64,000 nt of DNA from Streptomyces sp. NBC_00190 (GTDB lineage Bacteria > Actinomycetota > Actinomycetes > Streptomycetales > Streptomycetaceae), in assembly GCF_036203305.1 (NCBI RefSeq), contig NZ_CP108131.1, positions 2,728,001 through 2,792,000 of the forward strand, written 5' to 3'. Positions 1 to 64,000 of this stretch are shown here, one piece after another. A program made the position numbers and the translations under genes. The notes below the pieces were generated by a model. That model was not told the origin of the DNA. It was given only the letters and a program-made list of their open reading frames with translations, and did no database searches. Numbering within the stretch: the first letter of the stretch is position 1; each line of letters starts with the position of its first letter.

Positions 1-918
1 GGTCCGCCACGGGAAGTACAGCAGCGCGGCGAACAGCACGCCCGCCGCGCTCCACAGGAACCAGCCCGAGTACGTGAGGAACAGCAGGCCGAGCAGTGCG
101 CCGAAGCCGGCGCCCTTGAGCAGCAGGGGCCGCCAGCCGTCGGTCCCGCTGCGGCGCAGCGACACCACCATCGCCACGAGCACGGGCACCAGCAGGACGA
201 GGACCGTCTGGCTGTACGGCTTGTACGCGTCGATCAGCGCGAAGGCCGGCGCCACGCCGAAGGCGAGCGCGCGGACCGGGCTGAGCAGCATGCGCCAGCA
301 GAGGTAGACCAGCGGACCGAAGGCGGCGGCGCCGAGGATCTGGAGGTCCTTGAAGGCGTACGCGGTGTTGCCGCCGCGGAACCACTCGGCGTAGTAGCCG
401 AGGGTGTAGAGGGGGGCCGGCGGGTAGACCGGCGAGCCCGAGGGCCGGCCGTTGGCGACCGCCTGGGCCCACTCGACGATGCGGCCGCTGTCGCCGTTGA
501 GGCCGAACATCGGCCACGGCGTGCCGTGGAGTGCGACGACGGCGCCGGCCGCGACGAAGCCGCTGGCCAGACCCGCGATGGCGGCGGCGGCGATCCGGGC
601 GGCCAGGTCGAAGTGGCGGCCCCGGCGCAGCCGCATCGCGAGCCCCACCGCGGCGATGAACAGCAGGCCGACCAGCGCGAACCGCAGCTGGATCGCGGCG
701 AGGCCGCTGACCTGCGCGATCCGGTCCAGCGGGTTGAGCCTGAAGCCGCGGGCCAGCACCGGGAGGACGAGCGCCGCCGCGAAGGCGACGGCCGCTTCGA
801 GGAGCAGGAGCGTGCCCCGGGAGCGCAGCGTGCCCGAGACCGCCGGTATCGGGCGGGCGGGCGCGGCCGGTCCGCCCGTGGGCAGCACGGACACCGGGCC
901 CGCGGTACTGACTGTCAC
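1..918 (-). CDS. polytopic membrane protein, arabinofuranosyltransferase-like (3' end cut by window)
   Basis: An open frame of 306 codons runs off the left edge on the minus strand, starting at a GTG behind an AGGGA ribosome binding site. The product begins with about 35 polar residues, then alternates hydrophobic segments, with a loop carrying GLNGDSGRIVEWAQ and a YPPAPLYTLGYY stretch. An acidic loop followed by proline/aromatic residues and many membrane spans is the layout of GT-C lipid-linked glycosyltransferases, and it resembles the N-terminal domain of AftA-type arabinofuranosyltransferases. Role in cell-envelope glycan transfer is inferred; the C-terminal half is not visible. Confidence 0.6.
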   Translation of the reverse strand, partial: MTVSTAGPVSVLPTGGPAAPARPIPAVSGTLRSRGTLLLLEAAVAFAAALVLPVLARGFRLNPLDRIAQVSGLAAIQLRFALVGLLFIAAVGLAMRLRRGRHFDLAARIAAAAIAGLASGFVAAGAVVALHGTPWPMFGLNGDSGRIVEWAQAVANGRPSGSPVYPPAPLYTLGYYAEWFRGGNTAYAFKDLQILGAAAFGPLVYLCWRMLLSPVRALAFGVAPAFALIDAYKPYSQTVLVLLVPVLVAMVVSLRRSGTDGWRPLLLKGAGFGALLGLLFLTYSGWFLWSAAGVLFAALLYFPWRT

Positions 919-1132
919 TGCTGTGTCCCTACTGCTGGTCGGTCCTCGGCCCGACGGCCGGTCGTTGCTGGGGCAAGCCTCTGCCCGGCTCCGGACGCCC
1001 GTGCCGAAGCTCCGGGCGGGGCGGACTCAAGGGCGGTGAGCGACAGCCTTGGCACTTGCCGCCATGCATACTACGGGCCCCGCCTGGGAACAGCGGGGCT
1101 CGGGAAGGGACCGCCGGCGGCCGGACCGGGGC

Positions 1133-1468
1133 CTACGCCGAATCCGGGAGAAGGTGCCTGGCGCCCCATTTCCCGAGGTCTTCCAGGGCCGCGTTCAGCT
1201 CCTCCCCCAGCGGGGTCAGGGAGTACTCGACGCGCGGCGGGACCTCGTCGTAGACCTCGCGGTGCACGATGCCGTCCGTCTCCAGCTCGCGCAGCTGGGC
1301 GGCGAGCACCTTCTCCGAGACGCCCGGGACGAGACGGCGCAGTTCACCGAAGCGCCGCGGGCGCTGCTCCAGCCCCCACAGGAGCGAGACCTTCCACTTT
1401 CCGTCGATCACGGACATCGCCGCGGCGATCCCGCAGTGCTCCGCACCGGGCCTCCGTGCCACCGCCAC
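1133..1468 (-). CDS. HxlR-family winged-helix regulator
   Basis: The 111-residue product has the full HxlR layout: an early Cys (EHCG), the DGKWKVSLLWGL helix, the RRFGELRRLVPGVSEKVL recognition helices and the wing RVEYSLTPLGEEL. A GAAGGA ribosome binding site lies 6 bases before the GTG start. It is transcribed away from the reductase gene at 1565, separated by about 96 bases, the usual arrangement for an HxlR sensor of redox or electrophile stress and its target. Regulation of that neighbour is inferred from position. Confidence 0.85.
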   Translation of the reverse strand: MAVARRPGAEHCGIAAAMSVIDGKWKVSLLWGLEQRPRRFGELRRLVPGVSEKVLAAQLRELETDGIVHREVYDEVPPRVEYSLTPLGEELNAALEDLGKWGARHLLPDSA

Positions 1469-1564
1469 CGCACATCCTTCCCACCTGCTCGCTCACCTTG
1501 GGGTAACCACCCACTCCAAAGTGCGTACTTGAGCGCCTCATGGCCTGCCAGCAGGCTAAACGCC

Positions 1565-2470
1565 ATGACTGACAACACACCGCAGATTTCGCCCGCCCCG
1601 TTCGTCCCCCTCACCCTGCTCGGCCTCGGCGACATGGGCACCGCCCTGGCCCGCACCTGGCTCGCCGCCGGGCATCCCCTCACCGTCTGGAACCGCACCG
1701 CCGCCAAGGCCGAGGCCCTGGCCGCCGAGGGGGCCGTCGTCGCCGCGAGCCCCGCCGAGGCAGTGGCCGCGAACCGGCTCGTCGTGGTCTGCCTGCTGGA
1801 CGACGCCTCCGTCGGCTCGGCCCTGGACGGCGCCGACCTGACCGGCAAGGACCTGGTCAACCTCACCACCGGCACCCCGGCCGAGGGCCGCGCACGGGCC
1901 TCCTGGGCCGAGGCGCGCGGGGCCCGGTTCGCGGACGGCGGGATCATGGCGACGCCGACGATGATCGGCGCCCCTGAGGCCGGGGGATATGTCTTCTACA
2001 GCGGCTCGCGCGGGCTCTTCGACACGCACCGGGCGGCCCTGGAGGTCCCGGCCGGGGCCCGCTTCGTCGGCGAGGACCCCGGGCACGCCGCGCTGCACGA
2101 CGTGGCACTGCTCAGCGCGATGACGGGGCTGTTCGCCGGGATCTCGCACGCCTACGCGCTGATCGAGGGCGAGGACATCGCCCCGAAGGACCTGTCCCCG
2201 CTGCTGTCCGAGTGGCTCGGCGCGATGGGCTTCTTCGTCGGCAACGCCGCCGAGCGGCTGACCTCGCGGGACTTCACCACCGGGGTGGTGTCCAACCTGG
2301 CCATGCAGGTCGCCGCCAGCGGCACCCTGCTGCGCACCGCCGAGGACCAGGGGGTCAGCGCCGAGCTGATCTCCCCGTACCTGGACCTGATGCGGCGCCG
2401 GCTGACCGCCGACCCGGCCGCCCACGGCGGGGAGGACACGGTCGGGGCGATCACCCTGCTCAGGCGCTAG
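1565..2470 (+). CDS. NAD(P)-dependent imine-reductase/beta-hydroxyacid dehydrogenase family oxidoreductase
   Basis: The 301-residue protein opens with a Rossmann motif (GLGDMGTALA, residues about 20-29) and the NADPH-type VWNRT turn at 41-45, then a helical C-terminal half. Residue Asp179 in HDVALLSAMTG sits where many bacterial imine reductases carry the catalytic Asp. The family reduces cyclic imines or beta-hydroxyacids with NADPH; the substrate cannot be told. The frame is open far upstream, but the ATG at 1565 places the Rossmann fold at the normal distance. It diverges from the HxlR regulator. Confidence 0.8.
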   Translation: MTDNTPQISPAPFVPLTLLGLGDMGTALARTWLAAGHPLTVWNRTAAKAEALAAEGAVVAASPAEAVAANRLVVVCLLDDASVGSALDGADLTGKDLVNLTTGTPAEGRARASWAEARGARFADGGIMATPTMIGAPEAGGYVFYSGSRGLFDTHRAALEVPAGARFVGEDPGHAALHDVALLSAMTGLFAGISHAYALIEGEDIAPKDLSPLLSEWLGAMGFFVGNAAERLTSRDFTTGVVSNLAMQVAASGTLLRTAEDQGVSAELISPYLDLMRRRLTADPAAHGGEDTVGAITLLRR

Positions 2471-3337
2471 TCACGAGTAGGCGGGCGGCGGCGGACCGAA
2501 ACTCTCCCAGCTACCGCTGGGAGGTACCCCACCGGCCGTGGTCGCGGCGTCGTCCCCCGTGGTGTCGGCCACGGTCCCGGCGTCGGCCCCGGGAGCCTCG
2601 TCGGCCCCCGTCAGGTCCCGCACCATCAGCGTGGCCCCCGCCACGGCGCCCGGCATCAGGAACACGGCGACCAGCGGCACCAGGAACGCCAGCACCAGCG
2701 GCACGCCGAAGCCCAGCACCAGCATCCGTCGCGACCGCAGCAGCACCAGCCGCTCGGCCAGGTCCACCCGGCGCCGCTGGAGGGCGACAGAGGTGAGCTC
2801 CTGGGTCAGGAAGTACCCGGAGACGCAGAAGCCGAGCACCGGCACCACGGTCTGCCCGATCACCGGGATGAATCCGAGGGCGAAGAGCAGGATCCCGTAC
2901 AGCACCACCCGGCCGAGCACCTTCACGCTGTCCCGGGCCGAGATCCACAGCTCCTGCCAGAGCGGGAGCCCGGACTCGGGGACCTCGCCGCCCTCGCTCC
3001 GGTCGACCTGCTCCGAGAGGGACTCGTAGAAGGGCTGGCCGATCAGCAGGGTCACGGCGGTGAAGGTGATGACCGCGAGGAAGAGTCCGAGGCCGAAGAC
3101 CAGGGCGGTCAGGAAGCCCCGGAAGAGCGCGAGCCACGGGGACCCCCAGCCGTCGGCGAAGGGAGTGGCCCAGGCAGTGAGGTCGTCGGCGCCGTAGCCG
3201 AGCCCGACCAGCGCTCCGGCGTACAGGACGAGGGAGACCAGCCCGGGCAGCAGCCCGAAGCCCAGCCATCGTCCGTGCCGCAGCACCCACCGCTGTCCGG
3301 CCAGCAGATACCGGAAACCCCCCGCAAGATCACGCAT
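2471..3337 (-). CDS. EI24 domain membrane protein
   Basis: The 288-residue protein has an N-terminal segment typical of EI24/CysZ-like proteins (MRDLAGGFRYLLAGQRWV), four to five hydrophobic spans and a polar tail rich in Ala, Asp and Thr ending in a PPPPAYS stretch. EI24 proteins are integral membrane proteins of unclear function in actinobacteria, distantly related to sulfate permease CysZ. It is convergent with the upstream reductase; the two stop codons are adjacent. Confidence 0.8.
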   Translation of the reverse strand: MRDLAGGFRYLLAGQRWVLRHGRWLGFGLLPGLVSLVLYAGALVGLGYGADDLTAWATPFADGWGSPWLALFRGFLTALVFGLGLFLAVITFTAVTLLIGQPFYESLSEQVDRSEGGEVPESGLPLWQELWISARDSVKVLGRVVLYGILLFALGFIPVIGQTVVPVLGFCVSGYFLTQELTSVALQRRRVDLAERLVLLRSRRMLVLGFGVPLVLAFLVPLVAVFLMPGAVAGATLMVRDLTGADEAPGADAGTVADTTGDDAATTAGGVPPSGSWESFGPPPPAYS

Positions 3338-3404
3338 GGCGTCAGTCTACGGCGAAGGCCGCACCCCCGATCGGGGGTACGGCCTTCGCTCAGGCTGCGG
3401 CGGA

Positions 3405-3827
3405 TCAGACGGCGAGCTCGACCGTGATGTTGCCGCGGGTCGCCTTGGAGTACGGGCAGACCTCGTGGGCCTTCTCGATGAGGTCCTTGGCGGTGGCGGC
3501 GTCCACGTTCGGGATCACGGCGGAGATCTTGACGATCAGGCCGAAGCCCTCGTCGTTCTTGCCGATGCCGACCTCGGCCGTGACGGTGGAGCCGGAGATG
3601 TCGGCGTTCACGTTCTTGGCGACGACACCCAGGGCGCCCTGGAAGCAGGCGCTGTAGCCGGCGGCGAACAGCTGCTCCGGGTTGGTGCCGGCGCCGCTGC
3701 CGCCGAGCTCCTTCGGCGGGTTCACGACGACGTCGAGCTGGCCGTCGTTGGTGGCGACGCGACCGTCACGGCCGTTCTCGGCGGTGGCGACAGCGGTGTA
3801 CGCGACATCGGAGTACTGGATGGACAT
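3405..3827 (-). CDS. ohr: organic hydroperoxide resistance protein Ohr
   Basis: The 140-residue product has the Ohr/OsmC fold with both redox cysteines: Cys61 in YSACFQGAL and Cys124 in HEVCPYSKATRGN. NPPKELGGSG and NPEQLFAAGY are family signatures. Ohr is a cytosolic, lipoyl-dependent thiol peroxidase that detoxifies organic hydroperoxides. A strong AGGAGGA site precedes the ATG. The next gene upstream on the same strand is a quinone/enone-type oxidoreductase with a MarR regulator, and OhrR is itself a MarR-family sensor, so the 3.4-5.4 kb block may be one oxidative-stress locus (inference). Confidence 0.92.
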   Translation of the reverse strand: MSIQYSDVAYTAVATAENGRDGRVATNDGQLDVVVNPPKELGGSGAGTNPEQLFAAGYSACFQGALGVVAKNVNADISGSTVTAEVGIGKNDEGFGLIVKISAVIPNVDAATAKDLIEKAHEVCPYSKATRGNITVELAV

Positions 3828-3891
3828 GTAAAGAGATCCTCCTGGTAATCGCCGCGACTCGCGCCCACGGTCACGACGGTGTGGGGTGAGC

Positions 3892-4914
3892 CTAGCCGGT
3901 GAAAGAAACGATCATCTTTCCGGTGTTCTCGCCGCGCAGCATGCCGAGGAAGGCGGACGTCGCGTTCTCGACGCCCTCGACGACCGTCTCGTCGTACCGC
4001 AGTTCCCCGGAACGCAGCCATCCGGCGACGTCCTGGACGAACTGCTGCTGAAGGCCGGCGTGGTCGTTGACGAGGATGCCCTGCAGGCGCAGCCGCTTGC
4101 CGATGACCATCATCAGGTTGCGCGGACCGGGGGTGGGCACGGTGTCGTTGTATCCGGCGATCGCGCCGCACAGGGTGGCCCGGCCGCCCACCTTCATCGA
4201 GGAGATCGCGGCCTCCAGGTGGTCGCCGCCGACGTTGTCGAAGTAGACGTCGATGCCCTCGGGGGCGGCGGCGGGGAGCTGCTCGGCGACGGGGCCGTTC
4301 TTGTAGTTGAAGGCGGCGTCGAAGCCGTACTTCTCCGTGAGGAGGGTCACCTTCTCGTCCGAGCCGGCCGAGCCGATCACCCGCGAGGCGCCCTTGATCT
4401 TGGCGAACTGGCCGACGAGGCTGCCGACCGCACCGGCCGCGCCGGAGACGAAGACGGAGTCGCCCTCCTTGAAGGAGGCGACCTCGAAGAGGCCGGCGTA
4501 GGCGGTCAGGCCCGGCATGCCGAGCACGCCGAGGTAGGCGGAGAGCGGGGCGAGGGAGGCGTCCACCTTGGTGGCGAACTTCGCGTCGAGCTCCGCGTAC
4601 TCGCGCCAGCCCAGGTGGTGCAGGACGTGGTCGCCGACGGCGAAGCCCTCGGCGGCGGAGGCGACGACCTCGCCGACCGCGCCGCCCTGCATCGGCTCGT
4701 CGAGCTGGAAGGGCGGGATGTAGGACTTCACGTCGTTCATCCGGCCGCGCATGTACGGGTCCACGGACATGTGGAGGTTGCGCACGAGGATCTGGCCGGC
4801 GGCGGGCTCGGCGGACACGGGCACCTCGCGCAGGGCGAAGTCCTCGGCGACGGGCCAGCCCTGCGGGCGACGGACGAGGTGCCACTCGCGGCTGACGGCG
4901 GGGATCTGAGACAT
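3892..4914 (-). CDS. NADP-dependent MDR oxidoreductase (prostaglandin-reductase/CurA type)
   Basis: The 340-residue protein is a zinc-free medium-chain dehydrogenase: VDPYMRGRM near the N-terminus, the cofactor-binding VFVSGAAGAVGSLVGQFAK segment, and YFDNVGGDHLEAAI and YNDTVPTPGPRN are diagnostic of the leukotriene B4/curcumin reductase branch, which reduces alpha,beta-unsaturated ketones. An AGGAG site lies 7 bases before the ATG at 4914; an in-frame ATG 22 codons further up would overlap the operator and is less likely. It diverges from the MarR gene. Confidence 0.88.
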   Translation of the reverse strand: MSQIPAVSREWHLVRRPQGWPVAEDFALREVPVSAEPAAGQILVRNLHMSVDPYMRGRMNDVKSYIPPFQLDEPMQGGAVGEVVASAAEGFAVGDHVLHHLGWREYAELDAKFATKVDASLAPLSAYLGVLGMPGLTAYAGLFEVASFKEGDSVFVSGAAGAVGSLVGQFAKIKGASRVIGSAGSDEKVTLLTEKYGFDAAFNYKNGPVAEQLPAAAPEGIDVYFDNVGGDHLEAAISSMKVGGRATLCGAIAGYNDTVPTPGPRNLMMVIGKRLRLQGILVNDHAGLQQQFVQDVAGWLRSGELRYDETVVEGVENATSAFLGMLRGENTGKMIVSFTG

Positions 4915-4938
4915 GCGGCGCTCCTGGTAAGAACGAAA

Positions 4939-4959
4939 TTGCTTCACTAGGTGAAACAA
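4939..4959. promoter_or_regulatory. palindromic MarR-type operator
   Basis: A near-perfect palindrome centred on TTCACTAGGTGAA, with TTG and CAA at its outer ends, lies between the divergent oxidoreductase and MarR genes. Size, spacing and symmetry are typical of MarR-family operators, so it probably controls both genes. Confidence 0.75.
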
Positions 4960-5009
4960 CCATGCGCCTGGATATTTCATGTTGTCAAGTAAATGGGTAC
5001 TCTGGATCC

Positions 5010-5435
5010 ATGCCCAGTCGTCGCGTAGACCCAGTGACCGTCGAGGTCGTCGAACTCATCGGCGACGTCGTGACCCGGTACCACATGGAGTACGAGCATG
5101 CGGCCGCCAGCCACCAGCTGACCGGCGCGCAGGCCAAAGTGCTGAACCTGCTCTCCCTGGAGCCCATGCCGATGCGCCGCATCGCTCAGAAGCTGAGGTG
5201 CGAGCCCTCGAACGTGACCGGCATAGTCGACCGGCTGGAGACGCGCGGCCTGGTCGAGCGCCGCCCGGACCCCGCCGATCGCCGCGTGAAGCTGGCCGCC
5301 CCCACGGAGGAGGGCCTGCAGACGGCGGAGCGGCTGCGCGAGTCGCTGGACTTCGCGCGCGAGCCGCTGGCCGGCCTGTCCGCAGAAGAGCGGACGGCGC
5401 TGCGGGACCTGCTCAGGCGGATGCTCGGCGGCTGA
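5010..5435 (+). CDS. MarR-family transcriptional regulator
   Basis: The 141-residue product has the MarR winged helix: AKVLNLLSLEPMPMRRIA, the recognition helix CEPSNVTGIVDRL and the wing VERRPDPADRRVKL. The ATG at 5010 gives the usual N-terminal length; the frame stays open 16 codons further up, but that would run into the operator region. Only a weak ribosome binding site is visible. Probably represses itself and the divergent reductase through the palindrome at 4939-4959. Confidence 0.85.
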   Translation: MPSRRVDPVTVEVVELIGDVVTRYHMEYEHAAASHQLTGAQAKVLNLLSLEPMPMRRIAQKLRCEPSNVTGIVDRLETRGLVERRPDPADRRVKLAAPTEEGLQTAERLRESLDFAREPLAGLSAEERTALRDLLRRMLGG

Positions 5436-5444
5436 CCGCGGCCC

Positions 5445-6158
5445 CTACCAGCACTTCCAGCCCAGGAAGCCGCAGTCCTCGGGCGGCGTCGGCGTGGGCG
5501 CGGGCGGTGTCGGGGTGGATGTCGGCGGCTGCGGGCCGCCGGTGGCGCTCTGCGACGGCTTCCCCGACGTGGTCGGCTTCACCCCGGGGCGGGAAGTACC
5601 GGACGCCGACCGCGACGTCGAGGGCGCGGGGGCGGAGGACACCGGCGCCGGCTGCGCGGCACCCGCGGAAGGCGCTCCGCTGCCGCTCTTCTTCGCAGGC
5701 CCGGCGGCGGCCTTCGCGGTGGCCTTCCCCGACGGGCCCGCGGGCGCGCCGGACGTCGGCAGGTCCGGCAGCGGCTCGGGCTGCTGCGGACCGGCGTCAT
5801 CGGTGAGCACCACCGTGGCGGCCCGGTCGGTGCTCTGGCCGTCGGTGGCCATGGTGGCCACCCCCACCGAGCCGGCGGTCGCCAGCAGCAGTCCGAGCCC
5901 GACGGCCAGCACGGTCCGGCGGCGCTTGCGCTGCGTGCTGCGGCGGCGGGCACCGGCTCTGCGCTCGTTCGGTACGGAGAGCACGACGAGCGAGTCCGCG
6001 TACACACCGGCCAGCGTGGGCTGCGGCGCGGGCTCGTCCGGCGCGGTCGTGGGCGCGGCGGCGGGCGCGGCGGGCATGAGGTACTCGGCCGGGGTTCCGC
6101 ACCCGGCGCATGCCAGCGCGCCGTTGAGGTGCCTCCGACAGGCGGGGCAGTAGTTCAT
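5445..6158 (-). CDS. SCO2400-family zinc-ribbon membrane protein
   Basis: The 237-residue protein starts with a zinc ribbon (CPACRRHL...CAGCG), then a basic stretch and one membrane span at about residues 83-103 (TVLAVGLGLLLATAGSVGV), followed by a long Pro/Ala/Ser/Thr-rich tail ending in a Cys pair (DCGFLGWKCW). This domain order is that of the Streptomyces SCO2400 family, whose function is unknown. The tail is probably extracellular. Confidence 0.75.
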   Translation of the reverse strand: MNYCPACRRHLNGALACAGCGTPAEYLMPAAPAAAPTTAPDEPAPQPTLAGVYADSLVVLSVPNERRAGARRRSTQRKRRRTVLAVGLGLLLATAGSVGVATMATDGQSTDRAATVVLTDDAGPQQPEPLPDLPTSGAPAGPSGKATAKAAAGPAKKSGSGAPSAGAAQPAPVSSAPAPSTSRSASGTSRPGVKPTTSGKPSQSATGGPQPPTSTPTPPAPTPTPPEDCGFLGWKCW

Positions 6159-6236
6159 AGCGCCCGCAGGCTACGTGGTCCCCGGCAACATACGGATCCC
6201 GGGAACGTAAGGATCCTGTGTGGAATCGTGGGCTCC

Positions 6237-6827
6237 ATGACAGCGAACCCGACTCCGGGTGCCCGGGGACCCTTCGGTCCGGCCGCCTTCCAGCTGGTGC
6301 TGCTGCGCAGGATGGCGGACTTCCAGCCGGACCTCGCCGACGAGGCCCGCAGGCGGCTCGGCGCCTCGCTCGCGGAGCAGCGGGAGGCGAACAAGCGCTG
6401 GCAGGCGATGGTCCGCTCACCCCGCTCCCGCGGCGCCCTCGCCCGCTACCGCTCGGTGCTCGGCCCGCCGCAGTCCGCGCAGCCGCGCAGGATCGGGGAC
6501 CTGGAGTGCGAGGCCCTGCTGTGGCCGGTGCCGCTCTGGCCGGACCTGCGCTTCGAGGTGCTGGCCGCGCCGGACGGGGCGGTGTGGAACGAGTGGCTGG
6601 TACGGGCCCCGGGCGCGCGGGGGCCCGTACTGGAGTCGGCGGACGACCTGCGGCCCTGGTCGGCGACGGTGGACGAGGTGGCGCGCGCCTTCGCCCCGGC
6701 GCGGCCGCTGGAGGGCACCGCGCCGACCCGCTGGCGTCTGGCGTTCGCCGCGGCGGCGAAGCCGTGCGTGGCCGAGTTCACGTACGGCCTGCTCCAGCGG
6801 GTCTCCTTCGGGGAACCCGGGATCTAG
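6237..6827 (+). CDS. conserved actinobacterial hypothetical protein
   Basis: The 196-residue protein is soluble and arginine-rich with no motif I recognise. It contains a helical segment (ADEARRRLGASLAEQREANKRWQAM) and ends in FTYGLLQRVSFGEPGI. I chose the ATG at 6237; an in-frame GTG three codons earlier is an alternative. Coding is supported by strong third-position G/C bias. The function is not known. Confidence 0.6.
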   Translation: MTANPTPGARGPFGPAAFQLVLLRRMADFQPDLADEARRRLGASLAEQREANKRWQAMVRSPRSRGALARYRSVLGPPQSAQPRRIGDLECEALLWPVPLWPDLRFEVLAAPDGAVWNEWLVRAPGARGPVLESADDLRPWSATVDEVARAFAPARPLEGTAPTRWRLAFAAAAKPCVAEFTYGLLQRVSFGEPGI

Positions 6828-7048
6828 GGGCCTCGCCGGGCTTCGGCTGCGTACCTCGGTGATCTGGATCAAAGACCTCAGCCGAACCGGAGCCGGGAGC
6901 CGCGCAGGTCATCGAGGGGAGTGGTGTGCCGGGATCGCAGTTGCGCGCTCTGAGCGGCAGCCGCATTCCCGGATGCCGGGATTTCGGTGGCCCGCCGCCG
7001 CCCGGGGAGCGGGACTGTGCGCCGCGGGCGCGGTGTCGGCCCGCGGGG

Positions 7049-7495
7049 TCAGATGAGGGCGGCGACCAGCAGGGCGAAGGCGGCGATGATGACGGCGACG
7101 CGGACGTAGTGGAAGCGGTCCCAGCGGTTCATCTGCTGCTCCCAGTCGGCGGGCCGGTTGTCAGGGGTCCACGTCTTGCTCCGGTTGTTGATCGGGACGA
7201 GCAGCAGGATCGACATGATCACGCTGAGGATCAGCAGCGCGCCAGCGGTGACGACGAGGCCGGTGCCGTGGTGGTGCCATCCGGCGACGGCCCAGACCGC
7301 GACGAGGATGAGCGAGGTGATGTACCAGACCGGCATCACGGCGCCGAGCATCCGGCCCCCGTGGGCGCGGCCGAGTTGGCCGCTGTCGCCGGGGAGTGCG
7401 TCGAGTATCCGGTTGATGACGAAGGCGACGGAGAACTCCACCCCCACCATCACGCCGACCACCACGGTGGTGAACACCTCGAGTGCGTTGAGCAT
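7049..7495 (-). CDS. DUF1772 family membrane protein
   Basis: The 148-residue protein has four hydrophobic spans and the DUF1772 pattern: VGVEFSVAFVINRIL, MPVWYITSLIL, LLVPINNR and a C-terminal DRFHYVRVAVIIAAF. The family is related to anthrone oxygenase-like membrane proteins, but most members have no known role. It diverges from a TetR gene across a region full of CTAGC palindromes, so it is the likely target of that regulator. Confidence 0.85.
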   Translation of the reverse strand: MLNALEVFTTVVVGVMVGVEFSVAFVINRILDALPGDSGQLGRAHGGRMLGAVMPVWYITSLILVAVWAVAGWHHHGTGLVVTAGALLILSVIMSILLLVPINNRSKTWTPDNRPADWEQQMNRWDRFHYVRVAVIIAAFALLVAALI

Positions 7496-7513
7496 GACGG
7501 CTCCTCCTGGGAT

Positions 7514-7577
7514 CTAGCGTTGCTAGTTGATGAGGCAACGCTAGACCTACTGCCGCTCGATTGTCTAGCGATGCTAG
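7514..7577. promoter_or_regulatory. TetR operators: repeated CTAGC palindromes
   Basis: CTAGCGTTGCTAG (7514-7526) and CTAGCGATGCTAG (7565-7577) are two matching palindromes, and GCAACGCTAG (7535-7544) is the exact inverted partner of the first ten bases of the first site. All lie between the divergent DUF1772 and TetR genes and probably bind the TetR protein. Confidence 0.75.
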
Positions 7578-7586
7578 GATCGAATC

Positions 7587-8165
7587 ATGTCGGTACAGGA
7601 ACGCAAGCAGCGGGAACGGGCGGACCGCGAGCGCCTCATCGTGGCGACGGCCCGCGAACTCGCCGAGCAGCAGGGCTGGGACGCGGTCACCACCCGCCGG
7701 CTCGCCGAGCGCATCGAATACAGCCAGCCCGTCCTCTACAGCCATTTCCGCGGCAAGCGCGAGATCATCGGCGCCGTCGCCCTGGAGGGTGCCGCCGAGA
7801 TGGCCGCGGCGCTGCGGGCCGCGACCTCCGCCGCGGACGGCCCCCGCACCCGGGTCACCGCCCTCGCCCGCGCCTACCTCGGCTTCGCCGAACGCAACCC
7901 GGCGGTCTACGACGCCATGTTCGAGCTCGACGGCGGCCTGGCGTTCGCACACGAGGACACCCCCGAGCCGCTGAAGGACGCCTTCGCCGCGCTGCTGGAG
8001 AGCCTCGGCGAGGTCGCCGGGGACGGCGTCCACCCGGGGCTGTTCACCGAGGTGTTCTGGGCGTCCCTGCACGGCCTGGCGACTCTGACCCGGGCGGGAC
8101 GGCTGCCTCCCGGGGACGCCGAACGGAGGGTGGAGCTGCTGGTGGACCGGCTCGCCATGATCTGA
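7587..8165 (+). CDS. TetR/AcrR-family regulator
   Basis: The 192-residue protein has an N-terminal TetR helix-turn-helix (LIVATARELAEQQGW, then TTRRLAERIEYSQPVLYSHF and KREIIGAVA) and a helical ligand-binding half with the WHG-type segment VFWASLHGLATL. It lies next to the palindromes at 7514-7577 and diverges from the DUF1772 gene, so autoregulation and control of that gene are expected. Confidence 0.88.
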   Translation: MSVQERKQRERADRERLIVATARELAEQQGWDAVTTRRLAERIEYSQPVLYSHFRGKREIIGAVALEGAAEMAAALRAATSAADGPRTRVTALARAYLGFAERNPAVYDAMFELDGGLAFAHEDTPEPLKDAFAALLESLGEVAGDGVHPGLFTEVFWASLHGLATLTRAGRLPPGDAERRVELLVDRLAMI

Positions 8166-8382
8166 CACGCCATCCCGGCGGGCACGCAGCCGGGGCTCTC
8201 GGGCCCCGCCGCTACCTGCCTGCGGCATCGCTTCCGGTCACTCGCGCCCACACGGCGAGCCGCAGACCGCCGGGCCCCGTACCCCGGACGGGCACCCGCC
8301 CCGCACGCCGCGATGCTCATCGATCACGACCCGACACGGCCCTCAGCGGCCTCGGGGAAGTAGGGCACGTCCCCGGGGCCGC

Positions 8383-9093
8383 TTAGGAGGCGAGGAAGGA
8401 CCGGACGCCCGCCGAGGTGGCGTCGTCGCCGAGCAGGTCGTTGTGCTTCAGGCAGCCGACCGGCGTGTTGGCCGCCCCGGTCAGCGGGACGCTGTCGTCC
8501 GGGTTGACGATCTCGTCGCAGTTCGACCAGAAGGTCGCGTACTTCACCGTACCCGGGGTCTCGTCCCCGGCGTTCAGGTTCTTCACCACGTACGAGCCGG
8601 GGGTCATGTCCCGGCACGCCTGGTCCCACAGCGCGCAGGCCCACGCGGTGGAGGTGCCCCGGTTGGGCCCGGCCAGCGAGACCCAGTGGCCCACGGTGGC
8701 CGCGCCGCCGCCGAACTTCACGTACCAGCGGCTCACCAGGGAGCCGAAGGAGTGCGCGACGACGTCGACCCTGGCGGCGCCGGTCTGCCGGCGGACCTCC
8801 TCGACGTACGCGCCGAGCCGCCCGGCGAGGACCTCGTTGACCGACTGGTGGGTGTCGTACCCCCAGGAGAAGAGTTCCGAGTCGGTGTACCCGGCGGCGC
8901 GCAGGTCGCCGCGCAGGGCTCCCCAGACGCCCGGATCGGCGTTGTAACCGTGTACGAAGACCACCGGATTGCGCGATGATGCCTGGTCAGAGGCGTGGCC
9001 CACCCCCCGGTCGGCGGCATGGGAGGGGAAGGGCGCCAGCAGCGCCAGGCAGAGCGTCAGGAGTGCGAGCGCTCTCTGGCGGGCCGTCAGCAT
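8383..9093 (-). CDS. secreted triacylglycerol lipase/esterase (alpha/beta hydrolase)
   Basis: The 236-residue product has a signal peptide (hydrophobic core residues about 7-22, cleavage after SHA at about 26), the oxyanion-hole segment VVFVHGYNADPGVWG, and the nucleophile Ser115 in VVAHSFGSLV. A downstream Asp (NPDDSVPL) and His (LKHNDLL) complete a plausible triad. Four cysteines in the second half may form disulfides, consistent with secretion. The GHSxG-type motif has Phe instead of the usual Met/Gln. Substrate range is not predictable. Confidence 0.82.
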   Translation of the reverse strand: MLTARQRALALLTLCLALLAPFPSHAADRGVGHASDQASSRNPVVFVHGYNADPGVWGALRGDLRAAGYTDSELFSWGYDTHQSVNEVLAGRLGAYVEEVRRQTGAARVDVVAHSFGSLVSRWYVKFGGGAATVGHWVSLAGPNRGTSTAWACALWDQACRDMTPGSYVVKNLNAGDETPGTVKYATFWSNCDEIVNPDDSVPLTGAANTPVGCLKHNDLLGDDATSAGVRSFLAS

Positions 9094-9302
9094 CGGGTCT
9101 CCTTTACCTTGTTACGCGTGGGTAGCGCGTGCGGTGCGCGCATGGTGCTGCCTGTCGGTACAGAAATCCACCCCCATGCACGCGCGAGGCACCCCCGGCC
9201 GGAGCAGCCCAACGGGCGGTTAGGGCCAAATGTCCGAGATGATATGAGAAGTGACCGGCATTCCGCCGGTCCTCTTGCGTCAGCGCTCTCGGAGGATCTG
9301 CC

Positions 9303-10340
9303 GTGACCGTCAGTCTTGAGCAGTTGCGCCGCTGCCACGTCGCCGTCGACCTGGGAGCCGCCAGGACCCGCGTGTACGTCAAGGGCGCCGGCCTCGTCGT
9401 CGACGAGCCCAGCGTCGCCGCGGTGAACACACGGACCGGCGCGCTCATCGCCGTCGGGACCTTCGCCGAGCGGATGACCGGCCGCACGCCCGACTACATC
9501 CGGGTCGTACGCCCCGTCTCCGGCGGCACAGTCGTCGACATCGAGATGGCCCAGCGGATGCTGCGCCACCTGCTCGGCGAGAAGCTGCGGCGCGCCCTGC
9601 GCCGCAAGCCCCGGCTGCGGGCCGCCGCCTGCACCCCGCACGACGCGGACCCGCTGGCCCAGCGGGCGACCGTGGAAACCCTCGTCGGGCTCGGCGCCCG
9701 CCGCGTCGAACTCGTCGACACCCTGATCGCGGCGGCCGTCGGCTGCGGCCTGCCCGTGGAGCAGCCGACCGCGACGATGATCATGGTGTGCGGGGCGGCG
9801 GCCACCCAGGTGGCCGTCCTCTCCCTCGGCTCGATCGTCACGGCCCAGCGGATCCCGGTCGGCGGCGAGGCCATCGACCACGCCGTGGTCCAGCACCTGC
9901 GCCACGCGCACGAGCTGATGCTGCCGAGCCAGGCGGTCCGGCCGCTCCAGCTGGCCCTGCACGGCAACGGCATCACCGCCGAGGGGCCGGCCTCCACCCT
10001 CATCCACGGCCGCGACGTGGCCACCGGGCTGGCCCGTTCCGTCCACGTGGACACGGCGGCGGTGCGCGACGCCATCCACACCCCGCTCACCGCCGTCCTC
10101 GACGGCATCGGCAAGGTGCTGCGGGACTGCCCGCCGGACCTGGTCGCGGACCTGACGGACCGGGGGATCATGATGGTGGGCGGCAGCGCCCTGCTGCCCG
10201 GCCTCGACCAGATGCTCCGCGACTCCACCGGGATGCCCGTCGCCATCGCGGAACGGCCGGACGTGTGCGCCGTACTGGGTCTCGGCGCGATGCTGGAAGG
10301 GAAGATCGCCCCCATGGTCCTCAACCCGCTGGCCGAATGA
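9303..10340 (+). CDS. MreB-like actin-family protein
   Basis: The 345-residue protein carries the actin-fold phosphate 1 loop (VAVDLGAARTRVYVKGAGLVV) and a C-terminal MMVGGSALLPGLDQML adenosine motif, as in MreB. It is divergent from canonical MreB (for instance ACTPHDADPLAQRATVE replaces the usual CVPSGVT segment), and best fits the third MreB-type paralogue of Streptomyces (SCO6166-like), linked to sporulation cell wall rather than growth. Its TGA overlaps the ATG of the downstream sensor kinase, so the two are translationally coupled. Confidence 0.8.
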   Translation: MTVSLEQLRRCHVAVDLGAARTRVYVKGAGLVVDEPSVAAVNTRTGALIAVGTFAERMTGRTPDYIRVVRPVSGGTVVDIEMAQRMLRHLLGEKLRRALRRKPRLRAAACTPHDADPLAQRATVETLVGLGARRVELVDTLIAAAVGCGLPVEQPTATMIMVCGAAATQVAVLSLGSIVTAQRIPVGGEAIDHAVVQHLRHAHELMLPSQAVRPLQLALHGNGITAEGPASTLIHGRDVATGLARSVHVDTAAVRDAIHTPLTAVLDGIGKVLRDCPPDLVADLTDRGIMMVGGSALLPGLDQMLRDSTGMPVAIAERPDVCAVLGLGAMLEGKIAPMVLNPLAE

Positions 10341-11938
10341 CGAACGCCGGGACGGAGCCCGACGAGAAATCCCCGGAGGAGTCCGAAGAGGAGCCCGGCG
10401 AGTCGCCGGCGAGCCTCCCGGTGCTGCTGGAGGCGGTGCTCGGCGTCGGCTCCGAGCTGGAACTCAACACCACCCTCCAGCACATCGTGGACTCGGCGAC
10501 CGAGCTCTGCGCGGCACGGTACGGAGCGCTCGGGGTCATCGACCCCGAGCGCGTCCGGCTGACCGCCCTCTTCACCACCGGGATCACCGAGGCCGAGCGG
10601 GCGGCCATCCCCCGGCTGCCCGACGTGCGCTCCGGCGTGTTCGGCGCGCTCGTGACCGATCCCCGGCCGCTGATGCTGGACGATCTGACGGCGGACCCGC
10701 GCTCGGCGGGGTTCCCGCCGGGCCACCCTCCGATGCACAGCTTCCTCGGCATACCGATCCGGGTGCACACCGAGGTCTTCGGCAACCTCTACCTCACCGA
10801 GAAGCGGGGCGGCGGCCCCTTCACCGACGAGGACCTCGCCCTGTTGCGCGTCCTCGCCTCGCAGGCGGGGATGGCGATCGGCAACGCCCGGCTCTTCGAG
10901 ACCGCGCGCCGCCGGGAGCGCTGGATCGAGGGCGCCGCCGCCGTGACCACCACCCTGCTGGCCGGGCGCCCGGCGGCGGACGCGCTGATGTGCGTGGCCG
11001 AACGGGCCCGGCTGCTGGCGGACGCGGCGGCCGGGGTGGTGCTCCAGCCGACCCGCGAGGGCGGCATGGAGATCGTCGCCGCCTCCACCCACGGGGACCC
11101 GGGCGACCTGGTGGGGACGGCGATCGCCCCCGGTTCGCCGGTGCTGGAACAACTACTCGGCGGCGAACCCGTCTTCATAGAGGACTCGGCCACCGATCCC
11201 CGGATGACCACGCACGTCCGGGAGCGGTTCGGGCCCAGCATGATGCTCCCGCTCCAGAGCGGCGGCCAGCTGATCGGCACCCTCGCCCTGCCGCGCGCCC
11301 GGGGCGGTCCCCCGTACGACGCCGTGGACCGGCTGCTGGCCTCGCAGTTCGCCTCCCAGGCGGCGCTGGCCCTCGTGCTCGCCGACGCGCAGCACGACCG
11401 GGAGCAGCTCGCGGTGTACGAGGACCGCGACCGCATCGCCCGCGACCTGCACGACCTGGTGGTCCAGCGGCTGTTCGCCACCGAGATGATGCTGGAGAGC
11501 ACCCGGCGGCGCTCCTCGGCCGCGCCGTCGGGCGACACGGTGGGCGACGAGCTGAGCCGCGCCGTCGACGAGCTGGACTCCACCATCCAGGAGGTCCGCA
11601 CCGCGATCTTCGCCCTGCAGCAGCCGCCGACCGACGCCCCGACGAGCTTCCGCGGGCGGGTCCTGCGCGAGACGGGCGGCGCGGCGGTGCTGCTCGGCTT
11701 CCAGCCCTCGGTGCACTTCACCGGAGCGGTGGACGCGCTGCTGCCGGAGCCCGCGGCGGACGAACTGCTGGCCGCCCTGCGCGGCGCGCTGGCCGCGGCG
11801 CACCGGCGCGGCGAGGTCACCTCCATCGAGGTGGAGGTGGACGCGACGCCGTACCGGGTCCGCCTGACCGTGGCGGACGACGGCCGCACGGAGTCGGGGA
11901 CGCGGGGGACGGCGCTGACCTGGGAGTCGGCGCTGTAG
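10337..11938 (+). CDS. dual-GAF sensor histidine kinase with degenerate ATPase domain
   Basis: The 533-residue protein is DevS/DosS-like: two GAF domains (about residues 30-190 and 205-355) and a HisKA_3 dimerisation helix with the phospho-acceptor His372 (DRIARDLHDLVVQRLF). After this the ATPase region is abnormal: the N-box is replaced by GALAAAHRRGE and only a short G1-like VADDG remains before the protein ends. It overlaps the MreB-like gene by four bases (ATGA). No response regulator is adjacent in the window. Confidence 0.82.
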   Translation: MTNAGTEPDEKSPEESEEEPGESPASLPVLLEAVLGVGSELELNTTLQHIVDSATELCAARYGALGVIDPERVRLTALFTTGITEAERAAIPRLPDVRSGVFGALVTDPRPLMLDDLTADPRSAGFPPGHPPMHSFLGIPIRVHTEVFGNLYLTEKRGGGPFTDEDLALLRVLASQAGMAIGNARLFETARRRERWIEGAAAVTTTLLAGRPAADALMCVAERARLLADAAAGVVLQPTREGGMEIVAASTHGDPGDLVGTAIAPGSPVLEQLLGGEPVFIEDSATDPRMTTHVRERFGPSMMLPLQSGGQLIGTLALPRARGGPPYDAVDRLLASQFASQAALALVLADAQHDREQLAVYEDRDRIARDLHDLVVQRLFATEMMLESTRRRSSAAPSGDTVGDELSRAVDELDSTIQEVRTAIFALQQPPTDAPTSFRGRVLRETGGAAVLLGFQPSVHFTGAVDALLPEPAADELLAALRGALAAAHRRGEVTSIEVEVDATPYRVRLTVADDGRTESGTRGTALTWESAL

Positions 11939-11980
11939 CCCTGGCGGGCCGGCCGGGGCCGGGCCGGCTCCGGCGGGGTC

Positions 11981-12421
11981 CTACGGCCGGCCCGGCCGGT
12001 TGGCGGCGCGCAGCGCGATGCGGGTGCTGGACTGCGCCACCCCGGCCTCCCGCTTCAGGCGGCGGAGCAGGCCGTCGAGCGCGGCGGGGTCGGCAGCCCG
12101 GGCCCGTACGAGGTAGTCGTGCTCGCCCGTCACGTGCACGACCTCGGTGACTCCCGGGAGCTTGGCGACCTGCCGCTCGAACTCCTCGTTCGTCGTGTCC
12201 TGGCGCAGGATGACGTCGATGAAGACGACGAGCCCGCCGCGGGTGTCGGCGGCAGGGTCGACCACGATGGTGAACCCCCGGATCACACCGTCCCGGCGCA
12301 TCCGGCGCACCCGGTCGGCCGCCGCGTTGGCACTGAGGCCGACCCGGACGCCGAGGTCGCGGTACGAGATCCGCGCATCCTGCTGCAGAATGCCGAGGAT
12401 TTCCCTGTCGAGGCGGTCCAT
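11981..12421 (-). CDS. Lrp/AsnC-family regulator
   Basis: The 146-residue product has the Lrp helix-turn-helix (LDREILGILQQDARISYRDLGVRVGLSANAAADRVRRM) and the RAM ligand-binding domain (GVTEVVHVTGEHDYLVRARAAD). The frame extends upstream, but the ATG at 12421 gives the normal N-terminus. It is divergent from a LysE-type exporter 70 bases away, the standard amino-acid export arrangement in which the Lrp protein senses the exported amino acid. Confidence 0.88.
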   Translation of the reverse strand: MDRLDREILGILQQDARISYRDLGVRVGLSANAAADRVRRMRRDGVIRGFTIVVDPAADTRGGLVVFIDVILRQDTTNEEFERQVAKLPGVTEVVHVTGEHDYLVRARAADPAALDGLLRRLKREAGVAQSSTRIALRAANRPGRP

Positions 12422-12490
12422 GCCGCGATTCTCGCAGCCGGAGCCGATATCGGTGCCCGTCCCGCGGCCCGGGGGCCGGACCCTCCCCCC

Positions 12491-13150
12491 ATGAGCGAAC
12501 TGACGACACCGGCCCTGGCGGGCGCGGTCGCGGGCCTGGGCGTGGCGATGCCGATGGGTGCGATGAGCGTGCTGCTGCTCCAGGAGGCGATGCGCCACCG
12601 CCGGGCGGCGGTGGCGGCCGCCGCGGGCATCGCGGCGGTCGACCTCGGGTACGCCGCGCTGGCCACCGCCCTGGGCCCGTGGGTGGCCTCCCACATCTCC
12701 CCGGTCGAGGCCTGGGTCCGGCTGGCCTCGGCCGCGATCCTCCTGGCCATCGCCGCCCGCGGCATCGCCGCGTCCCGCCGCCGCCCCGGACTGGCACCCC
12801 CACCACCGCGCGATCCGTCGGCCCGTGCCACCGGGCCGGGAGCCGGAACCGGCCCCCGGCCGGCCAAGGCCTTCGCGCGGTATGTCGGCCTCACCGCCCT
12901 CAACCCCACCACCGCCCTCTACTTCGCCGCCCTCACCACCGCGCAGGGCGCCGCGCTGCGCACCGGCCCGGCCGGAGCCGCCTTCCTCCTCGGCGTCGGC
13001 GCCGCCTCGCTCCTGTGGCAGCAGGCCCTCGTCGCACTCGGCGCACTCGCCGGGAGCAGGATCTCCGACGGCGCCCGCGCGTGGACCTTCCGACTCGGCT
13101 ACGGCCTCGTCGCCGCCTATGCGATCAAGATCGCCCTTCCCCTTCCGTGA
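12491..13150 (+). CDS. LysE-family amino-acid exporter
   Basis: The 219-residue membrane protein has an N-terminal PMGAMSVLLLQEAM segment (the conserved PGP-like motif of LysE/RhtB), and TALNPTTALYFAAL after a polar Pro/Arg-rich loop, with about six hydrophobic spans. It diverges from an Lrp/AsnC gene, which probably activates or represses it. The exported amino acid is unknown. Confidence 0.82.
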   Translation: MSELTTPALAGAVAGLGVAMPMGAMSVLLLQEAMRHRRAAVAAAAGIAAVDLGYAALATALGPWVASHISPVEAWVRLASAAILLAIAARGIAASRRRPGLAPPPPRDPSARATGPGAGTGPRPAKAFARYVGLTALNPTTALYFAALTTAQGAALRTGPAGAAFLLGVGAASLLWQQALVALGALAGSRISDGARAWTFRLGYGLVAAYAIKIALPLP

Positions 13151-13170
13151 ACAACCCCTAGGGTGAGCCC

Positions 13171-14526
13171 GTGACGACGACCCGCCTCTCGGCCCGCGCG
13201 GCCATCGCCTCCGTGACAGACCCCGGCAGCTTCACCGAACTCCCCGCCCCGCGACGGGAGTCACCGGCCGACGGCCCCCTGGCCTGGACCGGCTACGACG
13301 ACTCCCGCGCCCGCGCCCGCGCGCACACCGGCGAGCAGGAGTCCGTCGTCACCGGCACCGCCCTCATCGGCGGCCTCGAAGCCACCGTGATCTCCTTCGA
13401 GTTCGGCTTCCTCGGCGGTTCGCTGGGCGAGCGCACCGGAGACCGGCTCGAAGCCGCGTACAGCCACGCTCGCGAGCACCGCCTCCCCCTCGTCTCCCTC
13501 ATCGCCACCGGCGGCTCCCGCATGCAGGAGGGGATGCTCGCGCTGACCCAGCTCCAGCGCGTGGCCCGCCAGTGCGTCCTGACCCGCGCCGCCGGGCTGC
13601 CCCAGATCGCCGTCCTGCGCGATCCGACCACCGGCGGCGGCTGGGCCACGCTCGGTGCCGGGGCCGACGTCGTCCTCGCGCTGCCCGGAGCCCAGGTCGG
13701 CTTCGCCGGGTCCCGGGTGCGGCCCGCGGACGCGGACCCGGCGGCCTACTGCGCCGAGGGGCAGTACGCCGCCGGGCACGTGGACGCCGTCGTCCCCCCG
13801 GCCGAGCTCCCCGGGGTCCTGTCCGACTGGCTCCGCGTCCTGACCGCGCCCCGCGCCGACGCCCCCGCCCCGCCCCCGGCCGCGCTCGACGACGTACCGC
13901 CTCCGGCGACCGGCTGGGACGCGGTCCGCCAGGCCCGTCATCCGGACCGCCCGCGCGCCGGGGCGTACCTGGACGCGTACTTCGGCCTCCGCCTCTCCGT
14001 CTCCGGGGACCGGGTGGGCGGCACCGACCCCGGGATGCTGTGCGGATTCGGGCTGCGGGAGGGCCGGGCCGTGGCGTACGCCGCCCAGTGCGGCACCGCC
14101 ACCCGCCCGGCGGGATACCGTACGGCCGCCCGCGTCGTCCGCCTCGCGGACCGGCTCGGCATCCCCGTGCTCACCCTGGTGGACACCCCGGGTGCGGCCA
14201 ACGACGCCGCCGCCGAACACGAGGGCGCGGGCGCGGCCATCGCGGACACCTTCGCGGCACTGGCCGCGGCCGCGGTCCCCGTCACGACCCTGCTGATCGG
14301 CGAGGGCGGCTCGGGCGGCGCCCTCGCGCTGGCCGCGCCGGGCAACACCTGGGTCACCCCGGACAGCTACTTCTCGGTGATCGCCCCGGAACTGGCGGCG
14401 GCCATCCTCAAGCGCCCCCCGGCGGCCGCCCCCGCCACGGCGGACCAACTCCGCATCCGCCCCCAGGACCTGGTGGCGCTGGGCGTCGCCCGCGGCATCG
14501 TCGCCCCGGAAGGCCAGGCCCTGTAG
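13171..14526 (+). CDS. acyl-CoA carboxyltransferase (AccD/AccA-type) protein
   Basis: The 451-residue protein contains two crotonase-fold carboxyltransferase halves. The N half has FGFLGGSLGERTGDRLEAAYSHA and SLIATGGSRMQEGM; the C half has RLADRLGIPVLTLVDTPGA and LIGEGGSGGALALAAP, the oxyanion-forming glycine motifs. This is the biotin-dependent carboxyltransferase fold of acetyl/propionyl-CoA carboxylases. No zinc ribbon or biotin carrier is encoded nearby, so it must act with a carboxylase subunit from elsewhere. It lies 20 bases after the LysE stop. Confidence 0.82.
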   Translation: MTTTRLSARAAIASVTDPGSFTELPAPRRESPADGPLAWTGYDDSRARARAHTGEQESVVTGTALIGGLEATVISFEFGFLGGSLGERTGDRLEAAYSHAREHRLPLVSLIATGGSRMQEGMLALTQLQRVARQCVLTRAAGLPQIAVLRDPTTGGGWATLGAGADVVLALPGAQVGFAGSRVRPADADPAAYCAEGQYAAGHVDAVVPPAELPGVLSDWLRVLTAPRADAPAPPPAALDDVPPPATGWDAVRQARHPDRPRAGAYLDAYFGLRLSVSGDRVGGTDPGMLCGFGLREGRAVAYAAQCGTATRPAGYRTAARVVRLADRLGIPVLTLVDTPGAANDAAAEHEGAGAAIADTFAALAAAAVPVTTLLIGEGGSGGALALAAPGNTWVTPDSYFSVIAPELAAAILKRPPAAAPATADQLRIRPQDLVALGVARGIVAPEGQAL

Positions 14527-14541
14527 ACCCGGCGCGGGTGC

Positions 14542-15369
14542 TCACCCCCGGCCCGACCGGGCGTAGCGCGCCGGGCTGATCCCGACGTGCCTCCCGAAGT
14601 GCCGGGTCAGATGGGCCTGGTCGTAGAAGCCCGCCGCCGTGGCCGCCTCGGCCGGCCGCGCCCCCGCCAGCAGCAGCCGCCGCGCCAACGCCACCCGCTG
14701 CCCCGTGAGGTACGCGTGCGGCGGCAGCCCGTACGCCGCCGTGAAGCTGCGGATCAGGTGCGTGGGGTGGCAGCGGTTACCGGAAGCCCGCCCCAGCTCC
14801 GCCGAGGCCTCCTCCAGCGTGATCCCCTCGGCCACCCGCTCGTCGAGCAGCTCGCGCAGCCGTACGGCGACACCCGCGCCCGGCGGCCCGCCCGCCGGTG
14901 CCTCACGCCCGGTCAGCCTCCGGTGCAGCCGCTCCCGTACGAAGGCCAGCCGCGCCTGCGACTCGAAGGACTCCCGTTCCCCCAGCGCCACGTGCAGCCG
15001 GTGCACGCGGTCCCGCAGCGCCGGGTCGAGCAGCAGCGGGGTGTCGACGGCGGCTCCGGTCAGCCGCTCCGGCAGCACCGAGGTGTCCAGGTACAGGACG
15101 CGCTTGCGGAAGCCGGCCTCCGTCACGGTCCGCCCGTCGTGGACGACGCCGGGCGGCAGCAGGACCACCGCGTCCGACACCCCGACGCCGTGCCGCTCCC
15201 GGTCCAGCGCGAAGTCGACCCGCCCGCCGTCCAGGATCATCAGCGCCCAGGTGTCGTGCACGTGCGCCGGGTACGCGTGGTCGGTGAACCGGGCGTGGAA
15301 GACCTCGGCGATGCCCGGCACTGTCGGCTGCCAGGCGGAAACGGTGCTGCGCGGACGTATCGCGGCCAT
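14542..15369 (-). CDS. AraC-family regulator with N-terminal cupin sensor
   Basis: The 275-residue protein has an AraC ligand-binding cupin (HAYPAHVHDTWALMILDGG, VVLLPPGVVHDGR) and a C-terminal double helix-turn-helix (TLEEASAELG, THLIRSFTAAYGLPPHAYLTGQRVALARRLL, FYDQAHLTRHFGRHVGISPARYAR). The ATG at 15369 is used because an upstream extension would overlap the divergent cupin gene at 15418. Confidence 0.85.
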   Translation of the reverse strand: MAAIRPRSTVSAWQPTVPGIAEVFHARFTDHAYPAHVHDTWALMILDGGRVDFALDRERHGVGVSDAVVLLPPGVVHDGRTVTEAGFRKRVLYLDTSVLPERLTGAAVDTPLLLDPALRDRVHRLHVALGERESFESQARLAFVRERLHRRLTGREAPAGGPPGAGVAVRLRELLDERVAEGITLEEASAELGRASGNRCHPTHLIRSFTAAYGLPPHAYLTGQRVALARRLLLAGARPAEAATAAGFYDQAHLTRHFGRHVGISPARYARSGRG

Positions 15370-15417
15370 GTCAGGAACGTACAAGACCGCCCGCGGGCAC
15401 CCCGGCAGGCTGTCCGC

Positions 15418-15783
15418 ATGACAACGCCGCAGAAGGTCGACATCGCCGAGAAGCTGGCCGGTTTCAGCGAGCGGTGGGCCCCGCGCCGCATCGCCCGCGT
15501 CAACGACTACGAGGTCAAGGCCGCCAAGATCCAGGGTGAGTTCGTCTGGCACACGCACGAGGACACCGACGAGCTCTTCCTCGTGGTCAGCGGCACCGTG
15601 ACGATCCGGCTCCGCGACGGGGACGTCGTGCTGGGCCCCGGCCAGATGTACGTCGTCCCCCGCGGGGTGGAGCACTGCCCGGCGGCGGACGAGGAGGCGG
15701 AGATCCTGCTGTTCGAACCCACCGGAACCACCAACACCGGCAGCACGGGCGGCGACCGCACCCGGGAACCGGTGGACGCGTAA
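15418..15783 (+). CDS. small cupin-domain protein
   Basis: The 121-residue product is a single cupin: motif 1 is FVWHTHEDTDELFLVVSG (metal ligands His, His, Glu) and motif 2 is GPGQMYVVPRGVEHCPAADE (His ligand). It starts 48 bases from the divergent AraC gene, with which it probably shares a promoter region. Substrate unknown; such cupins often bind small metabolites. Confidence 0.82.
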   Translation: MTTPQKVDIAEKLAGFSERWAPRRIARVNDYEVKAAKIQGEFVWHTHEDTDELFLVVSGTVTIRLRDGDVVLGPGQMYVVPRGVEHCPAADEEAEILLFEPTGTTNTGSTGGDRTREPVDA

Positions 15784-15831
15784 GGCCCCGGGCGCAGGAC
15801 ACCGGGCCGCGGGCGTCCTGCGCCCGGCGTC

Positions 15832-17094
15832 CTACGCCTGCGGCGAGCGTGCGTCGTAGCGGGCGAACGCCCGCCAGCGGAGCGCGAGCAGGGCCAGCAT
15901 GGCCACGCAGGCGAGGCCGCCGCCCGTGATCGCCACGGCCGGGGAGGTCAGGTCCGCGGTGGTCCCGGCGAGGAAGTCCCCGAGCCGGGGTCCGCCCGCG
16001 ACGACCACGATGAAGACGCCCTGGAGGCGTCCGCGCATGTCGTCCGGGGTGGCGGCCTGGAGCATGGTGGTGCGGAACACCATGGAGATGGTGTCCGCGC
16101 ACCCGGCCAGGGCCAGGAAGAACAGACCGAGCCACAGGTTCCGGGTGAGCCCGAAGACGGCGATGGCCAGGCCCCACGCGGCGACGGCCACGAGGATGGC
16201 CAGCCCGTGTCGGCGGACGCGGCCCTGCCAGCCGGAGAACAGCCCGCCCAGCAGCGCCCCGACGGCGGGCGCGGCCACCAGCAGGCCGACCGTCTTCGCG
16301 TCGCCGCCGTACCAGAGCACGGCGATGGCCGGGAACAGCGCCTTCGGCTGCGCCAGCACCATGGCGGCCATGTCGGAGAAGAAGGTCATCCGGATGTTGG
16401 GCCGGGTCCCGAGGAAGCGCAGACCGTCGGCGACGGAGGCCCTGCCGCGCGTCCCCTCGGCGCGGTCGGGCTTCATCGACGGCAGCCGCCACATCGCGTA
16501 GAGGGCGGCCGTGAAGGTCACGACATCGATGAGGTAGGCCGCCTGGTACCCCCACCAGCCGACGATCAGCCCGCCCAGCATCGGGCCGGCCATCATCCCG
16601 GACGTCATGGTCACGGAGTTCAGCGCGTTGGCGGCGGGCAGCTGCCCGGACGGCAGCAGCCGCGGGATCATGGCGGACCGGGCCGGTCCGGAGAGCGCCC
16701 CGCACACCGCCTGGAGCGCGACGACGGCGTACAGGAACCACACCCGGTGGTAGCCGAGCAGCGCGGCCGCGGCGAGCGCGGCCGACAGCCCGGCGGCGCC
16801 CAGAGAGCTGTAGAGGCCGAGCTTGCGCCGGTCCACGGTGTCGGCGATGGCTCCGCCGTAGAGCCCGAAGGTGACGAGCGGGACGAGCGAGAAGAGTCCG
16901 ACGAGCCCGACGGAGAAGCTGGACCGCGTGATGTCGTAGACCTGGAGCGAGATCGCGAGGGCGGTCATCGCCTGGCCGAGCCAGGAGACCGTGCCGCCGA
17001 TCCACAGCCGCCGGTAGTCAAGGGACGTGCGGAGCGGGGTGAGGTCGGCGAATATTCGCCGCTGCGGGCGGTCGGGCACGGCGGTACGGGTCAC
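15832..17094 (-). CDS. MFS exporter (EntS-type)
   Basis: The 420-residue protein shows about 11-12 hydrophobic spans, the MFS loop GGAIADTVDRRKLGLYSSL after helix 2, and the central polar loop (MKPDRAEGTRGRASVADGLRFL) that splits the two halves. It resembles the enterobactin exporter/EntS branch of the major facilitator superfamily, proton-driven efflux pumps. Substrate unknown. Confidence 0.82.
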   Translation of the reverse strand: MTRTAVPDRPQRRIFADLTPLRTSLDYRRLWIGGTVSWLGQAMTALAISLQVYDITRSSFSVGLVGLFSLVPLVTFGLYGGAIADTVDRRKLGLYSSLGAAGLSAALAAAALLGYHRVWFLYAVVALQAVCGALSGPARSAMIPRLLPSGQLPAANALNSVTMTSGMMAGPMLGGLIVGWWGYQAAYLIDVVTFTAALYAMWRLPSMKPDRAEGTRGRASVADGLRFLGTRPNIRMTFFSDMAAMVLAQPKALFPAIAVLWYGGDAKTVGLLVAAPAVGALLGGLFSGWQGRVRRHGLAILVAVAAWGLAIAVFGLTRNLWLGLFFLALAGCADTISMVFRTTMLQAATPDDMRGRLQGVFIVVVAGGPRLGDFLAGTTADLTSPAVAITGGGLACVAMLALLALRWRAFARYDARSPQA

Positions 17095-17308
17095 AGCGGA
17101 TGATAACCAGGGGGCGCTGCGGCCCTCTGGTCATTTTTCCGGCGTTCGCACACCGGCAACAGTCACCCCACCCGGACCCCGGGCCCCACACCGGGGCGCC
17201 CCTTGCCGCTAACTCGCCACTATCACCGGACTTTTGACCGAATCGGCGTACGCTCCCCGCCTCGCGTTCGGCTCATGATGAAAAGACTCGTATGTCCAGG
17301 GAGGCGTA

Positions 17309-18466
17309 GTGATCGAACCTGGCAACAGCACCACGAGCACCGGCAGCGCGCAGAACACGGTGCGCCCCGCCGTTCCCCTCACCGTCGGTATCGAGGAGGA
17401 GTTCCTCCTCGTCGACGCCCGCACCTTCCGGGTGGTCCCCGCCGCCCCGCTCGTCCTCGCCACGGCCGGCGGGGTGCCGGGCGAGATACACCCCGAGGGC
17501 ACCCGCTACCAGGTGGAGATCTCCACCCCGATCGCCCACTCGGCGGCCTCGCTGCGCGAAGAGCTCGCCACCCTGCGGCGCACCCTCGGGCGGGCGGCCC
17601 GCGCCCACGGCTGCCGCCTGCTGGCCGCACCCTCGCCGGTCGTGGCCGTCGAGGGGCCGCTGCACCTGACCGACGACGAGCCGCGCCAGCGCGAGCAGCA
17701 CCGCCGCTTCGGCTCGCTCACCGACACCCTCGTGAGCTGCGGCCGCCACGTCCACATCGGCACGCTCGACGTGGACACGGCGGTGGCCGTGTCCAACCGG
17801 GTCAGACCGTGGCTGCCGACGCTGATCGCGCTGGCCGCCAACTCGCCTTTCTGGGGCGGCCGTGACACCGGCCACGCCAGCTGGCGGGCGATGGCCTGGT
17901 CGGGCTGGCCCTCGGCGGGGCTGCCCCCGCACTTCACGTCCACGGCCCACTTCCGGCTCTCGGTGCAGACCCTGCTCGGCTCCGGGGCGGCCCTGGACAC
18001 CAAGATGGTCTATTGGGACGTCCGCCCGTCAGGTCACTGGCCGACGCTCGAGGTCAGGGCGCCGGACATGTCCCCGGACATCGACACGGCCGTCCTCCAG
18101 GGCGAGCTGGTCCGCGCCCTGGTGACCACGGCCTTGCAGGAGATCGCGGAGCAGCGGCCCGAGCCGGCCCTGCGGGACGACGTACTGCGCCTGGCGCGCT
18201 GGCGGGCGGCCCACGACGGCCTGGAGGGCTTCGGCCTCGACCCGTACACGGGCGCCGAACTTCCGGCGGCCGATCTCGCGGAGGCCCTGCTGGACCTGGT
18301 CGCCCCGGCGCTGGCCGCCGCCGGCGACCTCGACCACGCGGCCAAGACCCTGGGCGCCCTCCTCCGGGACGGCTCGGGCGCCCACCGCCAACGCGCTGCC
18401 TTCGCGCGCCGCCAGGACCTGGCGGACGTACTGCGCTACCTCACGGACGAAACGGAGAACTTCTAG
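17309..18466 (+). CDS. YbdK-type carboxylate-amine ligase (glutamate-cysteine ligase 2 family)
   Basis: The 385-residue protein has the GCS2 signatures GIEEEFLLVD, the VEISTPI segment, CGRHVHIG and ANSPFWGGRDTGHASWR. Family members ligate an amino group to glutamate or another carboxylate using ATP; weak gamma-glutamyl-cysteine activity is known for E. coli YbdK. An AGGGAGG site precedes the GTG start. It is the last chromosomal gene before the attachment site. Confidence 0.85.
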   Translation: MIEPGNSTTSTGSAQNTVRPAVPLTVGIEEEFLLVDARTFRVVPAAPLVLATAGGVPGEIHPEGTRYQVEISTPIAHSAASLREELATLRRTLGRAARAHGCRLLAAPSPVVAVEGPLHLTDDEPRQREQHRRFGSLTDTLVSCGRHVHIGTLDVDTAVAVSNRVRPWLPTLIALAANSPFWGGRDTGHASWRAMAWSGWPSAGLPPHFTSTAHFRLSVQTLLGSGAALDTKMVYWDVRPSGHWPTLEVRAPDMSPDIDTAVLQGELVRALVTTALQEIAEQRPEPALRDDVLRLARWRAAHDGLEGFGLDPYTGAELPAADLAEALLDLVAPALAAAGDLDHAAKTLGALLRDGSGAHRQRAAFARRQDLADVLRYLTDETENF

Positions 18467-18503
18467 CCGGGCACCGGATCCCCGGATCCCCCGGAAACGC
18501 CAA

Positions 18504-18537
18504 AGCCGCAGGTGCAATCGTTTCTGCACCTGCGGCT
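18504..18537. terminator. hairpin terminator between the ligase gene and the tRNA remnant
   Basis: A perfect 13-bp stem (18504-18516 with 18525-18537, 8-base loop) lies between the convergent ligase gene and the minus-strand tRNA remnant. It could serve both, most likely as the original tRNA terminator. Confidence 0.7.
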
Positions 18538-18542
18538 CGCGG

Positions 18543-18587
18543 TGGGGCGGGTGGGACTCGAACCCACGGCCGACGGATTATGAGTCC
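18543..18587 (-). tRNA. 3' fragment of a CAU-anticodon tRNA (Met or Ile2), half of the attachment site
   Basis: On the minus strand the fragment reads GGACTCATAATCCGTCGG (CAT anticodon), then a perfect T-arm (GTGGG, TTCGAGT, CCCAC), acceptor strand CCGCCCC and discriminator A. There is no D-arm or 5' acceptor strand (expected GGGGCGG). The 3' anticodon-stem strand TCCGT needs ACGGA on the 5' side, but here the bases are GAGGA, so homology to the tRNA stops at the GGA. The gene is split by integration, and its 5' half should be beyond 64 kb. Confidence 0.8.
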
Positions 18588-18832
18588 TCTTGGGATCTTG
18601 GCGGCCCTTGCGCATCAACGCGCATCTGTGACGTTTTCGCAGGTCAGATGGCATGTGCTGCGCCTGCCCCTTCCTGTCTTTGCCGGTCTTTTCCTGTCCT
18701 TGTGTCCCCGTAGCGTCCCCTTGGCGTCCCCTGCGCGTCCTCGCGCGGGGCCCTGCGCGCTCCCAGAGTCGGGAAGCCCGCGGTCAGAGACGGGCGCCAA
18801 ACTCCCGAGCAGCGGATTCCACTTCCAACGCG
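18588..18832. other. attL arm with helically phased direct repeats
   Basis: This gene-free stretch next to the tRNA fragment holds GTCCCC at 18704, 18715 and 18726 and GTCCTC at 18737, each exactly 11 bp apart. It also has TTCCTGTC at 18671 and 18691, and GCGCATC at 18610 and 18620. Repeats on one face of the helix beside a tRNA core are what tyrosine-integrase arm sites look like. No gene is seen here. Confidence 0.55.
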
Positions 18833-18873
18833 AAGAGGCTCCACCCCCTCAGTTCGAGGGGGTGGAGCCTCTT
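18833..18873. terminator. strong hairpin terminator at the end of the prophage early operon
   Basis: A perfect 18-bp stem (18833-18850 with 18856-18873) with a 5-base loop lies 67 bases past the stop of the last minus-strand phage gene. It should stop early-operon transcripts before they reach the attachment site and the host ligase gene. Confidence 0.85.
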
Positions 18874-18940
18874 GGCCTGCTCGGCCTCACGTCTCGGTCA
18901 GCCTATCTCGAACGGCTCCCGCGTGGCGAGCGCCGTCGGC

Positions 18941-19624
18941 TCAGCCAGTACTGGACGCGGCCGGTGTCCGGCGACGGGTCCTGCGGGGTCGGGCAGGCGT
19001 CTTCTCCACTTCTTCGGCCGCCGGTTCCTGCGCCTCCCCTTCGGGCGCATCCGGCTCAGCCGCGGGCTCGCTGGCCGCCGTCGGCTCATCGGTGGACGCG
19101 GGGGCGGATTCCTCCAGCTCAGGGCCAGGGGTGGCGTCGATGGGCGGCTCCGTGGGCGGCTCTTCGCCGGTCGGGTCTTCGTTGGCGTCGCGGCTGCGGT
19201 TGCCCTGCTCCGCGATGGCGGCGGCGAGTGCGTTGTCGAAGGCGACCTCCCAGGGGCGGTGGCCTACGTAGCGGGGCTTGAACTCGAAGGCGGGCAGGAG
19301 GTCGTTGGTGAGCTTGTCGAGGATGAGGTCCGCCGGGTCGGTGTCCTCGGCGTCGATGAGGGAGATGGCTGCGTGGTAGAGCTGGCCGTCGAGCAGGCCG
19401 AGGGTGGGAGGTTCGCCTTCGCCGGCGGGCTTGGCGTTTCCGATGATCCACAGCTGGACGAAGGCGCCGCCGAAGATGGGGCGGAAGCCCAGGACCCTGC
19501 CGTCCGGGTACCCCAGTTCGGCTGCGCCGCCGACGAGGACCGCGTTGCGGAGGGTGAAGCCGATACCCAGGGCGTTGCCGATAGTTTCGGCGACCTGCCG
19601 GGTGGCTTCGTCGTTGATGAGCAC
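18941..19624 (-). CDS. phage protein of unknown function with acidic Pro/Glu/Ala tail
   Basis: The 227-residue product has a folded-looking N-terminal part (about 1-135, LINDEATRQVAETIGNALG ... RPWEVAFDNALAAAIAEQG) followed by about 75 residues rich in Glu, Pro, Ala and Thr and a basic end (PARPRRTRRRTP). No family recognised. I chose the GTG at 19624, placed 6 bases after the TTGGAG of the start-associated repeat at 19631-19642. Last gene of the early operon. Confidence 0.65.
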   Translation of the reverse strand: MLINDEATRQVAETIGNALGIGFTLRNAVLVGGAAELGYPDGRVLGFRPIFGGAFVQLWIIGNAKPAGEGEPPTLGLLDGQLYHAAISLIDAEDTDPADLILDKLTNDLLPAFEFKPRYVGHRPWEVAFDNALAAAIAEQGNRSRDANEDPTGEEPPTEPPIDATPGPELEESAPASTDEPTAASEPAAEPDAPEGEAQEPAAEEVEKTPARPRRTRRRTPAASSTG

Positions 19625-19630
19625 TTCGGT

Positions 19631-19642
19631 CTCCAAGAGGTC
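19631..19642 (-). promoter_or_regulatory. start-associated repeat GACCTCTTGGAG, copy 1
   Basis: Minus-strand GACCTCTTGGAG directly upstream of the GTG at 19624; the TTGGAG part acts as the Shine-Dalgarno. Same 12-mer before the genes starting at 26458, 27022, 28558 and 31994. Confidence 0.6.
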
Positions 19643-19687
19643 GTACGGGAGGGCCCGCCCCAGGGAGGGGAGGGCCCTCGGGTCGGG

Positions 19688-19987
19688 TTAGAGCTCGGGG
19701 TAGGTGCTGGTCCGGTCGCCGAACCAGAAGCCGATGTAGTCGTCGACGATGCCGGCGAAGCGACTGGCGGGGGTGTTGCGGCCGTAGGCGGCCTCGATGG
19801 CGTCGATGGGGCCGCGGTGGGGGTGGATGAGCGTGAGGTGCATGGCGACGTCGCCGTCGCGGTTGGGCGCCAGGTGGGCCTTGACGCGGCGGACGTCGCC
19901 GTCGCTGGGGGTGATGAGGATGTTGTCGCCGATGATCGTGTAGCGGTCGGCGTGGATCTGGACGGCGACTGCCTGGTTGCGGATCAT
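19688..19987 (-). CDS. small phage protein of unknown function
   Basis: The 99-residue protein (MIRNQAVAVQIHADRYTIIGD ... DYIGFWFGDRTSTYPEL) has mixed alpha/beta character and no recognised domain. An AAAGGGAGGG site precedes the ATG, and the early promoter at 20009-20025 lies about 30 bases upstream, so it heads its own transcript together with the gene at 18941. Confidence 0.6.
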   Translation of the reverse strand: MIRNQAVAVQIHADRYTIIGDNILITPSDGDVRRVKAHLAPNRDGDVAMHLTLIHPHRGPIDAIEAAYGRNTPASRFAGIVDDYIGFWFGDRTSTYPEL

Positions 19988-20008
19988 GTGGTTCCCTCCC
20001 TTTCGTTA

Positions 20009-20025
20009 CTTCTATTCTATATGCA
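20009..20025 (-). promoter_or_regulatory. early-promoter motif, copy a
   Basis: Minus strand TGCATATAGAATAGAAG with -10 TAGAAT and a -35-like TTGTGC 16 bases upstream. Drives the 19987 gene. Confidence 0.6.
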
Positions 20026-20077
20026 TTCACGAGGGGCACAAGAACGTGCCGCAATCAGTTTCACCAGGTCAGAGCCC

Positions 20078-21148
20078 CTATGCGGCGCCCGTCAGGCCAG
20101 CTTCCAGACGGCGGATGCGCGCCAGGAACTGAGCGCCTTTCACCATCCAATCCCGGCGCTCATGCGACTTCCGGTACTCGGTCGCCGCGCGAACGTACGG
20201 GTCACCTTCGGCCAACGTGTCGGCACAGGCCACCAAGACGTGCGGGCCGAGATCCCACAGGATGGCGTTGACGGCAGCGCCGGCGGCGGCCAAGGGGTCG
20301 ACGTCCGTCATGGCCCAGCCGAAGTCATGGGGGTTCATCCCCCGGTCGCGCAGGCACTGGGCCGCGGCGCGATACATCCCCCCGGTGCCGCTGCACGGGT
20401 CGTTGAACTTCATCCCCGGGGTCGGCGGCTTGTCGGTGAGCAGCATGCGCGCCATCAGGTCGCTGAGCTCGGGCGGCGTGTGAAACTCCGCCAGCGCGTC
20501 GCGGGCCCCATGGGACCTCATGACGGTGATGACCGCGCCGAGCACATCCGCGTCGGAGTTGCCTCCGGCGTCTCGGGCTGCGCTGGTGAGGTGGAGCAGG
20601 CCGCCGGTCAGGGCGGCGCGGGCGGCCGCGCGGACGGCTTGGATGCGGTTGCGCTCAGGGCGTTCATCGTCGAGCCAGCCGGAGAGGACGACGGATCGGT
20701 CGATGAGGTCGGGTCGCCGGATCCACCAGTAGGTCCAGCACTCCCGGAGGGCGGCGAGGAAGTCGTCGTCGTTCAGGTCGAGCCACCAGTGGGCGGCCAG
20801 GGGTGCATCCGGCCCGCGCAGCGGCCAGAGGGCGAGGGCGGCGATGACACCTACGGGTATCTCGATCCGGTTGCCACCCTGGGCTCCATACCAGGCGGCT
20901 TCGACGGCTTCGGCGATGTCGTGTGCGGCGTGGTGGGGGTTGCGCTGGAGAGGTACGTAACGCCGGTTCGACGGGCGGGAGGCGGGCGGGATCGGCTTGG
21001 CGGCCTGGTGCGGGCCGCGAGCCGGAATGGCGATGGTGACGGGGGCAGGCGGAGGGGGCAGGTCGGCAAGTGCAGGACGAAAGGTGGCCGGCGCGGTCGA
21101 TGCGGGGGCCTTGCGGGGTTGGTCTTCGCTGAACAGATCGAGCTGCAT
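20078..21148 (-). CDS. N6-adenine DNA methylase-like protein lacking the catalytic NPPY motif
   Basis: The 356-residue protein has a Pro-rich N-terminus, a helical middle and an HsdM-like methylase core: FHTPPELSDLMARML (222-236) and the AdoMet motif I DPCSGTGG (250-257), then TDVDPLAAAGAAVNAI. Normal enzymes follow with a catalytic (N/D)PP(Y/F); here the matching position reads ACADTLAEGDPY and the protein ends soon after, so activity is doubtful. Possible roles are DNA binding or subunit-dependent modification. Downstream partner of the gene at 21205. Confidence 0.7.
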   Translation of the reverse strand: MQLDLFSEDQPRKAPASTAPATFRPALADLPPPPAPVTIAIPARGPHQAAKPIPPASRPSNRRYVPLQRNPHHAAHDIAEAVEAAWYGAQGGNRIEIPVGVIAALALWPLRGPDAPLAAHWWLDLNDDDFLAALRECWTYWWIRRPDLIDRSVVLSGWLDDERPERNRIQAVRAAARAALTGGLLHLTSAARDAGGNSDADVLGAVITVMRSHGARDALAEFHTPPELSDLMARMLLTDKPPTPGMKFNDPCSGTGGMYRAAAQCLRDRGMNPHDFGWAMTDVDPLAAAGAAVNAILWDLGPHVLVACADTLAEGDPYVRAATEYRKSHERRDWMVKGAQFLARIRRLEAGLTGAA

Positions 21149-21204
21149 GGCGTCTCTCTCGTTGAGGTGAGGGCGGCCGGGCCACAGCCGCCCTCACCTG
21201 GGGG

Positions 21205-21771
21205 CTACTGGTGGCCGAGGGGGCGGGTGGCGGGGCTTCCCTTCGCCACGAGCTGGTCCCACAGGCGGGTCATCTCGCGGAGGGCGTCTTCTTTGGTGGG
21301 GGCGTTGATTGCGGCGACGGCGAGGCCGTCGTCCTCGATCCGCTGAAGCCGACTGTCGTGGGCGGCACCCCCGACCGGTGGCCGCTCGACGGTGACGGGG
21401 CGGATGGCGTTGCCGTCTGCGCGGAAGATGACCCACCAGATGGGGCGGGGAGGGTAGAGGGCCAGCACCGCGGTGAGGTGGGCCTGCGCCTCGCTGGCCA
21501 GGCGGGGGACGGCATCGGCGCCGGCGAGCTGCAAGGCGAGGTCGAGCAGTTGAGGGGCGGCGAAGTAGCGCAGCAGGTCCCGGTAGTGGGTGAGCGGGAG
21601 GTTCGCCAGGTCTTCGGGGCGCTCTCGCCAGCTGCGGTCGAGGGCCTTCTCAATGTTGCTCAGTGCGGCTTTCAGGTGGTGCTCGTCCGGCTGGTGAACG
21701 AAGAGGAGTAGGGCCATGGTGCCGAGGTGGTGGGCGTGGGTGGGGATGGAGGCGGGTTCGTGCCGCTTCAC
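21205..21771 (-). CDS. phage protein of unknown function
   Basis: The 188-residue protein begins behind an AGGAG site at a GTG and reads as mostly helical (DEHHLKAALSNIEKALDRSWRERPEDL) with a C-terminal DALREMTRLWDQLVAKG helix. No family recognised. It is preceded about 45 bases upstream by copy b of the early promoter. Confidence 0.6.
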   Translation of the reverse strand: MKRHEPASIPTHAHHLGTMALLLFVHQPDEHHLKAALSNIEKALDRSWRERPEDLANLPLTHYRDLLRYFAAPQLLDLALQLAGADAVPRLASEAQAHLTAVLALYPPRPIWWVIFRADGNAIRPVTVERPPVGGAAHDSRLQRIEDDGLAVAAINAPTKEDALREMTRLWDQLVAKGSPATRPLGHQ

Positions 21772-21814
21772 GGTGACTCCTGGGTGGGTAAGGCCCGACC
21801 ACCCCGCCTTGAAT

Positions 21815-21830
21815 ATCTATTCTATAGGCA
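21815..21830 (-). promoter_or_regulatory. early-promoter motif, copy b
   Basis: Minus strand TGCCTATAGAATAGAT, -10 TAGAAT; the -35 position (CCACCC) is poor. Reads into the gene starting at 21771. Confidence 0.5.
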
Positions 21831-21886
21831 CTCAGGGCAGGGGTGGGCGGCGCACAGAAGGATCGGAGGGGGTGGGGTGCGGGACG

Positions 21887-21988
21887 TCAGGAGCGTTCGC
21901 GGGCCCGGATGCAGGCGTACGCGGTGACGATGAGGATGTCGATGCCGATCCAGCCCAGGAGGCCGAGGGCGATCTACTGGAGGGTCAC
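21887..21988 (-). pseudogene. tiny membrane protein with an in-frame amber codon
   Basis: A GTG behind GAAAGG starts MTLQ, then TAG, then IALGLLGWIGIDILIVTA and CIRARERS before TGA. Everything after the amber codon looks like a single-span membrane peptide. Either a nonsense mutation inactivated a 32-residue gene, the codon is read through, or translation starts later at a non-standard codon. No standard start follows the TAG. Confidence 0.4.
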
Positions 21989-22049
21989 TGGATGCCTTTC
22001 GGTTGGGTCGAGGCCCGGGCGGCCGGCGGCGGCCGCCCGGGGGTGGGGG

Positions 22050-22346
22050 TCAGCCGCGGCGAGTGAGGGTGTCGCACAGGGCCTGGAAGATGACGGCGGC
22101 CGCATACATCTCCTCGGCGAGGTGCGGCCGGTCGGCGATGGGGATGAGGAGCGCGACGAGCAGGTCGATGACCTCGTCGGCGAAGAGGCCCGGCCAGTCG
22201 ACCTCGTCGGAGCCAGTCACACGCTGGGCCGCCTGGGCGAGAACCTCGTAGATGATGTCGAGCACCCCCTCGGCCTCCGGGCGGGTGAGCCGGCCGTCGG
22301 CGATCAGCTTGGCCTCGATGTCGTACTGCCCGCAGGTGCCGATCAT
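22050..22346 (-). CDS. small phage protein of unknown function
   Basis: The 98-residue, mostly helical and acidic protein (IADGRLTRPEAEGVLDIIYEVL ... EEMYAAAVIFQALCDTL) has no recognised domain. It lies just downstream of copy c of the early promoter, with a GGGGAGG site before its ATG. Confidence 0.6.
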   Translation of the reverse strand: MIGTCGQYDIEAKLIADGRLTRPEAEGVLDIIYEVLAQAAQRVTGSDEVDWPGLFADEVIDLLVALLIPIADRPHLAEEMYAAAVIFQALCDTLTRRG

Positions 22347-22392
22347 CGTGCGTACCTCCCCTGCTTTCGGAAGGGCCTCCCCCTTCCTTCTA

Positions 22393-22409
22393 CTTCTATT
22401 CTATATGCG
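22393..22409 (-). promoter_or_regulatory. early-promoter motif, copy c
   Basis: Minus strand CGCATATAGAATAGAAG; -35-like TTGCCA 16 bases before -10 TAGAAT. Reads into the gene starting at 22346. Confidence 0.6.
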
Positions 22410-22460
22410 TTCGATGAAGTGGCAAAGATCGCCAGGCAGAAATTTCACTGCGGACCAGAA

Positions 22461-22735
22461 CTATTTGCCCAGGTCAGAGGACCCTAGATCCCGGATGTGG
22501 AGGGCGAGCCGGGACCCGGCCGCCACCTCTCCGATGCGCATGTCGGGGCCGACAAGCCGTGTGTGGTCGTCGTCCTGGAGCACGCCCTGGTCCACCAGTC
22601 CGTCCAAGAGCGCCTTGAAACTCGGGTACCAGTTGGCCGGGTCGCGGCGCCGGCGGTCCTCGTGGAACACGCCTATGACGTGGGCCCGGTCAAGCTTCGG
22701 CACGCCGCGAGAGGCGAAGAGGACGGCGACGCCGC
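22461..22735 (-). pseudogene. RusA-type Holliday-junction resolvase, 5'-truncated
   Basis: The readable part (VAVLFASRGVPKLDRAHVIG ... DPANWYPSFKALLDGLVDQG, VLQDDDHTRLVGPDMR) matches the central and C-terminal region of RusA, with the conserved Asp-containing DPANW and DGLVDQGVLQDDD segments. Homology stops at about 22735 with an in-frame TAG a few codons further, exactly where the divergent transposon-type gene starts. An internal GTG/ATG could still give an 80-residue product. The N-terminal half was lost to the insertion. Confidence 0.6.
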
Positions 22736-23300
22736 ATGAAGACCGGCTCTACCGCGGCCGCCATCGCCGCACGACAACGGCAGACCGAACAGAAGCTCGT
22801 CCAGGTCGAGACGGCCATCGGCCAGCTTCGCCGCGAACGCGGCCGACTGACCGTCCGGGCCATCGCCGACCGCGCCGGCGTCTCGGCCACGTTCCTCTAC
22901 GAGAACGAGGCCGCCCGCGCACTCGTGAAGAATGCCGTCGCCGACTCGCGCAGCCGCCAGGACCGGACGGCCCAGCAAGAACACGACCGAGTCGAGGCGT
23001 CCTGGCGGGAGCGAGCCCTCAACGCCGAGAGCGAGCTGACCCGCACCCAGAAAGAGGTCTTCGCCCAACGGCAGCAGATCGGCGAGCTCATGGGCCAGTT
23101 CCGAGACTTCGACCAGATGGTCCCGGCGAGTCCGTCCAGCATCTGACCACCGAGAACACCACCCTCAAGCACCGCGTTCACCAGCTCACCCAAGAACACC
23201 GCAAGCTCCAAGAGCGGCTCGAAGGCGCCCGCTCCAACATCCGCTTCGCCGATAAACGCATCGCCGCCCCCTCGAAGCCCAGCTCCTGGAACAGCAGGAA
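22736..23300 (+). pseudogene. DUF6262/TnpC-like transposition protein, frameshifted
   Basis: Residues 1-129 from the ATG at 22736 read as TnpC: LTVRAIADRAGVSATFLYEN is its helix-turn-helix, followed by a coiled coil (RTQKEVFAQRQQIGELMGQF). After RDFDQMVP the frame ends (ASPSSI), but the neighbouring frame continues as SVQHLTTENTTLKHRVHQLT and RKLQERLEGARSNIRFADK. A second shift near 23265 is needed to reach LEAQLLEQQ. At least two small indels therefore break the gene. In Tn554, TnpC affects the efficiency and orientation of transposition. Confidence 0.65.
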
Positions 23301-23414
23301 ACGTCTGTTGGCCAGATTGAGTGGCCCGATTTGGCTCTTTCGCTCTCCGTAGTCGGTCCGCTTCGCTTGGCACGCGACACCATGCATCACCGCCAACGAG
23401 GACGGAACCATCGC

Positions 23415-23825
23415 ATGACCTCAGCCAGCCCCGAAGAATCCGCCGAAGCGACCGCCGGCGAGGGTATCCAGCAGATCCCGATCGTAATGAGCGTGACGGA
23501 GTTGCCCGCCGTCGCAGACGCCCGCGACGCGCTGCTGCGGGCCATCGGCCAGGAAGCTCAGAACCTCACGGACAAGTTCCCGGGCCAGGCATCCAAGGCC
23601 CTGGAAGAACTCGCACGGGCCTATGCCCTGGTGACCACCAACACCACGTCCGTCGTCGGCACCACACCCGCCGTCCAATCCCGCATGGACGACGCAAGAA
23701 GCAGCATCCACATCACAGCCGACGTCCCCACCCAGCAATTCCACGTTCAGCCCGTCAACCCGGACTTCGGCAAGGCCGAGACCATGAACTACAACACCGC
23801 GAGCGGGACACTGTCTGAGGGCTGA
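23415..23825 (+). CDS. unknown protein carried with the transposon remnant
   Basis: The 136-residue acidic protein (VMSVTELPAVADARDALLRA, then GQASKALEELARAYALVTTN) is predicted mostly helical in the middle with a disordered, Gln/Asn-rich end. No family recognised. It is one of few plus-strand genes in the early region and ends just before a 16-bp hairpin terminator, so it is probably cargo of the element. Confidence 0.55.
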   Translation: MTSASPEESAEATAGEGIQQIPIVMSVTELPAVADARDALLRAIGQEAQNLTDKFPGQASKALEELARAYALVTTNTTSVVGTTPAVQSRMDDARSSIHITADVPTQQFHVQPVNPDFGKAETMNYNTASGTLSEG

Positions 23826-23836
23826 CCCTCGTGCCA

Positions 23837-23871
23837 GGCGGTCCCGCCGGACTCCGTCCGGCGGGACCGCC
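23837..23871 (+). terminator. hairpin terminator after the transposon-borne gene
   Basis: A perfect 16-bp stem (23837-23852 with 23856-23871) and a 3-base loop lie 12 bases past the stop of the 23415 gene. Confidence 0.85.
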
Positions 23872-23955
23872 CAACCCCCACCACATCACTGACGCCTACG
23901 CGACGCATAACCCCAGCTCAGAGCCAACACGGCAAGTTCGACGGTCGGTAAACTG

Positions 23956-24165
23956 GACGATGTGCCCCTCATCTGCGCTGGCTAGGGCAATAAGTCGGGC
24001 GAGGCGGCCGGGCGCCAGGTGCATCAGGTTGCCTGGCGGAAGATGCACGTGGGGCATCGGTCCGCGCAGATCCGTACGGTTCTGGTCTCCGGGTCGGCGA
24101 CAGGGTCGACGTGTTCGGTTATCGGTAGTGGATCCCCTTCGGGTGGCCGCCCCGGGGCTGGCCCT
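23956..24165 (-). pseudogene. zinc-ribbon phage protein, frameshifted and 3'-truncated
   Basis: On the minus strand one frame reads TRTVRICADRCPTCIFRQ and stops, and the next frame continues GNLMHLAPGRLARLIA...ADEGHIV. Together they give a CPTCIFRPGNLMHLAPGR-like zinc-ribbon protein common in actinophages. Coding similarity ends after GHIV at about 23956, the right edge of the transposon remnant. No intact product is expected. Confidence 0.5.
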
Positions 24166-24183
24166 GGGCGGCCGTAGAGCAGG

Positions 24184-24537
24184 TCAGGCGGCTTCAGCGG
24201 TAACGGCCGCTGCTGCGGTGTCGTCCTGGTGGGCGACGGCCTCGATGACGACGCCGGCGTATGTGCCGTAGGTGCGCCGGACGATCGCGTTGGGGTAGGC
24301 GTTGGAGGGCCTGGTGTGGGAGTCGGGGTTCTCGCTGCCGATGAGGGCCGCCCACCGCTCGTAGGTGCCGGTGGAGGGCCGGTCGAAGTAGAGCTGGACG
24401 CCGATCCGGTGGGCGTCGGTGTCGTCGTAGACGGGGCCGAGGTCGATCCGGGGGACGGGCAGGTCGGGGTTGGCCTGGGCGATCAGGGCTATGGCGGCCA
24501 CGGGGGCGAGGAGATCGCGCATGGTGAGGTCGGTCAT
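24184..24537 (-). CDS. small phage protein of unknown function
   Basis: The 117-residue protein (MTDLTMRDLLAPVAAIALIA ... RIDLGPVYDDTDAHRIGVQL) ends in an Ala-rich tail. ACAGGAG precedes the ATG at 24537. It follows the WhiB-like gene by 11 bases in the same operon. Function unknown. Confidence 0.6.
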   Translation of the reverse strand: MTDLTMRDLLAPVAAIALIAQANPDLPVPRIDLGPVYDDTDAHRIGVQLYFDRPSTGTYERWAALIGSENPDSHTRPSNAYPNAIVRRTYGTYAGVVIEAVAHQDDTAAAAVTAEAA

Positions 24538-24548
24538 GGTGGCTCCTG

Positions 24549-24974
24549 TCAGGATGCTTCGTCGAGGACGAGGGCGAGCTGCTCGTGGCGGTTGAGGTGG
24601 TTGTCGCACTTGGTGCACATGCGTTCGGCGGCACGTCGGTGGGCGCGCACGCCCTGCTTGCTCCCGCAGGACTGGCGGCTGACAGGCGGCAGGAGCTCGC
24701 TGTCGTCGGCTCCGTCGACCGCGGCGAGGATGGTTCCGTCGTTCCAGATGCGGCCCCCGCACACGCCGTCGAACGCGGCCTTGGCCGGGTTGACCTGGAG
24801 GATGCAGGCGGCTCGGAACGGGCAGCGGCCGCAGACGTGCAAGATCGGGTCGCAGATGTCGCGTAGGCCGCTGATGTCGTCCCACCGGTCTGCGGCGGGC
24901 GAGAAGTCGCCGTCTCCGAAGCAGGGGGCGTGGTCGGTCACGTGGGTGTCGGTGGTCTGCCGGGGTCCGGTCAC
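24549..24974 (-). CDS. WhiB-like iron-sulfur transcription factor of phage origin
   Basis: The 141-residue protein has the exact WhiB cysteine pattern C-X29-C-X2-C-X5-C (Cys18, 48, 51, 57), followed by GVCGGRIW, a variant of the usual G[VI]WGG turn. A C-terminal CTKC...H segment suggests an extra metal-binding knuckle. WhiB-like proteins bind a 4Fe-4S cluster and contact the principal sigma factor; phage versions can redirect host WhiB function. The GTG start overlaps the methyltransferase stop (GTGA). Confidence 0.82.
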   Translation of the reverse strand: MTGPRQTTDTHVTDHAPCFGDGDFSPAADRWDDISGLRDICDPILHVCGRCPFRAACILQVNPAKAAFDGVCGGRIWNDGTILAAVDGADDSELLPPVSRQSCGSKQGVRAHRRAAERMCTKCDNHLNRHEQLALVLDEAS

Positions 24975-26458
24975 AGGACGGCCTCCAGTTGCTGGCCCAG
25001 CCACTTTGCGACGTTCACCGAGACGGCGTTCCCGGCCTGCATGGTCTGCTCGGCCTGGGTGCCGTAGACGACGGTTTTCTCGGGGAACCGCTGGCCGAGG
25101 AGCTGCTCGCGGGGGTTCAACATGCGGAAGTGGCAGTCCTCGACGGCGGGTGCGGTGCGCACGAGGCCGGCGGAGTCGCGGGTGGCGAGGGTGTGGAACG
25201 GTTCGGCTGCGGTCTTGACGGCGGCCTTGCGGTAGGGGATGACGAGGGTGTTCCGGGCGATGGCCGGGGCCGCGCCGCCGGGCACGACTAGCCCGTGGTG
25301 GTTGCCCTGGGCTGTGACAGTCGCCAGCGGGTCGGAGGCCCGGGACGCCGTGGCGTTGTTGCGGTACTCGATGATGAACGGGTCCACGGTCACCAGGGCC
25401 TCGCTCTCCCGGGTGAGGCGGGTGCGCAGCGGGACGTCAACGGGCGCTGCCTCCGTGTTCCACGATCCGCCGGTGGGAACGAGGAGCGCGTCGCCCTGCT
25501 TGGCGGTGCGGGTCGGCAGCGGCTGACCCCCTACCCCGAACGCCCGGTCGCCTCCGTTCTTGCCGTGGACGAGGTTGATGCCGCTCGGCTCGTACGGGAA
25601 CTTGGCCAGGCCGGCGCGGATCCGTGCCATGGTGGTGTCCGCCAGGGGCCTGCGGCGGTCGCCGATGCGGGTTCCGAGGTCGCCCCAGTTGATGATGTCG
25701 CTGGCTGGCCGGACGTAGGGCTCGACCATGGCGTGGCGGCAGGCCGTGTTGGGGCAGCGGTAAATGTAGTCACGCCGGTACTTGCCGATGCGCTGGTTCT
25801 CATTGTTCCAGGACTGGCGGGCGTGCACGTCCTCGCCGCAGTCCATGCAGAAGGCGAGGGGGCGAGGCTCGACATTCGGGGCGCGCATGGTTTTGAGGGT
25901 GAAGACCACGTACATGCGGTCGCGCCACTGCGGGGCGCGCAGATTCATTTCGTCTCCGACGTGGGCGCTGGAGACGGAGACGATCTGTGCGCGGTAGCCG
26001 AGCTTGTCCATGGCGTCGATCCACACCCAGAAGAGGATCCAGTCCAGCCCGAACTCGACGACGTTCTCCACGATGACGGCCTTGAACTTCTTGGCCTCGG
26101 CGGCGCGGACGACGCACCAGGCCGTGGCTCGGGTCCGTTCGAAGGCGTCCTTGGGCAGGGAATTCCAGCCGTCGAGGCCGTCGAGCATGTCGAGCTGTTC
26201 GGATTCGCGGCGGCGGCCGCCGGCGGGGCTGATCTCGGTGCAGATGACGGACGCCCACAGCACGTCTGCGCGCGGCAGGTACTTCATGGGGAAGCCGGTG
26301 ATGTCGATGCAGGCGTGGTCGGCGTTGGGGTGGTTGGCGGCGTGGCTGTCGATGGCGAGCTGCCAGTGGTTGACGCCGAGGACGAGCTCGTACCCGGCTT
26401 CGGTGAGGCCGGTACTGCTGCCGCCGGCACCGCACAGAAGGTCTATGACGCGGTTCAC
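24971..26458 (-). CDS. C5-cytosine DNA methyltransferase with zinc-ribbon insertion
   Basis: The 495-residue protein has the Dcm motifs: I, DLLCGAGGSSTG (6-17); catalytic Cys73 in ASVICTEISPAGG, replacing the usual PPCQ; VI, VENV (130-133); VIII, QWRDRMYVVF; and X, AGNAVSVNVAKWLG near the C-terminus. A CMDC...CPNTAC segment between the catalytic and recognition regions looks like a zinc ribbon. No restriction enzyme is adjacent, so it most likely protects phage DNA from host restriction. Copy 2 of the start-associated repeat lies upstream. Confidence 0.88.
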   Translation of the reverse strand: MNRVIDLLCGAGGSSTGLTEAGYELVLGVNHWQLAIDSHAANHPNADHACIDITGFPMKYLPRADVLWASVICTEISPAGGRRRESEQLDMLDGLDGWNSLPKDAFERTRATAWCVVRAAEAKKFKAVIVENVVEFGLDWILFWVWIDAMDKLGYRAQIVSVSSAHVGDEMNLRAPQWRDRMYVVFTLKTMRAPNVEPRPLAFCMDCGEDVHARQSWNNENQRIGKYRRDYIYRCPNTACRHAMVEPYVRPASDIINWGDLGTRIGDRRRPLADTTMARIRAGLAKFPYEPSGINLVHGKNGGDRAFGVGGQPLPTRTAKQGDALLVPTGGSWNTEAAPVDVPLRTRLTRESEALVTVDPFIIEYRNNATASRASDPLATVTAQGNHHGLVVPGGAAPAIARNTLVIPYRKAAVKTAAEPFHTLATRDSAGLVRTAPAVEDCHFRMLNPREQLLGQRFPEKTVVYGTQAEQTMQAGNAVSVNVAKWLGQQLEAVL

Positions 26459-26468
26459 GGTGGTGGTG

Positions 26469-26480
26469 CTCCAAGAGGTC
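26469..26480 (-). promoter_or_regulatory. start-associated repeat, copy 2
   Basis: GACCTCTTGGAG on the minus strand, 10 bases before the GTG of the methyltransferase at 26458. Confidence 0.6.
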
Positions 26481-26536
26481 TGCCGGGGCCCCGCCCCGGC
26501 GGGAAGCGCCGGGGCGGGGGTAAGGCGGGTGAGGGG

Positions 26537-27022
26537 TCAGACGGTGCGCAGGCCGCCCGCGGCCTGGGCGACGCGGAGGAAGGCAATCCAGCGGGCCCAG
26601 GTCTGGTCGCCGAAGGGCAATTCGGCGCAGTCGTAGTTCGGGTGCGCCTCGTAGCGGTTGAGCGCGGCGGCGATTTCGCTCGGCGTGACCCAGAACCCGT
26701 CGCAGAAACGGAGCTTGTACGCGGGGATGGCGTCCGGTTCGTCGTCGGCTGCTTCACGAACGGCCTGGTAGGCAGCTACGAACGCGGCCTTAGCCTTCTG
26801 CCGCTCCTCGGTGAGGTCGGCCGTGTCCGAGAAGTCGGCGGGGTCCACGCCGTACTCCTCGAAGGTGGGCCACTGCGGGCGGTCCTTCTCGACCGTCATT
26901 CCGAAGTGGGCCATGGTGTCGATGACGCTTGCGCCTTGAAAGGCGGACAGGTAAAGGGAGTCGTTGGGGCCGGTCCCGCGTATGGCGCGGTTCTCACCCA
27001 CGATGAAGAAGTCGTAGCCCAT
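26537..27022 (-). CDS. phage protein of unknown function
   Basis: The 161-residue protein starts MGYDFFIVGENRAIRGTG, has a central acidic helix (LTEERQKAKAAFVAAYQAVREAADDEPD) and aromatic-rich flanks. No recognised domain. The ATG at 27022 is 7 bases after the SD part of the start-associated repeat. Confidence 0.65.
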   Translation of the reverse strand: MGYDFFIVGENRAIRGTGPNDSLYLSAFQGASVIDTMAHFGMTVEKDRPQWPTFEEYGVDPADFSDTADLTEERQKAKAAFVAAYQAVREAADDEPDAIPAYKLRFCDGFWVTPSEIAAALNRYEAHPNYDCAELPFGDQTWARWIAFLRVAQAAGGLRTV

Positions 27023-27029
27023 GTTCGGT

Positions 27030-27041
27030 CTCCAAGAGGTC
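27030..27041 (-). promoter_or_regulatory. start-associated repeat, copy 3
   Basis: GACCTCTTGGAG on the minus strand, before the ATG at 27022. Confidence 0.6.
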
Positions 27042-27073
27042 TGGGTCGGGCCGCCGCTGCGGCGGCCCAAAGG

Positions 27074-27499
27074 TCAGAGCGCGGCGGCGCGGGTCAGGTC
27101 GAGGCGGTACCGGGCGTACTCGTCGTCCTCACCGAGGACCTCGCACAGCTGGGCCCATGTCTCGCGGTTGTGGCTGGTAAGGCCGCTGCTCCAGTTGCGG
27201 AGGTGGAAGATGTCCCAGGTGCCCGTGAACTCGGCGTACTGGCCGCCGGACGTCCAGTAGAAGCCGGTGGCTGTGGCGACCTCGGTGGTGCGGTTGAGCA
27301 CAAGTTCCAGGCCGGTGGCGTCGAACGCGGCGTCGTGGTCGCAGTCGGTGAGTAGGTCGCGGACAGTTGCCGCAAGGAGTAGGCAGATAGATCGGGCTAC
27401 CACGGCAGCATCTGCTTCGCGGGCATCGGCCCGAAGGTGGGCTTCGTGGAGGCGCAGTGCTTCAGGAAGTTGATAGCTCTGGCCGGTGGGCTGGGTCAC
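27074..27499 (-). CDS. phage protein of unknown function
   Basis: The 141-residue protein is helical at its N-terminus (LPEALRLHEAHLRADAREAD) with a beta-like FYWTSGGQYAEFTGTWDIFHL middle. No family recognised. The GTG at 27499 follows a two-mismatch variant of the start-associated repeat (GACCACTCGGAGAC, 27506-27519), which supports this start over longer upstream reading. Confidence 0.6.
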   Translation of the reverse strand: MTQPTGQSYQLPEALRLHEAHLRADAREADAAVVARSICLLLAATVRDLLTDCDHDAAFDATGLELVLNRTTEVATATGFYWTSGGQYAEFTGTWDIFHLRNWSSGLTSHNRETWAQLCEVLGEDDEYARYRLDLTRAAAL

Positions 27500-27558
27500 G
27501 AGGAAGTCTCCGAGTGGTCTGGATGGCCCGGCCGCCAAAGAGGCGGCCGGGCGGGGTG

Positions 27559-27705
27559 CTACTTGTGAGCGGCGTGCATGCGGTGCTGCCCGCCACAGGT
27601 CATGCAGCGCGGGGCCCGCATGCGGGCCTCGTAGCGCAGCTCCTGCGCGACGATCACGGCGAGCCCGGCAGCGATGCCGCAGGCAAAGGCGAGAAGCCAG
27701 GTCAC
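27559..27705 (-). CDS. 48-residue single-span membrane protein with CxxC
   Basis: MTWLLAFACGIAAGLAVIVA forms an N-terminal membrane anchor, followed by a short cytosolic part with CMTCGGQHRMH. A GGGAGG site precedes the GTG, which overlaps the stop of the 27702 gene (GTGA). Small membrane proteins with a zinc-knuckle-like end are common in phage early operons. Function unknown. Confidence 0.6.
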   Translation of the reverse strand: MTWLLAFACGIAAGLAVIVAQELRYEARMRAPRCMTCGGQHRMHAAHK

Positions 27706-27896
27706 GACTGCCTCCCGTCACGGACGTCGCACGGGCCGAGGAGCTGAGCCATCGCGACCAACACGCCCTGTGCGTCTCCGGTCAGGCGCGCGTTCTCGAG
27801 GGCGGCCTCAACCCGTTCGCGCTGCTCCGGGGTCTGCGGGTGGGCAAAGAGGTGGTTGCAGGAGGGCTCGGGATTCTGAGCCTGGGACTCGGTCAT
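27702..27896 (-). CDS. small phage protein of unknown function
   Basis: The 64-residue protein (NHLFAHPQTPEQRERVEAAL, then ENARLTGDAQGVLVAMAQLL) reads as a short helical hairpin. It is tightly packed between the 27908 gene (11 bases) and the 27559 gene (4-base overlap). No function assigned. Confidence 0.5.
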   Translation of the reverse strand: MTESQAQNPEPSCNHLFAHPQTPEQRERVEAALENARLTGDAQGVLVAMAQLLGPCDVRDGRQS

Positions 27897-27907
27897 GTGG
27901 CCCTCGC

Positions 27908-28558
27908 CTATTCCGGGGTCTGGCCGATGAGGGCGACGGCGACCGTGACGACGCCTCCGTCACCGGCCCAGACCGAGAGCGGCCAGTCGTTGCCGCCCTG
28001 CTGGTGAAGGCAGCGCCAGCCCATGGAGCGGAGCTCGGCGACCTCCCGGCCGTACCGGGCGATCGCGCCCTCGGGCTTGGGGAAGAAGTCGGTGATGGGC
28101 TCGACGGTCGAGTGGTCGTTCTTGAGGCCGGTGATGCTGACTGCCTTGAGGGGCTTGAAGCGGACCCCGAGGGCGCGCTGCTTGAGGAAGGTGGCGATCG
28201 CGTCGAACAGCGGCAGGTGCTGGTTGCCGTGGTGGGTCTGCGCTCCGGTCTCGGTGGAGTCGTAGACGATCTCCTGGATCGTCGCGACGTCGTCCTTGAT
28301 TCGCTGGACGTGCCACCCCTCCACCTCGTCGGGGTCGGCGGGCAGCGTGTGCTCGGAGGTGATGAGCAGGTAGGAGCCGTCGTTCAGTTCGGCGGTGATG
28401 CCGTACATCCCGCCGCACAGCTCGACGTCGGTGACGAGCCCCATGCGGCGGAGCGGGGTGATGACGGGCTCGTAAGCCGACCACAGGGCCTGCCACACCC
28501 GGTCGTCGGTGTTGCCGTGGTCGGGCAACGGGGCGAGCTGCGAAGCCTCGCTGTTCAT
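27908..28558 (-). CDS. phage protein of unknown function
   Basis: The 216-residue protein contains YEPVITPLRRMGLVTDVELC and YLLITSEHTLPADPDEVEGW, and ends GDGGVVTVAVALIGQTPE. It is predicted alpha/beta and soluble; no family recognised. It has copy 4 of the start-associated repeat, a CCAAC/GTTGG palindrome and early promoter copy d upstream, so it begins a separately controlled transcript. Confidence 0.62.
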   Translation of the reverse strand: MNSEASQLAPLPDHGNTDDRVWQALWSAYEPVITPLRRMGLVTDVELCGGMYGITAELNDGSYLLITSEHTLPADPDEVEGWHVQRIKDDVATIQEIVYDSTETGAQTHHGNQHLPLFDAIATFLKQRALGVRFKPLKAVSITGLKNDHSTVEPITDFFPKPEGAIARYGREVAELRSMGWRCLHQQGGNDWPLSVWAGDGGVVTVAVALIGQTPE

Positions 28559-28562
28559 GATC

Positions 28563-28574
28563 TCTCCAAGAGGT
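28563..28574 (-). promoter_or_regulatory. start-associated repeat, copy 4
   Basis: GACCTCTTGGAG on the minus strand, 5 bases before the ATG at 28558. Confidence 0.6.
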
Positions 28575-28582
28575 CGTTGTGG

Positions 28583-28610
28583 CCAACAGTACAGAGTTGG
28601 GATCTATCTT
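28583..28610 (-). promoter_or_regulatory. CCAAC-N8-GTTGG palindrome with upstream AAAGATAGAT, copy 1
   Basis: The palindrome (28583-28587 with 28596-28600) and the adjoining AGATAGAT box recur at 32392-32420, each just upstream of an early gene. Likely operator of a phage repressor. Confidence 0.5.
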
Positions 28611-28620
28611 TGAAGGCGTT

Positions 28621-29664
28621 TCAGGGCGCCTCCGCAGAACCGAACCCCTCCCCTGCTTCTTCTATTCTATATGCATCCGTGGGGGTGTCCACATTCCTGC
28701 GGGACTTTCGCCCCCGGGACGGAACTTCTTCCCGGGCCGCGTCCTTCCAGTTCCGAACCGCGCTCCTGGCCGCACTCCGCGCCTCCAGCACCGCGCCGGC
28801 GCTGAGGTCGGCGCGACGCCGGCGCTCGTCCGCGTCCCGGTGCCACTGGTCCCAGTGGTCATCGTTGGCCCGCCGCTCGGCGTCGCGCTCCCGGGCTTGC
28901 TGCCGCTTGCGTTCCGCGCGCGGGTTCGTGCCACAAGCGCGGCAGGAGGGAGCGGGGTTGCCCGCGTGCTTGGAGCATCCCGGCTTCTGTGGCGCAGCCT
29001 GCTGGTCGGTGGTACCGACGTCGCCGGAAGGCTCCCCTGCGGCGACAGCCGCGGGGGTAGGGGGGAAAGGAAGAACAGAGGAAGAACCAAGGAAGGAAGG
29101 GGTTCCACCGGTGGAACCGACAGGGTTCCCCGCTTGGAACTCCCCGGGTTCCACCGGTGGAACCTGACCCTCGCCTCCCTCAGGGTTCCCCTCGTGGAAC
29201 CCACCCTGTGGAGGCTTCTCCTGCGGGGCCTGCGCCTTGCCTTTCACTCGGTCCTCGACGTCCTGGGCGGTCATCGCCGGCTTGGCCGGAGCCGCCCGCT
29301 TGACGCCCGGCCGCGCCTTGGCGGGGTTCTTCGGGGCGGCCCGCTGGGTCTCCAGGCGTGCCTTGAGGTCGGCGGTGCTGGGGATCGGAGGGATGCCGTT
29401 CGGGAAGACGCGGTAGACCGCAGCCCGCCCGGCCTTGCCCGTCTGGACACGCTCCACGAGGCCCTTGGCGACAAGCTCGGTTACCAGAGTGATGGCCCGC
29501 TTCTCGTTGACGCCGACCCACGCGGCCAGTCGCGCCAGGCCCGGACGGGACAGACGGGTCTCGTCATCGGCGGAGTCGGCGAGCTTCTGCAGCGCGAGCT
29601 TCTGGCTCTGGGTGATCACTTCCTTCGGCAGGTAGCTGGCAACGACCATCAGGTGGATAGACAC
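28621..29664 (-). CDS. winged-helix protein, probable replication/DNA-binding factor
   Basis: The 347-residue protein opens with a winged helix (SQKLALQKLADSADDETRLS, then RPGLARLAAWVGVNEKRAI and VERVQTGKAGRAAVYRVF), a Pro/Gly-rich linker with repeats (HEGNPEGG, QAGNPVGSTGGT), a zinc-knuckle-like CSKHAGNPAPSCRACG and a basic coiled-coil end (ERKRQQARERDAERRANDD). This plan fits phage replication initiators or regulators. The GTG at 29664 follows GAGGGG; longer upstream reading lacks support. Early promoter copy d lies inside its last codons. Confidence 0.6.
   Translation of the reverse strand: MSIHLMVVASYLPKEVITQSQKLALQKLADSADDETRLSRPGLARLAAWVGVNEKRAITLVTELVAKGLVERVQTGKAGRAAVYRVFPNGIPPIPSTADLKARLETQRAAPKNPAKARPGVKRAAPAKPAMTAQDVEDRVKGKAQAPQEKPPQGGFHEGNPEGGEGQVPPVEPGEFQAGNPVGSTGGTPSFLGSSSVLPFPPTPAAVAAGEPSGDVGTTDQQAAPQKPGCSKHAGNPAPSCRACGTNPRAERKRQQARERDAERRANDDHWDQWHRDADERRRRADLSAGAVLEARSAARSAVRNWKDAAREEVPSRGRKSRRNVDTPTDAYRIEEAGEGFGSAEAP
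28659..28675 (-). promoter_or_regulatory. early-promoter motif, copy d (inside a coding region)
   Basis: Minus strand TGCATATAGAATAGAAG with -35-like TGGACA 16 bases from -10 TAGAAT. It lies within the 3' end of the winged-helix gene and reads into the 27908 gene. Confidence 0.6.
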
Positions 29665-29757
29665 GGGGCCCCTCGGAGGCGGTGTTTCTGGCAGGACAGG
29701 GGGCCCCGCCACCGCGGCAGTCGCGGTGGCGGGGCTGGAAGGCGGGCGGGGCCTGGG

Positions 29758-30894
29758 CTACCGCTGAACGGCGGTGACCCGGATGGCGCGCGTTGTCTTC
29801 TTCGCGGCCGTTCTCATGGGGATCGCGACCCCGGCTTCCTTCATCACGGCCTCCATGCGCTGGAAGTCGGCGCCGGTCTTCTCGGGTATCGGTACGCCGA
29901 GGACGTCGAAGGTGTCGATCATGGCCTCGCGGTCAACTTCCTGGACCGGGTTGCCTCCGGTCCATCTCAGCTGGTTCGGGCCGTAGATGCCCGCCGGTGA
30001 GTCGTCGAGCTTCGCGCGGGCCTTCTTCTTGATCCGCTGGCCTTCGGCCTCCATCTCGTGTCCGCGTACGTACTCGGACAGAGCCGTCTCGCGGTCCGCG
30101 TCGTCGTGGACGAGGACCGTCTGCACGGCGACTCCGGGAGTCTTGGGCTCTCCCCAGCATGGTGTCCGGAAGGGGCAGTTGTCGCAGATGGGGTCCAGCC
30201 CCGGCCCGTCGAACGACCGGGTGGCTTCCTCGGGGCTCTCGTACTCCATGACGCGCTGCACCCACCACCGAGCGCGGGTGGCTTCGGCCTTGTCGAAGGG
30301 GAACTCCTGGACGTACTCGGCCCCGTTGTCCCGGTTGACGAAGCGGAACCGGATGCGGCCGACGTCGATCGGGCCGAGCCTGGCCATCGGCTTCTGCCCG
30401 TGGATGTCCAACCAGCCCACCGTGCGAAGGAGGTCGGCGTACAGGTACGCCTGGCGGATCTCGGCTGCGGTGGCGCCGTACCGGATCACCCGGTCCCACA
30501 GGAAGGTGGACTTCGTCTTGATGTCCTCGACGGTGACCACGTCGGCCGGCGCCGTCGGCCGCAGGCGCTTGGGGAGCCGCGCGGCGGTGGACGCGTCAAG
30601 GTGGACGGCGTCGACGTGGCCACGGATGCTGTCGTCGGCCACCGCCGTCTCCACCAGCCAGCCGTACTCCGAACGGGCCGATCCGAGGAGTCCCTCGTGG
30701 AGGTAGGTGCCCAGGATCGCGGCTCGCTTGTCGGAGGTGTCCGTACGTTCGGCGCCCGACAGGATGTAGGCGGCTCGGCGCTCGCATACGGTGTCGGAAG
30801 CTCCCAGCTGACGCTGTTGCGACCGGGGGCGCCGCGCGTCCTGGATGTGCGCTGCGGGCCACAGAGACGGGCTGCTCACAGGCTGGGCGGTCAT
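29758..30894 (-). CDS. Cas4/RecB-like PD-(D/E)XK exonuclease with Fe-S cysteines
   Basis: The 378-residue protein has nuclease residues Asp95 (RGHVDAVHLD) and the Asp124-x-Lys126 pair (TVEDIKTKST), plus a Cas4-type cysteine set: Cys37 near the N-terminus and Cys237, Cys240 and Cys246 (CDNCPFRTPC) after it. Such phage nucleases resect DNA ends for recombination. The ATG overlaps the stop of the Sak4-like ATPase by one base, so nuclease and recombinase form a coupled pair. Confidence 0.78.
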   Translation of the reverse strand: MTAQPVSSPSLWPAAHIQDARRPRSQQRQLGASDTVCERRAAYILSGAERTDTSDKRAAILGTYLHEGLLGSARSEYGWLVETAVADDSIRGHVDAVHLDASTAARLPKRLRPTAPADVVTVEDIKTKSTFLWDRVIRYGATAAEIRQAYLYADLLRTVGWLDIHGQKPMARLGPIDVGRIRFRFVNRDNGAEYVQEFPFDKAEATRARWWVQRVMEYESPEEATRSFDGPGLDPICDNCPFRTPCWGEPKTPGVAVQTVLVHDDADRETALSEYVRGHEMEAEGQRIKKKARAKLDDSPAGIYGPNQLRWTGGNPVQEVDREAMIDTFDVLGVPIPEKTGADFQRMEAVMKEAGVAIPMRTAAKKTTRAIRVTAVQR

Positions 30895-31994
30895 CAGGCC
30901 GCCTCCCCTTCGGACGCGCCGTCGACGCGCTTGCCGCGCTCGACGGCTGCGCGCAGCTTTGCGGCGACGTCGTCGCCTAGCGCCTGGTCCATGTCGTCAC
31001 GGGGGTTCTCGATCTGTACGAGTCGGTCGCTGATGGCCGCCTGGATGGTCGATGCCTCCTGCCTGGTGAGGCCCGAGGTGTCCGGCCGCGTCTCGCGCCA
31101 CAGCTTGGCGAGGGCTTCCTTCGCCGAGGTCTCCTCCACGCGCTTGAGCCACGGTGCCAGCCTGTCGCCGGCGAGCAGGGGCATGACGCGAGGCTGGGAC
31201 TTTGCGGAGCAGCCCAGCCGGTTGAAGACCAAGTCCTCGATGGAGAAGTCAGGCAGCCGCATCGGGCGGCGCTTTTCGACTCGGAGGCGAAGTGACCTTG
31301 CCTTGATGATGTGCGGGTCTTCGTCGCGCTTCATGCGCACCCACACGGTGGCGTCGAATCCGAGGTCCTTGTGGCCGGAGACCTTCCATTCCTTACGGCC
31401 CGAGATGGGGTTGCCGTTCTCGTCTACGGCAGAGACTTCCTTGCCGCGAGCAAGCACGATCGCGATTCCGGGAAGGGTCTGGAGGAGGTGCATGACCCGC
31501 CCCCAGCGGTCCACGGCGTCGTTCCACAAGTTCATGGGGATGTCGATGCCGGCGTCGGGGTCCGAGGCAAGGACGGCCTTGTTCTTCCGCGTCCGCCTGG
31601 CCCTCTCCTGGGTCCAGTTGGTGAGCATGCGCCACAGCGCGGATCCGGAGTCGATGACGAGGACCACGGGCGGCTCACCGGCCTCGGCCGCACGGCAAGC
31701 CTCCGCGTGGACGGCCTCTATCTGCTCCAGGATGTCGCGGTAGCTGCCGTCATGGTCGATGACGAGGTAGTCGGCGCCGTCGATGGCGGCGTACTCGTCG
31801 GCGGACCCTTCGGACAGGTCAATCCAGTAGGTCTGCCCGGTGAGCGGGGAGGCCGAGAACTCGGCGGCGGCGTAGGACTTGCCGCTCCCTTCCTCGCCTT
31901 CGAGGACGAGCAGGGGATATGGGACCTGGCCGGTCGGCTTGCGGGTCTTGAGCTTGGGGGACGCCGGTCGCGCCGGCGCCTGCTGCTGGGACAC
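30894..31994 (-). CDS. Sak4-like RecA-fold ATPase (phage recombinase)
   Basis: The 366-residue protein has Walker A GEEGSGKS (33-40), Walker B VVLVIDSGSA (Asp115) and the downstream sensor region GIAIVLARGKEVSAVD. This is the AAA_24/Sak4 single-strand annealing branch found next to exonucleases in actinophages. The GTG at 31994 is 4 bases after the SD part of the start-associated repeat. It heads the recombination pair with the Cas4-like nuclease. Confidence 0.8.
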   Translation of the reverse strand: MSQQQAPARPASPKLKTRKPTGQVPYPLLVLEGEEGSGKSYAAAEFSASPLTGQTYWIDLSEGSADEYAAIDGADYLVIDHDGSYRDILEQIEAVHAEACRAAEAGEPPVVLVIDSGSALWRMLTNWTQERARRTRKNKAVLASDPDAGIDIPMNLWNDAVDRWGRVMHLLQTLPGIAIVLARGKEVSAVDENGNPISGRKEWKVSGHKDLGFDATVWVRMKRDEDPHIIKARSLRLRVEKRRPMRLPDFSIEDLVFNRLGCSAKSQPRVMPLLAGDRLAPWLKRVEETSAKEALAKLWRETRPDTSGLTRQEASTIQAAISDRLVQIENPRDDMDQALGDDVAAKLRAAVERGKRVDGASEGEAA

Positions 31995-31998
31995 GTCT

Positions 31999-32010
31999 CT
32001 CCAAGAGGTC
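31999..32010 (-). promoter_or_regulatory. start-associated repeat, copy 5
   Basis: GACCTCTTGGAG on the minus strand, 4 bases before the GTG at 31994. Confidence 0.6.
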
Positions 32011-32019
32011 GTGGTGTGG

Positions 32020-32370
32020 TCAGGCAGCGCGCAGTGCGCGGGTCTCGAAGAGGTCCGCCCAGTCGGGGCGGGCGCCGATGAGTTCGCGCACGTAGCGGCT
32101 GCGGAAGTCGTTGTTCAGCCGGAACTCATCGCCTCGCGTCGCTTCGCCGTAGCGGTAGCGGAGGAGTTCGAAGAGCATTCCGATGCCGATGCGCTGGAAT
32201 CCCTTGCCGATCGCGTCTTGGACGAGGTTCTCCAGGTGACGCATCACCCAGGGGTTCAAGGCGTGGAAGGCCTCGAATCGCTGCTGGATGGTGAGATCGC
32301 GGACGGATTCCGGGAGGCGCACGGGCTGGATGTCGTCCAGGCCGAACAGGGTGGGCTGCTCAAGCGACAT
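32020..32370 (-). CDS. phage early protein of unknown function
   Basis: The 116-residue protein (LTIQQRFEAFHALNPWVMRH ... DEFRLNNDFRSRYVRELIGA) is a type commonly seen at the start of actinophage replication modules; no function is established. The CCAAC/GTTGG palindrome copy 2 lies 22 bases upstream of its ATG. Confidence 0.65.
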   Translation of the reverse strand: MSLEQPTLFGLDDIQPVRLPESVRDLTIQQRFEAFHALNPWVMRHLENLVQDAIGKGFQRIGIGMLFELLRYRYGEATRGDEFRLNNDFRSRYVRELIGARPDWADLFETRALRAA

Positions 32371-32391
32371 GATCCCCCCTCGGGATGATGA

Positions 32392-32420
32392 CCAACGGTT
32401 CAGTGTTGGAATCTATCTTT
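32392..32420 (-). promoter_or_regulatory. CCAAC-N8-GTTGG palindrome with AAAGATAGAT, copy 2
   Basis: Palindrome arms at 32392-32396 and 32405-32409, followed on the minus strand's upstream side by AAAGATAGATT, which contains a possible -10 (TAGATT). Matches the site at 28583-28610. Confidence 0.5.
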
Positions 32421-32477
32421 CGATGTGGGGTCATGTCGATCTCGAACAGCTTCGACGGGTTCCGGCGGGTCTCGCAT
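32400..32477 (-). CDS. possible 25-residue leader peptide
   Basis: MRDPPEPVEAVRDRHDPTSK then DRFQH, behind a full GGAGGT ribosome binding site. It begins 60 bases downstream of early promoter copy e and ends inside the CCAAC palindrome, so it could be a leader or a small regulator. Coding status is uncertain. Confidence 0.35.
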   Translation of the reverse strand: MRDPPEPVEAVRDRHDPTSKDRFQH

Positions 32478-32536
32478 GCACACCTCCATGGCGGTCGATT
32501 TGCAGCTCGCGCCACCGCTCGAACGCGACAACGTAC

Positions 32537-32552
32537 CTCTATTCTATATGCA
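32537..32552 (-). promoter_or_regulatory. early-promoter motif, copy e
   Basis: Minus strand TGCATATAGAATAGAG, -10 TAGAAT with a TTG-containing -35 region (TTGTTT, 17 bases away). Drives the 32.4 kb leader and the 32020 gene. Confidence 0.55.
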
Positions 32553-32592
32553 AATAGGGGTTGAAACAAGAACCGATCACCTTAAATGGTGG

Positions 32593-33174
32593 CTATTCGG
32601 CGCCCTTTGCGGCTCCTGGCCCGCGGGGGATGATCCTCGATCCGTGGCCGTCGTACGTGCCCGCGAGGAGCGCGTCACGGACGCTCTCGTTGATCGTCCA
32701 CCCACCACCGCGGGCGCTCGCCTTGAGCGCCGGCGCGTCCTCGAGAAGAGGTTCGAGAAGCCAGATCGGCGAGCCGGAGAGGGTGTAGTCCGCCGGACGG
32801 AGCCGCCCCGTCTTCGCCGCATTGCGGACCCCCGCGCTGTCGGTCAGCCCGAACAGCACCGCGATCTCCGACTGCCCCACCAGCGCAGGGAGGTCTTCGA
32901 CGCGCGACTCCCAGTACCCCGGCTGCTGTTCCTCTACCAGGTGCTTGAGAACGGCTTCGTCCAGCTGCTTCGGCCGGGGGGTTGTCGTGCCGTACCGCTT
33001 CGCGAAGTCGAGCAGCCAGTAGGGCGAGCCCGAGATGATCCGTGCGTACTCGTAGTCGAGCCGCTTGTCGCGGCTGATCCACTGGCTGACCTGAAGCGGG
33101 CGCACTCCGTAGAGCGCCGCGAATTCGCGGACCCCCACCAGGTACGGCTTGCCGTCCTTCGCCTGACGAACCAC
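32593..33174 (-). CDS. probable phage DNA-binding regulator
   Basis: The 193-residue protein has two similar helix-turn-helix-like segments, VREFAALYGVRPLQVSQWIS and SEIAVLFGLTDSAGVRNAAK, each followed by a SGSPYWLLD / SGSPIWLLE strand, which indicates an internal duplication. This suggests a pseudo-symmetric DNA binder. I chose the GTG at 33174 (AGGAG, 5-base spacing) over the GTG two codons earlier, which directly abuts its SD. First gene of the early region, so it may act on the repeated operators. Function inferred only. Confidence 0.6.
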   Translation of the reverse strand: MVRQAKDGKPYLVGVREFAALYGVRPLQVSQWISRDKRLDYEYARIISGSPYWLLDFAKRYGTTTPRPKQLDEAVLKHLVEEQQPGYWESRVEDLPALVGQSEIAVLFGLTDSAGVRNAAKTGRLRPADYTLSGSPIWLLEPLLEDAPALKASARGGGWTINESVRDALLAGTYDGHGSRIIPRGPGAAKGAE

Positions 33175-33200
33175 TGCCACTCCTCACCCGCGCCGACTGT

Positions 33201-33218
33201 GCATATAGATTGTATCCA
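33201..33218. promoter_or_regulatory. inverted copy of the early-promoter motif
   Basis: GCATATAGATTGTATCC on the plus strand matches the early-promoter core in the opposite orientation. The minus strand of the same bases offers TACAAT as -10 for the regulator gene at 33174, so this may be a two-way promoter. Confidence 0.4.
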
Positions 33219-33267
33219 CGGTGTCGGGGGGTCCGGATGCGGCGGTCAGCTTGGTATGGTGGTGGTT

Positions 33268-33277
33268 CCAAGAGGTC
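33268..33277 (-). promoter_or_regulatory. orphan start-associated repeat, copy 6
   Basis: GACCTCTTGGA on the minus strand next to the terminator, with no start codon at the right distance. On the plus strand it is the exact complement of the repeat. Confidence 0.5.
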
Positions 33278-33307
33278 GAGGGCCCCCGCCGTGAGGCGGG
33301 GGCCCTC
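33278..33307. terminator. strong bidirectional hairpin terminator after the lysis genes
   Basis: A perfect 13-bp stem (33278-33290 with 33295-33307) and a 4-base loop (GTGA) lie 19 bases past the holin-like stop. It separates late from early transcription. Confidence 0.88.
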
Positions 33308-33326
33308 TTCCATATCCGAAGGTGGA

Positions 33327-33578
33327 TCAGGCGGCCGGCGTCAGCCTCGACGCGTCGTACTTCGGCGGCCGCGCGTAACCCAGCAGCCAGCCGAACCGCG
33401 GAGAGACGTGCTCCTCGGCGAGGCGGAACAGGCCGTAGTAGGCGAAGATGACGGCCGGGGTCAGGACCCCGGTGACCGCATCGGCGGGCAGGTCCAGGCC
33501 GACCTTCAGGGCCAGGGCTACGAGCCAGCCGACGGCCGCCGGAACACCGGTGCGGATCAGGGATGCGTACAGGTTCAA
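33327..33578 (-). CDS. small two-span membrane protein, probable holin
   Basis: The 83-residue product has two membrane spans (PAAVGWLVALALKVGLDL and AVTGVLTPAVIFAYYGLF) and a short charged end. It starts at a TTG behind GAGGAG. Position directly after the endolysin and its size fit a holin that releases endolysin through the membrane. Confidence 0.62.
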   Translation of the reverse strand: MNLYASLIRTGVPAAVGWLVALALKVGLDLPADAVTGVLTPAVIFAYYGLFRLAEEHVSPRFGWLLGYARPPKYDASRLTPAA

Positions 33579-33603
33579 GGCTGCTCCTCGAAGTCGGGGT
33601 CGG

Positions 33604-34479
33604 TCAGGCGAAGAGACGTCGCCACGTCTCGGGGCCGGGGAAGCCATCGGCGTCGTCGCCGCTCCACCCCTGGGCCCGCTGGAAGTCGGCGGTGTTGAGC
33701 CGGTCGGCCTCGCCCCACTCGGGACTCGGGCCCACGCGGTAGTGCGAGCCGAAGCCTCGCGCCACGAGCTGCTGCCCCAGGCGCAGGATGTGCTCGTTGG
33801 ACTCCCCCGGGCCGAAGGCATTGCGGCCGGGGAACGCGGGGGCTCCACCCCCCTGCGGAGGCTTGGTGCCGGTGGGCGGCTTGCTTCCGGAGTCGGCCAG
33901 GATCTCCGACACCCGGGCACGGAAGTCATCCATATCGAACGTCGGGTCGACCTTGCCGGGCTGCCACTCCTTGTGGGCGATCACGGAGGCCGCCGTCCAC
34001 CCGTGCGCCCGGCACAGGGCAGCCGCCCACTGCGCGGCCGCCTCGACCTGCTCCGGCGGCCAGGGGTCCTCGCCGTCACCCATGTTGACGAGTTCGGCGC
34101 CGTAGAAGTGGGTGTTGCCGTCGGTGTCGGCCCTGCTGTCGGTCGGCAGCTCGGACTCGGTGCGGACGGCCTGGAGGACCCGACCATCGCCCTTGCCGGC
34201 GTGGTTCGTCCTCCCGTGGCCGACGAGGTGAACCACGCCAGCCTTGTCGATGACGGCGTGGCAGAGCGGGCCCGGCAGGTCGCTGTGCCCGTCGTAGCAA
34301 AGCTCAACGGAGTAGGCGGTGCCCCGGCTCACCGTGTGATGGATCATGACGCCGTGGACGGGGCCGAACGGCCCTCGGTGGTTCCTGTTGTGGTTCCGCC
34401 AGTCGCCCACCTCCTCGACGGTGAGGCCGGCGGCCTTGAACGCGGACAGGACTCGGTCCGCAGTGAGCGGTGTTGCCAT
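33604..34479 (-). CDS. endolysin: N-acetylmuramoyl-L-alanine amidase with peptidoglycan-binding domain
   Basis: The 291-residue protein has an amidase_2/PGRP domain (about 30-190) with zinc ligands His47 or His48 (MIHHTVSRG) and His169 (IAHKEWQPGKVDP, with Lys176 and Asp179), a Pro/Gly linker (about 200-220) and a C-terminal peptidoglycan-binding domain (NEHILRLGQQLVARGFG ... NTADFQRAQGWSGDDADGFP). It cleaves the amide bond between MurNAc and L-Ala at lysis. No signal peptide, so release needs a holin. Confidence 0.92.
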   Translation of the reverse strand: MATPLTADRVLSAFKAAGLTVEEVGDWRNHNRNHRGPFGPVHGVMIHHTVSRGTAYSVELCYDGHSDLPGPLCHAVIDKAGVVHLVGHGRTNHAGKGDGRVLQAVRTESELPTDSRADTDGNTHFYGAELVNMGDGEDPWPPEQVEAAAQWAAALCRAHGWTAASVIAHKEWQPGKVDPTFDMDDFRARVSEILADSGSKPPTGTKPPQGGGAPAFPGRNAFGPGESNEHILRLGQQLVARGFGSHYRVGPSPEWGEADRLNTADFQRAQGWSGDDADGFPGPETWRRLFA

Positions 34480-34517
34480 CAGGCGCTTTCCCGAACTCCC
34501 CCGCGCCGAGATGGGTG

Positions 34518-34838
34518 TTAGATGTCCAGCTTGGCCAGCAGTACCGCGACCAGAAGTGCAACCACCACGGGTGCAACGAGAGCGGAGAGAGCCAGGCGCC
34601 GGTTGGTCCGGGCGTCGGCCGCCTCGCGTTCGCGCTGTTCCCGGAGCTCGCCGAGGTCACCTTCGAGGGTGCCGATCCGCTGCTCGACAGCCCTCTGGTC
34701 CGCGGCGTACACGTCCTTGGTGACCATCTGCTCCAGCCGGCTGGCCAGAGCGGCAAAATCGGCGCGAAGATCGTCACGCAGCTGCTGAACCGCGCGCAGC
34801 AGCTCCCAGGGCGTGGGATCTTGGGTCGGGCCGGTCAC
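34518..34838 (-). CDS. coiled-coil protein with C-terminal membrane anchor (lysis-associated)
   Basis: The 106-residue protein has a long coiled coil (LLRAVQQLRDDLRADFAALA ... IGTLEGDLGELREQREREAA) and one C-terminal span (LALSALVAPVVVALLVAVLL). This is the XhlA/haemolysin-like plan of phage lysis accessory proteins. It lies between the fibre gene and the endolysin. Role inferred from position. Confidence 0.62.
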   Translation of the reverse strand: MTGPTQDPTPWELLRAVQQLRDDLRADFAALASRLEQMVTKDVYAADQRAVEQRIGTLEGDLGELREQREREAADARTNRRLALSALVAPVVVALLVAVLLAKLDI

Positions 34839-34903
34839 GATGCTCCCCAGTCAGTCGGCCCCACGCCGGTCCTCATTCTACGGCTGTCCGCGATCACGCC
34901 GAT

Positions 34904-37840
34904 TCACTTCACGTACGTGACCTTGAGCTGCGGCGGGTGCTCTTCCCCCACGCCCTCGGCACGCCCGTAGTAGTCCAGGGAGGTGCTGTTGGGGTCGAGT
35001 GCCACTCCCCTCCAGCTGGTCGAGTCGAAGATCGAGGTGATGTCGATCCACTTGCCGACGTTTCTGCCCCAGTCGATCGTCCGCGAGTCACCGTCGCAGC
35101 TGAAGGTCCCCGGCCTCGACCCGTGACCATGCGCCTTGATCACGGCCTTTCCGCCGGCGTTGTAGTACCAGTGGGCGTAGTACAGGTACAGCTCGACCGA
35201 CTGAATCGAGGCTCCCTCCAGGTCCGATGCCAAGGACGACGGGAATCCGATCAGGGCAGCCTGCACCCCGTTGTTGCTGGAGTAGTACCCCTGAATGCAC
35301 TGGGAACCGTAGTACGAGTTGTACGCGCCCCGGTTGGCGTAACTGCCCGACCATGAAGCGGTGTAGGTCCGCTCGTACTGCTGCCTGGGAGGGGTAGTCA
35401 CGCCACCACCGGTGTTGTAAACGCCCGTGTCAGGGATCGCCGGCCCTATGTCCTCCACGTACATGTGGGCTGGCTGCTCGCTCTTGCCGAACAGCGTCAC
35501 GGTGGTTCCGCCCGGCGCCCACTGGGCGTGGAAGGTGGACAAAAGCCGATGAAGGCCGCCCCCGAGGCTCGCTCCGGACCTGATCAGCTCGACCCGGACC
35601 GACCGCCAGGTCAGGCCATTGATCGGGAACACGCGATTCTGAATGACGGGACTGCTGACGGTGGGAGTGGATGCACCGCCGTCACGGAGGGTTACGTGGA
35701 CCTCTCCCGTCTCGGCTGACGCGGTCACATAGCAATCCACGACGATGCGGTACATCCGGGTCACGTCTGACTGGAAGGCCAGCTCGACGAACCCCATCTC
35801 GGCGGCGCTGCCGGTGACCGCGCTGTACTGGCGACTGATCGCGACCAGACCACGGGGAGACTCCGCGAGGCGCGAGTCGAGTCTGATGCCGCCGACGGTG
35901 AGCCCGCCGGCGACGGACACGTCGTTGAAGCCCGCGTTACCCTTTTCGTCGATCGTCGCGACCGCGCCGCCGTTGGTACCCGACAGCGTGAGGAAGTTGG
36001 CCCTGCCTGTGACCAGGCTGACGCGCTCGTCGCCTCCCTCATCGAAGAGGACGAGGCCAGCCGGGGAGATCTCGGCTCGGGTTCCGCTCGGCTGGGAGCC
36101 GATCACGATGCGGCAGGTCGAGTTGTCGAAGAGGACCGACCCGGCCTTGCCGTCGTCGGCGGCCAGCTTGATCCGCCCCAGCACGGTCTGAGCGGGAGCG
36201 GCCGTCTCCGGTGCTCCGGACATCGTCTTCCAGCCGGACCCCGCCGCGGCGCTGCCGCTGGTGATCCGACTGTAAGCAAGGACAGCTCCAGCAGCGTCTT
36301 CCCAGCGGACGTAGACGTTCACCCGGGCCCCCACCCAGTCGGTCGAGAGCTGGTAGTCGGCGGAGAGCCAGACACGCTGGCCAGGCATCGCGGGGAACGT
36401 ACCGAGCGTGATGGTCTTGTCGACCGGCGTCGCCGAGGTGCAGTCCACACGCAGGGCTTTGGGGCTGTCTCTGCCTGGAGCCACCACGGTCCAGTCGGTA
36501 CCGAGGCGGCCCGTCGTGATGGCGCCCTCGAAGGAGGGGTCAGCGATCAAGTTGCCGTCCACACCAATGGCCAGGTGCGCGGCCGTGAGGGCACCGGCTG
36601 CGATGTGACGGGCAACGAGGGTGTTGGTCGCAATCTCGGCCCCGGTGATCGACAGGGCTTTGACTTCGCGCGCGGTGAGCGTCTTAGCTGCCACTTTGGA
36701 CGCTACGACGGAACCCGCCGCGAGCTCGGGTGTGCCGATGGAGTCGGCCAGGACCATGCCGGCGCCGATGACACTGCGTACCTCGGCGTTGTCGAAGTCC
36801 GCAGTCCCGGCGGTCGCCTCGTGGTTCTTGATCCAGACAGCCGCCTTGACCGCCCCGGCGGGGGCCTGCACCTGGCGGTTGGTCCTCGTCCAGGGTCCGC
36901 CTGGGGCCGGGGTCACCGCAAGGATGCCGTAGCTCAGCACGGCGCCCTGGGCGTCCTGCCACTCCATGAAGAGCCGGATTGAGTCACCGGCCCAGTCCGC
37001 CGACACTCGGTAGTCGACGGCAAGGAAGAAGCGGTCGCCGGGAGAGACGGGTAGCTCCGTGATCATCAGAGCCCTCCCTGTGCTGGGAGGAGGCCCCTTC
37101 GGCCCCGCCTGCAGGGCTCGTGCGGAGTTGTTGCCGGTGGTCAGGATCCATCCGGTCTTGCCGGTGAGGTTCTGGTCGGTATACGGCCCGTCGAAGCCCG
37201 GGTCGGGCAGGAGATTGCCCGTTCCGATGCCCAGCTGGGTGTGCCCGACGGCACCCACCTGGAGGTGCATCCGCCCCACGGCCTCTTCGGCCAGGGCGGT
37301 TTCGTCGATGATCCCGTCGAGGACCTCCTGGGCCACGACGGCAGCCGGGCCCACCGGGCCTGCCTGCGGCGACGGGTCGGAGGCCGTGCCGGATGTAGTG
37401 CGCGCCATCAGCCGGAAGTACATCGGGTCGACCGCTGCAACGATGAGCGTGCCGCCCCGCGGGGACTCCATCGTGGCGCGGAGGGTGGACTCCCCGATGA
37501 TGAAGCCGTCCGTGGCGCCGATGTGAATCTCTACGCGGGCGAAGTCCAGCGGTGCCGCGACCTCCTCGAGGAAGGTCCCGTCCCAGGTGACCGCGACTCC
37601 GCCGAGGACGGAGGAGACGTACGGGCGCGACGGCTGGGGCGGCGGAGGTCCGTTGACGGCGACGACGCCGGAGGTGCCGTCTGCCTGCTGGCCGATGACG
37701 GCGCGCAGCGAGCCGCTCTCGTCGTAGACCTCGATCGCGGCGTCTTCGATGGAGGAGTGGCCGAGGCGGCTTGACCTCTGGAGGTTGGCGATCTGCCGTT
37801 CCAGGGCAGCCAGGCGGCCGCCGATGTCGATGTTGCTCAT
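34904..37840 (-). CDS. minor tail protein / tail fibre with duplicated carbohydrate-binding-like modules
   Basis: The 978-residue protein starts with a trimeric-looking coiled coil (IGGRLAALERQIANLQRSSR), then two related modules that begin GNLLPDPGFDG and GNLIADPSFEG and continue with VSPGDRFFLAVDYRVSADWA and MPGQRVWLSADYQLSTDWVG. These resemble CBM_4_9-type sugar-binding domains. A C-terminal Tyr/Gly/Ser-rich part (YANRGAYNSYYGSQ) and a final beta domain follow. Probably contacts the host surface. The ATG at 37840 overlaps the upstream stop (ATGA). Confidence 0.75.
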   Translation of the reverse strand: MSNIDIGGRLAALERQIANLQRSSRLGHSSIEDAAIEVYDESGSLRAVIGQQADGTSGVVAVNGPPPPQPSRPYVSSVLGGVAVTWDGTFLEEVAAPLDFARVEIHIGATDGFIIGESTLRATMESPRGGTLIVAAVDPMYFRLMARTTSGTASDPSPQAGPVGPAAVVAQEVLDGIIDETALAEEAVGRMHLQVGAVGHTQLGIGTGNLLPDPGFDGPYTDQNLTGKTGWILTTGNNSARALQAGPKGPPPSTGRALMITELPVSPGDRFFLAVDYRVSADWAGDSIRLFMEWQDAQGAVLSYGILAVTPAPGGPWTRTNRQVQAPAGAVKAAVWIKNHEATAGTADFDNAEVRSVIGAGMVLADSIGTPELAAGSVVASKVAAKTLTAREVKALSITGAEIATNTLVARHIAAGALTAAHLAIGVDGNLIADPSFEGAITTGRLGTDWTVVAPGRDSPKALRVDCTSATPVDKTITLGTFPAMPGQRVWLSADYQLSTDWVGARVNVYVRWEDAAGAVLAYSRITSGSAAAGSGWKTMSGAPETAAPAQTVLGRIKLAADDGKAGSVLFDNSTCRIVIGSQPSGTRAEISPAGLVLFDEGGDERVSLVTGRANFLTLSGTNGGAVATIDEKGNAGFNDVSVAGGLTVGGIRLDSRLAESPRGLVAISRQYSAVTGSAAEMGFVELAFQSDVTRMYRIVVDCYVTASAETGEVHVTLRDGGASTPTVSSPVIQNRVFPINGLTWRSVRVELIRSGASLGGGLHRLLSTFHAQWAPGGTTVTLFGKSEQPAHMYVEDIGPAIPDTGVYNTGGGVTTPPRQQYERTYTASWSGSYANRGAYNSYYGSQCIQGYYSSNNGVQAALIGFPSSLASDLEGASIQSVELYLYYAHWYYNAGGKAVIKAHGHGSRPGTFSCDGDSRTIDWGRNVGKWIDITSIFDSTSWRGVALDPNSTSLDYYGRAEGVGEEHPPQLKVTYVK

Positions 37841-38943
37841 GAGCTTGCCTCCCCGTAGTGGAAAGAGTCCGCGCGGGCCAGGAGGACGGTGACGGTCTCG
37901 CCGTCCGCTCCACCAGTCCGTACGCTCCATCCGACGATCCGCATCCAGCTGGCGAAGTCGATCCAGTCGTTGCTGACCGTCGTGAACACGTCGTCCCCGA
38001 CCTGGAAACTGCCGAGCGGTGCCGCAGGATGATCAGGGCGGATGCTGATCTGCTCGACGGTGCCACGGAGCTGCCGGCGGGTGCGTTCTGCAGTGGCCCG
38101 GCGAGCGAGGACGTCGGTTCCCTTCACGTCCGGCAGGGCGAGAACTGTCTCCATGCGCAGGCGGCCGTCGCGGACCGAGTCGACATGCCGACGTTTAGAT
38201 CGGCCCTCACCGGCGCCGGTCGCGATGACGGTCTGTGCGAACTCGTCGGCGCTGCGCGGGACGGCTGGGCTGTTCAGGATGTTGACTCCGCTGGTGAAGC
38301 TGATGTCCGTACGACGTGTGCCCAGACGCGGGTATCCGAGTCGTAGCCGCCGGCGGATGGTCCCGTCGCTTCCCCACTGGGTGTCGCAGGTGTAGTCCGG
38401 GGAGTCCACGGCGGCAACAAGGTCATCCACGGCGTCGCCGAGGACGGGCTCCTCCCACCACGCGGATTTCAGTGGATCGGCGGGTGTGCCGACCTTCGCG
38501 GTCGACACGGTGGGGTCGACCGCGACGCCGAGGTCGCCGTCGGGGAGGGACTGCGCGTACGCCCAGATGTCGCGGATCACTTGGCAGGGGTCCGCGTAGA
38601 CGTACGGGCCTCGTCCGTCGTACTCGCCGTGGATGTCGTGTCGCCGCTGGAGGTAGCTGGACCAGCCGGCGGCTTCGAGGGTAAGCGTGCGGTCTTCCGG
38701 CGTGACCTGCCAGAGGACTCCTCCCCACCGCAGGTGGCCCTCCCGCTCCACGTACAGCATCGTGTTGCCTTCGTCCATGATGTCCGGTCGCGTTCGCCCG
38801 AACCGCGGGGCGAGCGACGCCGTGAGAGCTCCCGGTCCGTTCAGTTCGGGGCCGTACTCAACATCCGTGAGCGGAAGGTCCGGATGGAGAACTTCGCCGG
38901 TGAGTGCGTGCTGTGCGATGTAGCGGTAGCCGGTGCGCGTCAC
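37837..38943 (-). CDS. minor tail protein (ReqiPepy6 Gp37-like)
   Basis: The 368-residue protein (GEVLHPDLPLTDVEYGPELN ... GGVLWQVTPEDRTLTLEAAG) has the layout of Gp37-like siphovirus tail-tip proteins, which form part of the baseplate hub. The GTG start overlaps the stop of the preceding gene (GTGA), and its own stop overlaps the fibre ATG. Confidence 0.72.
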   Translation of the reverse strand: MTRTGYRYIAQHALTGEVLHPDLPLTDVEYGPELNGPGALTASLAPRFGRTRPDIMDEGNTMLYVEREGHLRWGGVLWQVTPEDRTLTLEAAGWSSYLQRRHDIHGEYDGRGPYVYADPCQVIRDIWAYAQSLPDGDLGVAVDPTVSTAKVGTPADPLKSAWWEEPVLGDAVDDLVAAVDSPDYTCDTQWGSDGTIRRRLRLGYPRLGTRRTDISFTSGVNILNSPAVPRSADEFAQTVIATGAGEGRSKRRHVDSVRDGRLRMETVLALPDVKGTDVLARRATAERTRRQLRGTVEQISIRPDHPAAPLGSFQVGDDVFTTVSNDWIDFASWMRIVGWSVRTGGADGETVTVLLARADSFHYGEASS

Positions 38944-39866
38944 AGCACCCCCTCGACGAACTCCACGTCGAAGACACAGTTCGAGCCGCCGTTGACGTCC
39001 AGGACGAAGACGGATCCGGCCATCGGGTTGGTCTGGATGCTGAGGGTCTGGGTGGTACCACGTAGGGCGGGGGTGATCTGCGGGGTGTCGCCGAGCATGA
39101 TGTTCTCGCGGGACCATCCGGTCACAGCATCGTCGTCCATGGTGATCTCGGCGCCGAAGAGGGATCCGAACTTGTGACGCAGGCGCGTGTACGGGTTGCC
39201 GGAGAAGCGCACGCCGAGCTGGGTGACGATGTTTGCCGTGACTGCCCAGGAAGGCACCTCGACCTGGACCCGAGCCTCGGTGGGCCAGTCGCTCCACTTG
39301 TCCGGGGTGGCCGGCGACTGGCTGTAGGGGAAGCCTCGGATCATCTGGATGCGGCGCTCCCGGCGAGGGTTTGCGATTCGCCGCAGGTCGGTGATCATCG
39401 CGGCGGTGACGGTCCCCGTATTGGCTGGAAGGTTGATGCGAGCAAGCGGGATCGCGGAGAAGCCCGGGGGCGGGGCCGTCGCTGTTACGGAGACGCCGGG
39501 GATCACTTCGAAGGCGACGATCTTGTCCCGCGCCGGATTGCGAGTGCCTTCGTACTCCGGGTCGAGTACCCGCATCACGACCATGTCTGTCCGTGGAGTG
39601 CCTCCGGTGGGGGCAACCGGAACGGATTCTGTACCGATGTTGTACGCGGTGTAGTGGCCTTGCCACGGCACTGCTCGGCCGCGAATGACGCCGGAGCCGT
39701 CGCCGACGAGGACGCCACCAGCCGGGACGGTCAGCGGCGTGACCTTCAGGTCGCTGCCCTCCGTGACGCCCTCGGCTCCTCGGGCAAGGTCGCGGACCAT
39801 CATGCGGAAGCTCTGGGCGCTGTGGGTGCCGCCGTTGGTGAGAAGGGGGACGGGGGTGAGGGTCAC
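38940..39866 (-). CDS. minor tail protein
   Basis: The 308-residue protein (SAQSFRMMVRDLARGAEGVT ... VLVGDGSGVIRGRAVPWQGH) has a receptor-binding-base N-terminus seen in siphovirus tail proteins and a beta-rich C-terminal half (VQVEVPSWAVTANIVTQLGV ... VFVLDVNGG). It lies between the distal tail gene and the Gp37-like gene, with 4-base overlap to the latter. Confidence 0.65.
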   Translation of the reverse strand: MTLTPVPLLTNGGTHSAQSFRMMVRDLARGAEGVTEGSDLKVTPLTVPAGGVLVGDGSGVIRGRAVPWQGHYTAYNIGTESVPVAPTGGTPRTDMVVMRVLDPEYEGTRNPARDKIVAFEVIPGVSVTATAPPPGFSAIPLARINLPANTGTVTAAMITDLRRIANPRRERRIQMIRGFPYSQSPATPDKWSDWPTEARVQVEVPSWAVTANIVTQLGVRFSGNPYTRLRHKFGSLFGAEITMDDDAVTGWSRENIMLGDTPQITPALRGTTQTLSIQTNPMAGSVFVLDVNGGSNCVFDVEFVEGVL

Positions 39867-39878
39867 GGAGGCTCCCGA

Positions 39879-40769
39879 TCAGAGCGTGGGCCAGGCCGGC
39901 CGCCAGGTGACGGTCAGCTGAGCGCGGTTGGTGGGGTCGACGGCCTGCCAGCGCAGCTCGCTGCGGCCAGGCAAGAGGTTGAAGGTGTCGATTCGTGATC
40001 GCGGGGTGAGGTTCACGCTGCCGCCGTTGCGGCGCAGGACGGATCGCCAGGTGGGGCGGGTATCGATCTCGATCCAGTCGCTGGCGTCGATAGTGGTGTT
40101 CAGCTGAAGGACGCGGCCGGTCTGCACATGCGTGATGGACGGGTTGGCGCAGGGGCCTGTAATCCGCAGTACGGGCCAGGCCGGGGCTGCGCCCTCGACG
40201 TTGATCCACCCTGGTCGGCGATTCGCGTCTGGGCCAGGGTTGACCACGATGGGCGGCACCAGGGGGGCGGTGAAGCCCCCGTCAGCGATCATGCCGAGCG
40301 GCAAGGTGACCTGCTGGACGGCGTCGCTGTAGAACTGGGGGTCGGCAGCAAAGAACTCCAGGTCCAGGGGTACCCAGCCATACACCAAGGACGTCAGGTC
40401 GGCGTCGAGCCGGCGGAGACGTCCCTTGAGGACGCGAACATCCCGGCCGGGGAGCTTGAGTCGCAGGTCGGTGGTTGCACCTCCGGTCAGGCGCAGGCTG
40501 GGATCATCGTGGACCTGCTGAAGTGCAGCGAGCACGTCGAGGGCGGCTGCTTGGTCGCCTGGAGTCTTGATGGCTGCGTCAATGCGGACCGTGCGGCCGG
40601 CGTAGTAGTCGGCGCCGAGCCAGACACCGTCGGCGTGCGGCGGGTCCACGTCCCCGGTACGGACCTCGGGACGCCCCAGACCTTCGATCGTGGCGATCAC
40701 GACCGGGGTTCCGGAGCCGATGGCGACGCCGCCCAGCTCGTGACGGTGATCCTTGAGGTCGGCGTTCAT
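39879..40769 (-). CDS. distal tail protein (Dit-like)
   Basis: The 296-residue product has features of phage tail-component domains: IATIEGLGRPEVRTGDVDPP, DDPSLRLTGGATTDLRLKLP and a final beta sandwich (SELRWQAVDPTNRAQLTVTW). Directly following the tape measure gene (4-base overlap) is the standard place for the distal tail protein, which closes the tube. Confidence 0.75.
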   Translation of the reverse strand: MNADLKDHRHELGGVAIGSGTPVVIATIEGLGRPEVRTGDVDPPHADGVWLGADYYAGRTVRIDAAIKTPGDQAAALDVLAALQQVHDDPSLRLTGGATTDLRLKLPGRDVRVLKGRLRRLDADLTSLVYGWVPLDLEFFAADPQFYSDAVQQVTLPLGMIADGGFTAPLVPPIVVNPGPDANRRPGWINVEGAAPAWPVLRITGPCANPSITHVQTGRVLQLNTTIDASDWIEIDTRPTWRSVLRRNGGSVNLTPRSRIDTFNLLPGRSELRWQAVDPTNRAQLTVTWRPAWPTL

Positions 40770-43700
40770 CGGATCCCACCTCGCTTGGCGCGGCGCAGCT
40801 GATACCCGACTGCGGCGGAGATTTGCTGCTCGGTCGCCCCGGGGCGGTCGATGCGGATGTTCTGGGTCCCGATCAAGGGGGTCGGGCGTTCGTCACGGAG
40901 GACGACGACGGTGCGGCTTTCGGGTCTGGCTTCCACCACCCGAGGCGAGTTCACCCCGGCGCGCCCCAGCTGGTATCCGAACCTGCCAGCCACGTCAGCC
41001 AGCACCCGCTGAGCCGGGCCCCGCTTGGAGGCCCCCAGCGGGATGAACGCCTCGCCTTCCGTAGCGGGCTCGGCGAAGCGGACGATGCCGTTGCTCGTGG
41101 CGTAGACACCAGGCGTCAGGATGCCGCCGTTCGCGTAGGACAGTCCGCGTTTCGCCCGCGCGAGGTCTTCCAGGAACTTCGCCGCGGTACCGCCCAGGAC
41201 CTGCTGAATGCGCGCCTGCCCGAGCAGAGCAACCTCGATGATGCGGTCCTCGTCCAGCTTCGTTGTGTCGGCGACGTCGTGAATGCCTGTCCCGCTTGAG
41301 CGAATCGCGCCGATGATCTGGATGAGGTCGGTGAGGGCATCACCGGATACGACTTCCTTGGCGCGCTTGCTCACGTCGTTGGCATCCCGCGCCGCCCCCT
41401 GAGAACGCGCGGCCTCGGCGGCCACCGTCTCGGCCGCCTTGTCCCCCTGCTCAGCCAAGAGGGTCGCCAGATCCGTGTAGCCCCAGGCGGCGATCTTGGC
41501 CAGGTTCGCCTCGAAGGCCTCCTGGTTCTCGATGGCCGCCTTCAGCTGCGTAGTGAAGTCACCCAGGGATGCTCGGGCGACCTTTCCCAGCGCCTGGAGG
41601 TCGTCGGTCATGTCCTTGATGTACTTGGAGCTGCCGTTGGCCATCCGCTTGGTCAACTCGACACCGTCTTCGCCCATGTCCTGAAGGGCGTCGGCGACAT
41701 CCTGGCCGGCGCGTCGTGCCACGGTGGCCAGGTCACGGCGCCAGGCGGCGGCCTTGCTCGCAGCCTTGTCCAGGTTCCTCTCGAACAGGTCCAGGTCGAA
41801 GACCTCTTCCTCCTTACCCCCCTTCTTCACCTTGCGCATGGAGTCCGTGCGGATCGAGGACAGGGAGGACAGCTCTGCCGCTCCCGGCCGGTAGGACCAT
41901 CCGGACAGTCCGCCGTTGGCGTACCAGGAGACCTCTCCGCCGAAGCGCCGGACGACCTCTTCCACGATCGACTTGGATCGGGGGCGCTTCGACTCCGCCA
42001 GAGGCACGTACGCCTCGCCGTGGGTCTCTGGTTCGGCCCAGACGCGCCAGGCTCCGGCCGGGGCGATCTGCGCGACGTGCTGCTCTCGGACTCCTCCACT
42101 CGCGAAGAAGGACAGCACGCTGCCGTTCGCCTGTGGGGCCTGGATGTAGTCGGAGATGCCGTTGCCGTCCTTGTCGTTCGGCATGGGGGTACGGCGGTAC
42201 AGGATCGAGATGACGACCGGCGGTGGCTGGTTGGCGGTCACGTTGACCGAGATGCTCTTCGAGCCCGGGATGTTCTGTACGGACATGCTGATGGCGTCCA
42301 GCGTCGACTTCACTGCGGCCATGTCCCCGGACAGCAGGGCAGAGGTCAGAGCCTGGGCCGCTGCGGTTCCCTTTGTCGCCGCCGCCGTCTGGATCAGCGT
42401 GAGGGCGCCATTCCACTCCATATTGGCCTGGCCGCCGGCGGACTGGAATGCCGTGACGACGGCGGAGAGGTCTGGCGCGCTGATGGGCATGTCGGCGCCG
42501 AAGATGTTCTGGAGCTGTGTCCGGACCCCTTCGAGGTCACCGCCGAGGAGAGCGGTCTTCATGGCCTCCGCAGCGTCCTTGCCTCCGCGGGCGGCCGTCT
42601 CGGCCAGCAGCTTCATGCCCTGCTGCATCGTTGCCCGGGCGTCCTGCGGCAGCTTCTGCGCGGCGCGGCCCATGTCGGCCAGCGCCATGCGCTGCATGAC
42701 CTGGGAGAGCTGCCCGGGGTTGTTGGTGGCGGAGGCGTCCGCCCACGCCTGGGCGATCTCCTTGCCGTAGCGTTCGGCGATCGCCGGGAGCTGCTCCAGG
42801 CCGGCCCGGAAGGCCGGTGTGGAGCGGGCCGCGCCTTCCTGGATGATCGCCTCCAGTTCGTCGGCGACCTTCGTACCGCCCTTGCCGAGTTGGCGTACGA
42901 GCTCGTCGAGCATCGGTGCCGCGTCGACGCCGAGCTTGGCGAAGTGGTCGACAAGTTCAAGCCGGCCGCTGGCGGCCAGAGTGCCGAGGTTCTTCTGCCA
43001 GTCCCTCTGCGCGGTCAGCTGCTTGCGGAGCTGCTCCATGTAGTCGGCCAGGCTCGCCTTTGCCGAGTCGGCTGACCGCCCTGCCTTGCGGTTGGCCTCT
43101 GCGACCTCGTCCTGAGCCGCCTTCCACGCCTTGGCCGGATCGACGATGTCGGCCAAGGCCTTGCCCATGGCCTGCATCTCTTCGCTGAACTTGGGTGCAC
43201 CGTTCTTGTCGACCGGTAGCGTTGCCGTCAGGTCCCACATGCCGGCGAGTTCGACACGGTTGTTCTTGATCTTGGCGTTGACGATGTCCATGTTGGCGGC
43301 GAGCGCGGACTCCTTCTTCACCGCGTCGTCCCACATCTTGTGCTGCTTGGTCAGGACGTCCCGGGCGCGGTCAAAGCTCTCGTCGTAGGTGACGGCCTTG
43401 CCGACTTCCTTCGCAGACGCGTTCTTCTTCGCGTTCAGCTCATCGAGGAGGTCCTGGTACCGCTTCCCTCCGTTGAGGATCGCGTCGAGAGCCTCCTCCA
43501 CTTCGACCCCCGCCTTGCGCAGCTTGTCCACGTCGCCACCGCTCGTCAGCTGCTCGGTCAACTTCCGCAGGCCTGCCCCCTGTTCTCCTTCGCTTCTCTC
43601 AGCTCGAAGTGCTTCCACGAGTTCCTCCGTTGCAGCCTTCGCCTTCTGCTTGGAAGCCGAGTAGGCGGCGTAGGCGGCAACACCGATCGTCAGGAGCGCA

Positions 43701-45586
43701 GCCAGACCGGTGACCGCAAGGCCCGCCCCGGAGAGCACCGCTGGCAGTGCCGACCCTCCCGCGCGTGCGGCGGCTACCTGGGTGCGGAACGTGGCAAGCT
43801 GCACGCCGGCCTTCTCCACAGCCGCGCGCAGGAGGAGACCCGCCGCGGCGAGGGCGAGGAACCCGCCGATCAGCGATTTCACCGGCCCGGGAAGGTCGTT
43901 GATAGCACCGGCAAGGACCTTGAAGTACTCGCCGATGGTCTGAAGGGCAGGAAGGAGGGCCCTGCCGAGGTCGATGCCCAGGGCGGTTGCCTGATTACGG
44001 AAGAGCGCCCACTGCCCGCCGGTGGTGTCCAGCTGGATGGCGTACGCCTTCTGTGCGGCGCCCGCCCGTGCCACCTCGATCGCGATGCCCTTGTAGGTGT
44101 CGGCGTAGTTCTTCCCGTCCGCGGCGGACAGCGCCAGCATCGCCCTCGTCGCCCGGATGTCCTTGAACATGTTGGCGATGGCGTCAGCGGAGCCGCCGGT
44201 GACCTCCCGGAGCTTGTTGACGACGACGTAGAGCCCGTCCTGGGCAATGGCGGACGCCACGGACTCGTACCCGAGGTCCTTGATGGCGTCGCGCATCTCT
44301 CGGGTGGGCTTCACCATCCGCGTCATCATCATGTTGAGCGCGGTGGCGGCCTCGGCCGCGGGGATGCCTGCCAGGGTGATCGCGGCCAGGGCCGAGCTGA
44401 GGTCGTCGAACTCGACGCCTGCTGCAGCCGCCATCGGCACGACGTCGCCGAGCTGCTGGGCGAGCTCCTCGAAGGAGACGACGCCCAGGTTGACGGTCTG
44501 GAACATCGTGTCCATCACGTCCGTGGCGGCGGACGCGGGCAGCCCGTACGCCTTCAGCACCCCGAGGAGTGCGCGGGCGGAGGTCTCCGTGGTGGTCAGG
44601 CCGGCGGACGCGCCCTGGGCGGAGACGTGGAGGATGGACATGGCTTCGGCACCGTCGAAGCCGGTGGACACGATCTGGTAGAGGCCCTCGGCAAGCTGCT
44701 CTGCTGTCTGGGGGAGCTCCGTGGACAGGCGGACGATCTCGTCGGTGAAGGCCTGGACGTTCTTCGCCGTGATCTCCTGGGAGATCGTCATGACGTTCGC
44801 CATGGCCTTTTCGAGCTGGATCGCGTTGGCGACGCCCACACCCAGTGCGGCGCCGATGATGAGCCCGCCCTGGGCGAAGGCTGTGGCCCGGGCTGCCGAG
44901 GCGGCGGCTACTCCCCTCTCGGCGTCCGCTATCTGGCGTGCGGAGGCTTGCGCGGTGCGTGCTGCGGCGCGCTGGGCATCATCCCGGGCGGTGACCGCAG
45001 TGCGGGCGCGGTTCTCCGCATCCGCGAGACCCGTGGAGGCGCGCTGGGCGAGGCCGCTGGCGCGGGTGGCGGCGAGAGTCGCGGCGGCGGCTCGGCTCTG
45101 CGCGGCGGTGTGGGCCTGTGCGGCGCGGTCGGCTGCGACCTGGGCGGCCTGCGCCGTGCGTGCGGCGGCCGCCGCACCGCTACCGGCGGCGGCCTGCGCA
45201 CGTGCCGCCATGGTTTGGGCGAGCGCCTGAGCTCGTGCGGCGCGCTCGCCGGCGAGGGTGGCGGCCGTGTGCGCCTCTTGTGCCCTGGTCGCAAGGGACA
45301 AGGAGAGGGACTGCGCGCGGTGTGCCCGGGATACGACCTGCTGTGCGGCAGCTGCTCGCTCTGCTGCCTGGGTGGCGCGGGCCTGCGAGCGAAGCGTTTC
45401 TGCGGAGGCAGCAGCCTGCGCGCGGGCGAGGGCTTCGGTCGCGGCACGTACCGATCCCAGGCGTGTGCCGACTCCGGCCAGCCCGCCGTCGAAGCTCCTC
45501 AGCTGCCCGGCGGCGCCTCGGAGCCCGGTGGTCAGGCCGCCAGTGTTGGCCATGAGGTTGACGTAGAGGTTGTAGGCGCCGCTCAC
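40766..45586 (-). CDS. tail tape measure protein
   Basis: The 1606-residue protein is the longest gene of the window, as expected. It has an Ala/Arg/Gln-rich coiled coil (about 35-260), the TP901-type core (AMANVMTISQEITAKNVQAF ... TELPQTAEQLAEGLYQIVST), membrane-like spans (SLIGGFLALAAAGLLLRAAV, AVTGLAALLTIGVAAYAAYS), further coiled coils, and two similar FASGGVREQH / YANGGILTPG segments that mark repeated tail-end modules. GTG start overlaps the chaperone stop. It sets tail length and is ejected with DNA. Confidence 0.92.
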   Translation of the reverse strand: MSGAYNLYVNLMANTGGLTTGLRGAAGQLRSFDGGLAGVGTRLGSVRAATEALARAQAAASAETLRSQARATQAAERAAAAQQVVSRAHRAQSLSLSLATRAQEAHTAATLAGERAARAQALAQTMAARAQAAAGSGAAAAARTAQAAQVAADRAAQAHTAAQSRAAAATLAATRASGLAQRASTGLADAENRARTAVTARDDAQRAAARTAQASARQIADAERGVAAASAARATAFAQGGLIIGAALGVGVANAIQLEKAMANVMTISQEITAKNVQAFTDEIVRLSTELPQTAEQLAEGLYQIVSTGFDGAEAMSILHVSAQGASAGLTTTETSARALLGVLKAYGLPASAATDVMDTMFQTVNLGVVSFEELAQQLGDVVPMAAAAGVEFDDLSSALAAITLAGIPAAEAATALNMMMTRMVKPTREMRDAIKDLGYESVASAIAQDGLYVVVNKLREVTGGSADAIANMFKDIRATRAMLALSAADGKNYADTYKGIAIEVARAGAAQKAYAIQLDTTGGQWALFRNQATALGIDLGRALLPALQTIGEYFKVLAGAINDLPGPVKSLIGGFLALAAAGLLLRAAVEKAGVQLATFRTQVAAARAGGSALPAVLSGAGLAVTGLAALLTIGVAAYAAYSASKQKAKAATEELVEALRAERSEGEQGAGLRKLTEQLTSGGDVDKLRKAGVEVEEALDAILNGGKRYQDLLDELNAKKNASAKEVGKAVTYDESFDRARDVLTKQHKMWDDAVKKESALAANMDIVNAKIKNNRVELAGMWDLTATLPVDKNGAPKFSEEMQAMGKALADIVDPAKAWKAAQDEVAEANRKAGRSADSAKASLADYMEQLRKQLTAQRDWQKNLGTLAASGRLELVDHFAKLGVDAAPMLDELVRQLGKGGTKVADELEAIIQEGAARSTPAFRAGLEQLPAIAERYGKEIAQAWADASATNNPGQLSQVMQRMALADMGRAAQKLPQDARATMQQGMKLLAETAARGGKDAAEAMKTALLGGDLEGVRTQLQNIFGADMPISAPDLSAVVTAFQSAGGQANMEWNGALTLIQTAAATKGTAAAQALTSALLSGDMAAVKSTLDAISMSVQNIPGSKSISVNVTANQPPPVVISILYRRTPMPNDKDGNGISDYIQAPQANGSVLSFFASGGVREQHVAQIAPAGAWRVWAEPETHGEAYVPLAESKRPRSKSIVEEVVRRFGGEVSWYANGGLSGWSYRPGAAELSSLSSIRTDSMRKVKKGGKEEEVFDLDLFERNLDKAASKAAAWRRDLATVARRAGQDVADALQDMGEDGVELTKRMANGSSKYIKDMTDDLQALGKVARASLGDFTTQLKAAIENQEAFEANLAKIAAWGYTDLATLLAEQGDKAAETVAAEAARSQGAARDANDVSKRAKEVVSGDALTDLIQIIGAIRSSGTGIHDVADTTKLDEDRIIEVALLGQARIQQVLGGTAAKFLEDLARAKRGLSYANGGILTPGVYATSNGIVRFAEPATEGEAFIPLGASKRGPAQRVLADVAGRFGYQLGRAGVNSPRVVEARPESRTVVVLRDERPTPLIGTQNIRIDRPGATEQQISAAVGYQLRRAKRGGIR

Positions 45587-46523
45587 GGCGTCACGTCCTT
45601 CCGGGGCCGCAGCCCGATCTTCATCCCCCGGCCCTCGGCCCCATCGGGGACCTGCTCGCGCTCCATCTCGATCAGCTCGCAGCCCGGACAGCGGTAGGGC
45701 TCGGGGACGTACGCGAACCGGTCGCCGCCCACTCGCTCGTCCCACTCGGCGGAGCGTGTGCCGCAGCCGTCGCATGACGCCTGGGTGTAGGCGAGGTAGG
45801 CGAGCGCCTTCGCCCGGTCCAGCGCCGACCAGCGGCCGTCTCCAGCTCCCGAGAAGTGGCTGTGCGGGATTCCGTAGGAGGCGCACAGCTGCATCTCAGC
45901 CCGGAAGGCCGGGTCTTGGATCAGCCTTTTCCCAGGTCGGCGCGCAGGGTCTGGTTGACGACCAGGGCGGTGGTGAACAGCGCCTTGGCGTCCGCGTCCG
46001 CCCAGGCGTCGAGGAGCTCCTGGGCGTCGGTCTCGCTCATGCTCGGTACCTCGGTGCCGGTGTCGTCGCGTTCGAGGTGGCACGCGGCGATCAGGGCGGC
46101 GGGGAACGTCTCGACGTTGTACTCCATGCCGATATCAGCCTGGGCTTCCGTGGGCGGGTGATCCCGCAGCAGCTGCTCCCACGCCGGACGCGGCAGAGCT
46201 CGGAAGGTCAGCCGTAGCGTTGCGGCGTCGAGTTCCCGTTGGGCGTCGTCAAGCTCGCCCTCGGCTGCGAGCACCTCGGGCTGCTGAGCCACCCACTCGG
46301 CACGGGCCGCCTCCGAGATGCCCTGTTCGATTGAGGCGGACCCGGCTTCGGTGCGGGCACGTGCGAGGCGGAGGGCGGCTTCGGTGACGGCTGCCTTGAG
46401 CGTCGGGTCGTCGCAGATCGACAGGGTTCGCTCGGCCAGGCGGCGTGCGCGCAGGCGCTCCATCTTCGCTGCCCAGTGGGGGTCTCGGGCAACCGCGGCG
46501 GGGGGCGGAGTGTGCGTGGACAT
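45583..46523 (-). CDS. tail assembly chaperone GT fusion, made by -1 frameshift
   Basis: Ribosomes that slip back one base at GGGAAAA (45927-45933) avoid the TGA at 45921 and continue KRLIQDPAFRAEMQLCASYG to the stop at 45583, adding about 113 residues with two CxxC pairs (CDGCG, CPGCE). The long product is the siphovirus GT chaperone that helps assemble major tail protein around the tape measure. The downstream part has no start of its own. Confidence 0.82.
45921..46523 (-). CDS. tail assembly chaperone G (unshifted product)
   Basis: The 200-residue product (HWAAKMERLRARRLAERTLS ... TALVVNQTLRADLGKG) is mostly helical and acidic. It lies between the major tail and tape measure genes, the fixed position of the G chaperone, and ends four bases past a canonical slippery heptamer. 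Confidence 0.85.
   Translation of the reverse strand: MSTHTPPPAAVARDPHWAAKMERLRARRLAERTLSICDDPTLKAAVTEAALRLARARTEAGSASIEQGISEAARAEWVAQQPEVLAAEGELDDAQRELDAATLRLTFRALPRPAWEQLLRDHPPTEAQADIGMEYNVETFPAALIAACHLERDDTGTEVPSMSETDAQELLDAWADADAKALFTTALVVNQTLRADLGKG
45927..45933 (-). promoter_or_regulatory. programmed -1 frameshift site GGGAAAA
   Basis: In the chaperone reading frame the codons are CTG GGA AAA GGC TGA, so the heptamer fits X XXY YYZ exactly. A -1 slip gives GGG AAA AGG and reads on in the next frame. Confidence 0.85.
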
Positions 46524-46535
46524 GCGGCTTCCCCC

Positions 46536-47027
46536 TTACGCCTTCGCCGGGATCGCGGCGTCGAGTGTGGGCCGTGCCGTGATGCCGAAGCTGACCTTGA
46601 ACTTGGCGGGCTCGGCGCCGGCGGTGTACGTGGCGGACCGGCTGCCCACACGCACCGGGAAGACATCCATCGACTTGGACTGCGCGATGTCCCCCTTGCG
46701 GAGGATCACCACGTACCCCTCGCTGCCCTTGGACAGGAGGGTCTCCAGGGTGTCGTCGACCTTGTCCTCGTACAGGGTGAAGGAGCTGTTGTCCGCCTTG
46801 TCCTCACCGGGAATGGACGTCGTGAACTCCGAGGCCATGTCCGGCGTTTCGATGGGAACGTTCTCCAGGGACCAACCCTCGATGTCCGAGATGGCCTCGG
46901 CGAGGTCGGTGGCGTTGGCGCCGGTCAACTCCGGCCGGGTCGGGATGTTCGAGGCTGCGGCAATCGCCTTCAGGAAGTAGAACTGCGTCGTTCCACGCCG
47001 CATGAATCGCTGCTGGGTGGTACCCAC
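46536..47027 (-). CDS. major tail protein
   Basis: The 163-residue protein (GTTQFYFLKAIAAASNIPTR ... WSLENVPIETPDMASEFTTS) has the size and beta-rich character of siphovirus tail-tube subunits and lies between the tail terminator and the chaperones. It is the expected most abundant tail protein. GTG start at 47027. Confidence 0.8.
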   Translation of the reverse strand: MGTTQQRFMRRGTTQFYFLKAIAAASNIPTRPELTGANATDLAEAISDIEGWSLENVPIETPDMASEFTTSIPGEDKADNSSFTLYEDKVDDTLETLLSKGSEGYVVILRKGDIAQSKSMDVFPVRVGSRSATYTAGAEPAKFKVSFGITARPTLDAAIPAKA

Positions 47028-47175
47028 TGATTCTCGCTCTCCGGGGACACCCCTGGAGCGGCACGCACCGGAGGCCCGTCCCCACGACGCCGCGCACAGC
47101 GCGACAGGGGAATCAGCCCGTACCGGAATCGGCCGGACGTCCGCGAGGGGGCCTCCGCGGTGAGGGCGGTGCTGT
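47028..47175. other. 148-base gap before the major tail gene
   Basis: No gene is seen. A short imperfect GC hairpin (CCGCG ... CGCGG near 47139-47158) is present. In phages this gap often holds signals that raise tail-protein expression, but I see no clear promoter. Confidence 0.35.
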
Positions 47176-47616
47176 TCAGGAGAGCGACGTCACCTCAACC
47201 ACATACCGCTGCACGTAACTGTATATGCCGCCGGCGACAGCGACGCCCTCCTCCTTGTCCAGTCCACGGCGGAGCACAGCGCATCCCGGGATGGTGATGT
47301 CGGTGGTGTAGGAGCCGCTGCCGCTGCTCTTTCGCCCGAGCATGGCGGTCCGGACACGGTCGGCCATCCATTCGGCTTGCTCAGCTGTCGTGGCCACGCT
47401 CGTGACTTGCAGCAGGGCGCGGGCGTCGCCGTCGGCTTGGCCGTACGGCGGCCCGTCGGTTGTCAGACCGAGGGGGTAGAGAACCGCGTACGGGACTTGG
47501 GCACCGGTGGGCGTGCTGGACGCCGTTGGCGCGGTGCCGTACCCGCAGCTCCTGGTCGTGGCGGTCGCCAGCATCTTCTGTACGGCGAGGGAGACCTCGC
47601 GGCCGGAGACGGGCAC
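47176..47616 (-). CDS. tail terminator protein
   Basis: The 146-residue protein (PYAVLYPLGLTTDGPPYGQA, then ARALLQVTSVATTAEQAEWM and GGIYSYVQRYVVEVTSLS) matches the pattern of tail-completion/terminator proteins of the gpU type: short, with a flexible loop and a final beta strand. It precedes the major tail gene. Confidence 0.72.
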   Translation of the reverse strand: MPVSGREVSLAVQKMLATATTRSCGYGTAPTASSTPTGAQVPYAVLYPLGLTTDGPPYGQADGDARALLQVTSVATTAEQAEWMADRVRTAMLGRKSSGSGSYTTDITIPGCAVLRRGLDKEEGVAVAGGIYSYVQRYVVEVTSLS

Positions 47617-47685
47617 TGCTCCTCCTATCTGGCTGCGGAACCTGGCCGCAGGCGTGGTCCGTTAGGCGACTGCACTTCGGGCCGG

Positions 47686-48117
47686 TCAGTCACTGATTGA
47701 GTCGCCGAGGGCGGCGAGAAAGATGGGCCGTATCTCTTCGATCGCGGGCCCGACGTGTGGCAGCGGAGCCTGGTTGTAGATCCGGCCGAGGCTGTCCGAT
47801 CCGACGAAGCCGTACTCCAAGCGCCGGGCTTGGGGCTTGTTCGTGCCGACGGTGGCGGTCACCGTGACGCCGTCTGTCGAGACCTCGTGGGTCCAGCTGC
47901 GCCGGTAGTCGCCGGTGGGTGCGTTGGGCCCCGGCCGTCCGGAGGCCCGTGCCTTGATGCGGGTCTCCAGGAGCATGGCGTGGTGCTGGACGACCGAGAG
48001 CGTTTCCGGCAAAGTCCGGACCGCCCGGGCGTCCAGGAGCGCCGCGATCTGAGCGGCGTTCGTGTAGACGCCTGCGGCGCCGTGGGCGTTCGGGTGGGGG
48101 TTAGACGCGGAGGGCAT
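47686..48117 (-). CDS. HK97 gp10-like head-tail/tail-completion protein
   Basis: The 143-residue protein contains VVQHHAMLLETRIKARASGR and TGDYRRSWTHEVSTDGVTVT, the pattern of HK97 gp10 proteins: a long helix, then a Y/R-rich S-W strand and a VGTNKPQARRLEYGF strand. It lies between the connector genes and the tail terminator. Confidence 0.75.
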   Translation of the reverse strand: MPSASNPHPNAHGAAGVYTNAAQIAALLDARAVRTLPETLSVVQHHAMLLETRIKARASGRPGPNAPTGDYRRSWTHEVSTDGVTVTATVGTNKPQARRLEYGFVGSDSLGRIYNQAPLPHVGPAIEEIRPIFLAALGDSISD

Positions 48118-48508
48118 CGGGCTCCTCCTCCTCGCCTCGGGCCCACTGCCGAAGCTGTTCGACGATGGCTGCTGTGAACCCGTGCCGCCCGCCGGCCAAG
48201 TCCAATCGGTGCATGGCGGCCTGTTCCAGGAGCGGGATGTCGATCGCCGCGAGGAAGCGTTCGGCCGCCTCGCCGGGTTCGTGGGGGATGCCGACTGCGA
48301 CCTGGGCGAGACCGTTGTACTCGGTGACAGGACGCCCGGGCGCGAACTGGAGCACCAGTTGAGCTGGTTGCCCAGCTACGTGGTGCAGGCTGTAGCCGTG
48401 GACGAGGCTGGAGATGTCCACCCCGTCGAGGGCGACTGCCCCTCCGCCGGCGTGGGAGGTGATTCGGACGTGGTGAGGATCTGTGAGCGGACTGTTCGCG
48501 ATCTCCAT
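48101..48508 (-). CDS. phage structural-region protein of unknown function
   Basis: The 135-residue protein has a beta-rich start (VRITSHAGGGAVALDGVDIS) and a helical end (FTAAIVEQLRQWARGEEEEP). Similar small proteins occur among connector genes; function unknown. It overlaps the gp10-like gene by 17 bases. Confidence 0.6.
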   Translation of the reverse strand: MEIANSPLTDPHHVRITSHAGGGAVALDGVDISSLVHGYSLHHVAGQPAQLVLQFAPGRPVTEYNGLAQVAVGIPHEPGEAAERFLAAIDIPLLEQAAMHRLDLAGGRHGFTAAIVEQLRQWARGEEEEPDALRV

Positions 48509-48549
48509 GATTCGAGCGTATGCGCGATCTCGGGCGGCCCGGATTCGCT

Positions 48550-48972
48550 CTAGGGCGGGGTGACTTCGTCGAGGCGAGTCACTCGGACCAGCTCAACGGT
48601 CGATGCCTCTGACGGGTCGAGGACCTGCCAGACCCGGCCGAGCGTCGCGGGGCTTCCGGATCTCGCGGCGATGACCTGTACCCGGTCGTACCGGCCTGGG
48701 AGCGGAGCTCCCAGTGGTGTGAGCAGTCGGTACCAGGAGACCGTGTCGTCCAGCCACTGCCGTCCGACGATTCCCTCTGCTGTCACCTGCCCATGCCCGG
48801 ACAGGACGGCACCGGGGCCCTCGTAGACGTGCTCTACCGGCACCTCGCCCACGAGGCCGGTGGCCGGGTCAAGCGGAGCGGTCCCGGTTGGCCGGGTGAT
48901 GCGGACCGTGTCGACCAGAAGGGCGGCTTCAAGGTGGCGGCGCACCTCTTCCGGGTCGATGCCTGTCGTCAC
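48550..48972 (-). CDS. DUF6093-like head-tail protein, copy 2
   Basis: The 140-residue protein shares with the next gene upstream the pattern VRI-R, EHVYEGPGA, DDTVSWYRLLTPLGAPLPGR, GRVWQVLDPSEASTVELVRV. DUF6093 proteins are head-tail connection components of actinophages. The GTG start overlaps the stop of copy 1 (GTGA). Confidence 0.68.
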   Translation of the reverse strand: MTTGIDPEEVRRHLEAALLVDTVRITRPTGTAPLDPATGLVGEVPVEHVYEGPGAVLSGHGQVTAEGIVGRQWLDDTVSWYRLLTPLGAPLPGRYDRVQVIAARSGSPATLGRVWQVLDPSEASTVELVRVTRLDEVTPP

Positions 48973-49406
48973 GGCGTTCCACCTGTTCGCTGCGTGTCCT
49001 GGTCGACCCATGTCGTGCGGACCACGCTGAGGGTGGCGGTCTCACCTATGTCCAGCACGCGCCAGGTGCGGCCGATCGCTGACGGGTCGGCCGCCTGCAT
49101 GACGCGAACGGTGTCTTCTCTGGAGGCGACAGGCGCATCGAGGGGCGTCAGGAGTCTGTACCGGGAGCGTGTGTCGTCCACGTACGCCTGCCCCGCCAGG
49201 TGAAGAACCACGGAAGGCCCGTCAGCGGGAAAGAGCGCACCAGGCCCTTCGTAGACCACGACCGGAGGCCCTGGTTCGTATTGACCGGTGTCCGGGTTGA
49301 ACACCGGTTCACCCTTGCGCTCGATCCTGACCCTGCTGGTGAGGATCTTCTTCTCGACGATCGCGCTGACGCCCCCCAGAGTCAGCCCCTCAGTGGGAGT
49401 GCTCAT
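48969..49406 (-). CDS. DUF6093-like head-tail protein, copy 1
   Basis: The 145-residue protein (SRVRIERKGEPVFNPDTGQY, VVYEGPGALFPADG, DDTRSRYRLLTPLDAPVASR, GRTWRVLDIGETATLSVVRT) is clearly related to its downstream neighbour, indicating a tandem duplication. It is the first phage structural gene after the 13-kb insertion. The ATG at 49406 is chosen; longer upstream reading enters non-phage sequence. Confidence 0.68.
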   Translation of the reverse strand: MSTPTEGLTLGGVSAIVEKKILTSRVRIERKGEPVFNPDTGQYEPGPPVVVYEGPGALFPADGPSVVLHLAGQAYVDDTRSRYRLLTPLDAPVASREDTVRVMQAADPSAIGRTWRVLDIGETATLSVVRTTWVDQDTQRTGGTP

Positions 49407-49617
49407 GCCCTGAGGGTATGCCGATCCACTGACACAGTCGGCCACGCCCCGTCTGATACACCTCCTGGTCTGGATGAGTCGGGGTAAGGGGTTATGGCGT
49501 GTTCGATGGGTCACCCGTCGCACCGGACAGCCCCCAACCCGGGGGGGGACCAACAGGGTCAAGACGCAGCCGAGCAGCACAGACGTGACTCGCAACCGAT
49601 CCATTCGTTGACCGGGC

Positions 49618-49893
49618 ATGACCATCTTTGGCAAAGCGCATCTTGCGGGGGGTGTGCTCCTCGCGGCCGCACTCGTCGGCGGCATCGCCGCATCTGCTCA
49701 GGCGCAACCCACACCTGGCAACCAGGGCGTCGGCAGCACCCTCGACGGCGGCGACTCCAACCAGGGCTACTCCACCACCTACTTCCCCGGCAGCTTCTAC
49801 CACCCCGGCGGCTACTACGGGGGCCGAAACTACTTCCGCGGCTACTACGACGCCCGCTACTACCACCTCTTCTACGGTGGCGGCCGCCTGTAG
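49618..49893 (+). CDS. secreted Gly/Tyr-rich small protein
   Basis: The 91-residue product has a clear signal peptide (AGGVLLAAALVGGIAASAQA, cleavage after AQA at about residue 29). The mature part has 11 Tyr and 4 Phe in its last 42 residues (HPGGYYGGRNYFRGYYDARY). No cysteines and no known domain. Such composition occurs in adhesive, fibrous or antimicrobial peptides. First gene of the cargo island at its left edge, reading away from the phage operon. Confidence 0.6.
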   Translation: MTIFGKAHLAGGVLLAAALVGGIAASAQAQPTPGNQGVGSTLDGGDSNQGYSTTYFPGSFYHPGGYYGGRNYFRGYYDARYYHLFYGGGRL

Positions 49894-50005
49894 CCCTGCG
49901 GATCTGTTGCTATCCGCTACTGAGCACTGCACGACCAAGGCTCCACCTGGCTTCCGTCCAAGTGGAGCTTCCTGTCGTCTGGCTGCATGACCCACCGGAC
50001 AGTCT

Positions 50006-51115
50006 CTAGGGGGTAACGCGCAGCGTCAGTTCGCGAAGCCGGCGGCCGGTGGTGATGATGTCGTATCGGCGCGCGTTGTTGAGAGCCGCCTTGGTGAGGG
50101 CCTTGCGGTGGTGGTGGTCCCGGCCCATCTCGTCCAGGGCGTCGGCCAGCGAGCGCGGATCGCCGGGGATATAGGGAACGCCGGTGCTGCCGAGGATTTC
50201 CCTCACGCCGGGAAGGTCGGAGTAGGCCACGGGAAGGCCGTGGGCTTGGGCCTCGATCACGACGAGTCCAAAGGCTTCCATGCCTCTGGTCGTGAAGACG
50301 AAGGCATCGAAGTTCGGAAGGCGGCGCCACAGTTCGGCGCGGGGAAGGAACGGGTCGAAATGGACCCGTTCCTGTAGCCCGAGTTCGTTGGCCCGCTGTT
50401 CCAGGTGTTCTCGTCGAATTCCGTGGCCGATGATGGTCAGGTGGTGCGGCTGATGGGTCAGGGCGAGGGCTTCGACGGCGGTGATCGTGGATTTGTTGTC
50501 GTCCAGGCGGCCGGCGTGCACCAGGGAGAGAGGGCCGCTGCCGGTTGGCGGCCGGTCGCGTAACCGGGCGTGCCTCAGATGGATCCCCCACGGGATGACG
50601 GTGAGACGGTCGGTGAATCGCTGTCCGGTGAGACGGTCGATGCGGTCCGCGAAGGCGAAGGTCGGGGCCACGATCGCGGCGCTCGCCGCAGCGACTTCGT
50701 TCAGGCCTTCGCGCTCCCGGGCGCTGTGCTCGGCCGCCATGATGTCGGGGCCGTGGGCGATGGCGATGATCGGGATGTTTCCGGCGGTTCGGGCGAAGGC
50801 CTGGCTGAGAGCGAATCCGAGGTACTGGGCGTGAATGGCGTGCGGCTGGATCGTCTCGATGAGCGCACCGACCTCACGCGTCAGTTCGTCGAGGTAGGGG
50901 TCGAAGCCCGGGCCGTGTGGGCGCTTCGTCGTGGACAGGGTGATCAGCTGACCGAACGCGGTCTGCCAGACCTGATCGACCGGTTCCCTGCCGAGGAAGG
51001 TCGTGTGGGTCTCGGGCATCGCGCCGTAGAGATCATTGACGAGGATCATGCTGCCGGAAGAAGGCGCCGAGGTGCGATTGATGCCAGTCAGGATGTTCAG
51101 GAACTTGGCGGCCAT
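50006..51115 (-). CDS. glycosyltransferase family 4
   Basis: The 369-residue protein has a GT-B fold: N domain with HAQYLGFALSQAFARTAGN and IIAIAHGPDIMAAEH, and C domain with LVHAGRLDDNKSTITAVEAL and the nucleotide-sugar E-x7-E motif in GMEAFGLVVIEAQAHGLPVA. It transfers a sugar from an NDP donor with retention of configuration. Acceptor unknown. It is followed upstream by the 51196 gene and the sugar dehydrogenase in the same direction, so the three are likely one operon. Confidence 0.88.
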   Translation of the reverse strand: MAAKFLNILTGINRTSAPSSGSMILVNDLYGAMPETHTTFLGREPVDQVWQTAFGQLITLSTTKRPHGPGFDPYLDELTREVGALIETIQPHAIHAQYLGFALSQAFARTAGNIPIIAIAHGPDIMAAEHSAREREGLNEVAAASAAIVAPTFAFADRIDRLTGQRFTDRLTVIPWGIHLRHARLRDRPPTGSGPLSLVHAGRLDDNKSTITAVEALALTHQPHHLTIIGHGIRREHLEQRANELGLQERVHFDPFLPRAELWRRLPNFDAFVFTTRGMEAFGLVVIEAQAHGLPVAYSDLPGVREILGSTGVPYIPGDPRSLADALDEMGRDHHHRKALTKAALNNARRYDIITTGRRLRELTLRVTP

Positions 51116-51195
51116 GCGGAACCCCGATCATCGAAAGAACCGGTGGGTTGAAATTGGAGATCGCGCCTCGACGACTCGTGCATCAGGGGTGCGTT

Positions 51196-52491
51196 CTACG
51201 TCTCGCGCCGGCGGGGAGGTGCCCACCACGACGCCAGGTGCGGCGTGACAACGGCCACGACCTCCTCGACCGGATGTAAATAGCCCTTACCGTCCTGTTC
51301 TGCCGCCCACATCCTGACTGACGCTCGGGGATAGACGGGACTTATTCCAATCTCGCCCTTGGGGAGGATTCCGTTGAATGGCGTGGCTATTCCCTCACTG
51401 TTCCAGTAGTCCCACGCCTCAAGAGCCTTGGATTTCTCGAAGCAGTGGTACAACTCCCGATAGCGGCCCATGTACCGGGTCTCGCGGAAGACCATCTGGC
51501 CGAGCAGTCCCGGCGCGGTCTTCTGGATCGTGCTGAGGTCAGCGCCCTGGAAGGTGACCGATGCCGCGTCCTGGGACGGGTGCAGCGCAGTCCGGGCGAG
51601 CAGGTGGGACAGCCGTCGGCGGACGTACTCGGCAACTCCCGGGCCGAGAGCGGGTTCTATGCCCTCGATGAGCTGGACGAGCCGGTGATGGCGCGGCTTG
51701 AAACGGGCCAGGTCGAACAGTTGGTCCATGCCGTCCACGGCTGCGAAGGCGAGCCGTTTGTAGAGCAGGTTGTTCAGCTCGCCCGCCTGAGCGTAGGTCT
51801 TGGTCTCCGGGGTGGTGGAGTGGAGCATCAGGTATTCGGACAGCACCTCGAAGTACAGGTATCCGAGGAACGGCACGGCACGTACGGCGTCGGCCAGCTG
51901 GTTGATGAAGTCGGGTGCCGGCGTGGCGTGGCCGGTGGCGTTGCGCAGGGCGAGGTCGAGGAACACGGCCGCGGCGTGCAGGCCGGCCAGGACGGCGCGG
52001 TCGAGCTGGTCGGTCTCGGCCGGGGTGAGGAAGCTCTGGTAGCGGAGGTAGGTGCGCAGGTGGATGGCGCCGAGATGCAGGTAGTCGACGCCCTTGGGCG
52101 GGATCGGGGCATCCGGGGTGACTTCGAGGATCACGGGCGTGGTGTCGGGTTTCGTCGCCATCAGGTAGGCGCCGAGGTTGTGGGGGCGCAGTCCCTCGCG
52201 TTGGCTGGCGAGGGGCGAGCAGTACAGGGCGCCGACCAGGCATCCGCTGGAGACGTGCACCTGCCCGCTGGTGCGGATGGCGTCGATGCCCCGGGTGGTG
52301 TGCAGCAGGTACATCGGCCTGCCGCTGAGGAGGGCCTCGGTCATGGCGCTGTTCCGGATCAGCCAGCCGTTGGGGGTCGAGTGTTCCAGGTGGTCGCGCC
52401 AGTCGCCCTCGCTGTCGGCCAGCGAGGCAGGGCTGCGACGCTGCGCGGGCACGGTGTAGTCCGTGTGCGCGTGCTCCCATTCGTCGCGCAA
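51196..52491 (-). CDS. unknown protein, possible ADP-ribosyltransferase-like N-terminal fold
   Basis: The 431-residue protein is not recognised with confidence. Near residue 60 it has YLLHTTRGIDAIRTSGQVHV followed by SSGCLVGALYCSP, reminiscent of the H-T ... I-x-x-G start of DarT/RNA phosphotransferase-type ART folds. The rest is helical with RHHRLVQLIEGIEPALGPGV and a late FRETRYMGRYRELYHCFEKS. It sits between a GT4 and a nucleotide-sugar dehydrogenase. Enzyme or toxin function is speculation. Confidence 0.6.
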   Translation of the reverse strand: MRDEWEHAHTDYTVPAQRRSPASLADSEGDWRDHLEHSTPNGWLIRNSAMTEALLSGRPMYLLHTTRGIDAIRTSGQVHVSSGCLVGALYCSPLASQREGLRPHNLGAYLMATKPDTTPVILEVTPDAPIPPKGVDYLHLGAIHLRTYLRYQSFLTPAETDQLDRAVLAGLHAAAVFLDLALRNATGHATPAPDFINQLADAVRAVPFLGYLYFEVLSEYLMLHSTTPETKTYAQAGELNNLLYKRLAFAAVDGMDQLFDLARFKPRHHRLVQLIEGIEPALGPGVAEYVRRRLSHLLARTALHPSQDAASVTFQGADLSTIQKTAPGLLGQMVFRETRYMGRYRELYHCFEKSKALEAWDYWNSEGIATPFNGILPKGEIGISPVYPRASVRMWAAEQDGKGYLHPVEEVVAVVTPHLASWWAPPRRRET

Positions 52492-52536
52492 GAGAACTCC
52501 TGGGGATGGAGGAACAGAGCCGGTCAGGGGCGAGGG

Positions 52537-53793
52537 TTAGAGGACTTCGACGTTCGCTCCGGACATGCGGTTGCGGCAGTCGAGAACCCAGGCCGCGTGC
52601 TGCTGGATCATCGGGAGGTCGAATCGTGCGTGGTCCATGAGGAGCACCACGGCGTCGGCGGCCGCGACCTCCTCCGGCGAAGCGTCCACCCGCCGAACGG
52701 TCACCTCGGCGCTGGCGCCGTCCGGGATGTTGGGTTCGGCGCCGCGGACGTCGGCGCCGAGGCCGGTCAGAAGCTCGGCGACACGTGCCGACGGCGAGTT
52801 GCGCAGGTCGGTGGCGTTGATCTTGTAGGTCAGGCCGAGCAGCAGAATCCGGGCCCTACTGACGGGGATGCCGCGCCTGTCGAGGGCGTCCACGACGCGC
52901 TGGACGACGTAGTCAGGCATGTGCCGGTTCACGTCGTCGGCGAGTTCCACGAACCGGAAGGGTTCGCCGAGCTCCTGCTGGATCTTCCACGCGAGGAACA
53001 GCGGGTCGACGGGCAGGCAGTGCCCGCCGACTCCCGGCCCCGGGGTAAACCGGGTGAAGCCGAAGGGCTTGGTGCCGGCGGCGTCGATCGCCTCCCAGAT
53101 GTTCACGCCGAGACGGTCAGTCAGCGTCGCCAGCTCATTGATCATGGAGATGTTGACGAGCCGGAACGTGTTCTCGATCAGCTTGGCCAGCTCGGCGACT
53201 TTGGGCCCGGACACCGGCACCGTGGTGTGAAAGATGCCGTCGTAGAACTCCTTGATCACTTCGAGTGATGCGGCGTCGATTCCGGACACCAGTTTCGGTG
53301 TCCCCTCGAACGACCACCGCTTGTTGCCCGGCGCGATGCGTTCGGGACTGAATCCGACATGGAAGTCCACCCCGCCCTTGAGACCCGAGGTCTCCTCCAG
53401 GATCGGCAGCAGCACCTCCTCGGTGGTGCCGGGATACGTCGTGGACTCCAGGATCACTGTCGCGCCGGGGCAGAGGTGCGCGCCCAGGGTCCGGCCGCAG
53501 GTCTCGACGTAGGTCAGGTCGGGTACGCCGTCCCGCAGCGGGGTCGGCACCGTGATCACCGCGAGGTCGTAGCCAGCCAGCGCGCCGGAGTCGGCGGTCG
53601 CGGAGTACGCGCCGGTGTCCAGCACCGCGCGGAGCCGCGACGAGGCGACGTCCTCCACGTACGAATCGCCGGCGGCGAGCTGCTGGACGCGGTGCGGATC
53701 CACGTCGTAGCCGACGACACGGTGAGCTACCTCGGCGGCACGTACGGCCAGCGGAAGCCCTACGTAGCCCTGACCAGCGACAACTATCTGCAT
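52537..53793 (-). CDS. nucleotide-sugar dehydrogenase (UDP-glucose/UDP-HexNAc 6-dehydrogenase family)
   Basis: The 418-residue protein has the NAD motif GQGYVGLPLA (7-16), the conserved ESTTYPGTTEE, Lys204-region AELAKLIENTFRLVNISMIN, and catalytic Cys259 in GVGGHCLPVDP. It oxidises the C6 hydroxyl of an NDP-sugar to a uronic acid in two steps. Exact sugar cannot be told. A GAAGGAG site precedes the ATG. It diverges from the GT2 gene with 66 bases between, so the two share a promoter region. Confidence 0.9.
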   Translation of the reverse strand: MQIVVAGQGYVGLPLAVRAAEVAHRVVGYDVDPHRVQQLAAGDSYVEDVASSRLRAVLDTGAYSATADSGALAGYDLAVITVPTPLRDGVPDLTYVETCGRTLGAHLCPGATVILESTTYPGTTEEVLLPILEETSGLKGGVDFHVGFSPERIAPGNKRWSFEGTPKLVSGIDAASLEVIKEFYDGIFHTTVPVSGPKVAELAKLIENTFRLVNISMINELATLTDRLGVNIWEAIDAAGTKPFGFTRFTPGPGVGGHCLPVDPLFLAWKIQQELGEPFRFVELADDVNRHMPDYVVQRVVDALDRRGIPVSRARILLLGLTYKINATDLRNSPSARVAELLTGLGADVRGAEPNIPDGASAEVTVRRVDASPEEVAAADAVVLLMDHARFDLPMIQQHAAWVLDCRNRMSGANVEVL

Positions 53794-53859
53794 GGCAGCT
53801 CCTTCTCGATTGCGGTGCTTGAATGGACCGTCGTTCCTGGTCTGGCAAGGAGAATCGCT

Positions 53860-54633
53860 GTGCCCTTGGTGTCTGTCGTGATGCCCGTGTACAACTCGGC
53901 AGCGACGTTGAGCGCAGCGGTCCGGTCGGTGCTCACGCAGACCCACAGCGACCTGGAGCTGCTGATCACCGACGATCAGTCCTCCGACGGCTCCATGGAC
54001 CTGCTCCGCGAAGTCGCCAAGGAGGACGAGCGCGTCCTGCCGGAATCGGCACCCGAACAGGGCGGCGCGGGCCGAGCCCGCAACCTCGCGATGCAGCGGG
54101 CCCGCGGGGATTACATCGCCTTCCTCGACAGCGACGACATGTGGCTCCCGGAGAAGACCGAAAGGCAGCTCCGCTTCGCCGCGGAGGGCGCAGCGCCTTT
54201 GACCTTCACCTCGTACTTCAAGATGGACGCCGACTACGACGGCGAGAGCACCGACTGGGTCCCGAACGGCCGAGTGGTCCGCGCGCGGAAGCATGTGGAC
54301 TACCGCGCGATGCTGTTCCAGGACCACATCGGTGCCCTCACCGCCATGTACGACCGCAACGTCCTGGGCACGAGGCTGATGCCGGAAATGCGCAAGAGGC
54401 AGGATTACGCCCTCTGGCTGTCGATCATGCGGGACGGCTTCGACGCCCGGGGCCTGGCCGAGCCCCTCGCGGTGTACCGAGCCCACCAGGCGGGATCGCT
54501 GTCCTCCAACAAGCTCTCGCTCGTGCAGTACAACTGGGCCCTCTACCGCCAGCACGAGCATCTGTCCGTCCCGCGGGCGACGCAGGCACTGGTTGGCGCT
54601 GCCTGGCAGTCGATGCGCAACTCGCGTATCTAG
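53860..54633 (+). CDS. glycosyltransferase family 2
   Basis: The 257-residue GT-A protein has VSVVMPVYNSAATLSAAVRS, LELLITDDQSSDGSMDLL and the metal-binding DSDD in YIAFLDSDDMWLPEKTERQL, plus the RRQDYALWL acceptor-side segment (read here as KRQDYALWL). It transfers a sugar with inversion. AAGGAGA precedes the GTG. Together with the dehydrogenase and GT4 it suggests synthesis of a uronic-acid-containing glycan or glycosylated product. Confidence 0.88.
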   Translation: MPLVSVVMPVYNSAATLSAAVRSVLTQTHSDLELLITDDQSSDGSMDLLREVAKEDERVLPESAPEQGGAGRARNLAMQRARGDYIAFLDSDDMWLPEKTERQLRFAAEGAAPLTFTSYFKMDADYDGESTDWVPNGRVVRARKHVDYRAMLFQDHIGALTAMYDRNVLGTRLMPEMRKRQDYALWLSIMRDGFDARGLAEPLAVYRAHQAGSLSSNKLSLVQYNWALYRQHEHLSVPRATQALVGAAWQSMRNSRI

Positions 54634-54760
54634 ATCCGGCGGGAGCCCGGGGAGCCCGGCGCGCGACAATTCCCCGGCCCGTCCCCGCCCCGTGAACCTG
54701 CCGCAGGCTCGACGGCAGGACTCGGGGCGAAGATCGGAAGCTCGCAGTGCCGTCGGCCGA

Positions 54761-55657
54761 TTACGCGGCCGGGCCTGCGACGGCGGGCGCGCGCAGGAAC
54801 AGCTGGAGCAGCAGCCGCCTGTCTGTGGCCCCGATGGTCTCCTGGCCGTCCTGGAGCGCCTCCCGGCCGTGCAGGAAGCGGCGCTGATTCACGATGAGGT
54901 AGTCCCCGGATTCGAGCATGAAGGCGACCTGCCCCCGGACGAGCTCCTCGGCGAGCTGCCTGGCGGCGTCGGCGTGCGCCTGGCCGAGCTGCGACCGCTC
55001 CAGCATCTTGGCGGTGAACCGGACGAATCCGTTGGAGCCGTCCAGGACGGGGAACTGCGCGTACTCCTCGCCGACGCCGTGCAGGTCGAAGAAGGTCCCG
55101 TAGTGGTAGGCCGCCTCGGCCAAGAGCGCGCGGCAGTCCTCCGACAGCCGCGACACGGCCGCGTGGCCGTCGGAGAGGATGCTGGGACCGCCGCCGAGCG
55201 GGTCGCGGCGGACGCACAGGAGCGTGGTGTAGTCAGGGGGCAGGGTCCCGTTCACCAGGTCCATGTGGAACGCGTTGTATCCGATGCCGCTCGACTTCCC
55301 GGGATCCTTGTCGATCTTGACTCCGATGTCCTTCCACAGGGGCCAGCGCGGGAAGGGTGAGAAGGGGACGGCCACCTCGGCTGCTAAGGCCGTCGCCAGC
55401 CGCAGGAACCGCTGGTCGTCAGCCCCACCCAGAGCCTTGGCGAGACTCCCCAGGCGCAGCACGGCGTATCCGCCGCCCTCCCCAGTCAGCGCGCGGCGCA
55501 GCGCCGTGGCGGTCTCCTCGAACCGCGGGACGGCCGTCAGCCCGGCCCGGTACCGCTCCCTGGTGGACTTCGCCAGGAACGGGACGTCCAGCTCCCAGGG
55601 CGGGAGAGGAAGGTTGATCAGGGCGCCTTCGAGCTCGCTTGGGAGGTCGATGATCAC
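54761..55657 (-). CDS. TauD/clavaminate-synthase-like Fe(II)/2-oxoglutarate oxygenase
   Basis: The 298-residue protein has the iron-binding triad: His131 and Asp133 (NAFHMDLVNG) and His263 (VNQRRFLHGREAL), with Arg280 or Arg281 as 2-oxoglutarate ligand. Members hydroxylate or desaturate amino acids, sugars or natural products. I prefer the GTG at 55657 (AGGAAG, 6-base spacing); an ATG at 55822 would add 55 residues of unusual composition. Substrate unknown. Confidence 0.8.
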   Translation of the reverse strand: MIIDLPSELEGALINLPLPPWELDVPFLAKSTRERYRAGLTAVPRFEETATALRRALTGEGGGYAVLRLGSLAKALGGADDQRFLRLATALAAEVAVPFSPFPRWPLWKDIGVKIDKDPGKSSGIGYNAFHMDLVNGTLPPDYTTLLCVRRDPLGGGPSILSDGHAAVSRLSEDCRALLAEAAYHYGTFFDLHGVGEEYAQFPVLDGSNGFVRFTAKMLERSQLGQAHADAARQLAEELVRGQVAFMLESGDYLIVNQRRFLHGREALQDGQETIGATDRRLLLQLFLRAPAVAGPAA

Positions 55658-55846
55658 GGGGAACTTCCTATCTCTTGGGGTCTCGGAGTGTCGTTCGGGT
55701 GCTGCTGCCCGGACGGGCATGTCCTTCCTCACTGGCACGGTGCTGTGCAGGTCAAAGGCCGGTGCCAGGGTCGCCTCAGGCGCGATCCGGTGCCGGGGGC
55801 AGTAAGGGATGAAGGCCGCCATCGGAGTGCAGCGACGAGCTCGGAA

Positions 55847-56323
55847 TCAGCGGGATAGGACTTGCACGGGCTCGCCCTTCTGGGCGCGCAGGGCTGCCTC
55901 CAGCCAGGCGCCACGCTTGGCGTCGAGAAGCGTCATGGCCTCGGCCGCGCGGACCCAGCGGGCTTCGGATAGCTCGCTCTCCTGAAGGCGAACCGAGGTG
56001 TCGGCCGGGACCTGGCCTCCGTCGAAGAGGAACTGCACGACCGCCCGGCCGCCGGTCGACTCTTTCGGGATGTGCCACATCACTGCGAGCAGGCCGGCCG
56101 CCTGGCAGTTCAGGCCTGTCTCTTCTGCGAGCTCGCGCTCGGCACACACCATCGGGTACTCCCCGGGGTCGAGCATGCCTCCGGGGAACTGCCAGGCGCG
56201 GGCACCGTAGTTCGCCTTGACGAGAAGGACCAGGCCGTCCTCATCGGTGACGAGCATCGAGCCGACAGCTACCACCTGGGGCAGGCTGGCCAGCCACTCG
56301 GCCTTCGGAAGCAGGATCGTCAT
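55847..56323 (-). CDS. Nudix hydrolase
   Basis: The 158-residue protein has a complete Nudix box: GGMLDPGE followed by RELAEETGL (G-x5-E-x7-REx2EExG). Family members hydrolyse nucleoside diphosphates linked to other groups, such as NDP-sugars or dNTPs; next to sugar enzymes an NDP-sugar substrate is plausible. The ATG overlaps the LuxR-type stop (ATGA) and follows AAGGAGAAGGA. Confidence 0.88.
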   Translation of the reverse strand: MTILLPKAEWLASLPQVVAVGSMLVTDEDGLVLLVKANYGARAWQFPGGMLDPGEYPMVCAERELAEETGLNCQAAGLLAVMWHIPKESTGGRAVVQFLFDGGQVPADTSVRLQESELSEARWVRAAEAMTLLDAKRGAWLEAALRAQKGEPVQVLSR

Positions 56324-56790
56324 TGGTCCTTCTCCTTCTGCGCGCTGGCGGTCGTGGTCTCGGGTTCTTGCAGGAGTCGCAGCGCCCATGCGCGGCTGAC
56401 CATGTGGGGAAGGTTCCTCGCGCCGAAGCGATCGCGGAGCTTGCGGAGGTCGGCGACCACGTTCTGGCGACTGGTGAGCAGCTCCGTGGCGATCTGCGTA
56501 TTGCTGCGCCCTTGAGCTGCGAGCCTGAGCGCAGCCAGCTCGGCCGGCGAGGTCTTGAAACCCTGCTGTTCCGGCTCAGGGAGGGGCAGGACTCCCTTGC
56601 GGTAGGCGTAGTCCAGTAGGCACGCGATGGTGGGGGCCCCGATCTTGTGCCGGGCTCGCTCCGTGCGAGATCGGATGGTCTCCGCAGATCTGCCCACGGC
56701 CTCCGCGATCTCCGTCGCCGACCTGCCTTCGGCTAGGAGGGCCATAGCCTCGATCTCACGAGGCGTGAAGTCAACGGTCTGCCGCTTCAT
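56320..56790 (-). CDS. double LuxR-type helix-turn-helix regulator
   Basis: The 156-residue protein consists of two LuxR-type DNA-binding domains: TPREIEAMALLAEGRSATEI with AEAVGRSAETIRSRTERAR (about 8-50), and SPAELAALRLAAQGRSNTQI with TSRQNVVADLRKLRDRF (about 82-126). There is no receiver or ligand domain. Two LuxR domains in tandem with nothing else is unusual. It is coupled to the Nudix gene downstream and the GNAT gene upstream by 4-base overlaps. Confidence 0.8.
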   Translation of the reverse strand: MKRQTVDFTPREIEAMALLAEGRSATEIAEAVGRSAETIRSRTERARHKIGAPTIACLLDYAYRKGVLPLPEPEQQGFKTSPAELAALRLAAQGRSNTQIATELLTSRQNVVADLRKLRDRFGARNLPHMVSRAWALRLLQEPETTTASAQKEKDQ

Positions 56791-57365
56791 CCCAAGCCGC
56801 CCTGTTCTGCCGGCGTGGGTGCGATCTGCCCTTCACTGCGAATCAGGGATCCCAGTCCGTCATCGGTCTTGGGGGTCTGCTGGAGCAGGTGCATCGTCCG
56901 CTTCCCCGGCAGCGCCACCTCGCGGACGCTCTGCCACCCGCAGGTGCGCTGGAAGTAGTCCGCCAGGCGCGGTACGCGGACGGTGCATCGGACCCATGCC
57001 GGTGGGTTGGGCTGACGGGCTGCGTAGTCGCGGACCCACGGTGTCAGCAGGCGCCCGACTCTCCTGTGGCTCGGGTGGGCATGGGCGAGTGCAACCAGCA
57101 GGGTCGGCTCCTGGCGCTCCTCGATCGTCCATCCGTCCTCGGGCGCGGCCCACTGAAGTGCGATGGCGCCGATAAGGACCTCGCCGTCCCACAGGCCGAC
57201 GGCCGTCTTGCCGCTGAGGGAGTCCGCGCGCTGGACGAGGTCGACGAGCCTGGCCGCTTCTCCGTCGAACACGTGCTGCCGCTCGATCTGCCGCTCCATG
57301 CGGCTGTCGAGCAGCTCGTCGAGGGCGCTGGAGTGCTTGCTGGTGAGAGGCGTCATCACGTACAT
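56787..57365 (-). CDS. GNAT-family acetyltransferase
   Basis: The 192-residue protein has a GNAT core: VGLWDGEVLIGAIALQW, TLLVALAHAHPSHRRVGRLL (acetyl-CoA loop R-x-x-G-R) and PRLADYFQRTCGWQSVREVA. It transfers an acetyl group to an amine of unknown identity. Operon with the LuxR-type and Nudix genes; it overlaps the 57356 gene by 10 bases. Confidence 0.75.
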   Translation of the reverse strand: MYVMTPLTSKHSSALDELLDSRMERQIERQHVFDGEAARLVDLVQRADSLSGKTAVGLWDGEVLIGAIALQWAAPEDGWTIEERQEPTLLVALAHAHPSHRRVGRLLTPWVRDYAARQPNPPAWVRCTVRVPRLADYFQRTCGWQSVREVALPGKRTMHLLQQTPKTDDGLGSLIRSEGQIAPTPAEQGGLG

Positions 57366-58072
57366 GGGGTGGTTGCCTTCGGGTGAGGTCGGTTCGTGGC
57401 CTGCGTGGTCCAGTCCTCGTCGAGATCGACAACTGTCACGTCCGACAGCTCGACTCGGATCTCGCTCGCAAGGACCCACGGAAGCAAGGGGTCGTGGAAG
57501 TAGGCCGCGTAGTCCCGCTCGACTACGCGGATCTCGTTCGGATTCAAGGGGTTGGGGTTAGGCGCGCAGAGCGTGCCGACGACTCCAGTCGGACGGACCG
57601 CCCTGGCCCGTAGGGCCACGTGACCGGCACGGAGCCGGGGGCACACTTCAACCGCGATCCGGGCGCAGGGAAGACACACCGGCGCCTGGACGAACCCGAT
57701 CTCAAGCGCCTTCTCGTACGCGTCCACCGTGAGAATCCACAAGGTGCCCGCTTCGGTGCAGCCGGCGGGCTCGGCGCAGACCTGGCACAGCAGCAGCCGT
57801 AGTGCTCGGCGCTGCTTGGCGTGGTTGATGTCGGCGAACAGCGGCTTTCCGCGCTGGTCGTCCTGCACCGGCCGGACACCGCGTCGGAGCAGCTCACCGT
57901 GCCTGCCCCGATCGGCGGGAATCTCGTCAACGTACGCGATGCCGTTGGACCGGGCGATGATCTCCCCGGGGATGGCGGGCTCACCCGTCCACACGACGAT
58001 CCAAGGGGCCGCGTCGAGGAGTTTCGTCCGCTGCGCCGTATCGGGTGACTCGGCATCGATTCGTCTGGCCAC
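57356..58072 (-). CDS. unknown protein with two CxxC pairs
   Basis: The 238-residue protein has SNGIAYVDEIPADRGRHGEL, LLLCQVCAEPAG and APVCLPCARIAVEVCP. The two CxxC pairs could bind zinc. It looks like a conserved actinobacterial protein of unknown function. The GTG at 58072 follows AGGAAAGG. First gene of the GNAT-LuxR-Nudix operon. Confidence 0.65.
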   Translation of the reverse strand: MARRIDAESPDTAQRTKLLDAAPWIVVWTGEPAIPGEIIARSNGIAYVDEIPADRGRHGELLRRGVRPVQDDQRGKPLFADINHAKQRRALRLLLCQVCAEPAGCTEAGTLWILTVDAYEKALEIGFVQAPVCLPCARIAVEVCPRLRAGHVALRARAVRPTGVVGTLCAPNPNPLNPNEIRVVERDYAAYFHDPLLPWVLASEIRVELSDVTVVDLDEDWTTQATNRPHPKATTPCT

Positions 58073-58106
58073 TATGCCTTTCCTCAGTCCGAAGTCCGGT
58101 GGATGG

Positions 58107-58138
58107 CCGGCCGCCCCCCGTTCGCTGGGGGCGGCCGG
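58107..58138. terminator. hairpin terminator
   Basis: A perfect 12-bp GC stem (58107-58118 with 58127-58138) and an 8-base loop separate the small membrane genes at 58.3-58.8 kb from the operon downstream. The remaining bases to 58306 hold no clear gene. Confidence 0.72.
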
Positions 58139-58306
58139 GGCGCTCCCGCTCGCCGCTGGGAGGCGGAGCAGCATCAGCGAGGCGCCGCGCCCCGCTCGCT
58201 CAGCTGCCCGGTCATCACGCGGAGGGGTGCGTGGTACGGGGAGCGAGCAGGGCCCGATAGAGCCGCCTCCCCGGAGCGGCAGTACACAGCTCCAGGGAGA
58301 CGGCGG

Positions 58307-58519
58307 TCAGGAGAAGCGCGAGACGTACTGCCAGGTCAGCCAAGCCAGCACCCCAGCGGTGAACATCAGAGGTCCACCGGCCGTCCAGAGCCCGAAGCCG
58401 CTGCGCTCCAGCGCGCCACAGGGGTGCCGTACCGCCCAGCGGAGGCGAGGGAAGTGACGATGACGGTGCGCAGCTATCGGCCGTACCGGGAGCCGACGGT
58501 GACCAGCACCCCCATGCAT
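58307..58519 (-). CDS. possible small membrane protein
   Basis: The C-terminal part (FGLWTAGGPLMFTAGVLAWL) is a clear membrane span. The N-terminal part is Arg/His-rich and may not be coding; the true start is uncertain and could be as late as the ATG of MFTAG. Member of a chain of tiny genes downstream of the ATPase. Confidence 0.35.
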   Translation of the reverse strand: MHGGAGHRRLPVRPIAAHRHRHFPRLRWAVRHPCGALERSGFGLWTAGGPLMFTAGVLAWLTWQYVSRFS

Positions 58520-58548
58520 GCGATCAGCACCCAGCCGAGCCACGTCAC
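58474..58548 (-). CDS. 24-residue single-span membrane peptide
   Basis: GTG ACG TGG starts MTWLGWVLIACMGVLVTVGS RYGR. It overlaps the stop of the 58545 gene (GTGA), so it would be translated by coupling. Hydrophobic over its whole length. Confidence 0.4.
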   Translation of the reverse strand: MTWLGWVLIACMGVLVTVGSRYGR

Positions 58549-58778
58549 ACGCCCTCGTCGGAGCGGGCCGCCCCGCGGCCGCGCCGACGCAGGCCGGACA
58601 GCCTCGTGACCTTCTGGACCCGGTCGGGGCTCACGTACTCCAGGTCTCGCGGCAGCGCCTTGGGCATGGGCAGGTCCGCTTCGGCCTGCTGCCAGGCGGA
58701 GCCCGGCTCACGAGGCGGGAGCGGGCTGGGCTCGGACTGAACGAGTTCCGGTAAGCCGGATCGGCTGACCTCGTACAC
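58545..58778 (-). CDS. small polar protein of unknown function
   Basis: The 77-residue protein (YEVSRSGLPELVQSEPSPLP ... LPRDLEYVSPDRVQKVTRLS) starts at a GTG with a GGAGG site 5 bases upstream. It lies 59 bases after the RsbW-like ATPase. Small unrelated proteins in this position are common next to ATPase/XRE pairs in Streptomyces. No function assigned. Confidence 0.5.
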   Translation of the reverse strand: MYEVSRSGLPELVQSEPSPLPPREPGSAWQQAEADLPMPKALPRDLEYVSPDRVQKVTRLSGLRRRGRGAARSDEGV

Positions 58779-58837
58779 GAATTCCTCCAGGAACCTGATG
58801 GTTTGGGATGTGTGCCGACGCGCAGCGCCGGCCGGGC

Positions 58838-59341
58838 CTACCGCGCTACCGAGGCAACCGGGATCACGCAGTAGACGGTCCTGCTGTCTGAGGCGACGCC
58901 CCATCGCCCGCCCATCTCGGCGGTGATCTCTTCCACCATTGCGAGCCCTCTGCCGGACTCCGCATCCGCGCCGGCGTCGCACACCTTGGGCTGTCCGCCG
59001 CCCGCGTCCTGCACGAGGATGTGCAGCTGTCCCCTCGCGTAGAGCTGCGTCACGGTCACTGAAGCGCCCTCCCCGCTGCCGCGGGCGGAGTGCCGGATGG
59101 CGTTCGACACGAACTCGCTGACAATCGTCAACGCCGAGTCCCGCAGGCTCGACAGCCCGAGGTAGCGGAGCCTGGCAGCCACGATGCGGCGGATGTGACC
59201 GACCCGCCTGGCGTCAGTGGCGGACACGACGCCGACCTCCTGGCCCTCGATAGCGAAGGATGTCGCCATGAGGTCCACGGCCGGTCGGCTCATAGCCGTG
59301 TTCTCCGCCACCGGACACGGCCGGGCAATCGTCTGCGTCAT
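58838..59341 (-). CDS. RsbW-like serine kinase/anti-sigma-type ATPase
   Basis: The 167-residue protein has a single HATPase_c domain with N-box EFVSNAIRHS, G1 VQDAGGGQPKV and G2 GRGLAMVEEI. This is the Streptomyces RsbW/SpoIIAB-like type, often paired with an XRE regulator as in whiJ/abaA-type loci. It diverges from the XRE-TPR gene 225 bases away. Confidence 0.85.
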   Translation of the reverse strand: MTQTIARPCPVAENTAMSRPAVDLMATSFAIEGQEVGVVSATDARRVGHIRRIVAARLRYLGLSSLRDSALTIVSEFVSNAIRHSARGSGEGASVTVTQLYARGQLHILVQDAGGGQPKVCDAGADAESGRGLAMVEEITAEMGGRWGVASDSRTVYCVIPVASVAR

Positions 59342-59565
59342 GACCTGACACCTGTCCGATCGGTAGAGAACGTGTGTGAGGAAGGAGAACGCGGTGCTCG
59401 GCAACCACTTCCTTCGACGTGCACGGGCTGGCCGAGCCACACGAAGAGGAAACGCCCAACCGGCGTGCAGGGACAGGCAATTTGCGTCGCTCTCGGCTTG
59501 CGCAGAACCGGTAATTTTTACCTTGCGACCGTCACGCAACGATGTGACGCCGTTACGGTGGGCCC

Positions 59566-60867
59566 ATGACGGAGAACGTGCTCCTCGCGTCGCACATGGA
59601 AGCCGCAGGGCTCAAACAGGCTGAGCTGGCACAGCGGTTGAACAAGCACATCGAACGCCTCACCGGCAGGCCCGGAACGCTGCAAGACCGGCACATCCGG
59701 AACTGGCTGACCGGAAAAACTTCATGGCCTCAGACGCGACAGCGACTGGCCTTAGAAGCAGAATTCGATGTTCCTGCCGAGGCGCTCGGCTTCCGGCGTC
59801 CTATGAGGCACGGCAGCAGCGAGCACCCGGCTTCATCACACGCACCATCGGAGGATCCAGTGAAGCGACGTCGCTTCACCTCGGCGGCTGTCGGCTTCGC
59901 AGCCTCCGCGCTGCTGCCGGTACCCGCGGCAGCATCACGACGCCGCATCGGCATGGGAGACCTCGACGAGCTGGAGACAGCATTCGATCAGCTCGTCGCA
60001 TCGGACAACCTGGCCGGCGGCACGGTCAAGCTGGAAACGCGTGCCCTGGCGTTCGCCCACCACGCCCAGGAACGGCTGGCCGTCGGAACCATGAGCGAGC
60101 GGGTGAAGGACCGGCTCTACCTCCTGGCGGCAGCGTTCACCGGGACGGCCTTGTGGGCAGCGGTGGACGATCACGCGCCCGACCGCGCACGAGGCCACCT
60201 CGAGCGAGCCCTGCACATGGCGCGATTGTCCAAGAACCCGGAGATCGAGCTTCGACTATGGGGGCACGCCGCTCTGCTGGCGGCTCAGCGCCCGGGCGGT
60301 CTCCGAGAAGCGTTGGACGCTGCCCAGATCGCTCGCCGTTCCGCAGCCTGTCGCCGCGACCCTCTCTTCGGCTCGTTCGCGTCGGCTCGTCTCGCTGGAG
60401 TGCAGGCCCAAGCTGGTGATCACAACGGCTCCCTTCGCTCAATAGAAATCGCTCGCAGGGCTTTCCAGAAGGCCGACCCTGGAGCGCAGCGGCCGGCCTG
60501 GATCGGGTTCTACGACGCTGCGGAACTGGACGGGCTCTCCGCTGTGGTCATGTCGCGCATTGGACGCCACGCCGAGGCTGAGGCACACCTGCACCGCACC
60601 CTCGGTGGACTGCGCCCCGGGTACGTACGCAACCGCAGGTACTACACGGCCAGTCTCGCGCTGGCCCAGCTGCACCAAGGAGAGCCCGAGCAAGCATGCG
60701 CGACGGCTCTCAGTGCTCTCCCTGACCAGGCCAGTGATTCACTGACCGGACGCACGGGCCTACTGCTGAACCGGTTCGACAAGGGCCTCACCAGCATGGC
60801 CCCAGGCGCCCAATGCACATCCGAATGGACAGCTCGATACGTGACGAACAAGGGACAGCAGTCGTGA
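59566..60867 (+). CDS. XRE-type regulator with C-terminal TPR-like helical repeats
   Basis: The 433-residue protein has an N-terminal helix-turn-helix (LKQAELAQRLNKHIERLTGR ... NWLTGKTSWPQTRQRLALEA), a short Ala-rich segment (TSAAVGFAASALLPVPAAAS) that could be a membrane or linker helix, and a helical-repeat C-terminus (EARGHLERALHMARLSKNPE-like, LRSIEIARRAFQKA, EAEAHLHRTLGGL). This plan is typical of Streptomyces regulators that bind peptides or partner ATPases. It overlaps the GNAT gene by 4 bases (GTGA). Confidence 0.78.
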   Translation: MTENVLLASHMEAAGLKQAELAQRLNKHIERLTGRPGTLQDRHIRNWLTGKTSWPQTRQRLALEAEFDVPAEALGFRRPMRHGSSEHPASSHAPSEDPVKRRRFTSAAVGFAASALLPVPAAASRRRIGMGDLDELETAFDQLVASDNLAGGTVKLETRALAFAHHAQERLAVGTMSERVKDRLYLLAAAFTGTALWAAVDDHAPDRARGHLERALHMARLSKNPEIELRLWGHAALLAAQRPGGLREALDAAQIARRSAACRRDPLFGSFASARLAGVQAQAGDHNGSLRSIEIARRAFQKADPGAQRPAWIGFYDAAELDGLSAVVMSRIGRHAEAEAHLHRTLGGLRPGYVRNRRYYTASLALAQLHQGEPEQACATALSALPDQASDSLTGRTGLLLNRFDKGLTSMAPGAQCTSEWTARYVTNKGQQS

Positions 60868-61418
60868 CCGTCGTGTTCAGCCAGGCCACCGCCGAGCAAC
60901 TGCCCGCCATCCGCGAAGAGATCCTTCGCATCCACCAGGAAGTACGACACCGCGACTTCCAGATCCTGACCGAGTTCCAGTCAGTGGAAAGGTTCGACGA
61001 GCGCCTCGCCAACTACGCGTCCCGCCCTGGCTGGACCGCCGTGATCGGTCACGAGGACGGTGAAGCTGTCGGCTTCGCCTTCGGCGTTCCCCTCGGTCCC
61101 GATACGCAGTGGTGGTCCACGATGACGGAACCCCTTCCGGCCGAGTTCATAAAGGAGGACGGCAAACGAACCGTCGCGCTCAACGAGATCGTTGTCCGCC
61201 GACCGTGGCGCGGAAGCGGCGTTGCCTGGCAACTTCATGAGACCTGGCTCGCTCCCCGAACCGAAGAGCGCGTGACGCTGCTGGTCAACCCGGCCAACGG
61301 CAACGGCGCAGTTCAGGCCGTGTACGAGGCGTGGGGCTACCGTGTCGTCGGTCATCAGCAGCCGTTCCCCGATTCCCCGAAGTACGCCGCCATGGTCAGG
61401 CCCGTCGCCCGCCCTTAG
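60864..61418 (+). CDS. GNAT-family acetyltransferase
   Basis: The 184-residue protein has VIGHEDGEAVGFAFGVPLG, IVVRRPWRGSGVAWQLHETW (acetyl-CoA loop RGSG) and LLVNPANGNGAVQAVYEAWG, a full GNAT pattern. The GTG overlaps the XRE stop (GTGA) behind AAGGGAC, so it is translated with the regulator. Substrate unknown; a role in self-protection or product tailoring is possible. Confidence 0.8.
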   Translation: MTVVFSQATAEQLPAIREEILRIHQEVRHRDFQILTEFQSVERFDERLANYASRPGWTAVIGHEDGEAVGFAFGVPLGPDTQWWSTMTEPLPAEFIKEDGKRTVALNEIVVRRPWRGSGVAWQLHETWLAPRTEERVTLLVNPANGNGAVQAVYEAWGYRVVGHQQPFPDSPKYAAMVRPVARP

Positions 61419-61619
61419 CCAAGCCGCGCGTCCCGACGCCGGGTTACGCCAACGGCCCATAGACGTCACGGAGCTGCACAGCCGCCATCCCCCGCGATAC
61501 CGGCGTCGCCGAGCTGGTTGCTGCCACGAGCCTGATGTAGGGGGCGCAAACCGATGCCACTCTTCGAGTCCCGCGAAACCACTCTCACATCACGGCTATA
61601 GGTGGTTGAATCCGTCCCC

Positions 61620-62267
61620 ATGGAGATCGCCGCGGGGGAATGGTGGGAGTCTGGCTCTTGGTGGCAGCTCGCCGTCACGATCACGGCCAGCCTCGCGGTC
61701 GGCGCGCTGGCCGCTTGGGCCACGATTCGGGCGAACAACCCGAAACGTGAAGTCAACTGGTGGGTACAGTCCAACACACCATTGATGGGAGAGCAGTTCG
61801 CTGGCGGGAACCTCTCCGTCCACTTCGTCGGGGTCCCGGTGGCCAATCCGCGCATCGTGGAGCTTGTCATTCAGAATGGTGGTCGCCGCGACATCACGGC
61901 AGGGATGTTCCACAACGGCGAAGCGATTCAGTTCGACTTCGAAGCTGACGTGTGCACGGTCCTTGATCTCACTACCTCCCCGACCGGAAGCGTGCCGCCA
62001 CGCACCAATACGGCCGGATGGACGGTCACGGCGAACGAGACGTCGGGTGAGAGTTGGCTCGAAATCAAACCGTGCTTGCTGCGTCGAGGGCAGCTGGTCA
62101 CCGTGACCCTGCTGATCGACGGCGACGAGAAGCCTGTACGGTGCACGCGATTTCCGCTCGTTGACGTGGAGGAGGCTTCCGTACCGCCCGGCTTGCGCTC
62201 ACGGGCGCTGACAGACGCATTCGCGAACACTGTCCTCCAGATAGGCCCCTTCAGCATCGGACGCTAG
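61620..62267 (+). CDS. single-span membrane protein of unknown function
   Basis: The 215-residue protein has an N-terminal span (WWQLAVTITASLAVGALAAW) and a beta-rich exterior or cytosolic domain (IVELVIQNGGRRDITAGMFH ... PCLLRRGQLVTVTLLIDGDE) with DIEAD- and NETSGESW-like loops. No family recognised. A GTG at 61602 is an alternative start. It is the last cargo gene, ending 41 bases from the convergent minor capsid stop. Confidence 0.55.
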   Translation: MEIAAGEWWESGSWWQLAVTITASLAVGALAAWATIRANNPKREVNWWVQSNTPLMGEQFAGGNLSVHFVGVPVANPRIVELVIQNGGRRDITAGMFHNGEAIQFDFEADVCTVLDLTTSPTGSVPPRTNTAGWTVTANETSGESWLEIKPCLLRRGQLVTVTLLIDGDEKPVRCTRFPLVDVEEASVPPGLRSRALTDAFANTVLQIGPFSIGR

Positions 62268-62308
62268 TCCACCTGCACATATCCGCACGCAGGGACCCCA
62301 TCTAGGAC

Positions 62309-63148
62309 CTACAAAGGGTCAGCCATCTCCGCGTTCCTACCGGCCACGTCAGGGCGAGCGCCGAAGGACCGTCGGCAGCGCGGATGGGAGATAGGGAACT
62401 CGGCTGCGTCCTCAACACTGCGGATGCTGCGGGCGGCCTTGTCGGGGTCCTGGTGGCTGACCCAGCCGCAGTCCATGCCGTCGAAGACCTCCACGTATCT
62501 GACGCCGGCCTCACGGGTGCGGTTGAGGGTGCCCGCGTTGTAAGCCACCGCGCTCTTCGCCAGTGTTGCCGCCTCCGCCCACGCTCGGACCGGAACGCGG
62601 GCTCCATTGCGGTAGACGACGTGAGCCAGCTGGTGATCGTCGCGGAGTCGGGCAGCCAGGTTCGCGGCCGCTTGCTTCGCGGTGACGTTTCCTGCGGTCA
62701 GGAGCGGGACTTCGCGGCGTGCGGCTGCCCGGGCGGCGCGGTAGAACGCTGCGGCCATCCGCTCGGCCTCTTCGGACCGGCGGAGGAAGTCTGCGTAAGA
62801 GTCGCTGGCCAGGCTTAGCAGCGCGTCTCGGTGGATCATCGTCCATGTGAACCGCGCGCCGAGCCGTGCGGCGGCCTGCTCGGCGCCTTGTTGGTAGAGG
62901 TGTGGGAGCTGTCGGCGGACGAAGGCGACGGCCTCCGTGTCGGCCTCGCGACGGAACGCTTGGACGGCGCGCTTGAACTCCTCCAGTGTGAGCAGCACGA
63001 GGCGGCCGCGGGGCTGTTGCTCGAAGGTCTTGAGCACGCGTTCCTGCTGCGCGGCGAGTCGGTGCCAGGCTTCGTCGAGTACGGCCGCGACACGCTGAGC
63101 GACTTCGTCCGGGTCGCCGGGCACCAGCGGCGGCCAGTCGTACGCCAT
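62309..63148 (-). CDS. phage minor capsid protein (MuF/Phage_min_cap2-like)
   Basis: The 279-residue protein is helical (AAVLDEAWHRLAAQQERVLK ... LYQQGAEQAAARLGARFTWT) with the MuF-type C-terminal signature VRYVEVFDGMDCGWVSHQDP and FPISHPRCRRSFGARPDV (Cys and His positions). MuF-type proteins sit at the portal inside the head. It is the last head gene before the cargo island; next in order should be the head-tail genes now found at 49.4 kb. Confidence 0.78.
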   Translation of the reverse strand: MAYDWPPLVPGDPDEVAQRVAAVLDEAWHRLAAQQERVLKTFEQQPRGRLVLLTLEEFKRAVQAFRREADTEAVAFVRRQLPHLYQQGAEQAAARLGARFTWTMIHRDALLSLASDSYADFLRRSEEAERMAAAFYRAARAAARREVPLLTAGNVTAKQAAANLAARLRDDHQLAHVVYRNGARVPVRAWAEAATLAKSAVAYNAGTLNRTREAGVRYVEVFDGMDCGWVSHQDPDKAARSIRSVEDAAEFPISHPRCRRSFGARPDVAGRNAEMADPL

Positions 63149-63153
63149 GGCGG

Positions 63154-63480
63154 CTACCGAGTCCGGCGGGCCGGTACGAGCGGCGCGGTGACCAGCTCGA
63201 TGCCTGGCTCGCCGGCGACTGGATCGTCAGGGGCCGAGGTGTCGGTGAGCGCGGCAAGCTGGCGTTCGAGGCCCTGGAGGTTGTTGCTCTGGTCGATGGT
63301 GACGACGCCGTCGACCGTCATCCGCAATGGTTCGGCCAGCAGGTTGGCGCGGCGTTCGGAGAGGACCTCGCGCGCGACCTCTCGGGCGCTGGCGAGTCGT
63401 GCGTAGCGGGCGGTGAGGCCGGTCTGGTCGGTGGTCGGCCCGAGCTGGGCGAGGAGCCAAGCGAGGACGGCGGGGTTCAC
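63154..63480 (-). CDS. small head-region protein (connector-like)
   Basis: The 108-residue protein (NPAVLAWLLAQLGPTTDQTG ... EVAREVLSERRANLLAEPLR) is helical and begins at a GTG behind AGGGAGAG. Position between the coat and minor capsid genes suggests a head-tail connector or head-completion role. No strong signature. Confidence 0.55.
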   Translation of the reverse strand: MNPAVLAWLLAQLGPTTDQTGLTARYARLASAREVAREVLSERRANLLAEPLRMTVDGVVTIDQSNNLQGLERQLAALTDTSAPDDPVAGEPGIELVTAPLVPARRTR

Positions 63481-63546
63481 GGGCTCTCCCTACGTGCCCG
63501 GGGGACCGCCGCTCTTGGCGAGTCGGCGGTCCCAGTCGGGGTACGG

Positions 63547-63831
63547 CTACGTGGTGGCGGTCTTGCGCCGGCGCTGCGGAGTAGGCGCTGACTCCAGGTC
63601 GGCATCCGGCTCCGGCTCCGGATCGGACGTTTCGTCCGGGGCGAAGCCGAAGGGGGGCGGCCCCTCGCCCTCCGCCTGGTCCTCGGGCTCCGGCAGCACG
63701 CCGCCCTCCCAGGCGCCGGGGTTGGTGATCTCGGCAGCGAGTTCGAGTGCCGGTTCCTCGCCAGGCTCCAAGACCACCCACTCCCGGGTCGTCGGATGCT
63801 GGACGTGGACAGCGACAGAGAGGCGGGCCAT
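63547..63831 (-). CDS. small acidic head-region protein
   Basis: The 94-residue protein has a beta-rich start (LSVAVHVQHPTTREWVVLEP) and a Pro/Glu/Asp-rich tail ending in basic residues (TPQRRRKTATT). Proteins of this kind often follow the coat gene in actinophages. The ATG at 63831 overlaps the stop of the coat gene (TGATG). Confidence 0.6.
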   Translation of the reverse strand: MARLSVAVHVQHPTTREWVVLEPGEEPALELAAEITNPGAWEGGVLPEPEDQAEGEGPPPFGFAPDETSDPEPEPDADLESAPTPQRRRKTATT

Positions 63832-64000
63832 CAGATCACCTTCGCAACGATGTGGGCGTCCGGGGTGTGCAGGACCGGCATGCCGACAGCGGCGCCCTTG
63901 GTCCAAATCTGAACCGGGTCGTCCTGCGCGCCGCGGGTGATGATGATGCCTGGCCGGTCCTCCTTCGTGATCTCGGGGTTCGTACCCCGCGAAAGGGCGA
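63831..64000 (-). CDS. probable major capsid protein, C-terminal end only
   Basis: Fifty-five codons are visible: SRGTNPEITKEDRPGIIITR, then GAQDDPVQIWTKGAAVGMPV and LHTPDAHIVAKVI before TGA. The pattern resembles the end of actinophage coat proteins. The identity rests on position and this short stretch. Confidence 0.5.
   Translation of the reverse strand, partial: ALSRGTNPEITKEDRPGIIITRGAQDDPVQIWTKGAAVGMPVLHTPDAHIVAKVI

Follow-up and report, generated by a model that had tools for sequence, protein, structure and literature searches.

ZL12 (pZL12) and other 85-94 kb phage-plasmids of Streptomyces share one order of late genes: terminase, portal, major head, minor head, connector and tail. 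Morons, as in lambdoid phages, are non-structural cargo genes that sit between phage structural genes and presumably benefit the lysogen. According to the accessible text of one survey, large biosynthetic clusters are rare in phages (PMC10023795). The same text reports putative class I lanthipeptide clusters in Streptomyces prophages (13/2112), and no common site, phage lineage or cargo exchange is described for them in that part of the source (PMC10023795). The WhiJ/AbaA/BldB clusters of Streptomyces, according to the accessible portions of two reports, share an XRE-type regulator beside a HATPase_c protein (PMC10294661, PMC4255298).

Here, we describe a prophage with the ZL12-type gene order in which a 12.9-kb block of non-structural genes separates the minor-head and connector genes. 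The window (the whole stretch of DNA analysed, 64,000 nucleotides) is part of an 8.63-Mb contig of Streptomyces sp. NBC_00190. The element measures 70.4 kb (70,398 bp) between two exact 46-bp tRNA-Met repeats, attL (18542..18587, + strand), which copies the 3' part of tRNA-Met, and attR (88940-88985, in L003), which lies beyond the window end. A tyrosine integrase adjoins tRNA-Met, and the portal, terminase and integrase genes are located past the window end. Protein identity to ZL12 is about 30-57% (tblastn against NC_013420), with 34-50% for the minor-head, major-head and portal proteins. The gene order has one exception, the gp058 homologue (48101-48508), which follows the DUF6093 pair instead of preceding DUF6093. 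ZL12-type elements are mostly extrachromosomal plasmids, whereas this element is integrated and smaller, and 8 of the 16 block-type prophages, being flanked by the same att repeat or a version with 1-3 changes, are shown integrated at tRNA-Met. The block is probably what currently fills a cargo slot that a temperate, ZL12-related lineage of Streptomyces phages keeps permanently in its late region; the slot would serve lysogenic conversion, and late transcription would be restarted downstream of it.

Gene content of the block

The block extends from the end of the minor-head gene at 62309 (62309..63148, - strand; phrog_37388, E 2.2e-103, and phrog_4611), its upstream edge, to the start at 49406 of DUF6093 copy A (48969..49406, - strand; connector-type, PF19586, phrog_13779), its downstream edge, which is followed by the DUF6093-like copy B (48550..49011, - strand; phrog_13779). 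Both edges agree with the initial annotation, as does the presence of non-structural genes on both strands; against its approximately 17 genes, 15 were counted, 14 called and a GT2 gene on the + strand. Next to the upstream edge, the + strand encodes a 215-aa protein (61620..62267) with a hydrophobic N-terminal stretch by eye and no Pfam match, a GNAT acetyltransferase (60813..61418; PF00583) of cluster F11, found in 4/16 blocks, and an XRE-TPR regulator of the NsdA family (59566..60867; NF053720, 252 bits against a cut-off of 75; phrog_10886). The - strand then encodes an AbaA/RsbW-like ATPase (58838..59293; HATPase_c_2, matched in a longer frame; cluster F3), a 77-aa protein based on the gene call only (58545..58778), a 272-aa protein with no Pfam match (57356..58174), a 192-aa protein (56787..57365), a protein with two LuxR-type HTH stretches (56320..56790; PF00196 in both), a Nudix hydrolase (55847..56323; PF00293, longer frame) and a TauD-type 2-oxoglutarate oxygenase (54761..55822; PF02668) weakly similar to asparagine oxygenase (2og5, E 0.0051). 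The remaining genes encode the GT2 glycosyltransferase (53860..54633, + strand; PF00535, 257-aa frame), a nucleotide-sugar dehydrogenase (52537..53793, - strand; TIGR03026, 379 bits against a cut-off of 189.8; best solved match 4r16), a 431-aa protein (51196..52491, - strand), a GT4 glycosyltransferase (50006..51115, - strand; PF00534/PF13692) and a 91-aa Tyr/Gly-rich protein with a signal-like N-terminus by eye (49618..49893, + strand). These profile matches confirm the earlier family assignments of both glycosyltransferases, the dehydrogenase, oxygenase, Nudix protein, double HTH protein, ATPase, XRE-TPR regulator and one GNAT; a second GNAT had been proposed at 56787-57365, where the 192-aa protein matches nothing in Pfam (longer frame) or NCBIfam. 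The pairing of the ATPase with an XRE-type gene resembles the WhiJ/AbaA/BldB clusters; unlike there, it is part of exchangeable prophage cargo and the XRE protein is of the NsdA family.

The TauD-type, GT2, dehydrogenase, 431-aa and GT4 proteins might, with some plausibility, together make a metabolite or surface glycan that is glycosylated or bears uronic acid, as the conversion trait of this prophage. The 431-aa protein matches nothing in Pfam, PHROG or NCBIfam, its profile finds no solved relatives (best E 0.67) and its predicted structure is poor (mean pLDDT 49); one of its homologues, P0045 (704 aa), additionally has a Pfam domain of GT4 type. A uronic-acid glycan, suggested by the initial annotation, is possible and consistent with a dehydrogenase beside two glycosyltransferases, but is not confirmed, as only the general NDP-sugar dehydrogenase model of NCBIfam, and not UDP-glucose dehydrogenase or another substrate-specific model, scores above its cut-off; a tailored small molecule would fit equally.

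Occupancy of the slot and state of the prophages

The distance from the minor-head to the DUF6093 gene was 10.2-57.9 kb in all 16 block-type prophages, this one included. The upper value belongs to G343, which was kept with its further DUF6093 matches partly broken and may include a second insertion; the range is 10.2-33.8 kb without it. No gap was obtained from four genomes with a minor-head match and no DUF6093 match (G023, G041, G054, G075) or from G218, which is fragmented over several contigs, and a minor-head match was missing from 9 of the 26 genomes with a portal. The count among named loci (19/19) omits L075 and L077-L082, where the minor-head match is partial, and L056, L062, L063 and L071, where the DNA runs out too early. 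The related-locus search gave nothing with the single minor-head protein and was rerun with an alignment; its loci overlap the genome set (L053 = G011 and L060 = G303 by sequence match, and L057, L068, L070 and L073 corresponding to G026, G539, G024 and G393). In contrast, ZL12-type elements have 0.4-2.2 kb at this seam (0.43-2.2 kb in 7/7 elements of the same genome set; 0.38-1.6 kb in 7/8 fetched plasmid records, i.e. those with a DUF6093 label) and a single labelled DUF6093 copy in the records fetched. Like a moron, the block thus parts two genes that stand next to each other in relatives, with 1-3 small genes between them in ZL12 and the seven labelled plasmids; unlike morons, the blocks span 10-58 kb with 11-50 called genes (15 here), their own regulators and biosynthetic clusters. 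The comparison with empty sites that had been proposed yields a short gap in ZL12-type relatives and none inside the block lineage, so that a nearly cargo-free state is known only from the former. Among database proviruses, at least four from this lineage end inside the block, which is thereby partly hidden.

The initial annotation had offered a lysogenic-conversion cassette or a fossil prophage carrying a chromosomal island, besides a possible assembly error. The last is unlikely, because the window lies inside a contig of megabase length and other assemblies have the same seam occupied. The conversion branch is supported by the location of the block inside an att-bounded element and by the same-seam block in 16/16 prophages. 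That the phage is dead and received a chromosomal island by chance is highly improbable: host-like genes do lie antisense within the late operon, homologues of the 431-aa protein occur in 12 of 101 genus genomes and two of these (G000, G026) have them in the slot, and the nearest relative, G536, is incomplete, but the att repeats are exact, the seam is occupied throughout and dN/dS is low (0.02-0.28) on both sides of the block in four prophage pairs. The ratios were 0.018-0.283 in 17 gene pairs against G536, excluding pairs below 45% identity and those in which no gene of 60 aa was called, and 0.022-0.222 in 14 comparisons of three other prophage pairs. With dN/dS well below 1 on both sides, this prophage bears no sign of being a fossil.

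Elements that derive from phages and have lost phage formation, as domesticated particles or gene transfer agents, are a very improbable reading. Some elements exceed 100 kb, their head region is broken up elsewhere too, and the 80 kb of G536 contain only 129 tape-measure residues and nothing that matches large terminase, Dit, tail-tip or endolysin proteins, so that terminase and most tail genes are missing from the stretch seen; against this, the present genome has integrase, att repeats, large terminase, portal, major head, tail, endolysin and recombination-type genes. The concern that the additional DNA exceeds head capacity is not supported for an element of this size, since, of 39 plasmid records that carry a related minor-head gene, 32 measure 84.8-94.1 kb. 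Among the eight prophages with a repeat pair, this one included, element size is 64-108 kb and grows with block size (rho 0.90, n 8); the largest (103-108 kb, G311 and G291), being past the 94 kb of ZL12-type plasmids, may perhaps not be packageable.

Cargo and its exchange

Class I lanthipeptide clusters, as in the reported prophages, were found in 5/16 blocks, and a QueC/radical-SAM operon in 2/16. The block of G303 encodes LanB- and LanC-type proteins (PF04738, E 1.8e-186; PF14028; PF05147) and a 62-aa precursor-like peptide with no Pfam match, a Ser/Thr/Cys-rich end and the sequence FDLDV, which we take to be the leader motif. Phosphoglycerate-kinase and semialdehyde-dehydrogenase families occur in the block of G539, and an amino-acid permease with glutamine synthetase in that of G024. 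The block of the window carries the nucleotide-sugar/glycosyltransferase cassette, and none of its scanned proteins matches Lant_dehydr or LANC. Such contents bear on the possibility that the slot is mainly a defence island against other phages, acting partly by small molecules such as intracellular lanthipeptides, which we consider unlikely although not negligible. Intracellular anti-phage lanthipeptides have been described in Streptomyces (PMC12360287, in its accessible part), no exporter family was matched in the 13 of 15 called G303 block genes that were scanned, and a 652-aa ATPase of G311 matches mad3 (E 6e-30). However, PADLOC gave no match for the three of 15 proteins submitted from the present block and, for seven proteins of other blocks, three without a match and three with weak matches only, and the cargo of G539 and G024 looks metabolic.

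The sharing of block genes (50% identity over 60% of length) was uncorrelated with minor-head identity (rho 0.08, p 0.41, 120 pairs); G000 and G536, with 90% minor-head identity, have no called block gene in common, and 227 of 338 block genes lack such a homologue in any other block. As judged from these comparisons, block content is shown to change independently of the minor-head gene. The head and DUF6093 sides differ in dS, with 0.58-1.03 against 0.20-0.28 for G026 and G011 and 0.27-0.47 against 0.52-1.36 for G290 and G393, as if recombination near the slot had given each side its own history. The cassette of the window recurs in the slot of G026, L059 and L064, and also on the linear plasmids NZ_CP108865 and NZ_CP071045, beside regulators of similar types and with GT2 of the same length and orientation on both.

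A block that is required by the phage, for example for late regulators, and drifts fast instead of carrying host cargo would explain the failure to find a block-free member, the AbaA-like ATPase cluster in 11/16 blocks and the 1-15 called genes antisense to the late operon in each of the 16. This reading is nevertheless improbable, since none of the gene clusters occurs in every one of the 16 blocks, ZL12-type relatives do with at most 2.2 kb at the seam and the cassette occurs on plasmids with no phage genes labelled within the 17-21 kb shown.

The seam motif and a putative restart of late transcription

Directly 3' of the block, the motif TGTCnG-N10-TAcGCTCg followed by ATG precedes DUF6093 in 14-15 of the 16 prophages; in the window it reads TGTC-N12-TACCCTC (49412..49434, - strand), just upstream of the DUF6093 start. 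The pattern was shaped on the same 16 sequences, and L074, the only independent test and the sole new seam within reach, has it; the 14 stretches of ZL12-type relatives have none. G485 and G539 are unmatched, G485 retaining TACGCTCG, a sequence which in the window (48506..48520, - strand) stands close 5' of the ATG of the gp058 homologue and lacks the TGTC part. Its other four hits in 400 kb each directly follow the second DUF6093 gene; a further hit lies off the seam in the 80-kb G536 stretch (683122) and one in the host flank. An earlier pattern, with wider spacing of the sigma-70 kind, found nothing at the seam, and the left seam, past the minor-head stop, has no conserved sequence by eye. 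A moron is one or a few genes with their own promoter and terminator, whereas the block has 15 genes and the consensus scans of 48400-63200 were uninformative, with 0 sigma-70-type promoters (0.9 expected) and terminator-like sites near chance (7 against 4.9).

The rigid motif ending at the DUF6093 start codon may be a leaderless promoter from which late transcription resumes past the cargo. Such a restart element, which would serve downstream phage genes and thereby differ from what morons carry, would allow cargo operons on either strand and still keep the connector and tail genes from being silenced. In the lysogen, regulators of NsdA/AbaA type within the cargo would govern its expression, and the host would gain a conversion trait.

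The head region is interrupted at further places as well. A second element, TAnnnTGA..GGCGyGGGG, occurs upstream of a 106-aa gene that neighbours the endolysin gene (34852..34880, - strand) and, in 20 of the 21 named loci with a 225-aa gene ahead of the major-head cluster, before that gene (full pattern in 16, core only in 4, neither in L056); a block-free plasmid stretch, L146, has it in the same position. These observations agree only in part with a separate restart element for each slot.

In its widest form, which we regard as possible but rather doubtful, the late-operon junction would be a dedicated, promoter-insulated cargo bay through which whole clusters (for lanthipeptides, deazapurine-like compounds or glycosylated metabolites) are traded among phages, plasmids and chromosomes, lysogens gaining phage-borne chemical immunity or competitiveness. 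In all 16 members measured, a single phage-operon junction contains 10-58 kb of cargo that is exchangeable and in several cases biosynthetic. With this slot, the carriage and insulation of conversion genes by phages can be tested simply, and phage-borne natural products can be sought there.

A probable cargo slot between minor-head and DUF6093 genes

The window covers 2728001-2792000 of contig 1 in an 8.9-Mb genome of two contigs, and its block of non-structural genes at 49407-62308 lies within a prophage that continues beyond the window end. The genes for large terminase (73192-74730), portal (69299-71146), head decoration, major head (63831-64886) and minor head (62309-63148) are located upstream of the block, and those for two DUF6093 proteins, neck, major tail, tape measure, Dit, tail tip and endolysin downstream. 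An exact 46-bp repeat (18542-18587 and 88940-88985), representing the 3' part of a tRNA-Met gene (88940-89014), is adjoined by a tyrosine integrase gene (86843-88783). The element of 70,398 bp has the appearance of a normal integrated temperate phage, and the block is well within it. N6- and C5-DNA methylase genes (20078-21148 and 24971-26458) were observed near its attL end, and a serine-recombinase-like gene and a ParB gene (5458-6429 and 2360-3496 of the stretch L003, beyond the window) near its integrase.

The closest deposited phage is the phage-plasmid ZL12 (NC_013420, 90.4 kb), where two small genes separate the minor-head gene gp060 from the DUF6093 gene gp057. The corresponding distance was measured in genomes of the same genus and family wherever both genes were on one contig. 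A block was present in all 16 prophages with the present minor-head type, including this one, with gaps of 10.2, 12.7, 12.9, 13.3, 13.4, 13.9, 14.4, 15.2, 15.5, 21.6, 21.6, 27.9, 31.6, 32.7, 33.8 and 57.9 kb; their minor-head proteins are 51-92% identical in the pairs listed. In the same genome set, seven ZL12-type elements have gaps of 0.43-2.2 kb, and five ZL12-type IMG/VR loci have gaps of 0.66-0.98 kb. Among 39 plasmid records with a minor-head match, eight were fetched, and a labelled DUF6093 gene lies 0.38-1.6 kb on in seven of them. In named genomes of Streptomyces and allied genera, 23 loci, partly the same as the 16, have a near-full minor-head match; DUF6093 is absent within 10 kb in 18 of the 19 that reach far enough, and follows after 8.6 kb in the other one (L074, S. 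beijiangensis). The DUF6093 gene is doubled in the block lineage (here 48550-49406) and single in ZL12, and the gp058 homologue is on the other side of DUF6093 as compared with ZL12.

Four IMG/VR records (L105, L106, L115, L119) end 0.9-6.5 kb past the minor-head gene, inside the cargo, and for L105 and L106 the DUF6093 genes are found further along the host contig (genomes G011 and G303). Such trimming of proviruses may have helped to hide the slot. All four records are identical to host contigs in the stretch compared, and the host contigs run on.

Content and exchange of the cargo

In total, 15 genes were counted in the block (gene calls with one GT2 gene added). From the head side, they encode a 215-aa protein, a GNAT protein, an XRE-TPR regulator and, divergent from the latter, an AbaA/RsbW-like ATPase, followed by 77-, 272- and 192-aa proteins, a double-LuxR protein, a Nudix protein and a TauD-type oxygenase weakly similar to asparagine oxygenase. 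Profile scans found no family match for the 272- and 192-aa proteins. The end toward DUF6093 includes GT2 (opposite strand), a nucleotide-sugar dehydrogenase, for which the general nucleotide-sugar dehydrogenase model alone passes the cut-off, a 431-aa protein, GT4, and a small Tyr-rich protein. A profile search against solved structures gave no relative of known fold for the 431-aa protein. One of its homologues (P0045, 704 aa) carries a GT4-type Pfam domain, which suggests that the 431-aa and GT4-type proteins may act together.

The called genes of the 16 blocks (338 genes) were clustered, and 227 of them have no homologue in another block at 50% identity and 60% length. The sharing of block genes is unrelated to minor-head identity (rho 0.08, p 0.41, 120 pairs): the minor-head protein of G536 is 90% identical to that of this prophage, yet its block has none of the 14 called genes, while G026, with a 74% identical minor head, has four of them (TauD, dehydrogenase, 431-aa protein and GT4; mean 83%) and, by tblastn, GT2 (85%). 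Synonymous divergence between G026 and G011 ranges over 0.58-1.03 for the genes on the head side and 0.20-0.28 for those on the DUF6093 side, the reverse is observed for G290 and G393 (0.27-0.47 and 0.52-1.36), and the two sides are about equal for G011 and G485. In these few genes, the unequal divergence is as expected if recombination took place at or near the slot.

The cassette of TauD, GT2, dehydrogenase, 431-aa and GT4 genes was also found, as far as the sequence reaches, in the slot of S. canus V4I20 (L059; TauD and dehydrogenase) and Streptomyces sp. D2-8 (L064; TauD). Outside phages, the order and orientation of its first four genes are kept on two plasmids: a 357-kb linear plasmid of S. 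virginiae, where GT4 follows and Nudix, HTH and DUF397 genes adjoin, and a 467-kb plasmid with two short glycosyltransferase genes next and an HTH regulator and ATP-binding protein adjoining. The 431-aa protein was detected in 12 of 101 genus genomes, in 6 of 72,556 plasmid records and in none of 50,697 phage records.

Other cargo includes lanthipeptide-type clusters in five of the 16 blocks (G011, G024, G303, G291 and G485), with LanB, LanC, a methyltransferase family, which in G303 carries a lantibiotic-dehydratase-like domain, and a precursor-like peptide of 55-68 aa; profiles were run on G303, and the other four were assigned by clustering. LanB-like genes lie downstream of the minor head in 3 of 23 IMG/VR loci and 7 of 30 named loci, two of the seven being G303 and G024 again and two having partial minor-head matches only. 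An operon common to G385 (L090:7622-15914; profiles) and G393 (clustering) encodes QueC, radical-SAM, reverse-transcriptase-like, FGE-sulfatase, GT2, GT4, phosphoribosyltransferase and 5'-3' exonuclease families. Genes of two further kinds, amino-acid permease and glutamine-synthetase type, recur in four blocks (profiles on G024).

Candidate transcription signals

All 16 blocks contain genes antisense to the late operon (1-15 called in each), so that a single late transcript is unlikely. At the seam, the DUF6093 edge of the block, alignment at the start codon revealed conservation starting about 30 bases upstream: TGTCnG, ten bases and TAcGCTCg, with ATG 12-13 bases after its first T; the TAnnCT part is found in 15 of 16. 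Should TAcGCT act as a -10 element, transcription would start at about the A of ATG and the mRNA would be leaderless. A search of both strands for the pattern TG[TC]C-N12-TAn[GC]CT[CG] gave 18 hits in 400 kb of block-type stretches: 14 at the seam and four directly behind the second DUF6093 gene, with no other occurrence. The 70.4-kb prophage contains a single copy, the host flanks of the window have one as well, the 80-kb G536 stretch contains two (seam and 683122), and ZL12 and 13 other ZL12-type stretches have none. The 559 kb of named loci contain four copies, three elsewhere and one at the only seam reached (L074); the latter is the only independent confirmation, because the 16 sequences themselves served to build the pattern.

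A second element, TAnnnTGA-N2-12-GGCGyGGGG, occurs four times in the prophage and in none of 30 simulated sequences: at 78581 (L002:18581) before a 222-aa gene adjoining a ParB-like gene, at 71141 (L002:11141) at the portal start, at 66150 (L002:6150) before a 225-aa gene, and at 34859 (34852-34880) before a 106-aa gene beside the endolysin gene. The 225-aa gene precedes the decoration and major-head genes and is, by position only, a putative scaffold gene. The core GGCGcGGGGGCGC is found at 75291 (L002:15291) before the gene directly upstream of the large terminase, which matches PHROG 645, labelled RNase E. Among the named loci, the 225-aa gene was identified in 21, and 20 of these have the GGCGyGGGG element in front of it; in ZL12, the element is in front of the portal gene. 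Either form is possibly a late promoter or leader element of the phage family. Extra genes, mostly on the opposite strand, are also located between the portal and 225-aa genes (66122-69298; L002:6122-9298) in all five block-type prophages examined (this one and four relatives), and between terminase and portal (71147-73191; L002:11147-13191) in all four with the terminase seen (this one and three relatives). Judged from this arrangement, the late region appears to be divided into segments that are started separately, some of them with cargo in between.

Maintenance of the element and proposed role of the cargo

Relative to G536, dN/dS is 0.018-0.283 in 17 gene pairs, which were taken from either side of the block (major head 0.025, DUF6093 copies 0.113 and 0.087, neck 0.056). 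G536 is an incomplete or strongly mosaic prophage: it keeps head and connector genes, block and seam motif, but its 80-kb stretch (C1:635001-715000) gave no matches for large terminase, Dit, tail tip and endolysin, and only 129 matched residues of tape measure. Therefore, three other prophage pairs were compared as well (0.022-0.222, 14 comparisons).

Eight of the 16 prophages are flanked by the tRNA-Met repeat, either exact or with 1-3 changes, at a spacing of 64.1-108.5 kb; because additional copies are present nearby in several genomes, the nearest repeat on each side was taken as the pair. In the other eight, the search gave no linked pair. Seven tRNA-Met att cores with one mismatch each, spread over 160 kb of G291 (C1:6734573-6896268), look like a series of elements that share one site. 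Larger blocks are found in larger elements (rho 0.90, n=8), and thus no sign of compensation was seen. The 39 plasmid records include 32 of 84.8-94.1 kb, one of 152 kb and six of 594-869 kb, the last with a 51-residue match only; the 70.4-kb prophage is below the 84.8-94.1 kb range, and elements of 103-108 kb are above it.

The block regulators are similar in type to those that control development and antibiotics in Streptomyces. By profile match, the XRE-TPR regulator belongs to the NsdA family; NsdA represses antibiotic production. A further likeness is to the WhiJ/AbaA neighbours of Streptomyces, as presented in excerpts of PMC10294661 and PMC4255298. The cassette product could, as a tentative guess, be a glycosylated metabolite or surface glycan. 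Class I lanthipeptide clusters have already been reported in Streptomyces prophages (PMC10023795, in excerpt). The open-access literature, covered mostly by titles and abstract starts, yielded no account of a shared site, of exchange or of a promoter at the seam. Since intracellular anti-phage lanthipeptides have been described (PMC12360287, in excerpt), an action of the lanthipeptide blocks against phages is plausible by analogy. Lysogenic conversion from an insulated slot would be the most likely mechanism.
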